A stretch of 43,687 nucleotides of DNA, taken from contig QQUF01000059.1 in NCBI GenBank assembly GCA_008501735.1, forward strand, positions 1 to 43,687. Direction: 5' to 3'. Both the position numbers and the translations under genes were made by a program. Every line of letters begins with the position of its first letter. The stretch's first letter is position 1. A model generated the notes under the pieces. That model saw only the letters and a list, made by a program, of their open reading frames with translations. It ran no database searches and was not told the origin of the DNA. This stretch comes from Calditrichota bacterium (GTDB lineage Bacteria; CLD3). Of the stretch, positions 1-43,687 are shown in pieces.

Positions 1-3000
1 CTTTGAGAGACTTTGAGTTTTTTAAGAATGTTAGTTCAAAATGAATCTCTGCTTGTTCTTCATCTGTTTGAAACTCTGTTGACATTCTTTCAAGTTCGGA
101 AATGGCTAAGTCTATTTTGTTTGTTAACGAATTGATTTTTGCAATTAGAATTCTTGATTCAAATGGAAATTCTTCTTTACTCTGCTCTATTAATTTTTCT
201 GCTTTTACAAAGTCTTTTGCTTCTATTAAAATTTTTGCTTTTTTGAGATTTTGAGATGAAGTTAGTTTTGGGTTTTTGAGTTTTTTACTAATCTTTAGTG
301 CTTTATCAAAGTTCTTGTTTGCTTCCGAATAGTTTTTCATTTCAAAGTGAACTGAACCGATGTTTTCAAATGATTTTGAAACGCCAAGTTCATTTTGTAT
401 TTCTTCACTTGTTTCAAGTTGGAGTGTGAAATATTCGATTGATTTTTCATACTTCTCAAATTCAATAAAAATCTTTGCAATGTTTTCAGATACGTATGGG
501 ATTTCTACTAAAAAATCTACTTCCTTATAAATTTCTAAAGATTTTAAAAAGTAATTTAATGCATCTTCGTAATTGGCTAATGCCATATAAATTTGACCAG
601 TTTTATAATGAGCTAAACCTAGTCCATAATCTCTTGTTTTACAAATTTGCTTAAAACTTTCTATTGCTGATAAAGCTTTCGAATATTCTCCATTTAAATA
701 ATATGCAGTACTTAAATTATTATAACCAAAAGCTTCAAACCTAAGAATTTTAATTTTTTTTGCAGTTTGTATTTGTTTACGAAAACAAATAATTGCTTCT
801 TTATAATTCTTCTGCTCTCCATATGATGTTCCCATTGCACCATATATTGATGAAATTTCTTCTTTTATATTATCTTTTTTTGCAATTTCTAAAGCTAAAC
901 CATAGTTTTCAAATGCTTTTTCGAAATCTCCTTTATGTGAGTAGATTCTAGCAATCTGAACCAAAGAGCTAGCAATACCGTGCTCTAAGTTTATTTTTTT
1001 ATAATTTTTTAATGCCTCTTGAAGTTTTTCTAAAGCTTCATCCAATTTTCTATTTATAAAAAGAATTCTTCCGATCCGTAAATTTGCAATTCCCAAATAT
1101 TCATAGTCTTTTGGATTTGTTGAATATTCAATTAATTGATAATTATACTCATTACATTTTTCAAAATCTCCAATTTGATAATAAATCAATGACTTGTATT
1201 CAGTAATTTCTTTTAATTTACCAAAATCTTTTGAGTTATTTATTAATTCATTAGCTCTGTTTAACATCGCTAAAGCTTGATACTTAGCATCCGCTTTAGA
1301 TAAATTTTGAAAAGTTAAGATTAAAAATTTAAAAGCCTTTTCATTTTCCTTCGCATAATAAAAATGATTAGCTAATTGCTCAATTACTTGAATTTTATTA
1401 TTTGAGAATTTCGCTTCCAAATACTCACCTATTCTTTTGTGAAAATTTTGGAATGTTATTAGATTTAAATTTTTCTCAAAAGATTCTCTTACGGCATCAT
1501 GAATAAAAGAATATTCGTTTTCAGAGCATTTTTCTAAAATATTTTCTTTACAAGCAAATTCCAGATTTTCGAATATGTTAATTGGGTTAGTTCTTGTTAA
1601 AGTTAGTAGTAATTCAAGTGTGAATGACTTGCCTAGAATTGCACATTCTTCCAATAACTGAATAAAAGAATTATCAAACAATTTTAATCTTTCTGAAATT
1701 ACAGAATGTAAAGATTCAGAAATCTTATATTCTGCTAATTTCTTATCATCTAATACCCAATTCCCTTTGCTATCTTGGATTTTTCTCTTTATAAAAAGAT
1801 TCTGAATAATTTCTCGAATAAAAAGCGGATTACCACGAGATTTTTCCAAAATAAATTCTGCAAATTCAGTTTCCACAGGGTCTTGTTTACCTAAAATTGA
1901 TGTCAATATTTCTATAGTTGCCTCAAGACTAAAGGGAAAAAGTTCAATAATTTTAGATGAAATATTTTTTTTAAGTACTAAGTAAGTTTTTTCAAAATAA
2001 GTATTTGCAATTTCATTAGAGCGGAAATTTCCCAAAAACATTATTGGTTTATCTTTTAAATTACGAAATGCGTATTTAAAATAATTTGAAGTTGCTTCAT
2101 CTGACCATTGTAAATCTTCAAAAATAAGAACAATCGGATTTACAATTTCAGTCAGGTTTTTAAGAAAAATTGTCAAAGCTTCAAAAAGACGTATTTCTCC
2201 TTGATCTGGTGGTAACTTCTCTATCTTTTCCATAAATTTCATTTCAGCAATTTCAGGATAAATCTTTTCTAAGTCCCAACCTAACTTTCCTACTATCTCC
2301 GCTTTCTCTTTGTCGGAAACTTTGGAAATTGTTTCTAATCCAATTGAAATTAAACTTTGCAATGGCTCAAAAACCAAAGATTCAGTTTTACACCTTATGT
2401 CAAATATCTTGGCTTTTTGTAAATCTAAACCAAGTCGAAATTCTTCAATTAGTTTACTCTTTCCTATTCCAGATTCACCCGAAACAAAAACACTCTGAAA
2501 CTTTCCCTTTGCTGTTTCTGAAAAGGCTTTTTCAAGGGTTTGTAACTCTTTCTTTCTCGAAACGAAAACAGGGGGAAGTAAATAATTTTCTACTTTTTGA
2601 CTGCGTTTTGTTTTACTTAATCCACCTTTTTTCAAAAGCTCATTTAAAGATTCTGCTACCTCTCTTGCACTTTGGGTTCTATTTTTGGGGTCTTTTTCCA
2701 AAAGGCTTAGAATCAGTTTTTCTATTTCTATTGGTAAATCTTTAACGTGCTTTTGAGGAGAAACAATTGGTGAACGTACGTGAGCAAGTGCGATTTGTGC
2801 CAAAGTTTCACCTTTAATCGGTGATTCTCCTGTTACTAATTCATAAAAGATTACACCAAGTGAATACAAGTCGGTTCTGAAATCTATTTTACCTGAATCT
2901 TTACATTGCTCTGGCGATGAATACTTCATTGTTCCAATGAATGCACCTGTTTTCGTCATTGTTGAAGCATCTTCAATTTTAACCAAATCAAAGTCTGTAA

Positions 3001-3415
3001 TTTTTATTTTACCCTCAGGAGTAAGCAAAATATTTTCAGGCTTTAAATCCCTGTGAACTATTCCTTTGGAATGCAATGCTTCAAGTCCATTTGCAATTTG
3101 GATAATTTTTGTGATGGTTTCTTGTAGGGAACAAAAATCTTTGTTCCCTACGGAAATCGGTTCGCCTTCAACAAATTCCATTACAAAGCCAATGTCATCT
3201 CCATTTTCATACCATTCTATCATATTTACACAATTGGGACTTGATACTTTTTTCGCTGAATTAAATCCTCGTTTGATTCTTTTTAAATCTTTTTCGTTTT
3301 TATAATTTTCGTGGATTAATTTTAGTGCAAAGAACTCACCGTTAGTGGACTTTTGGACTTTGTAAACTGTTCCAAATGTTCCTGATGCAATCTTGGAAAT
3401 TGTTTTATAGGGCAT
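1..3415 (-). CDS. Ser/Thr protein kinase fused to AAA ATPase and TPR repeats (partial, C-terminus off window)
   Basis: I translated the minus strand from the ATG at 3415: the frame stays open for 1138 codons to the window edge, so the 3' end is missing. Residues 1 to about 265 form a Hanks-type kinase: glycine loop at 10-17, Lys32, HRD at 121-123, GTMKYSSPEQ in the activation segment. The Mg-binding DFG is DFD (141-143). A P-loop ATPase follows (Walker A GESGIGKS with Lys319, Walker B-like FEDLQW near 430), then from about residue 640 many TPR-like helical repeats. This kinase-ATPase-TPR layout is known for large bacterial signalling proteins of the PknK type, where the ATPase/TPR half acts as a sensor or scaffold. 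It is transcribed away from the glycan cluster at 3567 onwards. A palindromic repeat lies inside the kinase domain (3124-3151). Substrates cannot be deduced. Confidence 0.9.
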   Translation of the reverse strand, partial: MPYKTISKIASGTFGTVYKVQKSTNGEFFALKLIHENYKNEKDLKRIKRGFNSAKKVSSPNCVNMIEWYENGDDIGFVMEFVEGEPISVGNKDFCSLQETITKIIQIANGLEALHSKGIVHRDLKPENILLTPEGKIKITDFDLVKIEDASTMTKTGAFIGTMKYSSPEQCKDSGKIDFRTDLYSLGVIFYELVTGESPIKGETLAQIALAHVRSPIVSPQKHVKDLPIEIEKLILSLLEKDPKNRTQSAREVAESLNELLKKGGLSKTKRSQKVENYLLPPVFVSRKKELQTLEKAFSETAKGKFQSVFVSGESGIGKSKLIEEFRLGLDLQKAKIFDIRCKTESLVFEPLQSLISIGLETISKVSDKEKAEIVGKLGWDLEKIYPEIAEMKFMEKIEKLPPDQGEIRLFEALTIFLKNLTEIVNPIVLIFEDLQWSDEATSNYFKYAFRNLKDKPIMFLGNFRSNEIANTYFEKTYLVLKKNISSKIIELFPFSLEATIEILTSILGKQDPVETEFAEFILEKSRGNPLFIREIIQNLFIKRKIQDSKGNWVLDDKKLAEYKISESLHSVISERLKLFDNSFIQLLEECAILGKSFTLELLLTLTRTNPINIFENLEFACKENILEKCSENEYSFIHDAVRESFEKNLNLITFQNFHKRIGEYLEAKFSNNKIQVIEQLANHFYYAKENEKAFKFLILTFQNLSKADAKYQALAMLNRANELINNSKDFGKLKEITEYKSLIYYQIGDFEKCNEYNYQLIEYSTNPKDYEYLGIANLRIGRILFINRKLDEALEKLQEALKNYKKINLEHGIASSLVQIARIYSHKGDFEKAFENYGLALEIAKKDNIKEEISSIYGAMGTSYGEQKNYKEAIICFRKQIQTAKKIKILRFEAFGYNNLSTAYYLNGEYSKALSAIESFKQICKTRDYGLGLAHYKTGQIYMALANYEDALNYFLKSLEIYKEVDFLVEIPYVSENIAKIFIEFEKYEKSIEYFTLQLETSEEIQNELGVSKSFENIGSVHFEMKNYSEANKNFDKALKISKKLKNPKLTSSQNLKKAKILIEAKDFVKAEKLIEQSKEEFPFESRILIAKINSLTNKIDLAISELERMSTEFQTDEEQAEIHFELTFLKNSKSLK
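3124..3151. repeat. Palindromic repeat family A, copy 1 (inside kinase CDS)
   Basis: A near-perfect 28-bp palindrome with arm GTAGGGAACAAAAA and one mismatch. The same palindrome recurs at 13673-13706 and 16531-16562. Here it lies in frame within the kinase gene and encodes the residues SVGNKDFCSL, in the loop between the hinge and the HRD catalytic loop, with no frame disruption. Confidence 0.9.
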
Positions 3416-3566
3416 AATTTTCTTACTAAAAAATTTGTGTGAAAACATAAAACAGAAAAAATATTTTTACAAAATAAAAAGTCAATTTATTTAAAACATA
3501 GAAATTACATCAACCTTCATTAAATTTGGACAATTATGAAAATTTAATAGACTTAATTTTTAATAA

Positions 3567-4739
3567 ATGAATACATTATTTTTAATTGACTCACGCGAAA
3601 AATTTGCAAAAGAATTTTTGTGGGGATTAACACTAACTGAAAGAATTGTCCTCTCTCTTCAGGACAGAGACTTTTCTGAAATTCAAATCATCTCAGATTT
3701 TTCAGAAAAAGAATTGTTCTTTAGAGATTTACACAAAAAGAACAAACCTCCAAAGATTCTCAATAACTTTGAAGTTCCAAAAGGTTTTGAAAAAGTAATT
3801 TTAATTTCTGGAAGTTCGGTTTTTGACTTCCGTGTTTTTGACCTGTTTAAGAATTTTGAACAACCCTTCAATCTTAAGGATAAAAATACTCCTGTAATTT
3901 TAGATATTTCTGAAAATATAAAGTCAGCTTCAAATTTAGACGATTTCTACCAAGACACAAATTCAATTGAATTCTTAGAGCTTCCAAAACAAAACACTTA
4001 CATTGCAAAACTTCGTAAACACTTGGAATGGAGATGTGTCAAAATTGAATCTGTCGAAGATTTGAAAATCGCAGATAAAATCCTTAAAGACAGTGTCCAA
4101 AAAGGTGTAAATGATTGGCCCGCACAAATAATTCATCCTCCTTTCGAGTTCGCACTCGCAAAATTAGCCTCAAAAACCAAAATCACACCAAACCAAATTA
4201 CTTACGTCAGCATCACAATTGCTTTTGGATTAACTCCTGTTGTTTACTTTGGTGAATGGGCAATATTTTTGATTCTATCTTTTATTATGGGAATTCTTGA
4301 CGGAGTTGACGGAAAACTTGCTAGACTTACCCACAGAACAAGTAAAGGTGGAGATTTACTTGATCACGTTTCTGACATTGTTTATTTATCATTTTGGTAT
4401 TTTGCGATGGGAATGTATTTCATAAATCAAGGAATTGACGTTTGGGTTCCAACAATTGTTTTGCAGTTCGCTTACTACTTGGACAGAATTGTTCTCGGAC
4501 TTTTCAGCAAAAAGAAAGGTGCCGAACTTCACGATTACAGGCAAATTGATTGCTGGTTCAGAAGAATCGGAGCAAGAAGGAATCCTTGTTACTGGCTTTT
4601 TATGGTCGGTTTTCTGATGAATGATTTTCTTTTCGGTTTTCAAATGGTTGTTTGGTGGACTGTGATTACTTTTGCTTTTCACACTTTCCGAGCAATTCAA
4701 GAAATTGGCAAACCTGCTCCAACAACTTTTCAGACCTAA
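3567..4739 (+). CDS. CDP-alcohol phosphatidyltransferase with N-terminal nucleotidyltransferase-like domain
   Basis: The C-terminal half carries the complete CDP-alcohol phosphotransferase signature: D245, D248-G249, A252-R253, G262, D266 and D270, embedded in several hydrophobic segments. Such membrane enzymes move a phospho-alcohol from a CDP-linked donor to a hydroxyl acceptor, as in phospholipid headgroup or polyol-phosphate synthesis. The first roughly 165 residues are soluble and weakly resemble a sugar-nucleotidyltransferase fold (LWGLTLTERIVLSLQ), but I see no intact GxGTR-type nucleotide loop, so that half may be inactive. It is first in a run of five co-directional genes for glycan assembly with gaps of 0-6 bp, suggesting it makes a lipid anchor or phospho-alcohol decoration. 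The substrate is unknown. Confidence 0.85.
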   Translation: MNTLFLIDSREKFAKEFLWGLTLTERIVLSLQDRDFSEIQIISDFSEKELFFRDLHKKNKPPKILNNFEVPKGFEKVILISGSSVFDFRVFDLFKNFEQPFNLKDKNTPVILDISENIKSASNLDDFYQDTNSIEFLELPKQNTYIAKLRKHLEWRCVKIESVEDLKIADKILKDSVQKGVNDWPAQIIHPPFEFALAKLASKTKITPNQITYVSITIAFGLTPVVYFGEWAIFLILSFIMGILDGVDGKLARLTHRTSKGGDLLDHVSDIVYLSFWYFAMGMYFINQGIDVWVPTIVLQFAYYLDRIVLGLFSKKKGAELHDYRQIDCWFRRIGARRNPCYWLFMVGFLMNDFLFGFQMVVWWTVITFAFHTFRAIQEIGKPAPTTFQT

Positions 4740-4745
4740 TTTTAA

Positions 4746-5900
4746 ATGAAAATCTCTGAATTAAAAATTGCCTATTTTTCGGATTTGGTTTTTCCTTCAA
4801 ACAAAGTCGCTACTAAGCAGATTTTGAAAACTGTGGAAAATCTTCATCAAAACGAAGCCCAAATTGAACTTTTCATTTCCACTCCTTTGAAGAAATCAAA
4901 AAAAAAAGAAATTCAAAAATATTACACAGTTGACAAAACTTTACCAATTAACGAAATCCCTTTCTTTTTACCTCCAATTCCAAAAGTTTACAGAGTTCCA
5001 TTTACTTACTTTGGAATCAAGAAAATCCAAAAGCAAAACTTTGATTTGCTTTACGTAAGACACTACTTTCATTTAAAAGTCGGATTAGCTAAAAATATGA
5101 AAGTTCTGTTTGAGACTTACAAAAGTTCATTTTCGCCCAAAATTATGAAGCCATTAATTTCACTTTTGAACACTGATGAAAATTTTGTCGGAATGATTAC
5201 TCACTCTGAAATGGCGAGGCAAAATTGGATTAAAGAAGGTGCAAACCCCGAAAAACTTATCACAATTCACAACGGAATCGACAAAACTGAAATCCCACAG
5301 AAAATGCTGATTCAAACTGCGAGGCAAAAATTAGAAATTGACTCTGACCTAAAAGTCATTTCTTACATCGGTAATATGGGGATTTACAAAGACATCGAAT
5401 CTATTTTAGAAATTGCGAAATTTTTGCCCGACTTTACTTTTTACCTCGTTGGTTTTAGCGAATCAAAAGACGAAAACAGACTTAAAAAACACGCCGAAAA
5501 TTTGGGACTCAAAAATTTGGTTTTCATTCCTTGGATGTCAGCTGCTGAGGTTTCCGTTTATCTTTTCGCTTCAAATGCTCTAATAATTCCTCCTTCTTCA
5601 AAGCCACTTTTACAAGCAGGGAAAACAGTTCTTCCGCTCAAAACTTTTATGTATTTGGCTTCGGGAGTTCCAATTTTAGCTCCAAGACTCGAAGACACTG
5701 CTGAACTTCTCAAACACAAAGAAAATTCGTTTTTGCTCACTCCCGATTCTCCTGAGGAAAATTCAAAAGAAATTTCAGAACTCTTTTCAGACAAAAAATT
5801 AATGACCAAAATTTCTGAAAATGCTTTTGAGCAAGGCAAAAGCCTTACTTGGGAAAATCGGGCAAAAAAAATTATTCAATTCATCGAAGAAAAATTTTAG
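4746..5900 (+). CDS. GT4-family glycosyltransferase
   Basis: A 384-residue protein of GT-B/GT4 type. The N-terminal half has an alternating alpha/beta pattern with a HSEMARQNW segment and IHNGID before the domain junction. The C-terminal half has the nucleotide-sugar-binding Rossmann domain (ISYIGNMGIYKDIESIL, then IPPSSKP, and MYLASGVPILAPRL, the usual acceptor-end loop). Enzymes of this family add a sugar from a nucleotide donor to a growing surface glycan on the cytoplasmic face of the membrane. It starts 6 bp after the CDP-alcohol transferase stop and ends 6 bp before the flippase start, so it is almost certainly co-transcribed. Donor and acceptor cannot be inferred. Confidence 0.88.
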   Translation: MKISELKIAYFSDLVFPSNKVATKQILKTVENLHQNEAQIELFISTPLKKSKKKEIQKYYTVDKTLPINEIPFFLPPIPKVYRVPFTYFGIKKIQKQNFDLLYVRHYFHLKVGLAKNMKVLFETYKSSFSPKIMKPLISLLNTDENFVGMITHSEMARQNWIKEGANPEKLITIHNGIDKTEIPQKMLIQTARQKLEIDSDLKVISYIGNMGIYKDIESILEIAKFLPDFTFYLVGFSESKDENRLKKHAENLGLKNLVFIPWMSAAEVSVYLFASNALIIPPSSKPLLQAGKTVLPLKTFMYLASGVPILAPRLEDTAELLKHKENSFLLTPDSPEENSKEISELFSDKKLMTKISENAFEQGKSLTWENRAKKIIQFIEEKF

Positions 5901-5906
5901 CGAAAA

Positions 5907-7364
5907 TTGGCAACTCAAAAAACATCTAAAAAGGCTGGAATCGTTCTTGCAAGTAGCATAATTACTGCAACAAGCCAAGCAATCATTTTGATTCTACTCG
6001 CAAGGCTTCTTGAAAAAGAAGTTTTCGGGGAAATCGCTAAATTAATTATGATTTTCAGAACTGCGATAATTTTGGGAAATTTTGGATTCAACAACAATCC
6101 GTTTTTCTTCATTCCAAAATTAAAAGAATCGCAAAGAGGCAGTTTTTTTCTTCAATGTTTACAGATTTTACTTCTTTCTGGAATTGTTGTCGGAGTCATT
6201 TCTTCGGGTTTCTTTTACTACTTTTTCGAGTCTTATTTTATCGCAGGAATTTTCATTTTAACGATTTGTTTTGAGTTAATGTCAGAAGTTACGCCTAATT
6301 TTTTCATTGCAAACGGGAAAGCAAAATCGGCTGCATTTTTTAGCATTTTCTCATCTTTGCTTAACACAGCGATAATTTTGGTCGTTTGTCTCTACTCCGA
6401 AAACATTCTTGTAAACTTAACTTTGGGATTTCTGACTTACTCTGTTTTGAGATTTCTAATGACCTTTTTTATGAACTTCAAAACAATCACAAAACAAAAT
6501 GAAACTCTTCCGCCAAATTTACTCAAAGAACAATTCGACTTCGGAGTTCCACTTGGTTTCTCACAACTTGCTTTCAAACTAAACAAACAAATTGACAATT
6601 ACGTTGTTGCATTTTTCTTTCCAAACAAAGTTTTCGCCGAATACAGTGTTGGTTCGTGGGAAATTCCAATGGCTTTGAAAATCCCTTACTCAATTACAAG
6701 TGTTTACTTAACTAAGTACACACAACTTTACGACGAGGGAAAATTTGAAGAGCTTAAAAACAAGTTTAACCAAGTAACTGAAAAAGTCATTCTTCTGCTC
6801 ATTCCGATTGCTTCATTTTTTCTAATTTTTGGGCAAGAAATTATTTCTCTGATTTTCGGTGCAGGTTTTGAACAAGCAGGAATTGTTTTTCAAATTTACA
6901 CAATCACACTTTTCACTCGCGTAGCTTCTTACAGTAGCTTTTTGAAGTCTTTTGGAGAATCAAAATTCATCTTCAAAGTTAGTGTAATTCTACTAATTTT
7001 AAACCTTGCTTTGAACTTGATTTTTATTCAATTCTTCGGACTTTTCGGAGCTCCAATCGGAACTCTTTTGGCAAACTTGGTTGTTCTCGGTTTGACCTTA
7101 AACAAAATTGCCGAAATGCTAAATTTGAAAGTTTCTGAACTTCTCCCATTCAGTTTTTACTTCAAGACAATTTTTGTTTCACTGGTTTTGGCATTTGGAA
7201 TTAGATTTTCAGCTTTCCAATTTTTACAAAGCAACTTAGTCGTTGTCCTTGCTTCAATTCCTGTTTTTTTAATTGGATTTTTCGGTTTAGGAAGTATTTT
7301 TAAACTCATCGGTTCGGACGAAAAAGAATTTGTTTTCAGTTTAATCAAAGGCAAGAAAAAATAA
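5907..7364 (+). CDS. Wzx-like polysaccharide flippase (MOP superfamily)
   Basis: This 485-residue protein is hydrophobic throughout, with about 12-14 predicted membrane segments and the layout of oligosaccharide/lipid-linked glycan flippases (KAGIVLASSIITATSQAIIL at the start, a long central loop, further hydrophobic pairs and a basic C-terminus). The role would be to flip the lipid-linked glycan built by neighbouring transferases across the inner membrane. The chosen start is a TTG at 5907; no ATG fits near the first membrane segment. The next gene begins at the base after the stop codon, indicating translational coupling. MATE-type export is the alternative, less likely in this context. Confidence 0.85.
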   Translation: MATQKTSKKAGIVLASSIITATSQAIILILLARLLEKEVFGEIAKLIMIFRTAIILGNFGFNNNPFFFIPKLKESQRGSFFLQCLQILLLSGIVVGVISSGFFYYFFESYFIAGIFILTICFELMSEVTPNFFIANGKAKSAAFFSIFSSLLNTAIILVVCLYSENILVNLTLGFLTYSVLRFLMTFFMNFKTITKQNETLPPNLLKEQFDFGVPLGFSQLAFKLNKQIDNYVVAFFFPNKVFAEYSVGSWEIPMALKIPYSITSVYLTKYTQLYDEGKFEELKNKFNQVTEKVILLLIPIASFFLIFGQEIISLIFGAGFEQAGIVFQIYTITLFTRVASYSSFLKSFGESKFIFKVSVILLILNLALNLIFIQFFGLFGAPIGTLLANLVVLGLTLNKIAEMLNLKVSELLPFSFYFKTIFVSLVLAFGIRFSAFQFLQSNLVVVLASIPVFLIGFFGLGSIFKLIGSDEKEFVFSLIKGKKK

Positions 7365-8576
7365 ATGCAAAAAAATGATGTGATGTTTTTGCTAAGTGGT
7401 TTTCCAATCCCTTCACAAACGTTTGTTTTTAGGGAAGTTGATTACTTGTCGCAAATTATGCCTTTAAGAGTTGTTGCTTTTACTCGCAAAAAACAAGGAT
7501 TCCTCAAAGACAAAAACAACGTCGTTTCCAAAGTCGAATTTGCTCCAAACCACTCTGCTCTCACTATTTTATTTTTCAAAATGCTTCTATTACACTTTCC
7601 AATCTTTTGCAAAATTTTGTTTAAAGTGTTTTTTTTCAAACACAGAAACAACAAACAAAGGCTCAAACTTCTCAAAAAATTTCCAAAAACTTTGTGGCTT
7701 TACAACCACTTAAAAGACAATCCACCAAAATTAATTCACGCTCACTTTATCGGCTGGCAAACAGAAATTGCTTTGATTATTTCTGAAATTTTGGGAATTC
7801 GTTTTAGTTCTTCCGCTCACGCAATGGACATTTTTGTACTTAAAAACAACCTTGAAGAAAAGCTAAAGAAAGCACTTTTTGTTGTAACAGGAACGCAGTT
7901 CAACGTTGATTTTATGCAAAACATTTCACCCAAGTCAACAAACATTCATCTTGTTTACGACGGAGTTAAAAAATTAGATTTTTCAAAACTTGACACAACT
8001 AAAAATAAAAAAACAACTTTCGTTTCAGTTGGCAGACTTGTTTACAAAAAAGGATTTCAGTTTTTAATTGAAGCAAGTAAAGTTTTAGATGAAAAAGGAA
8101 TGGATTTTGAGACTTTGATTATCGGAGACGGAGAAATGAGAAGCCAACTTGAAAACCAAGTAAAAGAGCTTGGACTTGAAAAAAGAGTTAAGTTTTTGGG
8201 TTCGATGGAAAATTCAAAAATCTCACAACTTTTCGCCAAATCAACTGCCTTTGTTTTACCTTGTGTAAAAGCAGAAAACAATGACATTGACGGAATTCCA
8301 CTAATAATTATTGAAGCACTTTTTACCAAAATCCCTGTTATTTCTTCGCGGATTTCTGGAATCCCAGAAATTGTAAAAAACGGCGAAACTGGTCTTCTTT
8401 GTGAAGAAAAAAACGTCCCGCAAATTGCAGAGAAAATGGAATTAATTGCAACAAATAAAGAACTTGCAACAAGACTTTCAGAAAATGCTTTGGCTTTCGT
8501 TGAAGAAAATTTTGAAATTGAAAAAACAATGCAAAAACTCCGCAGCCTTTTTGAAAAATACCTTAAGGAAATTTAA
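7365..8576 (+). CDS. GT4-family glycosyltransferase
   Basis: A 403-residue GT-B glycosyltransferase. The C-terminal domain shows the typical GT4 elements: VSVGRLVYKKGF, LIIGDGEMRSQL, and the EX7E-like region DGIPLIIIEAL followed by SGIPEIV and GETGLL. The N-terminal domain has IHAHFIGW and SAHAMDIF, similar to colanic-acid and exopolysaccharide transferases. The ATG directly follows the flippase stop codon. It likely adds one sugar of the surface glycan; the specific sugar is not deducible. Confidence 0.9.
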   Translation: MQKNDVMFLLSGFPIPSQTFVFREVDYLSQIMPLRVVAFTRKKQGFLKDKNNVVSKVEFAPNHSALTILFFKMLLLHFPIFCKILFKVFFFKHRNNKQRLKLLKKFPKTLWLYNHLKDNPPKLIHAHFIGWQTEIALIISEILGIRFSSSAHAMDIFVLKNNLEEKLKKALFVVTGTQFNVDFMQNISPKSTNIHLVYDGVKKLDFSKLDTTKNKKTTFVSVGRLVYKKGFQFLIEASKVLDEKGMDFETLIIGDGEMRSQLENQVKELGLEKRVKFLGSMENSKISQLFAKSTAFVLPCVKAENNDIDGIPLIIIEALFTKIPVISSRISGIPEIVKNGETGLLCEEKNVPQIAEKMELIATNKELATRLSENALAFVEENFEIEKTMQKLRSLFEKYLKEI

Positions 8577-8579
8577 TTT

Positions 8580-9509
8580 ATGAAATGTTTAATTCTTGGT
8601 GGAGCAGGATTTCTTGGCTCACATTTAACAGATGGTTTGTTGGCAGAAGGTTACTCAGTTCGAGTTTTTGACAGACCTAATATTGCCAAACACAGACATT
8701 TTGAAAAAGATGAGAAAATCGAATGGTTTGAAGGCGATTTCACAAACAGAAACGACTTAGTAGAAGCCATAAAAGATTGCGAAATAATTTTTCACTTCAT
8801 CTCCACTACTCTACCAAAATCCTCAAACGACAACCCTGTTTACGACGTTGAAACTAATCTTATCGGAACTTTACGCCTCCTCGAACTTGCAAGAACCAAC
8901 AAAGTCAAAAAAATAATTTATGCGTCGTCAGGTGGAACAGTTTACGGAGTTCCAAATGAAGTTCCAATTAAAGAATCTCACACTACTGAACCAATTTGTT
9001 CTTACGGAATCACAAAGCTAACAATCGAAAAATACCTCAAACTTTACCACTACTTGTATGGAATCGATTTTTGCGTTTTACGAATCGCAAATCCTTTTGG
9101 AGAATGGCAAAGACCAACGGCAGCACAAGGAGCTGTAACAGTTTTTCTTAATAATGCCTTGAAAGGCAAAATGATTACGATTTGGGGAGACGGAAGTGTC
9201 GTTCGAGATTTTGTTTACGCAGGAGACGTTACCGAAGCCCTTTTAAAATCAATTCCTTACGAAGGTGAAGAAAAAGTTTTTAACATTGGGGCAGGTTATG
9301 GAATGAGTTTGAAAGAAATCATTTCAGAAATCGAAACTCTTTTGGAAAAACCTGTTAAAGTTGAATTTGTGGAAAGTCGTTCTTTCGATGTAAAAAGCAA
9401 TGTTTTAGACATTGAGAAAGCAAAAAATGAACTTGGTTGGAACCCCAAAACGACTTTTCGAGAAGGTTTGAAGAAAAACCTAAGTTGGCTTAAAACTTTG
9501 GAAGATTAA
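8580..9509 (+). CDS. NAD-dependent nucleotide-sugar epimerase/dehydratase (extended SDR)
   Basis: A 309-residue extended short-chain dehydrogenase. The N-terminus has the dinucleotide fold GGAGFLGSHL; further on come IIYASSGGTVYG and the catalytic SYGITK (YxxxK). The C-terminal part matches the UDP-glucose 4-epimerase/GDP-mannose-dehydratase group (VRDFVYAGDV, FNIGAGYGMSLKE, LGWNPKT). It would supply or convert a nucleotide sugar for the upstream transferases. It starts 3 bp after the preceding stop and is the last gene of the glycan cluster. GalE-like activity is plausible, but the exact reaction is unproven. Confidence 0.88.
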   Translation: MKCLILGGAGFLGSHLTDGLLAEGYSVRVFDRPNIAKHRHFEKDEKIEWFEGDFTNRNDLVEAIKDCEIIFHFISTTLPKSSNDNPVYDVETNLIGTLRLLELARTNKVKKIIYASSGGTVYGVPNEVPIKESHTTEPICSYGITKLTIEKYLKLYHYLYGIDFCVLRIANPFGEWQRPTAAQGAVTVFLNNALKGKMITIWGDGSVVRDFVYAGDVTEALLKSIPYEGEEKVFNIGAGYGMSLKEIISEIETLLEKPVKVEFVESRSFDVKSNVLDIEKAKNELGWNPKTTFREGLKKNLSWLKTLED

Positions 9510-9524
9510 AGAAATTCATTAGAC

Positions 9525-9645
9525 TTCTTGCATAACTCTTTTATTCCTGTTTCTCATTCTGAACGAATGTGAAGAATCTAAACAAGTGTTACCCCAGAAG
9601 ATTCTTCACTCCGTTCAGAATGATAGAGTTTCAGTTATGCAAGAA
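9525..9645. mobile_element. MITE-like foldback element, about 121 bp
   Basis: Bases 9525-9537 (TTCTTGCATAACT) are the exact reverse complement of 9633-9645. Nested inside, 9554-9565 (TCATTCTGAACG) pairs with 9612-9623 and 9569-9579 (GTGAAGAATCT) pairs with 9599-9609, so nearly the whole element folds into one long hairpin. No ORF lies within it. Terminal inverted repeats plus full foldback suggest a non-autonomous mobile element. I saw no clear target-site duplication. It fills the gap between the epimerase and the HTH gene and could also terminate the glycan operon. Confidence 0.75.
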
Positions 9646-9752
9646 ATTTATTGTTCAAATTCCTAACTGTCGTGAAAGTGTCGTTATTATTCCTGCAAGT
9701 TATTTTTACTTTTATGAAAAATTTATTTCTAAACTTTGAAAAAGGTAAAAAG

Positions 9753-10370
9753 ATGCAAACCAAATTAGCTGAAAAAATAAGAAGTGAAAGATTCAGCCGT
9801 TCTTGGTCTCAAGCTCAACTCTCCGAAATTTCGGGCTTGAGTGAAAGAACAATTCAAAGAGTTGAAAAAAGTGGAAACTGCTCCAAAGAAACATTGCTTG
9901 CAATTGCCAGTGCTTTTGACTTGGACGTTCAAGAATTTACCTGTCTTTTTGAAACTCAAGAAAATTTTTTCGACTTTAACGGTTCAAAAATTTTAGCTCC
10001 AGAAAGGTCTTACACTCTTGGCTTAGTTTTAGCTTTTCCAGCTGTTTACTTTATTTTTTCTAATATTCTAAAATATCAATTTGGGATTCATTTTTTTGCT
10101 AAGCCTTGGGAATTTTTCTACAACGACCCTAAAATTTTCACAATTTTTAATTTTGTTTCACCGATAATTTTTCTTGGTGGTTTGAGTTTAGCGATTCTCC
10201 TAAATTTTGGTTCACTCCTCAAATTTCACTTAAGAAAAACTCCAAACGAGTTGATTAGCACAATAAACCTTAAAGCAAATTTTTTGAATTTAAGCATTAT
10301 CGGAATTGGTTTTACTTCAATAATTTTTCTAATTTGCTACGTAATTTTTGAAAATTTGAATCACCTTTAG
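9753..10370 (+). CDS. Membrane-anchored XRE-family HTH regulator
   Basis: Residues 1 to about 65 form a classical Cro/C1-type helix-turn-helix (SWSQAQLSEISGLSERTIQR, then KETLLAIASAFDLD). About three hydrophobic helices follow. The start at ATG 9753 is preferred because AAAGG lies just upstream and the HTH begins directly after it; a longer frame from a TTG at 9651 would begin at the foldback element and add an unsupported hydrophobic extension. Proteins with an N-terminal HTH and C-terminal membrane helices occur in many Bacteroidota-related genomes; the signal sensed is not known. No obvious target operator is visible. Confidence 0.8.
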   Translation: MQTKLAEKIRSERFSRSWSQAQLSEISGLSERTIQRVEKSGNCSKETLLAIASAFDLDVQEFTCLFETQENFFDFNGSKILAPERSYTLGLVLAFPAVYFIFSNILKYQFGIHFFAKPWEFFYNDPKIFTIFNFVSPIIFLGGLSLAILLNFGSLLKFHLRKTPNELISTINLKANFLNLSIIGIGFTSIIFLICYVIFENLNHL

Positions 10371-10448
10371 AAAGTCCCAATTAATTAATATCCAATGATA
10401 TTTTTTTGTATATTCCGTAAAATTTTTAATGAAATAATGGAGATTACA

Positions 10449-10952
10449 ATGAAATATTTTTCAATAATTTTATTCGCATTTTTGATTGCTTGTGCTTCTG
10501 AAAAGCAAGAAAACCAAGCAGGAAAAACTGAGACAAAAGTAGAACAAAATGACTCCAAAAAATATGGTTCTGCTCTAACACTTGACAAACAAGAGAAAAT
10601 CTCAACAATTCTTGCAACACCTGAAGATTTTGTTGGCAAAAAAGTCAAAGTTGAAGGAGTTGTAACTGATGTTTGTGCAATGAGAGGTTGTTGGATTGAA
10701 CTTGCAGGCGACAAACAAGGCGAGTCAATCAAAGTCAAAGTTGTTGATGGGGAAATTGTTTTTCCAATGGAAAGTAAAGGACACAAAGCACTTGTCGAAG
10801 GCGAAATCGAAAAAATCGTTTTGACATTGGAAGAAACAATCGGTTGGGAAGAACACTTGGCAGAAGAACAAGGTAAAGAATTCGACCCAAAATCAGTCAC
10901 CGAAGCAAGAACAATTTATCGTATAAAAGGTATCGGAGCCGAAATTTTTTAA
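10449..10952 (+). CDS. DUF4920-type lipoprotein
   Basis: The start at ATG 10449 gives a lipoprotein signal peptide with lipobox LIAC and a GGAG ribosome-binding site 6 bases upstream; the in-frame ATG at 10395 would add 18 residues and spoil the signal peptide. The mature 150-residue part contains an OB-fold-like domain with VEGVVTDVCAMRGCWIEL, which matches my recollection of the DUF4920 family in Bacteroidota lipoproteins. The CAMRGCW pair of cysteines is conserved there and might bind metal or form a disulfide. It is 3 bp upstream of the PepSY-type gene, so the two are probably co-expressed. No established function. Confidence 0.75.
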   Translation: MKYFSIILFAFLIACASEKQENQAGKTETKVEQNDSKKYGSALTLDKQEKISTILATPEDFVGKKVKVEGVVTDVCAMRGCWIELAGDKQGESIKVKVVDGEIVFPMESKGHKALVEGEIEKIVLTLEETIGWEEHLAEEQGKEFDPKSVTEARTIYRIKGIGAEIF

Positions 10953-10955
10953 GAA

Positions 10956-11510
10956 ATGAAATGGCGAAAGTGGAATAACATTCTCCACAGAGATTTAGGA
11001 TATTTTTTCTTTGGATTGACTGTCATTTACGCAATTTCTGGTTTGGCGGTCAATCACATCCAAGACTGGAATCCAAGTTATAAAATTGAATTTATAGAAT
11101 CACAAATTGAACCTTTTTCACCAACTGACATAAATTTTGATTCAACTGCCTTTAGGATTTTAAATGAGCTTGGAGAAAATGGCTTTTACAAAAGTAGCCT
11201 TTTTACCAAACACGATAATTTTGAAATTTTTGTTGATGGAAACACAATTTCTGTAAACCCACAAACAGGCAAAGTGCTTCAAGAAAAGGTAACTTCAAGA
11301 CCATTCTTAAGAGAGTTTAATTTTCTTCACTTGAATCACCCCAAAAAAATTTGGACTTGGGTTGCAGATATTTATGCAATCGGACTTTTATTAATGGCAA
11401 TAACGGGGCTTTTTGTCTTGCGAGGGCAAAAAGGAATAACAGGAAGAGGAGCTTGGGTTACCTCTTTAGGGATTCTATTACCAATATTTTTCCTTTGGCT
11501 TTATCTATAA
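10956..11510 (+). CDS. PepSY-associated TM helix protein
   Basis: A 184-residue protein with an N-terminal HRDLGYFFFGLTVIYAISGL membrane helix, a periplasmic segment resembling half a PepSY domain (FVDGNTISVNPQTGKVL), a conserved LHLNHPKK turn and two C-terminal helices. This layout matches the short PepSY_TM-like proteins. Larger relatives are haem- or flavin-linked iron reductases, and the His residues near the membrane edge could bind haem, though this is inference. It follows the DUF4920 lipoprotein by 3 bp. Its place before a Tat molybdoprotein suggests an electron-transfer role, but a 120-bp gap separates them. Confidence 0.75.
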   Translation: MKWRKWNNILHRDLGYFFFGLTVIYAISGLAVNHIQDWNPSYKIEFIESQIEPFSPTDINFDSTAFRILNELGENGFYKSSLFTKHDNFEIFVDGNTISVNPQTGKVLQEKVTSRPFLREFNFLHLNHPKKIWTWVADIYAIGLLLMAITGLFVLRGQKGITGRGAWVTSLGILLPIFFLWLYL

Positions 11511-11630
11511 ATAACTAGTCGAAAAATTCTCAAATTTACTTTTACCAACAATTAAATTGAAAAAATTATATTCTTTCTTTAGATTCAAATTGCGACGCAT
11601 CTGTTTTAATTTTTAATTTCAAGGATTTTT

Positions 11631-12494
11631 ATGTTCAAAAAACTACTTTCAGCCACAACTTTGCTTTGTCTTGGAGCATCGAATTTGTTTGCTGGTGCTT
11701 GGACTCAGCCACAAAATAATTTTTATTTTAAAATTTCTATGGCTTCCTCAACAGCAGAAAAACAATTTACTAACAAAGGCAAAACAGCAACCTTAGAACA
11801 GGAAAACTCTCCTTACGAAAACAAGGAGCTTAGTTTCAATGCTTACTTAGAATACGGAGTTACAAACTGGTTAACAGGAGTTATTTCTCTGCCTTACAAG
11901 TCAATTGATTCAAATACTAAAAGTTTTATCCGAGAAAATAAAGGCTCGGGAGATTTAACTTTTGGTGCAAGGATTGGCTTTAATCCGCTTTTTAATCTTA
12001 ATTCACCTGTCGTTACAGCAGCTCAAATTAATTTCAAAATTCCAACAGGTTATGACAATTCAAATGTTCCGTCAATTGGTTCAGGGCAAAAAGACATTGA
12101 TTTTAAATTTATGGCTGGAACTTCATTTTATCCAATTCCTGCTTACTTTACAGGAGACGTTGGATTCCGTTATAGAGCAGATTATCCCGCAAATGAAATT
12201 CCTTACTATGCAGAATTAGGTTACACTTTTAAAAATAGAGTTTTAATTAGAGGGTTTATTGACGGAGTAGCAACTCTTGGAGATTTGGACGAACCTTTTA
12301 ATCCTGCAGCATTAGCAGCTGGAAAACCTTACTTTCCTGAAGCAAGTTCTTACTTAAAAGCTGGTCCTGGAATCATCGTAATTTTGAAGCCCTTTTTAGA
12401 AGTCAACATCGATTACGTTACTATGATTTCTGGTAAAAATACTTTAAAAACAAATGAAGTTTCATTCGGAATTGCTTACAAATTTTCAAATTAA
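11631..12494 (+). CDS. Outer-membrane beta-barrel protein, transporter-like
   Basis: It begins with a clear Sec signal peptide (cut after LFAG/A near residue 22) and AWTQPQNNFYFK, the opening seen in putative outer-membrane transporters of the phenol-pathway (MetA/Phenol_MetA_deg-like) group. The rest is alternating amphipathic strands with aromatic girdles (WLTGVISLPYKSI, GDLTFGARIGF, YAELGYTF), typical of a 12-14 strand barrel. An AAGGA site precedes the ATG. The molybdoenzyme follows 12 bp downstream, so the barrel may serve that pathway. Substrate unknown. Confidence 0.7.
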   Translation: MFKKLLSATTLLCLGASNLFAGAWTQPQNNFYFKISMASSTAEKQFTNKGKTATLEQENSPYENKELSFNAYLEYGVTNWLTGVISLPYKSIDSNTKSFIRENKGSGDLTFGARIGFNPLFNLNSPVVTAAQINFKIPTGYDNSNVPSIGSGQKDIDFKFMAGTSFYPIPAYFTGDVGFRYRADYPANEIPYYAELGYTFKNRVLIRGFIDGVATLGDLDEPFNPAALAAGKPYFPEASSYLKAGPGIIVILKPFLEVNIDYVTMISGKNTLKTNEVSFGIAYKFSN

Positions 12495-12506
12495 TGGGGA
12501 AAATCA

Positions 12507-13664
12507 ATGAAAAATATTAATAGACGAGATTTTATAAAACTTTCAGCAGCAACTGGAACTTCAATTGCTTTTATGGGAATCTTTAATGCCTGTGAAGATT
12601 ACACTTTTGAACCTGTCACAGGTGGCTCTGAAAAAACTTTTATTACAGATATTCAAGACTTTTATACACAATTTGGTAACTCAACAACTTCTGTTGACAA
12701 CCTACCAAATGTAACAAAAGCAAGTTGGCAGCTTGAAATTTCAGGCTTAGTTGACACTCCAAAAACTTTCTCTTTTTCTGAACTTGAAGCACTTGCTTCT
12801 GAACACGAAATGACTTACTTCAAAACAATGAGATGTGTCTTTGATGCTGGAGCTTTTGAAAAATACATTAGTAATGCTTATTGGACTGGTGTTCCTTTAA
12901 AGGTTCTTTTGGAACAAGCAGGAATTCAGTCAAGTGCAAAAAGACTTAGGATTTTCGGTTCTGATGGGTTTACAAATAACATTCTTTTAAGTGATGTAAT
13001 GAAAGAAACTCCTGAAGGTGAACTTCCAATAATTCTTTGTTATAAAATGAATGGTGAAGAACTACCACTCAAACAAGGATTTCCTGTAAGAGTCATTTTC
13101 CCTGAGAAATTCGGTTTTAAAAATATGAAATGGATTAGCAAAATAGAATTGACAGATGTTGACGAACCTTTTGGAGTTTACGAAGTTGATTATGGAATTT
13201 TCGATGACGGAGATTTAAAACCAATTTCCTACATTACCGCTCCTCTTACAAACGAAAACCTTTCTCAAAACTTGACCGAAGGTAAATACACAGTCCTTGG
13301 AACTGCTTTAACAGGCAGAAACAAACCTCAAAAAGTTGAAGTTAGAATTGACGACGGAGACTGGAAAGATGCTTCAATTGCTTCTCGCGAAGAAGTTGAA
13401 AACCAAGTAAGGACTTTTGTTACCGAAAAAGAAGGAAGGCTTCCTTCTGAATTTATTGAACAATTTAAAAATCCAGATGCTTTCTCTTACCCTTTCAAAA
13501 ATACTTGGGTTGTTTGGAAATATGATTTCGAAGTTACGGGTACTGGTGCGGTAAAAATTTCCGCTCGTGTTACTGATGAAACAGGTTTTACTCAGCCAGA
13601 AGAAGATAACACTTTCGATGACGGAAATGTTTCAATTCAAACTGTAGATGCCTCAAAAGGCTAA
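12507..13664 (+). CDS. Tat-exported molybdopterin oxidoreductase, sulfite-oxidase family
   Basis: The N-terminus has a twin-arginine signal (NRRDFIKLSA) followed by a hydrophobic stretch and FNAC, so it is probably a Tat-exported lipoprotein anchored at residue 29. The body matches the sulfite-oxidase-type molybdopterin domain: Cys110 in TMRCVFDAG is the predicted Mo-thiolate ligand, followed by YWTGVPLKVLLEQAG, GSDGFTNNILL and LKQGFPVRVIFPEKFGFKNMK. A C-terminal domain (about 265-385) resembles the Ig-like dimerisation domain. A GGGGA site lies 6 bases before the ATG. Substrate could be sulfite, or the enzyme could be a YedY-like protein repair reductase; the dimerisation domain favours the sulfite-oxidase branch. 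No cytochrome partner sits next to it. Confidence 0.85.
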   Translation: MKNINRRDFIKLSAATGTSIAFMGIFNACEDYTFEPVTGGSEKTFITDIQDFYTQFGNSTTSVDNLPNVTKASWQLEISGLVDTPKTFSFSELEALASEHEMTYFKTMRCVFDAGAFEKYISNAYWTGVPLKVLLEQAGIQSSAKRLRIFGSDGFTNNILLSDVMKETPEGELPIILCYKMNGEELPLKQGFPVRVIFPEKFGFKNMKWISKIELTDVDEPFGVYEVDYGIFDDGDLKPISYITAPLTNENLSQNLTEGKYTVLGTALTGRNKPQKVEVRIDDGDWKDASIASREEVENQVRTFVTEKEGRLPSEFIEQFKNPDAFSYPFKNTWVVWKYDFEVTGTGAVKISARVTDETGFTQPEEDNTFDDGNVSIQTVDASKG

Positions 13665-13672
13665 AAAAATAG

Positions 13673-13706
13673 TTTGTAGGGAACAAAGATTTTTGTTCCC
13701 TACAAA
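13673..13706. repeat. Palindromic repeat family A, copy 2 (between convergent genes)
   Basis: A 34-bp near-perfect palindrome with arm TTTGTAGGGAACAAA and a single mismatch, located in the 45-bp gap between the convergent molybdoenzyme and TAXI genes. It could work as a bidirectional terminator because both flanks are A/T-rich. Confidence 0.9.
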
Positions 13707-13709
13707 AAT

Positions 13710-14717
13710 TTACTTCAATCCAATTTCTTTGTAATACTTCATTGCACCTTCGTGAACTGGAACTGACATTCCTTGAAGTGCAGTTTCTTTGGTGAACTCT
13801 TTTGCCTTTGCGTGTCCTTTGTGGAGTTCGTCAGTTTGCTCGAAAAGTGCTTTTGTAATTCTGTAAGCAGTTTGATTTGTCATATTTGTACTTGTTGCAA
13901 GCATTGCTTTTACTGCAACTGTTTTGACAGGCTCATTCACACCTTTGTAAGCATCTTTTGTAAATTCAGTTGCTGTATAAAAATTATAACTATCAATTAG
14001 GTAATTAACATTAATTTGGTCAATCGGTATTAAAACTAAGTCCGTTAAAAGCGATATGTCAGTAATTGCAGCATTGCCCAAACCAGCTGTATAAAAAATC
14101 GCATCAATTTTTCCATCTTTAAAAAAGTCAGTTGCTTGAGTAATAGAAACTCTTTCAGCTCTTCCCAAATCCTCGAAAGTCATACCGTAAGTTCCAAGAA
14201 TCATTTCAGTATTCAAAGAAGTTCCGCTCCCTGCTGCACCAACTGAAACTCGTTTTCCCTTCAAGTCCTTTACAGATTTAATGCCTGAGCTTTTTCTTGC
14301 AATTATGTGAACAATTTCTGAGTAAAGAGTTGTAATTCCTCTAACTCCTTGAAATTGTTGTCCTTCAAACATATTTGTGCCACTGTGAGCGTAGTAAGCG
14401 ATGTCGTTTTGAACCATTCCCAAATCTGTGTCGCCATTTTGCAAAAGTTTAATGTTTGCAACTGAGCCACCTGAAGACTCAACGTTGATTTTAAGCTCAG
14501 GAAATACATTTGCAACAGACTTGCTAATTGCATTTGAAAGTGGGTAGTAAATTCCAGTGATTGAACCAGAAGTAATTGACAAAAATTCAGTTTTTGGTGG
14601 TTCTTTTGCTCCACCTTCTGTTTGTGTTGAAGTTGCTTGTGTTTGTTCTTTTTTATCACCGCAAGCAATACAAAAAACAGCTAAAGTTAGGATTAGAAAA
14701 ATTTTAATTTTGAACAT
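13710..14717 (-). CDS. TAXI-family TRAP transporter solute-binding lipoprotein
   Basis: A 335-residue protein with a lipoprotein signal (lipobox CIAC) and a TAXI-type binding fold: ITSGSITGIYYPLSNAI, LGMVQNDIAYYA, GKRVSVGAAGSGT and IFYTAGLGNAAI are the family's ligand-cleft segments. TAXI proteins bind C4/C5 dicarboxylates such as glutamate or 2-oxoglutarate and hand them to TRAP membrane subunits. No TRAP permease gene is in this window. It lies 15 bp downstream of the EutN-like gene with AAAGGA before the ATG, so both are probably one transcript. Confidence 0.9.
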   Translation of the reverse strand: MFKIKIFLILTLAVFCIACGDKKEQTQATSTQTEGGAKEPPKTEFLSITSGSITGIYYPLSNAISKSVANVFPELKINVESSGGSVANIKLLQNGDTDLGMVQNDIAYYAHSGTNMFEGQQFQGVRGITTLYSEIVHIIARKSSGIKSVKDLKGKRVSVGAAGSGTSLNTEMILGTYGMTFEDLGRAERVSITQATDFFKDGKIDAIFYTAGLGNAAITDISLLTDLVLIPIDQINVNYLIDSYNFYTATEFTKDAYKGVNEPVKTVAVKAMLATSTNMTNQTAYRITKALFEQTDELHKGHAKAKEFTKETALQGMSVPVHEGAMKYYKEIGLK

Positions 14718-14732
14718 TTTATTTCCTTTTGT

Positions 14733-15005
14733 TTAGTCGAGTTGAACGTCAAGTTTGTCAACGATTGCCATTACAACAGCATCAACAGGTTTATTTTGTG
14801 TAATTTCCGTTTGCCTTGCAGAGCTTCCGCCACAAGTCAAAACAACTTCGCCGATTCCAGCTCCGACAGAGTCAACAGCAACAACGTAACTATCTTTTAA
14901 TTTTCCATCTAAAGTAAGATTTTGAACAATGAGTAATTTTAAACCAACTAATTTCGGGTCTTTTTTTGTTGCCCAAACTGTTCCTGTAACTTTACCGAGA
15001 TTCAC
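14733..15005 (-). CDS. EutN/CcmL-family microcompartment vertex protein
   Basis: A 90-residue protein of the expected length for a pentameric shell vertex. The family pattern is visible: N-terminal GKVTGTVWATKK, LVGLKLLIVQ, an exposed strand SYVVAVDSVGAGIGEVVLTCGGSSAR, then PVDAVVMAIVDKL. These proteins cap the corners of icosahedral bacterial microcompartments. The start is a GTG at 15005 with AAAGGA upstream; no ATG is available. No hexameric shell (BMC-H or BMC-T) gene lies in the window, so it is either an orphan vertex gene or a member of a dispersed locus. It is followed 15 bp later by the TAXI binding protein. Confidence 0.9.
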   Translation of the reverse strand: MNLGKVTGTVWATKKDPKLVGLKLLIVQNLTLDGKLKDSYVVAVDSVGAGIGEVVLTCGGSSARQTEITQNKPVDAVVMAIVDKLDVQLD

Positions 15006-15193
15006 TTATTTTTTCCTTTGGTTAATTAAGTTTGCAAAGATTGGAAAAATCTTTTTCAAAATCAAGAATTAAAGAGATTTGTTTTCTAACTAACAAAAAA
15101 TCATTGTTTAATTGCTTTAATGTCTCTAAATTAAAATTTATGATTTTGCTTTGACATCTTAAATTTTAACCTAAAAACTCAGGAGGCTTTTCA

Positions 15194-16471
15194 ATGGTCT
15201 TAAAACCAATTGCAAAGTTAACCGGAGCATTAGCAATTACAGCAATTATTGCAGGTAGTTCCTTTGCTCAAGACACTGTTAATATTTCAACTCAACTTGA
15301 AGGTAATTTTATCGATGGAGTTGCAATAGTTGAAGGTTCGACTTACACCTTTGTTTATAATGCTCCAGTTCACGACGCTTTAATTGATGGAGCTGTTCCA
15401 ATTCCCGCAATGGCAACAAGATTGAAATCATTTTTGGCAGGAATTGACGGAATGCAATTAATTATTCCAAGTAATTTCACAAATGTTGACCCTACAACAA
15501 TTACAGCTAATTTTAATGGGTTTAACACAAGCCCTGTCGCTGGTGGAAACATTTTCAATGACATTAACGGTGTAACACCTTGGTTAGTTTGTGATTTTTC
15601 AACTAATGGAACGAACCCTTTCAATACCCCTTTACAAGTTGATTTTGCTACTTCAGGTGGATTTGAAACAATCGCAGGGAATTCTATTCCAGGCTATACA
15701 ATTGGTTCAGAACCTTTGAATTTTGCAGAAATTACTGGTGGAAATTTTGATGTCTCAGGAACAACTGTTCTTAGTCAAAACCCATTTTCTGTTTCAGTCT
15801 CTCACTTTACACCTTTTGCAGGAGTCGCTGCAAGCGATGTTCCTCTTAGTGTTACTTTATCAAGTTTTGAAGCAACTCAAATTTCAGAAGGTATCAAACT
15901 CAATTGGTCAACTGAAAGTGAAGTCAATAACTTAGGTTTTGGGCTTTACAGAACTGAAGGAAATTCTTTTGATTTAGACAGAGCAACCAAACTTGGTGAT
16001 TACAGAACTCATTCAGAACTCGCAGGAAACGGAACTTCTTCACAAAGTAGTTTTTACACTTTCGTTGACAAAAATGTAGAGAACAAAACTTACACTTACG
16101 TTTTATCAGATTTTGATGCTGAAACAGGTGAAGAGATTCACACTGAATTAGCACAAACTGTTTCCTTTAAAACAAATGAAAACAACGCTAAACTTAGCTT
16201 CAAATTAGCTCAAAACTACCCGAATCCTTTTAACCCTGAAACAACAATTGAGTATTCAGTTAAGGAAGCAGTAAATGTTGAACTCTCAATTTTTAATGTA
16301 AAAGGTGAAGTTGTTAGAACACTCACAGCAAATCATTCGGAAGCTACAAACGGAAGTTTTAATTGGAACGGAACTGACGACTTAGGAAAATCTGTTGCAA
16401 GTGGAATTTACTTCTACAAACTCACAGCAGGTGATTTCTCAAGCACAAAACAAATGATTCTTTTGAAATAA
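15194..16471 (+). CDS. Secreted protein with type IX secretion C-terminal sorting domain
   Basis: A 425-residue protein with a Sec signal peptide ending SSFAQ, a unique N-terminal region (about 25-215), an FnIII-like module (VTLSSFEATQISEGIKLNWS through VSF) and a C-terminal sorting domain of about 85 residues. The latter has NYPNPFNPETTIEYSV, FNVKGEVVRTL and the ending SGIYFYKLTAG...KQMILLK, the type-A T9SS signature. It should cross the outer membrane by the T9SS and be released or surface-attached. The start is strongly supported by a perfect AGGAGG at 15181-15186, stronger than elsewhere in the window and suggesting high expression. An intrinsic terminator follows. The N-terminal function is not recognised. 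Confidence 0.88.
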   Translation: MVLKPIAKLTGALAITAIIAGSSFAQDTVNISTQLEGNFIDGVAIVEGSTYTFVYNAPVHDALIDGAVPIPAMATRLKSFLAGIDGMQLIIPSNFTNVDPTTITANFNGFNTSPVAGGNIFNDINGVTPWLVCDFSTNGTNPFNTPLQVDFATSGGFETIAGNSIPGYTIGSEPLNFAEITGGNFDVSGTTVLSQNPFSVSVSHFTPFAGVAASDVPLSVTLSSFEATQISEGIKLNWSTESEVNNLGFGLYRTEGNSFDLDRATKLGDYRTHSELAGNGTSSQSSFYTFVDKNVENKTYTYVLSDFDAETGEEIHTELAQTVSFKTNENNAKLSFKLAQNYPNPFNPETTIEYSVKEAVNVELSIFNVKGEVVRTLTANHSEATNGSFNWNGTDDLGKSVASGIYFYKLTAGDFSSTKQMILLK

Positions 16472-16493
16472 AATTTAGAATTTTCTAATTTTT

Positions 16494-16532
16494 AAAAGCC
16501 GTTAACTCCTTTGAGATTTAACGGCTTTTTTT
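16494..16532 (+). terminator. Intrinsic terminator after the T9SS cargo gene
   Basis: AAAAGCCGTTAA and TTAACGGCTTTT form a stem of about 11-12 bp with a short loop and a run of T residues, 22 bp after the stop at 16471. Confidence 0.9.
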
Positions 16533-16562
16533 GTAGGGAACAAAAATTTTTGTTCCCTACAA
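16531..16562. repeat. Palindromic repeat family A, copy 3 (perfect palindrome)
   Basis: A perfect 32-bp palindrome with 16-base arm TTGTAGGGAACAAAAA, abutting the T-run of the terminator. It is the best-preserved of the three copies in the window (others at 3124-3151 and 13673-13706). Confidence 0.92.
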
Positions 16563-16612
16563 TTTTTCCGTATTTCTCGTCGGTAATTTTTTTTGTTTTA
16601 GCTCTTTCTCTT

Positions 16613-16640
16613 TTTTCGTGTTTCTCCGTGTGTTTCGTGG
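16613..16640. repeat. Degenerate short tandem TTTCGTG/CTCCGTG intergenic repeat
   Basis: TTTCGTG, TTTCTCCGTG and TGTTTCGTGG follow each other in the gap between the T9SS gene and the converging barrel gene. The stretch resembles CGTG-type dispersed repeats I recall from several bacterial phyla, but only one locus is visible here, so the assignment is tentative. Confidence 0.35.
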
Positions 16641-16655
16641 GCAAAAATTCTTTTT

Positions 16656-18239
16656 TTAAAACAAAATTCCAATTACTAAAAATGACTGCAAGTAGTCGTT
16701 AGTCTCTCCAAAATCGTACTCAACATTCAAATCCGAATAAAATTTTGAATTAAAGTAGTAACCAAGCCCTAAAGCAAAATAATTATTCAGTTCACTACTC
16801 TGCCCATTTGAAATGTAAAAGTAATTTCCGTATTCAAAGGAAGTTGTGAAATTTGTAAACAAATCTTTCTCCAAAACTAAAGAAGTTCTAAATGAACTGG
16901 AGTTTGAGGTGTTGTAGTAGTTTACTCTTGTCCGCACGTAATCAAATTGCAAAATATCTTTGAACGAAACTCCGAAATTTCCACCAATTACAGGTTGTGA
17001 AATTCCTTGACTAAACCTTGTGTTTGCTCCCAAAAAGATTGAATAATTTTTTGCAGAATTGTAGTTTGAACGCAAACTCACTGAATGACTGAATTTGTCG
17101 TTAAACAAACTATCGGGAATGTCGGCAGTCTCGTCAAATTGAATATTTTTGTAAGCATTGTAACTTGCGGAAAGATTCAAATTCTTTTGCATTTTGTAGT
17201 TCGTAGAAAAAAAAGCTCTACGAATTTGGACTTTTGATTCGTCATTATTTTTTAGATAAAGATCTAAACTTTGGTTCAAGAAAAATTTAGTACCAAAATT
17301 CATAAAATTCTGTGTTGCCAAGTACTGCTCGTCAACTTTACCTGCAACATTTTTTTGGTTAAATGAAAAAGTTGTGCGAATCCTGTTACCTGTAAATTCG
17401 CCTTTTTCAAACCTCACAAAAGCACCGAATTTATTTCCGTTACCAAAAAGTTCGTTACCAACTATTCCCGATTCTCTTCCAGCATAAATCCCAGTTTCCA
17501 AATTTTCGCTGACCTTGTAGCCGAATTCTCCACCATTCAAATTTCCTGCCGAAGTAGTTCCTCTTGAGTAAGTTCTTCCAATTGAAAAAAAGTAAGGCGA
17601 GTTTGGATTTTTGTAATTCAACTCCGTTTGGTAAATGTTGTAATTATTTTCATTTTCACCAAGAGTTGCTTTACGCATTTGGTAAGAATGGTTCAGGTAA
17701 ACATTAAACTCTAAAAACGGGAAAATTGCGTTTTGAACTGAAAATTTTAAACTGTTCGTTAGTCTTTGGTTTGTGTAATCAGACTCGTCAAGGTTTCTGT
17801 TGTCCAAAAATTGAATTAGGTAACGACCTCTAAATCTCGTTCTGATTTTTCGTTCTTTTGTCTTTTTTTCAACTAAAGTCAGTTCAGGCAAACTCTCAAC
17901 TTTTCCTGTTTTTGGAATATCTTTTTCCACTTTTACAACTTTTTGCACAGAAGTTAAATCTACTTTGTCTCCAATTTTCGGCTCTTCCAAAATCAAAATG
18001 AATTTTCCTGAAGAAGATTTTCTTGAAACATTTGCGACAACGACTTTTCCGATTAAATTTTCTTTTCTAAAAATCGGCAAAGTGTCGTTTTTCGTAATTC
18101 CTTCTCCAGAACCTGCTCCGATGTAAATAAGTTCGTTTGCGATATAAGTTATTGTTGTAATTCTTTCTTGGGCATTCGATTGCAAAGCCAAAATAACAAT
18201 AAAAAAGCAAGTCAAAATTTTCATCAAATTACTTTTCAT
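16656..18239 (-). CDS. Outer-membrane beta-barrel of the multihaem cytochrome operon
   Basis: A 527-residue protein. The start is the ATG at 18239, which overlaps the upstream cytochrome gene's stop by 11 bases and has AGAGG upstream; a longer frame to 18338 lacks a signal peptide. A signal peptide ends near SNAQ, then comes a small periplasmic-type beta domain (about 25-110: IGAGSGEGITKNDTLPIF, IGKVVVANVS) resembling FlgT-C-like modules. From about 150 onward there are roughly 20-26 amphipathic strands with aromatic girdles, ending in a C-terminal Phe (SFLVIGILF), the usual barrel-assembly signal. Being the last gene after two multihaem cytochromes, it is the plausible outer-membrane sheath of a porin-cytochrome conduit. 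Direct homology to known conduit porins is not shown. Confidence 0.75.
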   Translation of the reverse strand: MKSNLMKILTCFFIVILALQSNAQERITTITYIANELIYIGAGSGEGITKNDTLPIFRKENLIGKVVVANVSRKSSSGKFILILEEPKIGDKVDLTSVQKVVKVEKDIPKTGKVESLPELTLVEKKTKERKIRTRFRGRYLIQFLDNRNLDESDYTNQRLTNSLKFSVQNAIFPFLEFNVYLNHSYQMRKATLGENENNYNIYQTELNYKNPNSPYFFSIGRTYSRGTTSAGNLNGGEFGYKVSENLETGIYAGRESGIVGNELFGNGNKFGAFVRFEKGEFTGNRIRTTFSFNQKNVAGKVDEQYLATQNFMNFGTKFFLNQSLDLYLKNNDESKVQIRRAFFSTNYKMQKNLNLSASYNAYKNIQFDETADIPDSLFNDKFSHSVSLRSNYNSAKNYSIFLGANTRFSQGISQPVIGGNFGVSFKDILQFDYVRTRVNYYNTSNSSSFRTSLVLEKDLFTNFTTSFEYGNYFYISNGQSSELNNYFALGLGYYFNSKFYSDLNVEYDFGETNDYLQSFLVIGILF

Positions 18240-19512
18240 TGTAACCTCTTTTTCGATTCCAACTTGGTGAATCTTCTTCTCCGTTTGGATGGCAATTGTA
18301 ACAAGCAACACTTTCGTAAACGTAACCACCAACGTCATCGTGTTTGTCGTTCATATCGTTTTGGTTGTGTTCGTGGCAACCTGTAAAACACGAAAATACA
18401 TTAAAATCATTTGAATTTATGTGGCAAGTGGAACAATCATTTCCCCAAACGTTTTTATGTTCGCCTGAATAAATTGGGAAGTATTCAGAATCGTGATTTG
18501 TAAGAGTTGCAGGTTGCCAACCATTAAAATTATGACAAACTGTGCAATCGGTTGGGAAAGAATTATGCGAAGGATTTTGTGCATTTTGAAACTCAGATTG
18601 ATGACAAGAAATGCAATCTCTTGGAGTTCCGACATAAACATTATTCACGTGGCAAGCGGAACATTCAGTTATTGCGTGAATCCCGGAAAGTGGGTAAGTC
18701 GAATGGTCAAAAGTCGCAGGTTGCCAACCAAAATTTGTGGTATTGTGGCAAGTTTCACAGTTTGTCGGAAATTGAGATTGGACGTGATTAGGATTTTGGG
18801 CTGTTTCAAAATCAGTTTTGTGGCAAGAATAACAATCCGATGAAGTTTCAGAATAATTTGTAGTTGTGTGGCAAGCATTACAATCTGAAATTTTATGAAC
18901 TCCTGTCAAAGGAAACTCTTCGTGAACAAAGTTTCCGCTTCCCCAACCTCTTTGTTTTGAAGAGTGGCAAACGGTGCAATCAGAAGAATAATTTGCTTCA
19001 ATGTGATTTGGATTTTCGGCACTCAAAAAATCTTGCAAATGGCAGGAAACACAATCGTTACTTTGCCCGACAAAAATTCCCTTGTTCGATTCTTTGTGAC
19101 AAACTTTACAATCCAAAATTTGATGAGCACCTTTTAGCTCAAAGTTTGTTTTTTCATTGTGAAAATTAAGCGAATTTGAAAGTTTCCATTGAGCTTGCGA
19201 ATGACATTCCGAACAATCAGAACCAAAAGCTGAATTGTGAATGTCTGTGTGGCAACTTGAGCAAGTATTTTGAACATTTGAAAAATTCAAATCCTTGTGG
19301 CAACTCAAACAATCAACAGCTTTGTGAGTTCCTTCAAGTTTGTAGTTTGCGTGGTCAGAATGTTTGAATTCAGAATTTGGCTTCATTCCAACCCAAGAGT
19401 TATTCGTGTGGCAAAACAAACAATCTAATTCCAAGTTTCCGTGTGGACTTTGTGCCAAACAGCAACTCAAAAAAGTCAGAAGTAAAATTAAGGTTGTTAA
19501 AGAATTTTTCAT
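18229..19512 (-). CDS. Multihaem c-type cytochrome with 15 CxxCH plus one CxxxCH motif
   Basis: A 427-residue secreted protein: signal peptide to about residue 20, then 15 CxxCH haem-attachment motifs from residue 31 (CLFCH) to the C-terminal region (CYNCH), plus one CFTGCH (CxxxCH) near the end. If all bind haem there are 16 haems in about 400 residues. Motifs come in repeats with a pattern of 'H-x-(3-5)-F/Y-L-x-G-x-H-x5-C-x2-CH', giving the distal histidines for bis-His ligation. It should be a periplasmic or surface electron wire. It sits between the 20-haem cytochrome and the barrel in one apparent operon. Confidence 0.9.
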   Translation of the reverse strand: MKNSLTTLILLLTFLSCCLAQSPHGNLELDCLFCHTNNSWVGMKPNSEFKHSDHANYKLEGTHKAVDCLSCHKDLNFSNVQNTCSSCHTDIHNSAFGSDCSECHSQAQWKLSNSLNFHNEKTNFELKGAHQILDCKVCHKESNKGIFVGQSNDCVSCHLQDFLSAENPNHIEANYSSDCTVCHSSKQRGWGSGNFVHEEFPLTGVHKISDCNACHTTTNYSETSSDCYSCHKTDFETAQNPNHVQSQFPTNCETCHNTTNFGWQPATFDHSTYPLSGIHAITECSACHVNNVYVGTPRDCISCHQSEFQNAQNPSHNSFPTDCTVCHNFNGWQPATLTNHDSEYFPIYSGEHKNVWGNDCSTCHINSNDFNVFSCFTGCHEHNQNDMNDKHDDVGGYVYESVACYNCHPNGEEDSPSWNRKRGYNEK

Positions 19513-19531
19513 TTTTTTTGCTCAAAAATTT

Positions 19532-19586
19532 GGATTGCCGACTTTAGTCGGTTTCTTAGTTTCTAACCGACTAAAGTCGGCAATCC
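19532..19586. repeat. Palindromic repeat family B, copy 1 (intergenic)
   Basis: GGATTGC and GCAATCC form the outer inverted repeat, enclosing CCGACTTTAGTCGG and CCGACTAAAGTCGG, which are complementary to each other and nearly self-complementary. The element can fold as a long hairpin or a cloverleaf. It lies in the 96-bp gap between the two cytochrome genes and resembles the element at 21313-21361. Confidence 0.85.
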
Positions 19587-19608
19587 TGTTGCTGGTTTAT
19601 TTTTCAAC

Positions 19609-21435
19609 TTACTTCACTTCAACGCTTCCGTGACAGGATTTACAATCAGTTTCCAATGGCTTGTAACTCACGAATAACTTGCCCGAATTATGCTTTTCGA
19701 CTTTGTGGCAAGCCAAACATTCAACATTCTCGTGAGCACCTTCAAGTTTGAATTTAGAATCTTTATTGTGGTCAAATTTTGTCTTTTTAAAATCTTCTGT
19801 CGAATGGCATTTTTCACAATCGGTAAAACTTTGTTTTCTGCCATTCACAAATTTCATCGCTTCTTTAAACTGCCCAAAATGAATGTCTAAATGGCAATTT
19901 TCACAGGTTGTGTCAATTGGTTTGTAAAGGATTCTTTCGTTTTGCGTTCCAATTTCAATCGGTTTGTGGCAATCGTTACAAGCTGTTTTTGTGTGAGAAC
20001 CTGTTAGCTCAAAATTTGTCTTGTTGTGGTCAAAACTTGGCAATTCCCAAGAATCTTCATTGTGGCAAGCCTGACAATCATTTTTTGCAATTTTCTCTTT
20101 AAACTGATTTTGGTGAATGTCCTTGTGGCAACTTGAACATTTAATTTCAGAAAAAACAAACTGCGGTCTTGCAGTAAATTTTCCTTCGTCTTGGAGTTTG
20201 TGGCAAAAAATACAAGGTGTTGCCAAATGTCCGCCTTTTAGTGGAAAATCTGTTTTTGCGTGCTTTTCAATTCCGTAAGTCGAAGGACTCCAATCGTTTA
20301 CAGTGTGGCAAACTTCGCATTCGCCTTTGCTTGGCGAGTTTGCAAAATCTCCGAGATGCAAATCTTCGTGGCAACGAGAACACTTGTCAAATTGTAATTT
20401 GGTTTTAAAATTATTGTTTTTATGACACTCCGAACATTCAACTTTAAAATGCTTTCCTTCAAGCGGAAAAGCTGTTTTTGAATGGTCGAAACTTTTGCCG
20501 TCTTTTAGCAAATTCCAACCTTCTGTCGTGTGGCAAGTTTCACAACTTTCTTTGAATTTTCCTTTGTGAATGTCTTCGTGGCAAGAATTACAACTTTCAA
20601 ATTTTAGTCCGACAAATTTTTGAAATTCGGAATCAATTTTTCCAAACTTGTCTTTGTCAGATGATTTTTGGATTTCGTGGCACTTTACACAATCGGTTTT
20701 TTGGTGCTTTCCTGTAAGTTTGTATTTGGAATTATTGTGGTCAAAAGTATTGTCTTTTCCTTTCCAGCGTTCAAAATTATGGCAACTTTCACAATCTTTT
20801 GAAAGTTGTTTTCGATGCTCATCAAAATGGCAAGAAAGGCAATCTTGGTTTAGCCCAAGCAAAGTTTTGTTCAAGTCTTTTTTCTCGGATTCCAAAATAT
20901 CTTTGTCAAAAATATTTTCTTTTCGGTGGCAGACTTCACACTTTTCAGTTTTATGTTTTCCAATTAGTTCGTAACCAGTTTGTGAGTGGTCGAATTTTTC
21001 TTTTCCACCTTCCCAATTTATTTGATTAAAATCTTCTCCAAGGTGTTCGGAATGACACTTTGTACAATTTTTCTCAACAACAGTTTTTATTGAATGGAAA
21101 CCTTTTTTGTTCTCAATTCGGAAATTAATTTCTTTGTGGCAATCCAAACATTGAGGGTCTAAAATTTCCTCACCAATTTCGTGGCAAGCCGTACAATTTG
21201 AAAGTCCTTCAAGGTGAGAATGAGGTTTTGATAATTTTCCCGGTGAAAGAAGTTGTGCTTGGGCTAAACAAGGAAACAAAATTAAACAGAGCAAAATCTG
21301 AAATGAAAAAACAGGATTGCGAACTTTAGTTCGTTTTAAACAGGCTAAAGCCTGCAATCCTAATTGGCAAATTTTTTGAAAATAGGCTAAAGCCTGTGTT
21401 TCTGTTTGTAGAATTTTAGTTAATCGGAACTTCAA
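19609..21435 (-). CDS. Multihaem c-type cytochrome with 20 CxxCH motifs
   Basis: I count 20 CxxCH motifs from residue 81 (CTACH) to the C-terminus (CKSCH) in 608 residues. They recur in units of roughly 'FDH-x3-F-x-L-x-G-x-H-x5-C-x2-CH ... C-x2-CH-x-D-x-H-x2-F ... C-x2-CH', the repeat style of cytochrome-c3-like wires. The hydrophobic core of a signal peptide is at about 45-60 (ILLCLILFPCLAQA). The start is uncertain: the frame opens at a TTG (21435) inside the end of the preceding gene, and the 30-odd residues before the signal core are encoded by palindromic repeat family B (21313-21395). Another in-frame TTG lies within that repeat. The role is likely periplasmic electron transfer from the inner-membrane haem protein to the downstream cytochrome/barrel. 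Confidence 0.88.
   Translation of the reverse strand: MKFRLTKILQTETQALAYFQKICQLGLQALACLKRTKVRNPVFSFQILLCLILFPCLAQAQLLSPGKLSKPHSHLEGLSNCTACHEIGEEILDPQCLDCHKEINFRIENKKGFHSIKTVVEKNCTKCHSEHLGEDFNQINWEGGKEKFDHSQTGYELIGKHKTEKCEVCHRKENIFDKDILESEKKDLNKTLLGLNQDCLSCHFDEHRKQLSKDCESCHNFERWKGKDNTFDHNNSKYKLTGKHQKTDCVKCHEIQKSSDKDKFGKIDSEFQKFVGLKFESCNSCHEDIHKGKFKESCETCHTTEGWNLLKDGKSFDHSKTAFPLEGKHFKVECSECHKNNNFKTKLQFDKCSRCHEDLHLGDFANSPSKGECEVCHTVNDWSPSTYGIEKHAKTDFPLKGGHLATPCIFCHKLQDEGKFTARPQFVFSEIKCSSCHKDIHQNQFKEKIAKNDCQACHNEDSWELPSFDHNKTNFELTGSHTKTACNDCHKPIEIGTQNERILYKPIDTTCENCHLDIHFGQFKEAMKFVNGRKQSFTDCEKCHSTEDFKKTKFDHNKDSKFKLEGAHENVECLACHKVEKHNSGKLFVSYKPLETDCKSCHGSVEVK
21313..21395. repeat. Palindromic repeat family B, copy 2, plus a half copy, inside a cytochrome CDS
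   Basis: AGGATTGC at 21313-21320 pairs with GCAATCCT at 21354-21361, enclosing CGAACTTTAGTTCG and CAGGCTAAAGCCTG, each self-complementary apart from the centre. A further half element AGGCTAAAGCCT is at 21384-21395. On the minus strand the block is open in the cytochrome frame and encodes its N-terminus. Confidence 0.85.
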
Positions 21436-22729
21436 CTACATTTACCCCGATAGATTTTAAAAATTTATTTGGAAGTTCACCACCTGCAAAAATTAAAACA
21501 GAATCATTTTCTTTTTCAATGACTTTGTCTTCAAGATTAATTTTGATTTTATTTTCAGAAATTTCATTAAGGCTTGAGTTGTAGAAAATTTCAATTTTTC
21601 CACTTTCAGCGTAACTCAAAATGTTGTTTTTGTTTTTCTCTTTTGCTCTGTTAAAGTGGTTGTTTCGGTTCACCAAAGTAACGTTGTTAGTATTCTGATT
21701 TGCCAAAGAAACTGCTGCTTCAATCGCACTATCGCCTGCACCAACTACAACAATTTTTTCATTTTTATAAGTCTCTGCGTCTTGGAGTTTGTAAGTAACT
21801 TTTGAAAGTTCTTCGCCAACAACTCCTAATTTTCTTGGAGTTCCTCTTTTGCCAAGTGCAAGCAAAACGTGATTTGCCTTGTAATTTGCCTTTGAGGTTT
21901 CCAAAACAAAATGTCCGTTTTCTTGAGTAAGTGAGTTTAGCTTTTCGTGAGAATTAATTTTGATTCCTGAGATTTGGATTGTTTTGTCCCAAATTTCGAT
22001 TAATTCTTCTTTTGAACAATCGCCAGCCCAAAGCGTTCCGTACATCGGAATTCTCACAGGTTCGGAAAGCAAAAGTTTTTTTCGGGGGAAATTTCGGATT
22101 GTGTTAGCAATGTCGTTTTGCTCAATAATTACGTAATTCAGCTCATTTTTAATACAAGCTAAACCTGCCGACAAACCCGCAGGACCTGAACCAACAATCG
22201 CAATATCAAAAATTTCAGCATTTTCGGAGCGTTTGAAATCTTTTTTACTCAAGATTTTTTCGATTACAAGTTGACCGTCTGTGAGTGCATTTTTAATCAA
22301 ACCTGTTCCTGTTAGCTCACCGATTATAAAAACGTTTTTTAAATTTGATTCGTAAGATTGTTTGTCAAACTCAGGAACTTCTTGCATTCTCGGTTGACCG
22401 ACTTCAAAAAGTTGTAAAGCTCCAGTTGGGCAAGCCTTTGCACAATTTCCGTGACTTTCACAGGCTTTTGGATTTACGAGGTAAGATTTGTTGTTCACGA
22501 TTGCCAAAGTTCCGCCGACATCACAAGCATTCACACAAGAAGCACAACCAACACAAATATCTCTGTCAATTACAGGTTTAAAAGTCCCGATTTCAGATTC
22601 ATCGGGTTCGTAAACTTGGTTCAGAAGTTCGGCGTTTTTTTCGGATTCCTTTTTCTTGTTTCTGATGTAAGGCAAAACAATAATTAGAACGAGAAGAACC
22701 GCAACGGCAATAATTATTAAATTATCCAT
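21416..22729 (-). CDS. Membrane-anchored Fe-S/FAD pyridine-nucleotide oxidoreductase
   Basis: A 437-residue protein: N-terminal membrane helix (3-22), a ferredoxin-like domain with C59-C62-C65-C69 and C90-H93-C96-C100, then a two-dinucleotide-fold flavoprotein like thioredoxin reductase/YpdA (FAD loop VGSGPAG at 169-175, second GxGxxA loop VVGAGDSAIEAA near 320, C-terminal FAGGELPN). The second cluster motif has His where the usual second Cys would be. It is expected to oxidise NAD(P)H on the cytoplasmic face and pass electrons through Fe-S centres to the adjacent haem-type membrane protein (3 bp upstream in the operon). No CxxC redox disulfide of thioredoxin reductase is seen, so ordinary thioredoxin reduction is unlikely. 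Confidence 0.85.
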   Translation of the reverse strand: MDNLIIIAVAVLLVLIIVLPYIRNKKKESEKNAELLNQVYEPDESEIGTFKPVIDRDICVGCASCVNACDVGGTLAIVNNKSYLVNPKACESHGNCAKACPTGALQLFEVGQPRMQEVPEFDKQSYESNLKNVFIIGELTGTGLIKNALTDGQLVIEKILSKKDFKRSENAEIFDIAIVGSGPAGLSAGLACIKNELNYVIIEQNDIANTIRNFPRKKLLLSEPVRIPMYGTLWAGDCSKEELIEIWDKTIQISGIKINSHEKLNSLTQENGHFVLETSKANYKANHVLLALGKRGTPRKLGVVGEELSKVTYKLQDAETYKNEKIVVVGAGDSAIEAAVSLANQNTNNVTLVNRNNHFNRAKEKNKNNILSYAESGKIEIFYNSSLNEISENKIKINLEDKVIEKENDSVLIFAGGELPNKFLKSIGVNVVEVPIN

Positions 22730-22732
22730 TTT

Positions 22733-23635
22733 TTAGCCAAGTAGAGTTTCTAAGAATAAATTGAATCTTTCAAAAGTGTACCATTTTCCAATCAAACTTG
22801 CTACCGAAACGTGAACGACCAAAATTAAAAACATAATTATTACAAATGGTTTGTGGAAAATGTGCCAGTATTGGAGAAGTCCTTGCATCGTTTCGTAGGT
22901 AACTTGTTTTCTTACTAAAATGTGTCTTCGTTTGAGCATTTTCAAAAATCTTTTGCGTTGGTCAGGCGGAATTTGGGTTTCATTTTTTAAGATATTTTTT
23001 GTCTTTTGCATTTTAAAGAATAACGCAATGTCTTGCCCAAGAATTGCATTAATCGCTTTGAATCCTGACAAATCTCTTAAGTAAGTGTAATCCATAAAAT
23101 CTTCAATTTTTGCCCAAGCTTTAGGATTTTCAAAAATAAAATCTTGAAGTTCGTTGTTAAGCAAAATTTCATTTTTATGAAGTTCGCTTAGTGAAAGTTT
23201 ATTTCCACTCATACTTCTTGGGAGTTGCGAGTAAAGATATTTTCCGAGAACTCCGCTAAGCCAAACCAAAAACATACTCCAATAAGAAATCGAAACCAAA
23301 CCACCGAAATTAAAAGCTGTGTGATAAGTAATTAAAATTGGTCCCATATTTCCCATCCAAATGTGATAGTCAAGCCAGTAATCCAGATTTCCCCAATTTT
23401 GCATAAACTTTAATTTTTTTCGAGGAACGTAAACCAACATCACAATCATTAAAATTGTGCCAACCATTCCCAAAGTATGTCCATAAATTCCAGAAGGTTT
23501 AAAGAGTTCGTGTAACTCAGAAGCATTTTGTTCGATAGGTGAAAGCGAGAAGTAAATGAATCCGTGATACCCAATCAAAATTGTAACGACTACAAGAATT
23601 ATCCAAAGTATTGAAAGAACGATTTTATGGAGCAT
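22733..23635 (-). CDS. Haem-b-type integral membrane protein (ferric-reductase/cytochrome-b-like)
   Basis: A 300-residue protein with about five or six membrane helices and histidines within them at spacings typical of bis-His haem b sites: YHGF in helix 1, YGHTLG, DYHIWMG and TYHTAF in the middle, WHIFHKP and LVVHVSV in the last helices. A charged soluble loop (about 150-245) separates the helices. This pattern fits ferric-reductase-like or cytochrome-b561-like proteins that carry electrons across the inner membrane or exchange with quinone. It lies 3 bp before the Fe-S/FAD subunit and 11 bp after the K+ channel gene. Confidence 0.75.
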   Translation of the reverse strand: MLHKIVLSILWIILVVVTILIGYHGFIYFSLSPIEQNASELHELFKPSGIYGHTLGMVGTILMIVMLVYVPRKKLKFMQNWGNLDYWLDYHIWMGNMGPILITYHTAFNFGGLVSISYWSMFLVWLSGVLGKYLYSQLPRSMSGNKLSLSELHKNEILLNNELQDFIFENPKAWAKIEDFMDYTYLRDLSGFKAINAILGQDIALFFKMQKTKNILKNETQIPPDQRKRFLKMLKRRHILVRKQVTYETMQGLLQYWHIFHKPFVIIMFLILVVHVSVASLIGKWYTFERFNLFLETLLG

Positions 23636-23646
23636 AATTTTACTAT

Positions 23647-24669
23647 CTAAATTTCAAAGTATTTTTCTAATTCGACTCTTTCTTCGGGATTTGTCATTAC
23701 AACTAAAGTATCACCCTTTTTCAATTTTTGTTCCCTGAGAGGATTGTAAAGCCAGTTTGAATCTCGTTTCAATGCCAAAACTAAAGTTGCAGGAAAATCT
23801 CTAAGTCCAATTTCGCGAATTTCTTTACCAATAAATTTGTCTTTTATCACAATTTCTTCAATTCTCAAATTCTTGTCTTGGTCTCGGAGCATTGTGTCCA
23901 AAAACGAAACTACTGTCGGACGAATCATCTCGGAAGCCATTCGCAATCCGCCGATAAATTTTGGAGTAATTACTCCGTCAGCTCCTGCTTGGCGAAGTTT
24001 TGGGTCGTATTCCAAATTATCACAACTTGAAATTATTTTTAAATTTGGGTTCAAATGTTTTGCAGTAAGACAAATTACTAAATTTTGGTTATCATTTCCT
24101 GTTGACGCAAAAAGTCCGTAAGCATTTTCAACTCCCGCATCTTCTAAAACAGAATTTTGTGTCGCATCACCTTTTATGTAACAACCGTCAGGGTGTCTTT
24201 CAATGAAAACTTTCAATTTTTCATCACTCACGTCAACGACTACAAAAGGTCTTTTTGTATTGTCTAATTCTTTGGCAATGTGTTCGCCGATTTTGTTATC
24301 GCCACAAATTATGAAATGACCGTGTAGTTTTTCGATTTTCTTTTCCATTTTTATCTTTCTAAATGTGTTTTTAATTTCTCCGTCAATTACAAGGGCTGTA
24401 ATATTTGATAAAATGTAAGTGAATCCACCAATGCCCGAAAATGCAATAAAAATTGTAAAAAGCCTCGCAGAAGTCGTTTGAACTTCTACAACTTCTCCAT
24501 AACCGATTGTCGAAATCGTAATCATTGTCATATAAAAACATTCGAGAAGCGTAAATCTTGCATCGTCGATGTAATAGTAACCGAAAGTTCCGATTAAAAT
24601 TATTGAAATCAAAATTCCGAATGCGAAAAAAAATCTTGTGTAAACTCTGTTTACAATGGGGTTTATCAT
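23647..24669 (-). CDS. Potassium channel with RCK (TrkA-N/TrkA-C) domain
   Basis: A 340-residue channel: TM1 (about 10-30), pore helix and selectivity filter TIGYGE, TM2 (about 70-95), then a cytoplasmic RCK domain (HFIICGDNKIGEHIAKEL) with NAD-type fold and a TrkA-C ligand module at the C-terminus (about 255-335). It forms tetrameric K+ channels gated by ligand binding to RCK domains. It is the first gene of the minus-strand run that continues with the haem protein, the Fe-S/FAD enzyme and the cytochromes at spacings of a few bases, which is unusual company; charge balancing during electron export is a possible explanation (inference). Confidence 0.9.
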   Translation of the reverse strand: MINPIVNRVYTRFFFAFGILISIILIGTFGYYYIDDARFTLLECFYMTMITISTIGYGEVVEVQTTSARLFTIFIAFSGIGGFTYILSNITALVIDGEIKNTFRKIKMEKKIEKLHGHFIICGDNKIGEHIAKELDNTKRPFVVVDVSDEKLKVFIERHPDGCYIKGDATQNSVLEDAGVENAYGLFASTGNDNQNLVICLTAKHLNPNLKIISSCDNLEYDPKLRQAGADGVITPKFIGGLRMASEMIRPTVVSFLDTMLRDQDKNLRIEEIVIKDKFIGKEIREIGLRDFPATLVLALKRDSNWLYNPLREQKLKKGDTLVVMTNPEERVELEKYFEI

Positions 24670-24769
24670 TTATCTGAGTAATTTTCAAAAATTTAAAGAA
24701 TCAGTAAAAATTTGAATTATTTTAAAGTTAGTTTTAGAATACGAAATTTCCACTTAATTTTTTAAAAGA

Positions 24770-25567
24770 ATGTTTTCAATTAAATATCTAATTTTAATTT
24801 TGTTAGCCACAAACATTTTTATTGCTTGCAAACCTCAACTAAAATCCAAGAATGAAACTCACCAAACTTCCGACACTCTAACTTACGAAATTCAAAATTT
24901 TTCTAACGAATTTGGCAATTGTGATTCGACAACTTACTTAACTGATTGTGCAAGGATTGAACTTAGTTTCCCGAAGTTTATAAATTCAAACATAAATTCT
25001 GTTGCCGATTCTCTTAACTCAAGAATTCTAAATTACTTACTTGTTCCTATTTATGAAAAAACACCAACTTCGATTCAAGAAAAAATGGATTTCTTTTTAA
25101 ACGATTACAAGGGGTTTCTTGAAGAATCGCCAAACTACAAAATCGAATGGTATTCGGAGATTTTCTGTAACGTAATTCGCAACGATTCTCTTTTAGTGGT
25201 TTTAGATTTTTCAGAAGTCGGCTACACTGGAGGAGCTCATCCAAACTCTTTTCAAAAATTCATATCAATAAATTCTCAAAATGGTAAAATTGTTAGAAAA
25301 GCCGATTTTATCAAAGATGAAAAAAGTTTGGAAAAAGTTGCTGAAAAGATTTTCAGAACCCAAAAAGAAATTCCAGACGAAGAAAGCCTTAAAGACAATA
25401 ATTATTTTTGGAATGAAGGAAAATTCTACTTGAACGATAATTTTGCAATTTTAGATTCAGGTTTGGTATTTTTCTACAACAATTATGAAATTGCTTCTTA
25501 TGCTTCGGGACAAACAAAATTATTTTTACCTAACTCAGCTATTTCAGAGTTCATAAAAAAAGATTAA
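24770..25567 (+). CDS. DUF3298/DUF4163-type lipoprotein
   Basis: A 265-residue protein with a lipoprotein signal (lipobox FIAC). The mature part contains the RsiV-like pair of domains: an N-terminal region ending LDFSEVGYTGGAHPNSFQ (the GGAHP motif typical of DUF3298) and a C-terminal section with LNDNFAILDSGLVFFYNNYEIASYASG. Family members are envelope proteins, some of which bind lysozyme as anti-sigma factors, but no transmembrane anti-sigma part is present here. It is followed 1 bp later by the radical SAM gene. Confidence 0.85.
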   Translation: MFSIKYLILILLATNIFIACKPQLKSKNETHQTSDTLTYEIQNFSNEFGNCDSTTYLTDCARIELSFPKFINSNINSVADSLNSRILNYLLVPIYEKTPTSIQEKMDFFLNDYKGFLEESPNYKIEWYSEIFCNVIRNDSLLVVLDFSEVGYTGGAHPNSFQKFISINSQNGKIVRKADFIKDEKSLEKVAEKIFRTQKEIPDEESLKDNNYFWNEGKFYLNDNFAILDSGLVFFYNNYEIASYASGQTKLFLPNSAISEFIKKD

Positions 25568-25568
25568 A

Positions 25569-26999
25569 ATGGCAAAGTTACTTTTCCTTCAAAATTTAGA
25601 ATACGAATTTTTAGGTCCGATGTACATTTCTTCGATTTTGAAAGAAAACGGACACCAATGCGAATTGAAAATCGGTGAAACTTTGGAAGAGTTTGAAGAA
25701 GCAATTCTTGACTTCAAACCTGATTTAGTTGGTTTTTCAATTATGACCGGAAGCCACGAATGGGCAAGAAAAATTGCAAATAAGATTTGGCAAAAATACA
25801 AAATTCCAAACATTTTCGGTGGAGCTCATCCGACTTTCTTTCCTGAATTTTTGAAAGAAGACGGCGTTCAAATGATTGTCAAAGGTGAAGGTGAAGAAGC
25901 TGTTTTGGAAATTTTAAACAGAATCGAAATTGGCAAAAATTTGGAAGGAGTTCCGAATCTTCTCATCAAGAAAACCGATGAGACAATTTCCGAAACACCT
26001 TTGCGAAATCTTAAAAGCGATATGGATTTTTATCCCTTTCCTGACAGAAATCTTTACGATGATTTGAACGGAAGACTTGACAGGAGCGTCAGAAATGTAA
26101 TCACTTCAAGAGGTTGTCCTTTTCACTGCACTTTTTGCTTCGAAGATGCAATGCGAGACCTTTATAAAGACAAAGGAAAATACGTCAGAATCCGCTCAAT
26201 CGACAAAGTCATCGAAGAATGTTTGCGAATTAAAAATGAAACTGACGCAAGAATCATCTACTTTGCAGATGATGTTTTTGGAATGTCAAAAAAATGGCTT
26301 TACGAATTTTTACCGATTTACAAACGTGAAGTTGGTTTGGAATTTATCTGCTTAGTTCGTGCTGACATCGTTGCTTCTGACAAAGATTATGCAAAAAACT
26401 TGGCGGCTGGAGGTTGTAAATCTGTTTTCTTCGGAATTGAATCAGGAAATGAAGACTTGAGAAATTTGGTTCTAAAGAAACAACTCTCCAACGAGCAAAT
26501 AATTTCCGCTTCAAAATACTTGCACGAGGCAGGAATCAAATTCCGAACTTACAACATTCTCGGGCTTCCCGGTGAAACTCTGGAAGATGCTTTTTCGACT
26601 CTTGAGCTAAATATTGAAATTGAAGCCGATTACCCTTGGTGTTCTGTTTTTTCACCTTTTCCGGGAACTGAACTCACAAACTATGCTTTTGAAAACGGAT
26701 TTTTGGACGACCAATTTGCTTACAACAGTTTGTCAAAATCTTTTTTCTTAGATTCTACAATTCAAATGCCTCACATTGAACAACTTGAAAATCTGCAAAA
26801 ATTCTTCCAAACAGTTGTTCTTTTCCCCAAAAGTTTACCTTTAGTAAAAAAGTTAATCAAATTAAAACCAAACCAACTTTTCACTTGGTGGTTCGGATTG
26901 GTTTATTTTTACGTTTACCTTAAAAGCGAAAACCGTAACTTTTGGGAAACTTTTAGATTTGCACTTAGGAATTTCAAACACGTTTTAGTCAAACAATAA
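25569..26999 (+). CDS. B12-binding-domain radical SAM protein
   Basis: A 476-residue enzyme. Residues 1 to about 130 form a cobalamin-binding-type Rossmann domain (KPDLVGFSIMTG, IFGGAHPTFFPE), though the cobalt-ligating DxHxxG motif is absent, so base-off B12 binding is uncertain. The radical SAM core carries the cluster motif C183-x3-C187-x2-C190 in SRGCPFHCTFC, followed by FADDVFGMS, VRADIV and FFGIESGNEDLRN. This class performs methylations or ring rearrangements on lipids, cofactors or natural products; the substrate is not deducible. It lies between the DUF3298 lipoprotein and the CotH protein with almost no spacing, as part of one operon. Confidence 0.88.
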   Translation: MAKLLFLQNLEYEFLGPMYISSILKENGHQCELKIGETLEEFEEAILDFKPDLVGFSIMTGSHEWARKIANKIWQKYKIPNIFGGAHPTFFPEFLKEDGVQMIVKGEGEEAVLEILNRIEIGKNLEGVPNLLIKKTDETISETPLRNLKSDMDFYPFPDRNLYDDLNGRLDRSVRNVITSRGCPFHCTFCFEDAMRDLYKDKGKYVRIRSIDKVIEECLRIKNETDARIIYFADDVFGMSKKWLYEFLPIYKREVGLEFICLVRADIVASDKDYAKNLAAGGCKSVFFGIESGNEDLRNLVLKKQLSNEQIISASKYLHEAGIKFRTYNILGLPGETLEDAFSTLELNIEIEADYPWCSVFSPFPGTELTNYAFENGFLDDQFAYNSLSKSFFLDSTIQMPHIEQLENLQKFFQTVVLFPKSLPLVKKLIKLKPNQLFTWWFGLVYFYVYLKSENRNFWETFRFALRNFKHVLVKQ

Positions 27000-27013
27000 A
27001 ATTGGAAAATAAA

Positions 27014-30000
27014 ATGAAATCAAAACTCAAGACCTTGCTCCTTTTACTTTTCCTAAATGTTTTGTGCTTTTCACAAACTTTAACAAACTCAAATTTGCCA
27101 ATTGTTGTCATTAACACAAACGGGCAAACAATTCCAAACGAGCCCAAAATTACAGCCGATATGGGAATCATTGACAACGGAATCGGACAAATTAACAACG
27201 TAAACGACCCCTTCAACGACTACGACGGAAAAATTGGAATTGAGCTTAGAGGCTCAAGTTCACAATCTTTTCCCAAAAAACAGTACGCTGTCGAAACACG
27301 TGATTTGAGTGGAAATCCTCTTAATGTTCCGCTTCTTGGAATGCCCGAAGAAAACGACTGGATTCTACACGCTCCGTACAGCGACAAATCTTTGATGCGA
27401 AATTACTTGGCTTACAATTTAGGAACTGAACTTGGCTGGTACGCAAGCCGAACACGCTTTTGCGAAGTTGTGATTAACGGCGATTACAAAGGTGTTTACA
27501 TTTTGCTCGAAAAAGTCAAACGCGACGACAATCGAGTTGACATCAAAAAAATCCTTCCAAACGACAATTCTGGAGATGAACTTTCAGGCGGTTACTTAAT
27601 CAAAATTGACAAAAGCACTGGAGCAAACAACGACGGTTGGGCTTCAACCTTTCCGCCTTACGCAGGTTCAAGCCACCAAATTCTTTACAAATACCACAAC
27701 CCTGACCCAACTGAAATTACCAATGCACAAAAAACTTACATTCAAAATTTCATCTTTCAATTTGAATCAATGATGGATTCAGTGAATTATACGAATCCAT
27801 TTTCTGGTTATTACGATTTGGTAAACATTGATTCCTTTGTGGATTTTTTCATAATGAATGAAATCGGGAAAAATGTTGACGGCTATCGAATCAGCACTTA
27901 TTTGTACAAAGACAGAAACAGCGTTGATTCAACGCTTCATATCGGACCTCTTTGGGATTTTAATTTGGCTTTTGGAAATGCCGATTACTACGACGGTGAA
28001 TTGACAAATGGTTGGCATTACGAGTTTCCTTTTACAGGAGACGGGAATCAAGTGCCGTTTTGGTGGGATAAATTTTATGCTGACCCATTTTTTCAGAACA
28101 AATTGGCTCTTCGTTGGCAAGAACTGCGAAGCGACATTTTGCACACTGATTCGCTTTGGGCTTACATTGACTCAACAGTTTCACTCTTGGATTCTGCACA
28201 AACTCGGAACTTTCAACGTTGGCAAATTCTTGACACTTACATTTGGCCCAACGCTTACGTCGGAATGACTTATCCAAATGAAATCACTTACTTAAAAACT
28301 TGGATTCAAGGTCGTTTGATTTGGATGGATTTACAAATTTCTCCAACACCAAGTTTTATTGATTGGGAAAAGCCTGAAAATATTTCAATAAATTACCCAC
28401 TTGGTGGAGCCGAAACTTTCCATTTGGGCGAATTAATTAAATCGCCAACAACAAACATTGATTCAGTAACTTTTATCGGAAATTTCCCCCAGCTTCAAAT
28501 TTACCAAAACTTTGATTCATTAACCGTAACCTCCTTTTTTGCAGGTGATTTTCTTTTAAAAGGACTTGGTTGGAAAAACGGCGAGATTGTTTTTCACTCT
28601 CCTTCTTACGAAGTCAAAGCAATTGCTTCCGACTTAACGACAACAAATTTACCGATTGTGGTGATTAATTCGGGAATTAACCAAATTCCTGAAAACAACA
28701 AAATTACTGCCCAAATGGGAATAATTTCAAACGGAAATCCGAACAATCTTTACGACCCTTTTAACGATTTTGATGGTTTTATTGGAATTGAAATTCTTGA
28801 AAATGAATCGAACCTTGAGACTTTCCCCAAAAAAGATTACTACTTGGAAACTCGCGACTCAAACGGAAATAACCTCAATGTTTCGCTTCTCGGAATGCCT
28901 TCTGAAAATGACTGGATTCTTTACGCTCCTTACAGCGACAAAACTTTAATGCGAAATCACTTTGCCTACACAATTTCAAACGAAATTGGAAATTACGCAC
29001 CAAGAACAAAATTGTGTGAATTAGTGGTAAACAACGACTATAAAGGCATTTACGTTTTGATGGAAAAAATCAAACGTGACAAAGATAGAGTTGACATAAA
29101 AAAATTAGACGAAAACGACGTTAGTGGAAATGCAGTTACAGGAGGATACATTTTACAAGTAAATTCTAATTCCAACGAAGATTGGTTTTCAAATTTTCCA
29201 CCTTTTAGCGGAGCAATTAAACAAATTTCTTACTCTTACAACTACCCTTCAAAAAATGACATTCAACCCGAGCAAGAAATTTACATTCAAAATTACATTC
29301 AACAATTTGAAACTTTGATTGACAGCAGTGCTTTTGACGCTGTTTTTGGCGGTTACTACGATTTTGTGAATTTTGATTCATTTGTAGATTTTTTCATTTT
29401 GAACGAGTTTGCAAAAAATGTGAAAGGATTTCGGCAAAATTTTTATTTGCACAAAGACCGAGACGACGAAAATGGAAAATTAACAGCAGGTCCAATTTGG
29501 GATTTTAACATTGCTTTTGGGAACGCAAATTTTTACGACGGAGCAGGTGCAACAGGTTGGATTTCGGATTTTAATCAGCCGAATGAAGAATTACAAATTC
29601 CGTTTTGGTGGAAAAAAATGATTCAAGATCCAATTTTTCAAAATTCCGTTTCAAAGCGTTGGGAAATTTTAAGAACTGATGAACTCCACAAAGATTCACT
29701 TTCTGCAAAAATTACAGGATTTGAAACTTACCTTGACCAAGCACAAAACCGAAATTTTACAAAGTGGCAAACCCTTGGAGAACTCGTTTGGCCCAACCAA
29801 TTCGCTTTTCAAACTTACCAAAATGAAATTGTTTACTTCGAAAATTGGGTTGAAAGCAGAATTGATTGGATTGATTCAAATCTACCAACTCCTTCAAAAG
29901 TTACTTGGGAAAACCCTGAGTCAACTGTGATTCTCGCACCTTTACAACAGGCGACTACGATTAGCAAATCAACTTTTTACACAAGTTTAACGAATGTCGA

Positions 30001-30472
30001 TTCTTTGTCGTTTTTTAGTGAAAATACTTCACTAACAGTTTCGCAAAACCAAGATTCAGTATTTTTTACAACGACTCAAAACGGCGAATTTGAAATCAAA
30101 GGAGTTGGTTACAGAAACGGGGAAAAAGTAGAGATTTCACCAAAATTTTTAGTAACAACCACTCTAACTGAAATTGAATCTAAAAACTCAAAACCTGAAT
30201 ACTTTATTTTAAGTCAAAATTATCCAAATCCATTTAACCCAACAACAGTGGTAAATTATGAATTACTAATTACTAATTACGAGAAAGGTAAATTGCTAAT
30301 CTTTAACATTTTAGGCGAAAAGGTAAAAGAATTTGAACTTACTAAGAACAAAGGCTCAGTTATTTGGAATGGAACTAATTCGTTTGGAAAACAAGTCTCA
30401 AGTGGGATTTATTTTTACAGAATTGAGGTCGGAGATTTTAGAAAAACTAAGAAAATGTTGTTGCTTAAGTAG
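27014..30472 (+). CDS. Secreted protein with two tandem CotH-kinase domains and T9SS sorting domain
   Basis: A 1152-residue protein. I prefer the ATG at 27014, which starts directly at the signal peptide (LLLLLFLNVLCFSQ), over a TTG 12 bases upstream. Two homologous halves follow: residues about 26-455 and about 545-970, each with PIVVIN, FPKK (near 86 and 604), ENDWIL.APYSDK.LMRN, YKG.Y.L.EK.KRD..RVDIKK and WDFN (near 313 and 829). CotH proteins are secreted protein kinases. The first half keeps the G-loop-like RGSSS before FPKK; the second has ENESN instead and may be inactive. The C-terminus is a T9SS type-A sorting domain (QNYPNPFNPTT near 1068; SGIYFYRIEVG, KMLLLK at the end). Confidence 0.9.
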   Translation: MKSKLKTLLLLLFLNVLCFSQTLTNSNLPIVVINTNGQTIPNEPKITADMGIIDNGIGQINNVNDPFNDYDGKIGIELRGSSSQSFPKKQYAVETRDLSGNPLNVPLLGMPEENDWILHAPYSDKSLMRNYLAYNLGTELGWYASRTRFCEVVINGDYKGVYILLEKVKRDDNRVDIKKILPNDNSGDELSGGYLIKIDKSTGANNDGWASTFPPYAGSSHQILYKYHNPDPTEITNAQKTYIQNFIFQFESMMDSVNYTNPFSGYYDLVNIDSFVDFFIMNEIGKNVDGYRISTYLYKDRNSVDSTLHIGPLWDFNLAFGNADYYDGELTNGWHYEFPFTGDGNQVPFWWDKFYADPFFQNKLALRWQELRSDILHTDSLWAYIDSTVSLLDSAQTRNFQRWQILDTYIWPNAYVGMTYPNEITYLKTWIQGRLIWMDLQISPTPSFIDWEKPENISINYPLGGAETFHLGELIKSPTTNIDSVTFIGNFPQLQIYQNFDSLTVTSFFAGDFLLKGLGWKNGEIVFHSPSYEVKAIASDLTTTNLPIVVINSGINQIPENNKITAQMGIISNGNPNNLYDPFNDFDGFIGIEILENESNLETFPKKDYYLETRDSNGNNLNVSLLGMPSENDWILYAPYSDKTLMRNHFAYTISNEIGNYAPRTKLCELVVNNDYKGIYVLMEKIKRDKDRVDIKKLDENDVSGNAVTGGYILQVNSNSNEDWFSNFPPFSGAIKQISYSYNYPSKNDIQPEQEIYIQNYIQQFETLIDSSAFDAVFGGYYDFVNFDSFVDFFILNEFAKNVKGFRQNFYLHKDRDDENGKLTAGPIWDFNIAFGNANFYDGAGATGWISDFNQPNEELQIPFWWKKMIQDPIFQNSVSKRWEILRTDELHKDSLSAKITGFETYLDQAQNRNFTKWQTLGELVWPNQFAFQTYQNEIVYFENWVESRIDWIDSNLPTPSKVTWENPESTVILAPLQQATTISKSTFYTSLTNVDSLSFFSENTSLTVSQNQDSVFFTTTQNGEFEIKGVGYRNGEKVEISPKFLVTTTLTEIESKNSKPEYFILSQNYPNPFNPTTVVNYELLITNYEKGKLLIFNILGEKVKEFELTKNKGSVIWNGTNSFGKQVSSGIYFYRIEVGDFRKTKKMLLLK

Positions 30473-30484
30473 TTTTAAGAAAAA

Positions 30485-30540
30485 CTCATTGGATGGCTTA
30501 GAGCCATACAATGAGAAAATACAGTTTTCCATCTGATGGA
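30485..30540. repeat. Double hairpin between convergent cotH-like and cupin genes
   Basis: CTCATTG and CAATGAG enclose ATGGCT and AGCCAT, making a stem-loop at 30485-30515 with two symmetrical bulges, followed at 30528-30540 by the small palindrome TCCATCTGATGGA. It lies in the gap between converging genes and could end transcription from either side; the two-hairpin layout also resembles REP-like elements. Only one copy is visible in the window. Confidence 0.6.
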
Positions 30541-30550
30541 TTATTACAAA

Positions 30551-30889
30551 TTACTTTTCCAAAACTTCGATAGCTTGTGGTAAAATTACCAAAATTTCAC
30601 AACCTGCTTTGCTCATTGGTTTATGAATACTTTCAGGAGGATAGTAAACGTATTCACCTTCGTGGTAAGTTTTACCACCTTCTTCAATGCTTCCTTTTAG
30701 AACAAAATATTCTTCACCTTTTGGGTGTTTATGCAAAGGTGCTGAACCTCCTGCTTCAAATTTTAGCAAAATTGACAAAGCAGTTGTTTCCTTGTCAAAC
30801 CTCAAAGATTTGTAAAAAACTTTATTAGAATCTGGTAAAGGTCTCCAATCTTTTTCATTTGTATTGACTGACCAAAGTTCGTTATTCAT
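30551..30889 (-). CDS. ChrR-like cupin-domain protein
   Basis: A 112-residue single-domain cupin. Motif 1 is HKHPKGEEYFVLKG (metal ligands His, His, Glu), motif 2 is PPESIHKP (His). This matches the cupin of ChrR-type anti-sigma and related stress proteins, but no zinc-binding anti-sigma domain is attached. It might bind a metal ion or act on a small oxidised compound; function unknown. It converges on the CotH gene and is divergent from adenosine deaminase. Confidence 0.85.
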   Translation of the reverse strand: MNNELWSVNTNEKDWRPLPDSNKVFYKSLRFDKETTALSILLKFEAGGSAPLHKHPKGEEYFVLKGSIEEGGKTYHEGEYVYYPPESIHKPMSKAGCEILVILPQAIEVLEK

Positions 30890-30965
30890 TTTATTAATCC
30901 TAAGTTTTACAGAATGATTTTTAGTTTTAAATTGTAAATAAAGATAAAAATTTAAAGAATTTTAA

Positions 30966-31907
30966 ATGCTTAATCAATTACCGAAAGCAGAATTACACAT
31001 TCACCTTGAAGGTTGTATTTCTCCCAAGACAGTTTTAAGACTTATTCAAAGAAATAAAATCGAAACTGAAATTCAGACTTTAAAACAGGTCAGAAACCTT
31101 TTTCACTACAACGATTTTACAGATTTTTTAAAGGCTTTTGTTTTTGTAAGTAATTGCATTCAATCCGAAAGCGATTTTGAAATCATTACTCAAGAGGCAT
31201 TGGCAAACCTAATTTCTCAAAATATTACTTACGTTGAATTCATTTTTTCTCCACCAATTTTTATATTTTATAAAAACTTAAATTACTTCAAAATTTTGGA
31301 AAATATTTGGAAAGCCTACGGAACATTTGCTAATAAAATCAAAATGAATTTGCAAATTGATTTAGTCAGAAACTGCGGTGAAGAAATGGGTTTTAAAACT
31401 CTAGAACTTGCAAAAAAATCGAAAGAATTTAATGTTGTAGGAATCAACCTTGGTGGCGATGAACTACAATTTCCTGCAAAGATGTTTGAGAGACATTTTT
31501 TAATAGCAAAAGATTTCGGATTCAAAACTTCTTGCCACGCTGGCGAGTGGGGAAATTCACAAAGCATTAAAGATGCTGTGAACTTACTCAAAGCTGACCG
31601 AATCGGTCACGGAATCCGAAGCATTGAAGATGAAAGTTTGATTGAACTTTTAGTAAGAAATGAAATTCCTCTTGAAGTTTGTCCGACAAGTAACTTAGAA
31701 ACTAAAATAGTTAATTCTTACCAACAACACCCAATTCGTGAACTTTATGACAAAGGTGTAAAAATTACATTGAACTCCGATGACCCAAGTTTTTTCAAAA
31801 CCAATTTGCAAAATGAAATTGATGTCCTTTTTGAGAATGAAATTTTTAGTGAAAAAGAATTAATAGAAATTTTACAAAATGGATTTAAATACTCTTTTGA
31901 AAAGTAG
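30966..31907 (+). CDS. add: Adenosine deaminase family protein
   Basis: A 313-residue amidohydrolase with the complete ADA active-site set: HIHLEG (zinc ligands) near the N-terminus, SCHAGEWG (zinc ligand and catalytic Glu), RIGHGIR and TLNSDDPSFF. It would hydrolyse adenosine or deoxyadenosine to inosine and ammonia in purine salvage; adenine deaminase-type activity is the main alternative because these subfamilies are close. It lies 46 bp before the microcompartment-type RpiB on the same strand, so its product could feed ribose-phosphate metabolism (inference). Confidence 0.88.
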   Translation: MLNQLPKAELHIHLEGCISPKTVLRLIQRNKIETEIQTLKQVRNLFHYNDFTDFLKAFVFVSNCIQSESDFEIITQEALANLISQNITYVEFIFSPPIFIFYKNLNYFKILENIWKAYGTFANKIKMNLQIDLVRNCGEEMGFKTLELAKKSKEFNVVGINLGGDELQFPAKMFERHFLIAKDFGFKTSCHAGEWGNSQSIKDAVNLLKADRIGHGIRSIEDESLIELLVRNEIPLEVCPTSNLETKIVNSYQQHPIRELYDKGVKITLNSDDPSFFKTNLQNEIDVLFENEIFSEKELIEILQNGFKYSFEK

Positions 31908-31953
31908 GCTCTAAAGTTGTATTTTAGCCCAAACAATTTGGATATTCAAAACG

Positions 31954-32652
31954 ATGGCAAAAAAAATATTAATTTCAGAAAAAGACGTTAGAAGAGCTTG
32001 GCAAAAAAATGAACCTCTTGAAATCCCTCAAAACTTTCTTCTAACACCTTTAGCAAAAGATGCAATTAAAGAACTCAAAGTCGAAATTTGTGTCAAAAAT
32101 CCTAACGAGGAAAAAGCACAAACCAAAACTACACCTAATTTCCAAACCAAATCTTTTGCAAAAGTTACAACTCCTCCTTCTGTTCACGAAATCAGTATTA
32201 ATTGGGGCAAAATTGCAATCGGCTCAGACCACGGCGGTTTTGCAATGAAAGAATTCATCAAAAATTTACTTACCAAAAGTGGCTACGAAGTTTTAGACTT
32301 CGGAACAAATTCTTCAACAGAAGCTGTCGATTACCCAGATTTTGCAGAATCAGTTGCACTTAGCGTTGCCAGAAAAGAATCTTCGGCAGGAATTATGATT
32401 GATTCTGTTGGAGTTGCTTCTGCAATGGTTTGTAACAAAGTAAAAGGAATTCGAGCAGCAGTTTGCAATGATATATTTACCGCAAACAGTAGTCGTGAAC
32501 ACAACAATGCAAACGTACTAACTTTGGGCGGAAAAATTATCGGTGAAGCTCTTGCAAGTGAAATTGTAAAACTTTGGCTTTCAACTGATTTTACTGCTGG
32601 AAGGCATCAAAAACGAGTTAATAAAATCCACTCCATTGAAGCAAAATATTAG
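31954..32652 (+). CDS. RpiB/LacAB-family sugar-phosphate isomerase with microcompartment-type N-terminal domain
   Basis: A 232-residue protein. The C-terminal 150 residues are RpiB-like: GSDHGGFAMKEF, DYPDFAESVA, GIRAAVCND, SREHNNANVLTLG and GRHQKRV, keeping the substrate-binding DH, HN and RH residues. The catalytic Cys of E. coli RpiB is replaced by Asp150 (MIDSVGVAS). The first 45 residues (ISEKDVRRAW, then IPQNFLLTPLAKDAIKEL) match the N-terminal pattern found in EutT and other microcompartment-associated enzymes; a 40-residue Thr/Lys/Pro-rich linker joins the two. It would interconvert ribose-5- and ribulose-5-phosphate or a related pentose phosphate. Encapsulation is inference, supported by the EutN gene at 14733. 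Confidence 0.85.
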   Translation: MAKKILISEKDVRRAWQKNEPLEIPQNFLLTPLAKDAIKELKVEICVKNPNEEKAQTKTTPNFQTKSFAKVTTPPSVHEISINWGKIAIGSDHGGFAMKEFIKNLLTKSGYEVLDFGTNSSTEAVDYPDFAESVALSVARKESSAGIMIDSVGVASAMVCNKVKGIRAAVCNDIFTANSSREHNNANVLTLGGKIIGEALASEIVKLWLSTDFTAGRHQKRVNKIHSIEAKY

Positions 32653-32801
32653 ACTTATACCTTACCAAGTCCGTATTTCTTACAGTGAATAAATTTTAGC
32701 TAACAAATCTCATAGTTAAATCATTTACTTTTTGAAAAAATCCAAATTTTAATGTAAATTGTTTAGCTGTTAAAAAACTTAAAACTGAAAGAAATATTAC
32801 G

Positions 32802-33938
32802 ATGATTTATTTAACTGAAGAACAAATTCAAGTACGAGATATGGCGAGAGATTTTGCCCAAAACGAAATCGCTCCAGTTGCCGCAGAATTAGACGAAACA
32901 AGCACTTTCCCTGTTGACAATGTTGCTAAAATGGCTGAACTCGGTCTTTTTGGAATGCCTTTTGATGTAAATTATGGCGGTTCCGAAATGGACACAGTTT
33001 CTTGTAGCTTGGTAATCGAAGAATTAGCAAAAGTTTGTGCTTCTCATTCAATTACTGTTGGAGCTCATCTTTCACTCGGAACAACTCCAATTGCAATGTT
33101 CGGAAATGATGCTCAAAAAGAAAAATATATGCCTTCACTTTGTTCGGGTGAATACTTAGGAGCATTCGGACTCACCGAGCCAAATGCAGGAAGTGATTCA
33201 GGCGGAACTCAAACAACTGCTGTTCGTGATGGTGATAACTACATCATTAACGGTTCTAAAATTTTCATTACAAATGCAGCTTACGCAGGAACAATAATAA
33301 TTACTGCCGTAACAGACAAAGACAAAGGCAAAAGAGGAATCAATGCTTTCGTTCTCGAAAGAGGAATGGAAGGATTGCACATTGGTAAAAAAGAAGAGAA
33401 AATGGGTTGGAGAGCATCTGACACAAGAGCTTTAACTTTTGACAACATTGTAATTCCAAAAGAAAATCTTCTTGGAGACCCTGGAGCCGGATTTGTTCAA
33501 TTTATGAAAATTTTAGATGGTGGAAGAATCGGAATTGCTGCTCTTTCTTTGGGAATCGCAGAAGGTGCTTACGAAGCCTCTTTGGCTTACTCAAAAGAGC
33601 GTGCTCAATTCGGAAAATCAATTTCTAAGTTCCAAGCAATTAGCTTCAAACTCGCGAATATGGCGATGGAAATTGAAGCAGGAAGACAATTAATGTTAGT
33701 TGCTGCAAGATTAAAAGATGCTGGAAAAAACTTTACAAAAGAAGCAGCAATGGCAAAACTTTATTGCTCAGAATTGGCAATGAGAGTTACAACTGATGCA
33801 ATTCAAGTTCATGGTGGTTACGGATACATTAAAGAATATCCAGTTGAAAGATATTTCAGAGATGCTAAAATCTGTGAAATTGGAGAAGGAACTTCTGAAA
33901 TCCAAAGAATAGTCATTTCAAGAGAGATTTTGAAATAA
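32802..33938 (+). CDS. Acyl-CoA dehydrogenase (short-chain type)
   Basis: A 378-residue flavoenzyme of normal family length. FAD- and substrate-binding signatures are GAFGLTEPNAGSDSGG and WRASDTRAL; the C-terminal QVHGGYGYIKEYPVERYFRD and IGEGTSEIQR carry the catalytic base Glu362 at the position used by butyryl-CoA-type dehydrogenases. It oxidises acyl-CoA to trans-2-enoyl-CoA and passes electrons to ETF in fatty-acid oxidation or butyrate-type metabolism. It stands alone between rpiB-like and mreB genes with no ETF or thiolase next to it. Chain-length preference is inferred from similarity only. Confidence 0.92.
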   Translation: MIYLTEEQIQVRDMARDFAQNEIAPVAAELDETSTFPVDNVAKMAELGLFGMPFDVNYGGSEMDTVSCSLVIEELAKVCASHSITVGAHLSLGTTPIAMFGNDAQKEKYMPSLCSGEYLGAFGLTEPNAGSDSGGTQTTAVRDGDNYIINGSKIFITNAAYAGTIIITAVTDKDKGKRGINAFVLERGMEGLHIGKKEEKMGWRASDTRALTFDNIVIPKENLLGDPGAGFVQFMKILDGGRIGIAALSLGIAEGAYEASLAYSKERAQFGKSISKFQAISFKLANMAMEIEAGRQLMLVAARLKDAGKNFTKEAAMAKLYCSELAMRVTTDAIQVHGGYGYIKEYPVERYFRDAKICEIGEGTSEIQRIVISREILK

Positions 33939-33971
33939 ATTTGAACACTCAATACAGGTTCACAAAATAGA

Positions 33972-34976
33972 ATGGCTTTTTCATTTAAAAATATGTTTCT
34001 AAGTCAAGTTGCTATTGATTTAGGAACAGCAAACACTTTGATTTACGTCAAAGGTAATGGAATAATGCTTGATGAACCGTCAATCGTTGCTTACGACAAA
34101 GACGGTGAAATCATTGCAATTGGTTCAGAAGCTCGTGAGATGCTTGGTAGAGCTCCCGAAGACATAAAAATTATTCGCCCTTTGAGTGATGGAGTAATTG
34201 CTGATTTCGAAGCAACTGAACATATGCTCAAAAGTTTTATCAAAAAAGTTCAAATCATTCGCCCAACAATTATTGTTTGTATTCCTTCGGGAGTTACAGA
34301 AGTCGAAAAGCGTGCTGTTCGCGATTCTGCTGAACGTGCTGGTGCAAAACTCGTAAAACTAATTTATGAGCCAATGGCAGCAGCAATCGGAGTTGGTTTG
34401 GATATTGCACAACCTGTCGGAAATATGATTGTTGACATTGGTGGTGGAACAACCGAGATAGCAGTAATTTCACTTAATGGAATCGTTGTAAAAGAATCAA
34501 TCAAAGTTGCTGGTGACGGAATGGACAAGGCAATTATGAATTTCTTCAAAAGAAAATACAATTTGCTAATTGGTGATAAAACTGCGGAAGAAATCAAAAT
34601 TAACATTGGTTCTGCTTATCCTTTGGACAAAGAAGTTAAAACTTTAGTTAAAGGTCGCGATTTAGTTGCTGGAGCTCCAAAAGTAAAAGAAATAACTTCA
34701 GAAGAAATTCGTGAAGCATTGGAAATTCCTATTAAAAAGATTGTTGAAGCAGTAAAAATGACTCTCGAAAGAACGCCTCCTGAACTTGCTGCTGATATTC
34801 TTGACAGAGGAATTATGCTGACTGGAGGAGGAGCTTTGCTTAAAGGACTTCAAAAAAGATTGCAAACCGAAACAAACTTGGCAGTTCACGTTGCAGAAGA
34901 CCCTTTAAGAGCTGTAGTTCTCGGAACAGCAAAAGCCTTAGAAAATATGACAACCTACGCAAAAGTTTTGATTTAA
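33972..34976 (+). CDS. mreB: Rod-shape-determining actin homologue MreB
   Basis: A 334-residue actin-fold ATPase with an N-terminal amphipathic helix (FSFKNMFLSQV), phosphate-1 loop DLGTANTLIYVKG, phosphate-2 loop DIGGGTTEIAVI and adenosine motif LTGGGALLKGL. MreB polymerises under the inner membrane and directs lateral peptidoglycan synthesis, implying a rod-shaped cell. It is followed by mreC and mreD in the canonical order, but a strong terminator-like hairpin separates mreB from mreC. Confidence 0.97.
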   Translation: MAFSFKNMFLSQVAIDLGTANTLIYVKGNGIMLDEPSIVAYDKDGEIIAIGSEAREMLGRAPEDIKIIRPLSDGVIADFEATEHMLKSFIKKVQIIRPTIIVCIPSGVTEVEKRAVRDSAERAGAKLVKLIYEPMAAAIGVGLDIAQPVGNMIVDIGGGTTEIAVISLNGIVVKESIKVAGDGMDKAIMNFFKRKYNLLIGDKTAEEIKINIGSAYPLDKEVKTLVKGRDLVAGAPKVKEITSEEIREALEIPIKKIVEAVKMTLERTPPELAADILDRGIMLTGGGALLKGLQKRLQTETNLAVHVAEDPLRAVVLGTAKALENMTTYAKVLI

Positions 34977-34983
34977 ATTTATC

Positions 34984-35017
34984 GCCACAAGCTAAAAATT
35001 TAGTTTGTGGCTTTTTT
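34984..35017 (+). terminator. Terminator-like hairpin between mreB and mreC
   Basis: GCCACAAGCTAAA and TTTAGTTTGTGGC pair with a single G-U and are followed by six T residues. It begins 7 bp after the mreB stop. It may terminate most transcripts and let a fraction read on into mreCD. Confidence 0.85.
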
Positions 35018-35039
35018 CAATAATTTTAGTTGTGATTCC

Positions 35040-35861
35040 TTGAAAAAAGATTCAATCCAAAATTTAATCGAACCTTACAAAGAATACATTCTTTTAGGTT
35101 CTCTTCTCATTTCCTCTCTTTTTCTAATATTTTCAAATTCAAATCCACAAATCGCCAAATTCAGAATTTATGCATTAGAATTTGTAATTTCTATGCAAGA
35201 TAAGGCGATTTGGATTCCTAAAATTTTTGGAGCAATTAGTGAAAATGAAGAACTTAGGAAGCAGAATTTTAACTTAACAATCGAACTCAACAATCTTCGT
35301 TTTGCAAAGCTTGAGAATGAAAAATTACGCAGTCAATTGAACTTTGTAGAAAATGTAAATTTGGAGTTAATTTCTGCGGAAGTTATTTCAAAAAGTGTTC
35401 TTGGTTCAGTAAATTCGATAATTTTAAATGTTGGCGAAAAAGACAGTGTTGAAATGAATATGCCAATTGTAACTGATTTGGGTCTAGTTGGAAAAGTTGT
35501 AAACATCAGCGAAAATTATTCTCTTGGTCAGCTACTTTTAGACAAAAATTTTAATGTTGGTGCAAAGATTCTTGGACTCGACATAACTGGGATTTTGACT
35601 TGGAAAGAAGGCAATACTTGCATTTTGCAAGACATTCCAAAGTCAGCAAAAATCTCAAGAGGAGATTCAGTTTTTACCTCTGAACTCGGAACTCTTTTTC
35701 CAAAAAATATTTTAATCGGAACAGTAAGTTATTCCGAAATCCCACAAACTGGAATATCACAATACATTGAAGTAAATCCTTCAGTTGATTTTTTAGCTTT
35801 AAGAAATGTTTTTATTGTGAAAGCTGAAAAGTATGTGATTCCAGAGGAGTTTGGCTACTAA
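35040..35861 (+). CDS. mreC: Rod-shape-determining protein MreC
   Basis: An N-terminal membrane helix (ILLGSLLISSLFLIF), a coiled coil (ENEELRKQNFNLTIELNNL) and the MreC beta domain (VISKSVLGSVNSIILNVGEKD, GLVGKVV, GDSVFTSELGTLFPKNILIGTV) identify it. MreC is periplasmic and links MreB to the elongasome. Two starts fit: GTG at 35007, which lies within the terminator hairpin, and TTG at 35040, which begins just after it; I prefer TTG. There is no clear ribosome-binding site for either. The stop overlaps the mreD ATG by one base. Confidence 0.93.
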   Translation: MKKDSIQNLIEPYKEYILLGSLLISSLFLIFSNSNPQIAKFRIYALEFVISMQDKAIWIPKIFGAISENEELRKQNFNLTIELNNLRFAKLENEKLRSQLNFVENVNLELISAEVISKSVLGSVNSIILNVGEKDSVEMNMPIVTDLGLVGKVVNISENYSLGQLLLDKNFNVGAKILGLDITGILTWKEGNTCILQDIPKSAKISRGDSVFTSELGTLFPKNILIGTVSYSEIPQTGISQYIEVNPSVDFLALRNVFIVKAEKYVIPEEFGY

Positions 35862-36346
35862 TGTTTTGGCAAAGCAAAGAAGTTAAAGAAAACATTAAAT
35901 GGGTTTTTATTCTTTTACTACTCTATGTGATTCAAATTTTGTTTTCAGAAATCGCAAGAATTGGTAACTCAAAGCCTGACTTTCTTTTAGTCGGATTATT
36001 TTTCTTTGCTGTAAATAATTCACAAACAAGAGCAACTTGGGCTGGCTTTGGTTTAGGTTTGCTTGAAGATTTATTTTTGGCTCAAATGTTTGGATTAATG
36101 GCTTTTTGCAAAACTTTAGTAGGGTTTCTTTTTTGGTATTTAACTCCTAAAAAACACAATTTACTTTTGTATTTAGTTAGTTTTTTTCTTTTCTCATTTT
36201 TCCATTTTTTAATTTTTGACTTCGTTTACTTGGGAAATCTTTCCTTAGATTTCTGGGAAATTGTCGTCAAACACTCAATTCCAAATTCACTTTACTCGCT
36301 CCTACTCGTTGTAATTTGGATTCTCTACAAGCAGGTCAGAAAATAG
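35861..36346 (+). CDS. mreD: Rod-shape-determining protein MreD
   Basis: A 161-residue hydrophobic protein with five or so membrane helices. Position directly after mreC (one-base overlap) and the pattern KPDFLLVGLFFFAV, FGLGLLEDLFLAQMFGLMAF support MreD, the inner-membrane elongasome partner. Sequence conservation in this family is low; identification relies on context and hydropathy. No penicillin-binding protein or rodA follows, because the next gene is on the other strand. Confidence 0.9.
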   Translation: MFWQSKEVKENIKWVFILLLLYVIQILFSEIARIGNSKPDFLLVGLFFFAVNNSQTRATWAGFGLGLLEDLFLAQMFGLMAFCKTLVGFLFWYLTPKKHNLLLYLVSFFLFSFFHFLIFDFVYLGNLSLDFWEIVVKHSIPNSLYSLLLVVIWILYKQVRK

Positions 36347-36349
36347 AAT

Positions 36350-38278
36350 TTACCAAATGTAATCGTCTGCAATTTCACGCTTTTCGTGTCCCGAAAGAAT
36401 GTGCATTACACGAACTTTTTTGAGCATCACGGGCGAAAGATTATTTTTAGGAATGTATTTTATTACTCTTTTATAACGCGAAGCAATTACACTAAAAATG
36501 CTTCTTGGTGGTTTGTCAGCAACATAAATTACAAATTTTTCTTGTGAGTATTCAATCGCTGCAAGTAAAAGAATCTCAGCTTTCGATTCGAGCCAATAAT
36601 AATCAGGGTCATTCCAAACATCAAACATTTTAAGAGGTGGAGAATTTAACATCAAACCTCCATACTCAACTCTTGAAATTCCTGGTCCAACCACATTCTC
36701 TTCTGGATTTGTTGAGTAAAAAGCCATATCCGATTCTTGAGAATGTTCTCCAAGCCAAGTCATACAGTAAGTGTAATTTTCATCTTTATCTTCGTCAAAA
36801 ATTAAAACAACTGTTGAAGACGAGCCTTTAATTTGCAGATTTTCTTTGACATAAATTTTGTTTTCGTGCCAATTTCGAATCGTTTCACGAATGTCAATTC
36901 CATCTGCCAACGAAGTCTGAAAAGGAACTGTTCGGGAATGTTCTTCTGAAACTAATTGTAAACCTTTGTTCTTGAGAAAACTTCCGAAATCTTCAATTAC
37001 AATGTCTTCTGGTGGAAAAGAACACATCGAATCAGCGTCAAATTCTTTTTCCCAATCACCTTTATTTTTTTCATACTTCCGCTTTTTAACATTAAATTTT
37101 GGTCTTTTCTTGCCCTTACCTTCCCAAAGTCTCCGAACTCGCATTTTTTTAGTTCCAAACCAAATGCTTTCAGGGTCTAATTTTATTGTTGGAAAAATTC
37201 CAGTCTCATTTTGGTAAGGGTAAAAAGTCAATAAATTCCAAAAATCGTAGCAAAAATTCTCGTCAATAATTCCTCTTGCAGCATAAAGAAGTTCGAAAAG
37301 TCTTGGCATTAATTTTCCCATAATCTTCGCTTGGTTTCTAACGAGTTGAAGGAATTGCTTTTTGGAAAGTCGCGAAACTTTTTCCCCTGTTTCTTTTTCA
37401 TAAATTATTGAAGCTGTTTCAAAACAAGCAAGAATCAAATCTTCGCGACTCTGCCCTTTCGAAAATTTTTCAAAAACATTCCAACTCTCTTCTTCGATTA
37501 ATTCTTCGGTTGTCTTTTTTCTGTGAATTGAGTTAAGATTTTTTACAAATTTTAAGTCTCCAAAATCTTTCTCAACAATCTTTCTCTCTGTAAAGAACTC
37601 AACATTTGAGCGAAAATTTTCAAAAGCAGAATTCAAAACCGCCCACTCTGAAAGAACTTCTCTTGTACTTTCAGGGTGTAAATTAAAAATTCCAATTGTA
37701 GGTTTTGTCTGCTGAAAGAAGGGTCTAACGTTACAGTTCTCAAATTTTTCAAAAACACTTTGTAAGTGTGAGATACCAATTAGAACTAAAATTTTCTTAT
37801 GATTTTGTATGGCTTTTTGAATGTTAAAAGCCATAACATTTTCACGTAAAATATCTTCGTCTGACTTTTTAAATTCTTGTTCTAAAATTGTCTCGAAATA
37901 GGCTTTCGCTCCAAGCACTGAAATCGAATGTGTGTCAGGAAAACTCTCAGAACTCATTGGACAATTTTCGACGTCAGCGTCAATTGTAAAAATTGGGATA
38001 TTTTTTTCTTTTGCAAGTCTTCCACATTCTACAAATGAATCACAAGGCTCAAGAATGAAATAAGTTGTTTCCTTTCGTTCCAACAAAATTACTGGAATTT
38101 CGGGCAGAGAATTTAACGCTTCAGGAAAATGAGTTTGTAAGCTCTCAGGAAGTTCAAGTAAAAGGCAATCAGGCTCGATTTCTTGAAAAACATTTCTTGC
38201 ATTCAAAGTTGATTCAAAATTTCCGTGCAAAATCGGAACAAAGTAAACATTATTTTTTTGTAAATAAAAAGGCTTCAA
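36350..38278 (-). CDS. Uncharacterised protein with TraB/ChaN-like N-terminal domain
   Basis: A 642-residue soluble protein without signal peptide. The N-terminal about 210 residues contain FVPILHGNFESTLNARNVFQ, EPDCLLLELPESL and ILVLIGISHLQSVF, matching the HG...E and SH pattern of the TraB/EreA/ChaN superfamily (proposed metal-dependent hydrolases). The C-terminal 430 residues are not recognised; they include a basic patch (KKMRVRRLW, KKRPKFNVKKRKYEKNK) and end in a DDYIW tail. The start is a TTG at 38278; no ATG lies near. It converges with mreD, leaving only 3 bp between the stops. It could belong to a DUF5682-like group, but I cannot confirm this. Confidence 0.6.
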   Translation of the reverse strand: MKPFYLQKNNVYFVPILHGNFESTLNARNVFQEIEPDCLLLELPESLQTHFPEALNSLPEIPVILLERKETTYFILEPCDSFVECGRLAKEKNIPIFTIDADVENCPMSSESFPDTHSISVLGAKAYFETILEQEFKKSDEDILRENVMAFNIQKAIQNHKKILVLIGISHLQSVFEKFENCNVRPFFQQTKPTIGIFNLHPESTREVLSEWAVLNSAFENFRSNVEFFTERKIVEKDFGDLKFVKNLNSIHRKKTTEELIEEESWNVFEKFSKGQSREDLILACFETASIIYEKETGEKVSRLSKKQFLQLVRNQAKIMGKLMPRLFELLYAARGIIDENFCYDFWNLLTFYPYQNETGIFPTIKLDPESIWFGTKKMRVRRLWEGKGKKRPKFNVKKRKYEKNKGDWEKEFDADSMCSFPPEDIVIEDFGSFLKNKGLQLVSEEHSRTVPFQTSLADGIDIRETIRNWHENKIYVKENLQIKGSSSTVVLIFDEDKDENYTYCMTWLGEHSQESDMAFYSTNPEENVVGPGISRVEYGGLMLNSPPLKMFDVWNDPDYYWLESKAEILLLAAIEYSQEKFVIYVADKPPRSIFSVIASRYKRVIKYIPKNNLSPVMLKKVRVMHILSGHEKREIADDYIW

Positions 38279-38310
38279 ATTAATGACTAAAGATTAATGA
38301 ATGATAAAAG

Positions 38311-38343
38311 TAATGCCTAAAACTTAACAAATTTTAGGCATTA
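38311..38343 (-). terminator. Hairpin downstream of recX
   Basis: TAATGCCTAAAA and TTTTAGGCATTA form a 12-bp perfect stem with a 9-base loop, about 35 bp past the recX stop. The T-run on the minus strand is short (CTTTTATC), so termination strength is uncertain. The rest of the gap 38279-38377 shows nothing else. Confidence 0.6.
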
Positions 38344-38377
38344 AAAATATAACTCAAAATTATTTTCAAATTATTCA

Positions 38378-39004
38378 TTATCCGAAATGTTTTTCAAAAA
38401 CTTCCGAAATAACGTCATTCTCAAAACCTTTACTTTGAAGGAAACGCCAAATCTTTCCTTTCGATTGATAATTCACTTCTTTGATAGTTTGCAATTTTTT
38501 CAAAAGAAGTTTTTTTGCAGCTTCGAATTGACTTTTCTCTTCAATCATTTCGTCTAAAAGGTCTTCAAAAACCAATTCTTTAATCCCTTTCCTACGAAGT
38601 TCGTAACGGATTTTTATTTTTCCAACACCGCGTAAAATTGATAAATCGTGAATCATTCTTTTTGCTAGCTCCTTATCGTCTAAATAGTTTAGCGTTTTTA
38701 ATTCCCCGACAACATCGTCAACAACTTCTTCTCTAAATTTCTGAAGTTTCTTACGAATTTCTAACTCTGAGAAAAATTTACGAGCAACTAAACCAAAAGC
38801 TTTTCCCCTAGCTTTTTGTAGTTCTTCACAAAGTAGGATTTCCTCAATTTTTGCTTCTTTGAGGAAATCCCCTTCTTTTATCCTAAATTCAAAAAATGTT
38901 TTCTCGGAAACACCAAATGCAAATTCATTATTCAGAAAAACAGAATACCTTTGGTCTGTTTTCTTCTGAACTTCGATTTTTGTAATTTTACCTTCTGTTT
39001 CCAT
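38378..39004 (-). CDS. recX: RecX-family RecA regulator
   Basis: A 208-residue protein with the RecX pattern of tandem three-helix repeats: ARKFFSELEIRKKLQKFREEVVDDVVGELKTLNYLDDKELAKRMI-like segments, GKIKIRYELRRKGI, and a C-terminal helix repeat IWRFLQSKGFENDVISEVF. RecX caps or destabilises RecA filaments. It lies 6 bp downstream of recA, the typical arrangement, so the two are co-transcribed. The basic N-terminal 50 residues form an extension as found in many family members. Confidence 0.92.
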   Translation of the reverse strand: METEGKITKIEVQKKTDQRYSVFLNNEFAFGVSEKTFFEFRIKEGDFLKEAKIEEILLCEELQKARGKAFGLVARKFFSELEIRKKLQKFREEVVDDVVGELKTLNYLDDKELAKRMIHDLSILRGVGKIKIRYELRRKGIKELVFEDLLDEMIEEKSQFEAAKKLLLKKLQTIKEVNYQSKGKIWRFLQSKGFENDVISEVFEKHFG

Positions 39005-39010
39005 TTAAAA

Positions 39011-40159
39011 CTAAAATTTTGTCAATTCGTCGTCGTCAAGTTCGTTGAAAGAAGAAATTAAATCTTCTTCCGAAGGTGTTTCGTCTTGTTTAGCTTCTTC
39101 TTTTTTAGTAGAAGACTTAAGGGCTTCCAATGCTTTTTCATCTAAAATTCCTAAAGAAGCTTTAGTTTTTAACTTGATTTCTTCAAAGAGGTCTTCATTC
39201 TCAAGCAAGTAAGCCATTGTTTTCTCTTTACCTTGACCAACTCTTTCATCATTGTAAGAATACCAACTTCCACTTTTTTTCAAAACATCTTCTTCAACTG
39301 CTAAATCTATCAACTCACTAGTAAATGATATTCCAACACCAAAACGGATATCAACTTCTGCTTCTTTAAATGGAGGTGCAAGTTTGTTCTTTTTAATTTT
39401 AACCTTAGTTCTATTCCCAATAATATCAGCTCCATTTTTGATTGAACCAATTCTTCTGATTTCAATCCTTACACTTGCGTGAAACTTTAAAGCACGACCT
39501 CCTGGAGTTGTTTCAGGACTTCCGTACATCACACCGATTTTTTCTCTAATTTGATTTACGAAAAGGACACAAGTATTTGTTTTTGAAATAATTCCTGTGA
39601 TTTTCCTTAAGCCGTGAGACATCAATCTTGCTTGTAAACCTACGTGAGAATCTCCCATATCTCCAGCAACTTCTGCTCTTGGAACAAGTGCTGCGACAGA
39701 ATCAACAACAATCAAATCTACTGCTCCACTTCTTACTAAAGTTTCCACAATCGCAAGAGCTTGTTCACCATCATCAGGCTGAGAGACCAACAATTCGTCC
39801 AAGTCAACACCTAAATTTTTTGCATATTCTGCATCAAGAGCGTGCTCAACGTCAATGAAAGCTGCTAATCCACCAGCTTTCTGTGCTTGTGCAATTACGT
39901 GAAGTGTCAAAGTTGTTTTACCAGAAGATTCAGGACCATAAATCTCAACAATTCTTCCTCTTGGAACACCACCAGTTCCTAAGGCTTTATCAACTGAAAT
40001 TGAGCCAGTAGAAATTACTGGAACATTAAGTTTTACTCCTCCTCCGAGTTTCATAATTGCACCTTTACCAAATGATTTTTCTATTTCAGAAACCGCATTT
40101 GAAAGTGCTTCTTTTCTTGGGTCCTTAGCTAATTTCGATTCTTTTTTTGCTTTCGCCAT
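39011..40159 (-). CDS. recA: Recombinase RecA
   Basis: A 382-residue protein with the Walker A loop GPESSGKTT (75-83), Walker [11 protein letters not shown], the L1/L2 DNA-binding loops ([35 protein letters not shown] region) and an acidic C-terminal tail ([16 protein letters not shown]). RecA drives strand exchange in homologous recombination. A GGAG site lies 7 bases before the ATG. Just upstream is the dyad TGACAATACGTTGTCA, a possible regulatory site. Downstream comes recX. Confidence 0.98.
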
Positions 40160-40233
40160 TTTTTTCTCCGAAAGGTTTTATTTTTAAATTTATTAATTAT
40201 CTAATTTTGTGGAATCAATTTAAGCAACTAAAT

Positions 40234-40249
40234 TGACAACGTATTGTCA
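40234..40249. promoter_or_regulatory. 16-bp dyad upstream of recA (candidate operator)
   Basis: TGACAA-N4-TTGTCA is a perfect inverted repeat with 6-base arms, 75-90 bp before the recA start and the only clear dyad between the recA ATG and the terminator at 40297. Position and symmetry would suit an SOS-type repressor, but it is not one of the classic LexA boxes I know (CTGT-N8-ACAG or GAAC-N4-GTTC). Confidence 0.4.
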
Positions 40250-40296
40250 CAAAAAATAAAATATTCTTATTTTTTTTAAAATTGATGTGAGTAAAC

Positions 40297-40331
40297 AAAA
40301 AAAGGGAAGCCAAATTGACTTCCCTTTTTTT
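40297..40331 (-). terminator. Intrinsic terminator after the octahaem cytochrome
   Basis: AAAAAAAGGGAAG and CTTCCCTTTTTTT form a stem of up to 13 bp around a 9-base loop, flanked by runs of A/T on both sides. It ends the cytochrome transcript 18 bp past its stop and insulates recA. Confidence 0.92.
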
Positions 40332-40348
40332 CTTATCGCAATAATTTT

Positions 40349-43024
40349 TTACTTAGAAAGTGAAACTACATAGTCTCTAATTGCTTTAATCTGTTTGTCA
40401 GCGTCACCGTCCAAAATATTTGGATCAAGCGGATACCTAACACCTTCTTCTTCGTCATAGTAAAAGAAGCCAGGCATTTTAGTTCCTGGAGTAATTGCTG
40501 CTGGGTTTTCCAACCACTTGATTAACCAATCAGGTTGTAGCCTTGATTTAACATTTCCTAAATCTGGAGCTAGATTAGCTTCGTCTAAATTAGGAGAAGC
40601 ATAACCATTAACTAAGTGACATTTAGTACACTGAGCAACATTGAACAATTTTTTACCATCATTCAAGTGAGCCTTGTTGATTTCGAAGTCATCGTAATAA
40701 GTCAAATTCAAATCTTTTTTAACAGCACCTGTAAAATACTTATGAACTTCAGTGATTTCTTTATCATCAAAACCGAAACTTGGCATTCTTATTTTTAACC
40801 AAGGTCTAATTGGAGTTACATCATTCAAGAATTCAGTTAACCAATTCTCTTGAGTTTTATCTCCTTGACCAAGAAGTTTTGGTGGAGCTAAGTCAACATT
40901 CTCAAAATGTGCACGAATGTAACCGCCAAGTTCACCATCTTCATCCTCAGGATAGTTTCCAATACCATTTTCAAAAGTATGACAACCAACGCAATTTCTT
41001 TGTCTTAAGAAATTCTGCCCTTCAAAAAAGTTTCTTTTTGAATCTGATAAATCTTGAGCGTATTTCTCATTTAAGAAATTACCATCCCAACTTTTGAGTA
41101 AAACTGTTACTGCATGGGCTTCGTAATCAGTCATTTCAAAGTCTGGCATCATACTTACAATTCTTTCAGTTGAGAAACCTCTTGGCTCTTTAACTTTATG
41201 GTAAACCCAAGATTGCCAAGTTCCTTCAACTTCTTTTTCACCAGAAACTCTATCACCAAAGTCAAATTCGTCAACTGTTTTCTTAGCAATTGTACCTAAA
41301 CTAACTGAAACTTTACCTTCACTTTCAGTTCCATTGATAGCATGACAAGCGTAACAACCATTTTTTAAAACAGTATTTTTACCAGCTTCAATTTTTTCAG
41401 CAGAAGTTAAATCGCTGAGAGCAACTGATGGTTTGTAATTTGGATCTTTTAAAGTAAGTAAGTAAGCTACAATATCTTCAGCTTCTTTGTCAGAAAGTCT
41501 TAAGCTAGGCATTTTTGATTCTGGGTGATATTTTTTAGGATTTTTTACCCAATCATAGAGCCAAGAACCATTTGCCTTGTTACCAATTTTATTCAATTCA
41601 GTACCGAAGCTTACACCTTCTTTAAGTCTATTTTCAGAAGTAATTTCATTTCCAACAACGTGACAAGCTTGACAACCAACTGCTTCAACTAATTCTTTTC
41701 CATTTGCAACAGAACCAGTTCCTTTATAGCCTTTAACGGGTTTATAGTCATTGGTTTTATTTAAACTAAGTAAGTAAGCTGTTACATTTTCAGTTTCTTC
41801 ATCGCTCAAATAAAAATTAGGCATTCTAGTATTTTTATAGAATTTCTTTGGGTGCTTAATCCAATCCGCAATCCATTCAGGATTTGATTTTTGAGCAATA
41901 TTATTCAAAGGAGGTCCAACTTTTTCAGCATCAACATTTTCGGTCAAAGGAACATTATGGCAGCCATAACATCCAAAGTCCATTACAATTTTTTTACCAT
42001 AAAGCATTGTTTCTGCTCCTGGCAAATAGTTAGCCGTGCTGTGACAACCAAAACAAGAAGTCTGTGTATAATTATGTTTTGCCGTTTCAAGATTTGCTTG
42101 AACATAAGGATCCATAACAGTTTCATACATTGGAGCTAACCAGTGATGATCGCCTTCGTGTGCATCGTGTTCAGTTAAAGCAATTCCTTGACCAGCGTGA
42201 CAACTTGTACAACCTAATTGAGATGGTTCGTGAATTTTCAACAAATCGTGTTCGTCATTATGGTAACTGTAAGGTTGTGCAACATCAGCACCTTTAAATA
42301 CAGGATCATTGATTCCCATATGACAAGACTCACACCTTTCAACTTTTGGTAAATGATCACCAAAGTTTCCTTTTGTAAAATCTGCTATCACGTATTGTTT
42401 GATTTCAATTGAAGCATCTTGAGTACTTTGAACTTTTTCTTCTAAGAAAGTAACAGCATCAGTTTTAGCATTTCTTTCTTTAATAAGTTCTCTCAATTCA
42501 GACTGAACCTTTTCAAGAGGAGCACTAAATTCAGCAATTTCTTTCTTTTTCTCAAAAATCTTAGGTTCAATAGCTTTTATGATTTCCTCTTCTTTACGAA
42601 GTTTTTCTTCATAACTACTACCATCTTCGCCTAAATATCCTGAGTGTTTGTAAAAGTAATAAAACTCATCAGAATTAGATTTAGCAAATTTCTTCTCATT
42701 TTCTAAATCTTTTAACTCGAAGTTTAAGTCAACTAATTTGGTTTCGATACTTTGCATTTCAGCAGAATTTAATTCAGCTTCTTTTACTGCTATCTGTTCT
42801 TCCAAACTTTGGAGTTCGCCAGAATCTATTTCACCTTTAGCTTCTTCAATTTGCTTTGACAAAAGCTCAAGTTTTAAACTTTTAAATTCTTCTTGATAGT
42901 TTTTCCAAGGTCTTCTAACGTAAGTTTCGTCAAAAACAGCTCCGATTGTGAAAACAGCTAATAAACCACTAAAGAATAAAAACCAATTCCCTAATCGTTT
43001 TTCAGGTGAACCATTATCACTCAT
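40349..43024 (-). CDS. Octahaem c-type cytochrome with coiled-coil, probable bc-complex subunit
   Basis: An 891-residue protein with an N-terminal membrane helix (12-30), a long coiled coil (about 41-205) and eight CxxCH motifs, the first at Cys231 (CESCH) and then CTSCH, CFGCH, CYGCH, CQACH, CYACH, CVGCH and CTKCH. The later motifs sit in repeated class-I cytochrome c modules with methionine-ligand loops such as TRMPNFYLSDEE, SKMPSLRLSDKE and TKMPGFFYYDEE. It is 23 bp downstream of the cytochrome b gene with AAAGGAA before the ATG, so it most likely accepts electrons from that b-type quinol-oxidising complex. The coiled coil in the periplasm is unusual for bc1-type cytochrome c. Confidence 0.88.
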   Translation of the reverse strand: MSDNGSPEKRLGNWFLFFSGLLAVFTIGAVFDETYVRRPWKNYQEEFKSLKLELLSKQIEEAKGEIDSGELQSLEEQIAVKEAELNSAEMQSIETKLVDLNFELKDLENEKKFAKSNSDEFYYFYKHSGYLGEDGSSYEEKLRKEEEIIKAIEPKIFEKKKEIAEFSAPLEKVQSELRELIKERNAKTDAVTFLEEKVQSTQDASIEIKQYVIADFTKGNFGDHLPKVERCESCHMGINDPVFKGADVAQPYSYHNDEHDLLKIHEPSQLGCTSCHAGQGIALTEHDAHEGDHHWLAPMYETVMDPYVQANLETAKHNYTQTSCFGCHSTANYLPGAETMLYGKKIVMDFGCYGCHNVPLTENVDAEKVGPPLNNIAQKSNPEWIADWIKHPKKFYKNTRMPNFYLSDEETENVTAYLLSLNKTNDYKPVKGYKGTGSVANGKELVEAVGCQACHVVGNEITSENRLKEGVSFGTELNKIGNKANGSWLYDWVKNPKKYHPESKMPSLRLSDKEAEDIVAYLLTLKDPNYKPSVALSDLTSAEKIEAGKNTVLKNGCYACHAINGTESEGKVSVSLGTIAKKTVDEFDFGDRVSGEKEVEGTWQSWVYHKVKEPRGFSTERIVSMMPDFEMTDYEAHAVTVLLKSWDGNFLNEKYAQDLSDSKRNFFEGQNFLRQRNCVGCHTFENGIGNYPEDEDGELGGYIRAHFENVDLAPPKLLGQGDKTQENWLTEFLNDVTPIRPWLKIRMPSFGFDDKEITEVHKYFTGAVKKDLNLTYYDDFEINKAHLNDGKKLFNVAQCTKCHLVNGYASPNLDEANLAPDLGNVKSRLQPDWLIKWLENPAAITPGTKMPGFFYYDEEEGVRYPLDPNILDGDADKQIKAIRDYVVSLSK

Positions 43025-43047
43025 TAATTTATTCCTTTGTTAAATTC

Positions 43048-43687
43048 TTAAACGTTAAACCAAGGAGTAATCCAAACATATTTAATGTTTAGTGCTACTC
43101 TAAGTATCATTTTAATTACAACGCCAATCATCATTAGATAAAGCTGAGAAATAGTGATGTAACGTACTATTCCCATCTTTTTCCAAAGTTCAGGTTTGCT
43201 TTTCTGTAGCCAAACCATAGGAACAATTGTTCCAACGGCAAAATATCCCATCACAATTATTCCACCAAAAGCACTTGCCGTCCAATAATCTCGAATCCCA
43301 AATAATTCGTGGAAATCAACATTAACGAGAGCTACAACTTTATGTGGATCCCAAGCAGCCCAAGGAGCAAACCAGTTCCATCCAGGTCCTCTTAAGAATG
43401 TTCCAGAAATAATTAGGACAATCCAAAGAATCAAGAATCCAAAGCAAAAAGTAAGGATTGCAAATTTACGTTCTTTGTAAGTGTAATAACCGTTTCCTTT
43501 CTCATTGAAATCTATGTATGGAATTGCCATTAAACCAACAATGATAATTGAAGGCAAAATAACACCCGCTATCCAAGGGTCAAAATAAACTAACAATTCT
43601 TGAAGGCCCAAAAAGTACCAAGGTGCTTTTGAAGGATTAGGAGTTTTTGCTGGATTCGCAGGTTCTTCAAGGGGTGCGTCAATTCCG
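43048..43687 (-). CDS. Cytochrome b, C-terminal part (gene continues beyond right edge)
   Basis: The minus-strand frame is open through the window end and reads PNPSKAPWYFLGLQELLVYF before the membrane helices, the classic entry to the C-terminal (subunit-IV-like) half of cytochrome b. A TTG at 43611 is internal, not a start. At least four membrane helices follow, with ILPSIIIVGLMAIPYID and FLRGPGWNWFAPWAAWDPHK (the latter resembling cyanobacterial/b6f-like and menaquinol bc complexes). The gene belongs to a quinol:cytochrome c oxidoreductase with the octahaem cytochrome downstream; N-terminal haem-binding part and Rieske gene must be to the right. Confidence 0.85.
   Translation of the reverse strand, partial: GIDAPLEEPANPAKTPNPSKAPWYFLGLQELLVYFDPWIAGVILPSIIIVGLMAIPYIDFNEKGNGYYTYKERKFAILTFCFGFLILWIVLIISGTFLRGPGWNWFAPWAAWDPHKVVALVNVDFHELFGIRDYWTASAFGGIIVMGYFAVGTIVPMVWLQKSKPELWKKMGIVRYITISQLYLMMIGVVIKMILRVALNIKYVWITPWFNV

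Follow-up and report, generated by a model that had tools for sequence, protein, structure and literature searches.

The window, which is to say the whole stretch of DNA that was analysed, is 43,687 nucleotides long. By RecA comparison, its host has best matches of about 62-64% in named phyla (Calditrichota, Rhodothermia, Neomarinimicrobiota), which fits the FCB group but no single phylum within it. Within positions 16656-24669 it holds six open reading frames on the minus strand, all of them verified at their coordinates (Table 1). The initial annotation had described six minus-strand genes, overlapping or closely spaced, and the junctions agree. A K+ channel gene is separated by 11 bp from a gene for a haem-b inner-membrane protein (IMP), which is separated in turn by 3 bp from a flavoprotein gene. 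As listed, the reading frame of the flavoprotein overlaps that of a 20-haem cytochrome by 20 bp; the TTG start listed for the latter is probably too early. A gap of 96 bp then leads to the gene for a 15-16-haem cytochrome. Last comes a beta-barrel gene, whose reading frame was listed from 18338; very likely, it starts at the ATG at 18239, and so overlaps the preceding gene by 11 nt. Five of these six genes, all except the channel, make up a conserved module.

Table 1. Genes and features of the locus (positions in the window)
Feature	Position	Strand	Evidence
RCK/TrkA-type K+ channel	23647..24669	-	11 bp upstream of haem-b gene, same strand; domain matches
Haem-b inner-membrane protein (PCC3 IMP), 300 aa	22733..23635	-	five TM helices and a basic cytoplasmic helical domain of ~120 residues
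TM3 motif W87-X3-H91-X13-H105, two predicted haem-b ligands	23321..23377	-	H91 and H105 invariant, 36/36 rows
TM5 motif W257-X3-H261-X13-H275, two predicted haem-b ligands	22811..22867	-	H261 and H275 invariant, 36/36 rows
Membrane-anchored ferredoxin/FAD/NAD(P)H oxidoreductase, 437 aa, predicted cytosolic electron-input subunit	21416..22729	-	Pfam/NCBIfam, conservation, linkage
N-terminal TM anchor, then basic residues	22655..22729	-	body predicted cytoplasmic by positive-inside rule
Dicluster ferredoxin domain	22418..22579	-	site 1 CX2CX2CX3C; site 2 CX2HX2CX3C
Displaced C-terminal FAD-binding segment	22226..22396	-	reads NVxGxYIxGELGGMxLIRNA among relatives; circularly permuted when compared with YpdA/TrxR
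FAD- and NAD(P)H-binding domains, YpdA/TrxR-like, lacking the redox CxxC	21431..22213	-	domain matches; R355 and K363 invariant
20-haem c-type cytochrome, predicted periplasmic	19609..21435	-	20 CXXCH; ~27 residues per haem past signal peptide
15-16-haem c-type cytochrome, predicted extracellular PCC3 subunit	18229..19512	-	15 CXXCH and one CX3CH
Outer-membrane beta-barrel, 22 predicted strands, small N-terminal domain, C-terminal Phe	16656..18239	-	structure prediction, pLDDT 82

The haem-b protein was initially annotated as such, and its five transmembrane segments and two HX13H motifs are in keeping with this. Both motifs extend to the form WX3HX13H, one on TM3 and one on TM5, and TM4 carries SGXXG; the predicted structure has a pLDDT of 91 (AF2). 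Positive-inside topology would place its loops in the cytosol. Profile comparison (hhalign) aligns it with the IMP of Gallionellaceae PCC3 at a probability of 100% and an E-value of 8.9e-41. No Pfam family scores above its cut-off, and PDB sequence searches with the haem-b profile gave no meaningful match. Against the ferric reductase family (FRD, PF01794), the protein scores 16.3 bits (E 0.01), below the gathering cut-off of 28. Here, hhalign finds a weak match (probability 8%, E 0.004) that puts H91 and H105 in register, and Foldseek returns no match. Shared motifs are therefore the basis on which homology might be argued, and membership in the FRD family is not established by them.

The flavoprotein had been read as a membrane-anchored Fe-S/FAD oxidoreductase, and the transmembrane helix, the dicluster ferredoxin and a Pyr_redox_3/YpdA-like domain were all found. 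The histidine of the second ferredoxin site is kept in 40 of 41 rows, and the domain may bind a [3Fe-4S] or a His-ligated [4Fe-4S] cluster. The protein falls under the cut-offs of both TIGR04018 (173 versus 340 bits) and TIGR01292 (83 versus 343 bits). Moving the FAD segment to the C-terminus, however, extends the TIGR04018 match from profile positions 1-262 to 1-313 of 316, nearly the whole YpdA model, and raises the score against PDB 7a7b from 97 to 106 bits. Judged by its sequence, then, this is a circularly permuted reductase of the YpdA/TrxR type, which differs from that type in its permutation, its membrane anchor, its added dicluster ferredoxin domain and its lack of a CxxC. That redox-active CxxC of TrxR is missing from the window's flavoprotein and is found in just one of 41 aligned rows. 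On the strength of its absence, a role as a thiol reductase was rejected, and electron transfer to Fe-S is likelier than transfer to thiols. The invariant R355 and K363 suggest that NADPH may be preferred over NADH.

The two cytochromes carry the haem-binding motifs that the initial annotation had counted. The larger is about 33% identical to the periplasmic cytochromes of Gallionellaceae PCC3; the haem count of the smaller differs among loci, its homologues having between 9 and 70. The barrel ends in the expected phenylalanine. It has no Pfam match, and searches of PDB sequences with its profile gave nothing meaningful and no MtrB-like match. For this reason it was not assigned to the MtrB/PioB family (MtrAB, PioAB, MtoAB). 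Foldseek matches it to generic ushers and porins, which fits a large barrel and is not diagnostic. BLASTP gave no match between the barrel and PCC3 porins. Profile comparison gave one (hhalign, probability 94%, E 1.2e-7 over 320 columns), and by that measure the barrel is a distant homologue of those porins.

The neighbourhood of the flavoprotein and haem-b pair, which the initial annotation had proposed to survey, shows that the two genes travel together. In a sample of 290 genomes, 20 of the 21 having the flavoprotein also have the IMP (Fisher p for co-occurrence about 2e-20). Forty loci measuring 18 kb or more were retrieved only via the flavoprotein; of these, 39 have the haem-b protein nearby, 39 a cytochrome with at least eight haems, and 36 the barrel. 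The two proteins are fused in ten Planctomycetota loci and, further, in the sampled genomes G175, G264 and G296. Of the genomes related to Sideroxydans LH_M3, 19 carry the flavoprotein as well as the IMP, and in 18 of these the flavoprotein gene is divergently adjacent to PCC3; locus L136 likewise joins a canonical PCC3 cluster to a divergent flavoprotein gene. The module is spread over many phyla and occurs in cultured Flavobacteriaceae and Emticicia, and a search of a viral collection gave no relatives. Carriers in culture include Emticicia aquatica, Arenibacter, Yeosuana and Sideroxydans. The proposal of a conduit would have been refuted by an unrelated barrel and genes that do not co-occur; instead, the barrel is a distant homologue of PCC3 porins and the genes do co-occur.

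These counts bear on what the flavoprotein is for. Together with the haem-b protein, it might supply reductant for cytochrome c maturation or for periplasmic redox homeostasis, reducing apocytochrome thiols or haem iron and feeding no conduit. Cytochrome c assembly genes (CcsBA, CcmH-like TPR) do adjoin the module in several loci. Such a role is nevertheless very unlikely for a protein without a CxxC whose loci so regularly hold a barrel and a large cytochrome.

The case of the K+ channel is different. The initial annotation had made it part of the path; the gene is real, and lies outside the conserved module. A homologue is absent from all 80 related loci, and none stands next to the closest relative of the haem-b protein (64-65% identity). 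The channel is thus rejected as a subunit of the conduit and is best seen as a local neighbour. It might still be a functional partner that balances the charge of outward electron flow, much as Hv1 compensates charge for NOX2. Its gene does lie just upstream of the haem-b gene on the same strand, and RCK domains can sense nucleotides, but a partner missing from every related locus is a highly improbable one.

PCC3 was proposed in 2017 from the genomes of Fe(II) oxidisers (He et al., PMC5566968). As published, it is a system of four genes in Proteobacteria, linked to the quinone pool and discussed in the context of Fe(II) oxidation, with the IMP modelled as a quinone-active cytochrome b (PMC5566968). 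A survey of Gallionellaceae PCC3 has followed (PMC10734462). It is a candidate conduit, of which no member has been biochemically tested (PMC12442390). The locus shares with PCC3 a porin, periplasmic and extracellular multihaem cytochromes with few residues per haem, and an IMP of about 300 residues with five transmembrane helices, SGXXG and two WX3HX13H motifs; homology is detectable for the IMP, the periplasmic cytochrome and the barrel. Where PCC3 is described with about 21 haems at 22-39 residues per haem, the periplasmic cytochrome here has 20 at about 27. The locus differs from PCC3 in having the flavoprotein as a fifth subunit, in the smaller size of its barrel (22 strands, against 720-890 aa for the porins of the Gallionellaceae clusters, and against a published prediction of as many as 42 TM regions), and in belonging to a module found well beyond the Proteobacteria. 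A barrel with periplasmic and surface multihaem cytochromes also recalls MtrCAB and Pcc (OmbB-OmaB-OmcB). Unlike in those systems, the barrel here has no Pfam or PDB sequence match, and electrons would enter at the inner membrane through the haem-b protein and its flavoprotein, in place of CymA, CbcL or ImcH.

The published model of PCC3 offers, of course, its own account of the locus: the haem-b protein would exchange electrons with the quinone pool, as He et al. (PMC5566968) proposed, and the flavoprotein would be separate or auxiliary. Some PCC3 IMPs do have no adjoining flavoprotein (G332, G340, other copies in G351), and in those copies a quinone link may exist. Where the flavoprotein is present, it and the haem-b protein are near-obligately adjacent or directly fused, and a flavoprotein with its own Fe-S clusters and membrane anchor would need no quinone step. 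Quinone coupling is therefore unlikely here.

The locus probably encodes a porin-cytochrome conduit of the PCC3 type that has an NAD(P)H dehydrogenase of its own; electrons would flow outward through it and bypass the quinone pool. The observations behind this model are gene content, conservation of domains and motifs, linkage, fusion and homology to PCC3. Assembled as a complex, the five proteins would work as follows. Cytosolic NAD(P)H would reduce the FAD of the flavoprotein, whose two Fe-S sites would pass electrons to an inner haem of the haem-b protein, predicted to be held by H91 and H261. Transfer to an outer haem (H105/H275) would carry them across the inner membrane and on to the 20-haem periplasmic cytochrome. 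From there they would cross the outer membrane by way of the 22-strand barrel to the 15-16-haem cytochrome, presumably exposed at the surface, and so leave the cell. Candidate acceptors outside include Fe(III), Mn(IV), humics, flavins, O2 and electrodes. Such a conduit would resemble a NOX or ferric reductase stretched over both membranes. In those enzymes, too, an NAD(P)H-FAD module feeds, and is sometimes fused to, a membrane protein whose TM3 and TM5 each carry an HX13H haem-b motif. They differ in using an FNR-type flavin domain in place of a TrxR/YpdA-type domain with ferredoxin. Further, the IMP has no family-level sequence match to them, and its electrons would be passed to c-type cytochromes and then through the outer membrane.

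The direction of flow deserves separate argument. Electrons might be taken up outside the cell, whether from Fe(II), minerals or cathodes, and pass inward, with the flavoprotein reducing NAD(P)+; Fe(II) oxidisers are, after all, where PCC3 was found. Yet at neutral pH, transfer from Fe(II) to NAD(P)+ is thermodynamically uphill, and electrons moving inward to NADP+ go against the membrane potential. Nor are Flavobacteriaceae and Emticicia, which carry the module, known as iron oxidisers. In ES-1, PCC3 expression is lowered on Fe(II) (PMC8788666). One of the PCC3 copies of Sideroxydans CL21 has an IMP that is up-regulated when the cells are able to oxidise iron, which fits inward flow and counts against the outward model. 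The response in ES-1 and the opposing membrane potential together favour the outward direction, and uptake appears decidedly unlikely. Outward flow from NAD(P)H would, of course, dissipate the membrane potential and not conserve it, and this means that the conduit is not obviously respiratory.

Thus, the cytosol-to-surface path resting on an NAD(P)H dehydrogenase, as the initial annotation had drawn it, gains from conservation, fusion and adjacency across phyla, and loses its K+ channel. The same annotation had not recognised the arrangement. Its porin, cytochromes and haem-b protein are the described PCC3; the flavoprotein partner appears to be new. Searches of the main texts of open-licence PMC papers gave no report of such a partner, of a permuted TrxR-ferredoxin or of a NOX-like conduit, and an earlier mention is possible.

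What this means for PCC3 is, first, a matter of entry. Since 2017, PCC3 has been listed as a candidate conduit for iron oxidation; the linkage and fusion of the flavoprotein name NAD(P)H as the likely entry. They would also reverse the expected direction of flow, and both entry and direction can be tested with purified proteins. More tentatively, and somewhat short of what we would call probable, PCC3 conduits of this kind may serve anaerobes and aerobes alike as quinone-independent, electrogenic wires from NAD(P)H to the surface. As two-membrane analogues of NOX and ferric reductases, with the circularly permuted ferredoxin-YpdA flavoprotein as their base, they would rid the cell of reducing power or put it to use outside, and not oxidise Fe(II). 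The range of PCC3 widens from Proteobacteria to many phyla, and takes in Flavobacteriaceae and Emticicia that are in culture, organisms not usually expected to perform extracellular electron transfer.

Six open reading frames on the minus strand of the window carry the strand and coordinates given in the initial annotation, and inspection of their sequences upheld its haem motif counts for the two cytochromes (20 CXXCH in one; 15 CXXCH and one CX3CH in the other) as well as the flavoprotein's membrane anchor and the Phe at the barrel's C-terminus. A Pfam search of the window recognized an RCK K+ channel, cytochrome c7/c3-type domains, and a protein combining a dicluster ferredoxin with Pyr_redox_3. 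This search returned no family for the barrel and, at the threshold used, none for the haem-b protein.

Two WX3HX13H motifs of the haem-b protein contain the invariant residues H91, H105, H261, and H275, and the protein also carries an SGXXG motif. These are the features given for the inner-membrane protein (IMP) of PCC3, a complex proposed from iron-oxidiser genomes to combine a porin, extracellular and periplasmic multihaem cytochromes, and the IMP (PMC5566968). Membership was tested on gene clusters fetched from genomes related to Sideroxydans sp. LH_M3, which show the PCC3 layout (in locus L136, for example, an IMP of 298 aa, 24 haems, 10 haems, and a porin of 748 aa). Here, profile comparison joined the IMPs of the two groups (P 100%, E 9e-41), the periplasmic cytochromes aligned with ~33% identity, and the barrels proved distantly homologous to the porins (P 94%, E 1.2e-7). 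By sequence, these three matches place the window module within PCC3, as a member with a smaller barrel, predicted to have 22 strands.

Searching relatives with the haem-b protein as query revealed a recurring neighbourhood of flavoprotein, haem-b protein, 20-haem cytochrome, second large cytochrome, and barrel. Scanning named species genomes with the flavoprotein alignment alone gave 80 loci from Bacteroidota, Calditrichota, Acidobacteriota, Nitrospirota, Gemmatimonadota, Planctomycetota, Proteobacteria, Neomarinimicrobiota, Zixibacteria, and others; a profile search placed the haem-b protein in 68 of these. Forty loci are long enough (at least 18 kb) for the whole cluster, and these hold the haem-b protein in 39 cases, a cytochrome with at least 8 haems in 39, and a barrel in 36. 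The K+ channel, initially counted as part of the module, occurs in 0 of the 80 loci and is left out of the claim.

Among 290 sampled genomes with completeness of at least 90%, the haem-b protein (E up to 1e-10) was found in 35, the flavoprotein (E up to 1e-90) in 21, and both in 20 (Fisher p 1.7e-20, a value that ignores phylogenetic non-independence). The adjacency and fusion of the two proteins stand independently of that value. Ten Planctomycetota loci encode them in one reading frame of ~740 residues, flavoprotein first, and sampled genomes G175, G264, and G296 have a shared frame of the same kind. Of 41 genomes in the Sideroxydans-related set used above, 21 carry the flavoprotein, 22 the IMP, and 19 both; the two adjoin divergently in 18 of these 19 (p 1e-6). 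The main texts of four PCC3 papers (PMC5566968, PMC10734462, PMC12442390, PMC8788666) do not mention the flavoprotein. It would be an overlooked, apparently unreported NAD(P)H subunit dedicated to the PCC3 conduit.

In the flavoprotein, the YpdA/TrxR match reaches only position 262 of the 316-position profile, and the FAD segment expected at its C-terminus (NVxGxYIxGELGGMxLIRNA in relatives) lies instead between the ferredoxin and FAD domains. Once this segment is restored to the C-terminal end, the YpdA match covers 1-313 and YpdA structure 7a7b scores 106 bits, up from 97; the protein is therefore read as a putative circular permutation of the YpdA/TrxR fold. The family lacks CxxC in 40 of 41 rows of its alignment, and R355 and K363 are invariant in the nucleotide site. 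The second Fe-S site reads CX2HX2CX3C, with His as second ligand in 40/41 relatives. At the first, the second-ligand position holds Cys in only 17/41 rows and Ser, Thr, or Gly in 24/41, so in many members the Cys complement of the two sites is incomplete.

Related loci also present variants (see table). The haem-b fusions of L030 and L031 suggest that the haem-b/cytochrome part accepts different cytosolic input modules (PCC4-like). The 20-23-haem cytochrome is nearly constant in size while the second cytochrome grows. In Flavobacteriia, Saprospiraceae, and Emticicia (L059, L066, L081, L085, L088, L094, L106), the module has two neighbours: a CcsBA-like protein of cytochrome c assembly (~1040 aa; checked by Pfam in L094) and a lipoprotein of ~260 aa, the L106 copy of which has a GW domain.

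Features of the window and of related loci (L-numbers)
Location	Strand	Feature	Reading
16656-18239	minus	barrel	
18229-19512	minus	15-16-haem cytochrome	predicted extracellular
19609-21435	minus	20-haem cytochrome	predicted periplasmic
21416-22729	minus	flavoprotein	
22418-22579		flavoprotein Fe-S sites	
22733-23635	minus	haem-b protein	
23647-24669	minus	K+ channel	
10395-13664		in row: DUF4920 protein, PepSY-TM membrane protein, 287-aa candidate outer-membrane protein, sulfite-oxidase-fold molybdopterin enzyme	possibly a periplasmic Mo enzyme with membrane redox partner
15194-16471		tail of the same kind as the sorting-type domain of 27002-30472	by eye
27002-30472		1156-aa protein, two similar CotH-kinase-like halves, C-terminal sorting-type domain	by eye
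40349-43686		cytochrome b C-terminal part, then 891-aa protein with several c-type domains; cut by contig end	resembles a fused bc-type complex
L030:4857-6842		~660-aa protein: related haem-b domain, cyclic-nucleotide-binding domain (Pfam), ferredoxin clusters	
L031:7510-9492		~660-aa fusion of the L030 kind; adjoins 6- and 27-haem cytochromes and 483-aa candidate outer-membrane protein	
L085:13113-18359		second cytochrome, 70 CXXCH (the most)	
L078:3365-8350		second cytochrome, 64 CXXCH	
L025:10654-12095		second, shorter haem-b-like protein (190 aa) and 10-haem cytochrome inserted within PCC3-type cluster	

The charge distribution assigns to the cytosol the flavoprotein body and, in the haem-b protein, the loop after TM2 and a 120-residue basic domain before TM5. 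This would set H91/H261 close to the cytosolic side of the membrane and H105/H275 close to the periplasmic side. With this topology, electrons would pass from NAD(P)H to FAD and Fe-S within the flavoprotein, then to the two b haems, and then through the 20 c haems and the barrel to the 15-16 c haems at the surface.

He et al. recognised in HX13H on TM3 and TM5 the pattern of ferric reductases and NADPH oxidases (NOX) but proposed a quinone link (PMC5566968). Tests for homology to the ferric reductase family gave weak results; the claim is thus limited to function, in which the haem-b protein would work like such a protein.

The presence of the flavoprotein favours outward electron flow. Expression data point both ways: both PCC3 clusters of strain ES-1 are down-regulated on Fe(II) (PMC8788666) while one IMP of strain CL21 is up-regulated in iron-oxidising cells (PMC12442390). 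The contig belongs to a 4.1-Mb genome with three haem-copper-oxidase-family genes, and its host is therefore probably not confined to extracellular respiration. An outward flow would dissipate membrane potential, suggesting reduction or disposal of electrons as the role rather than energy-conserving respiration. The flavoprotein would give the PCC3 system a defined point of electron entry and a direction that can be tested.
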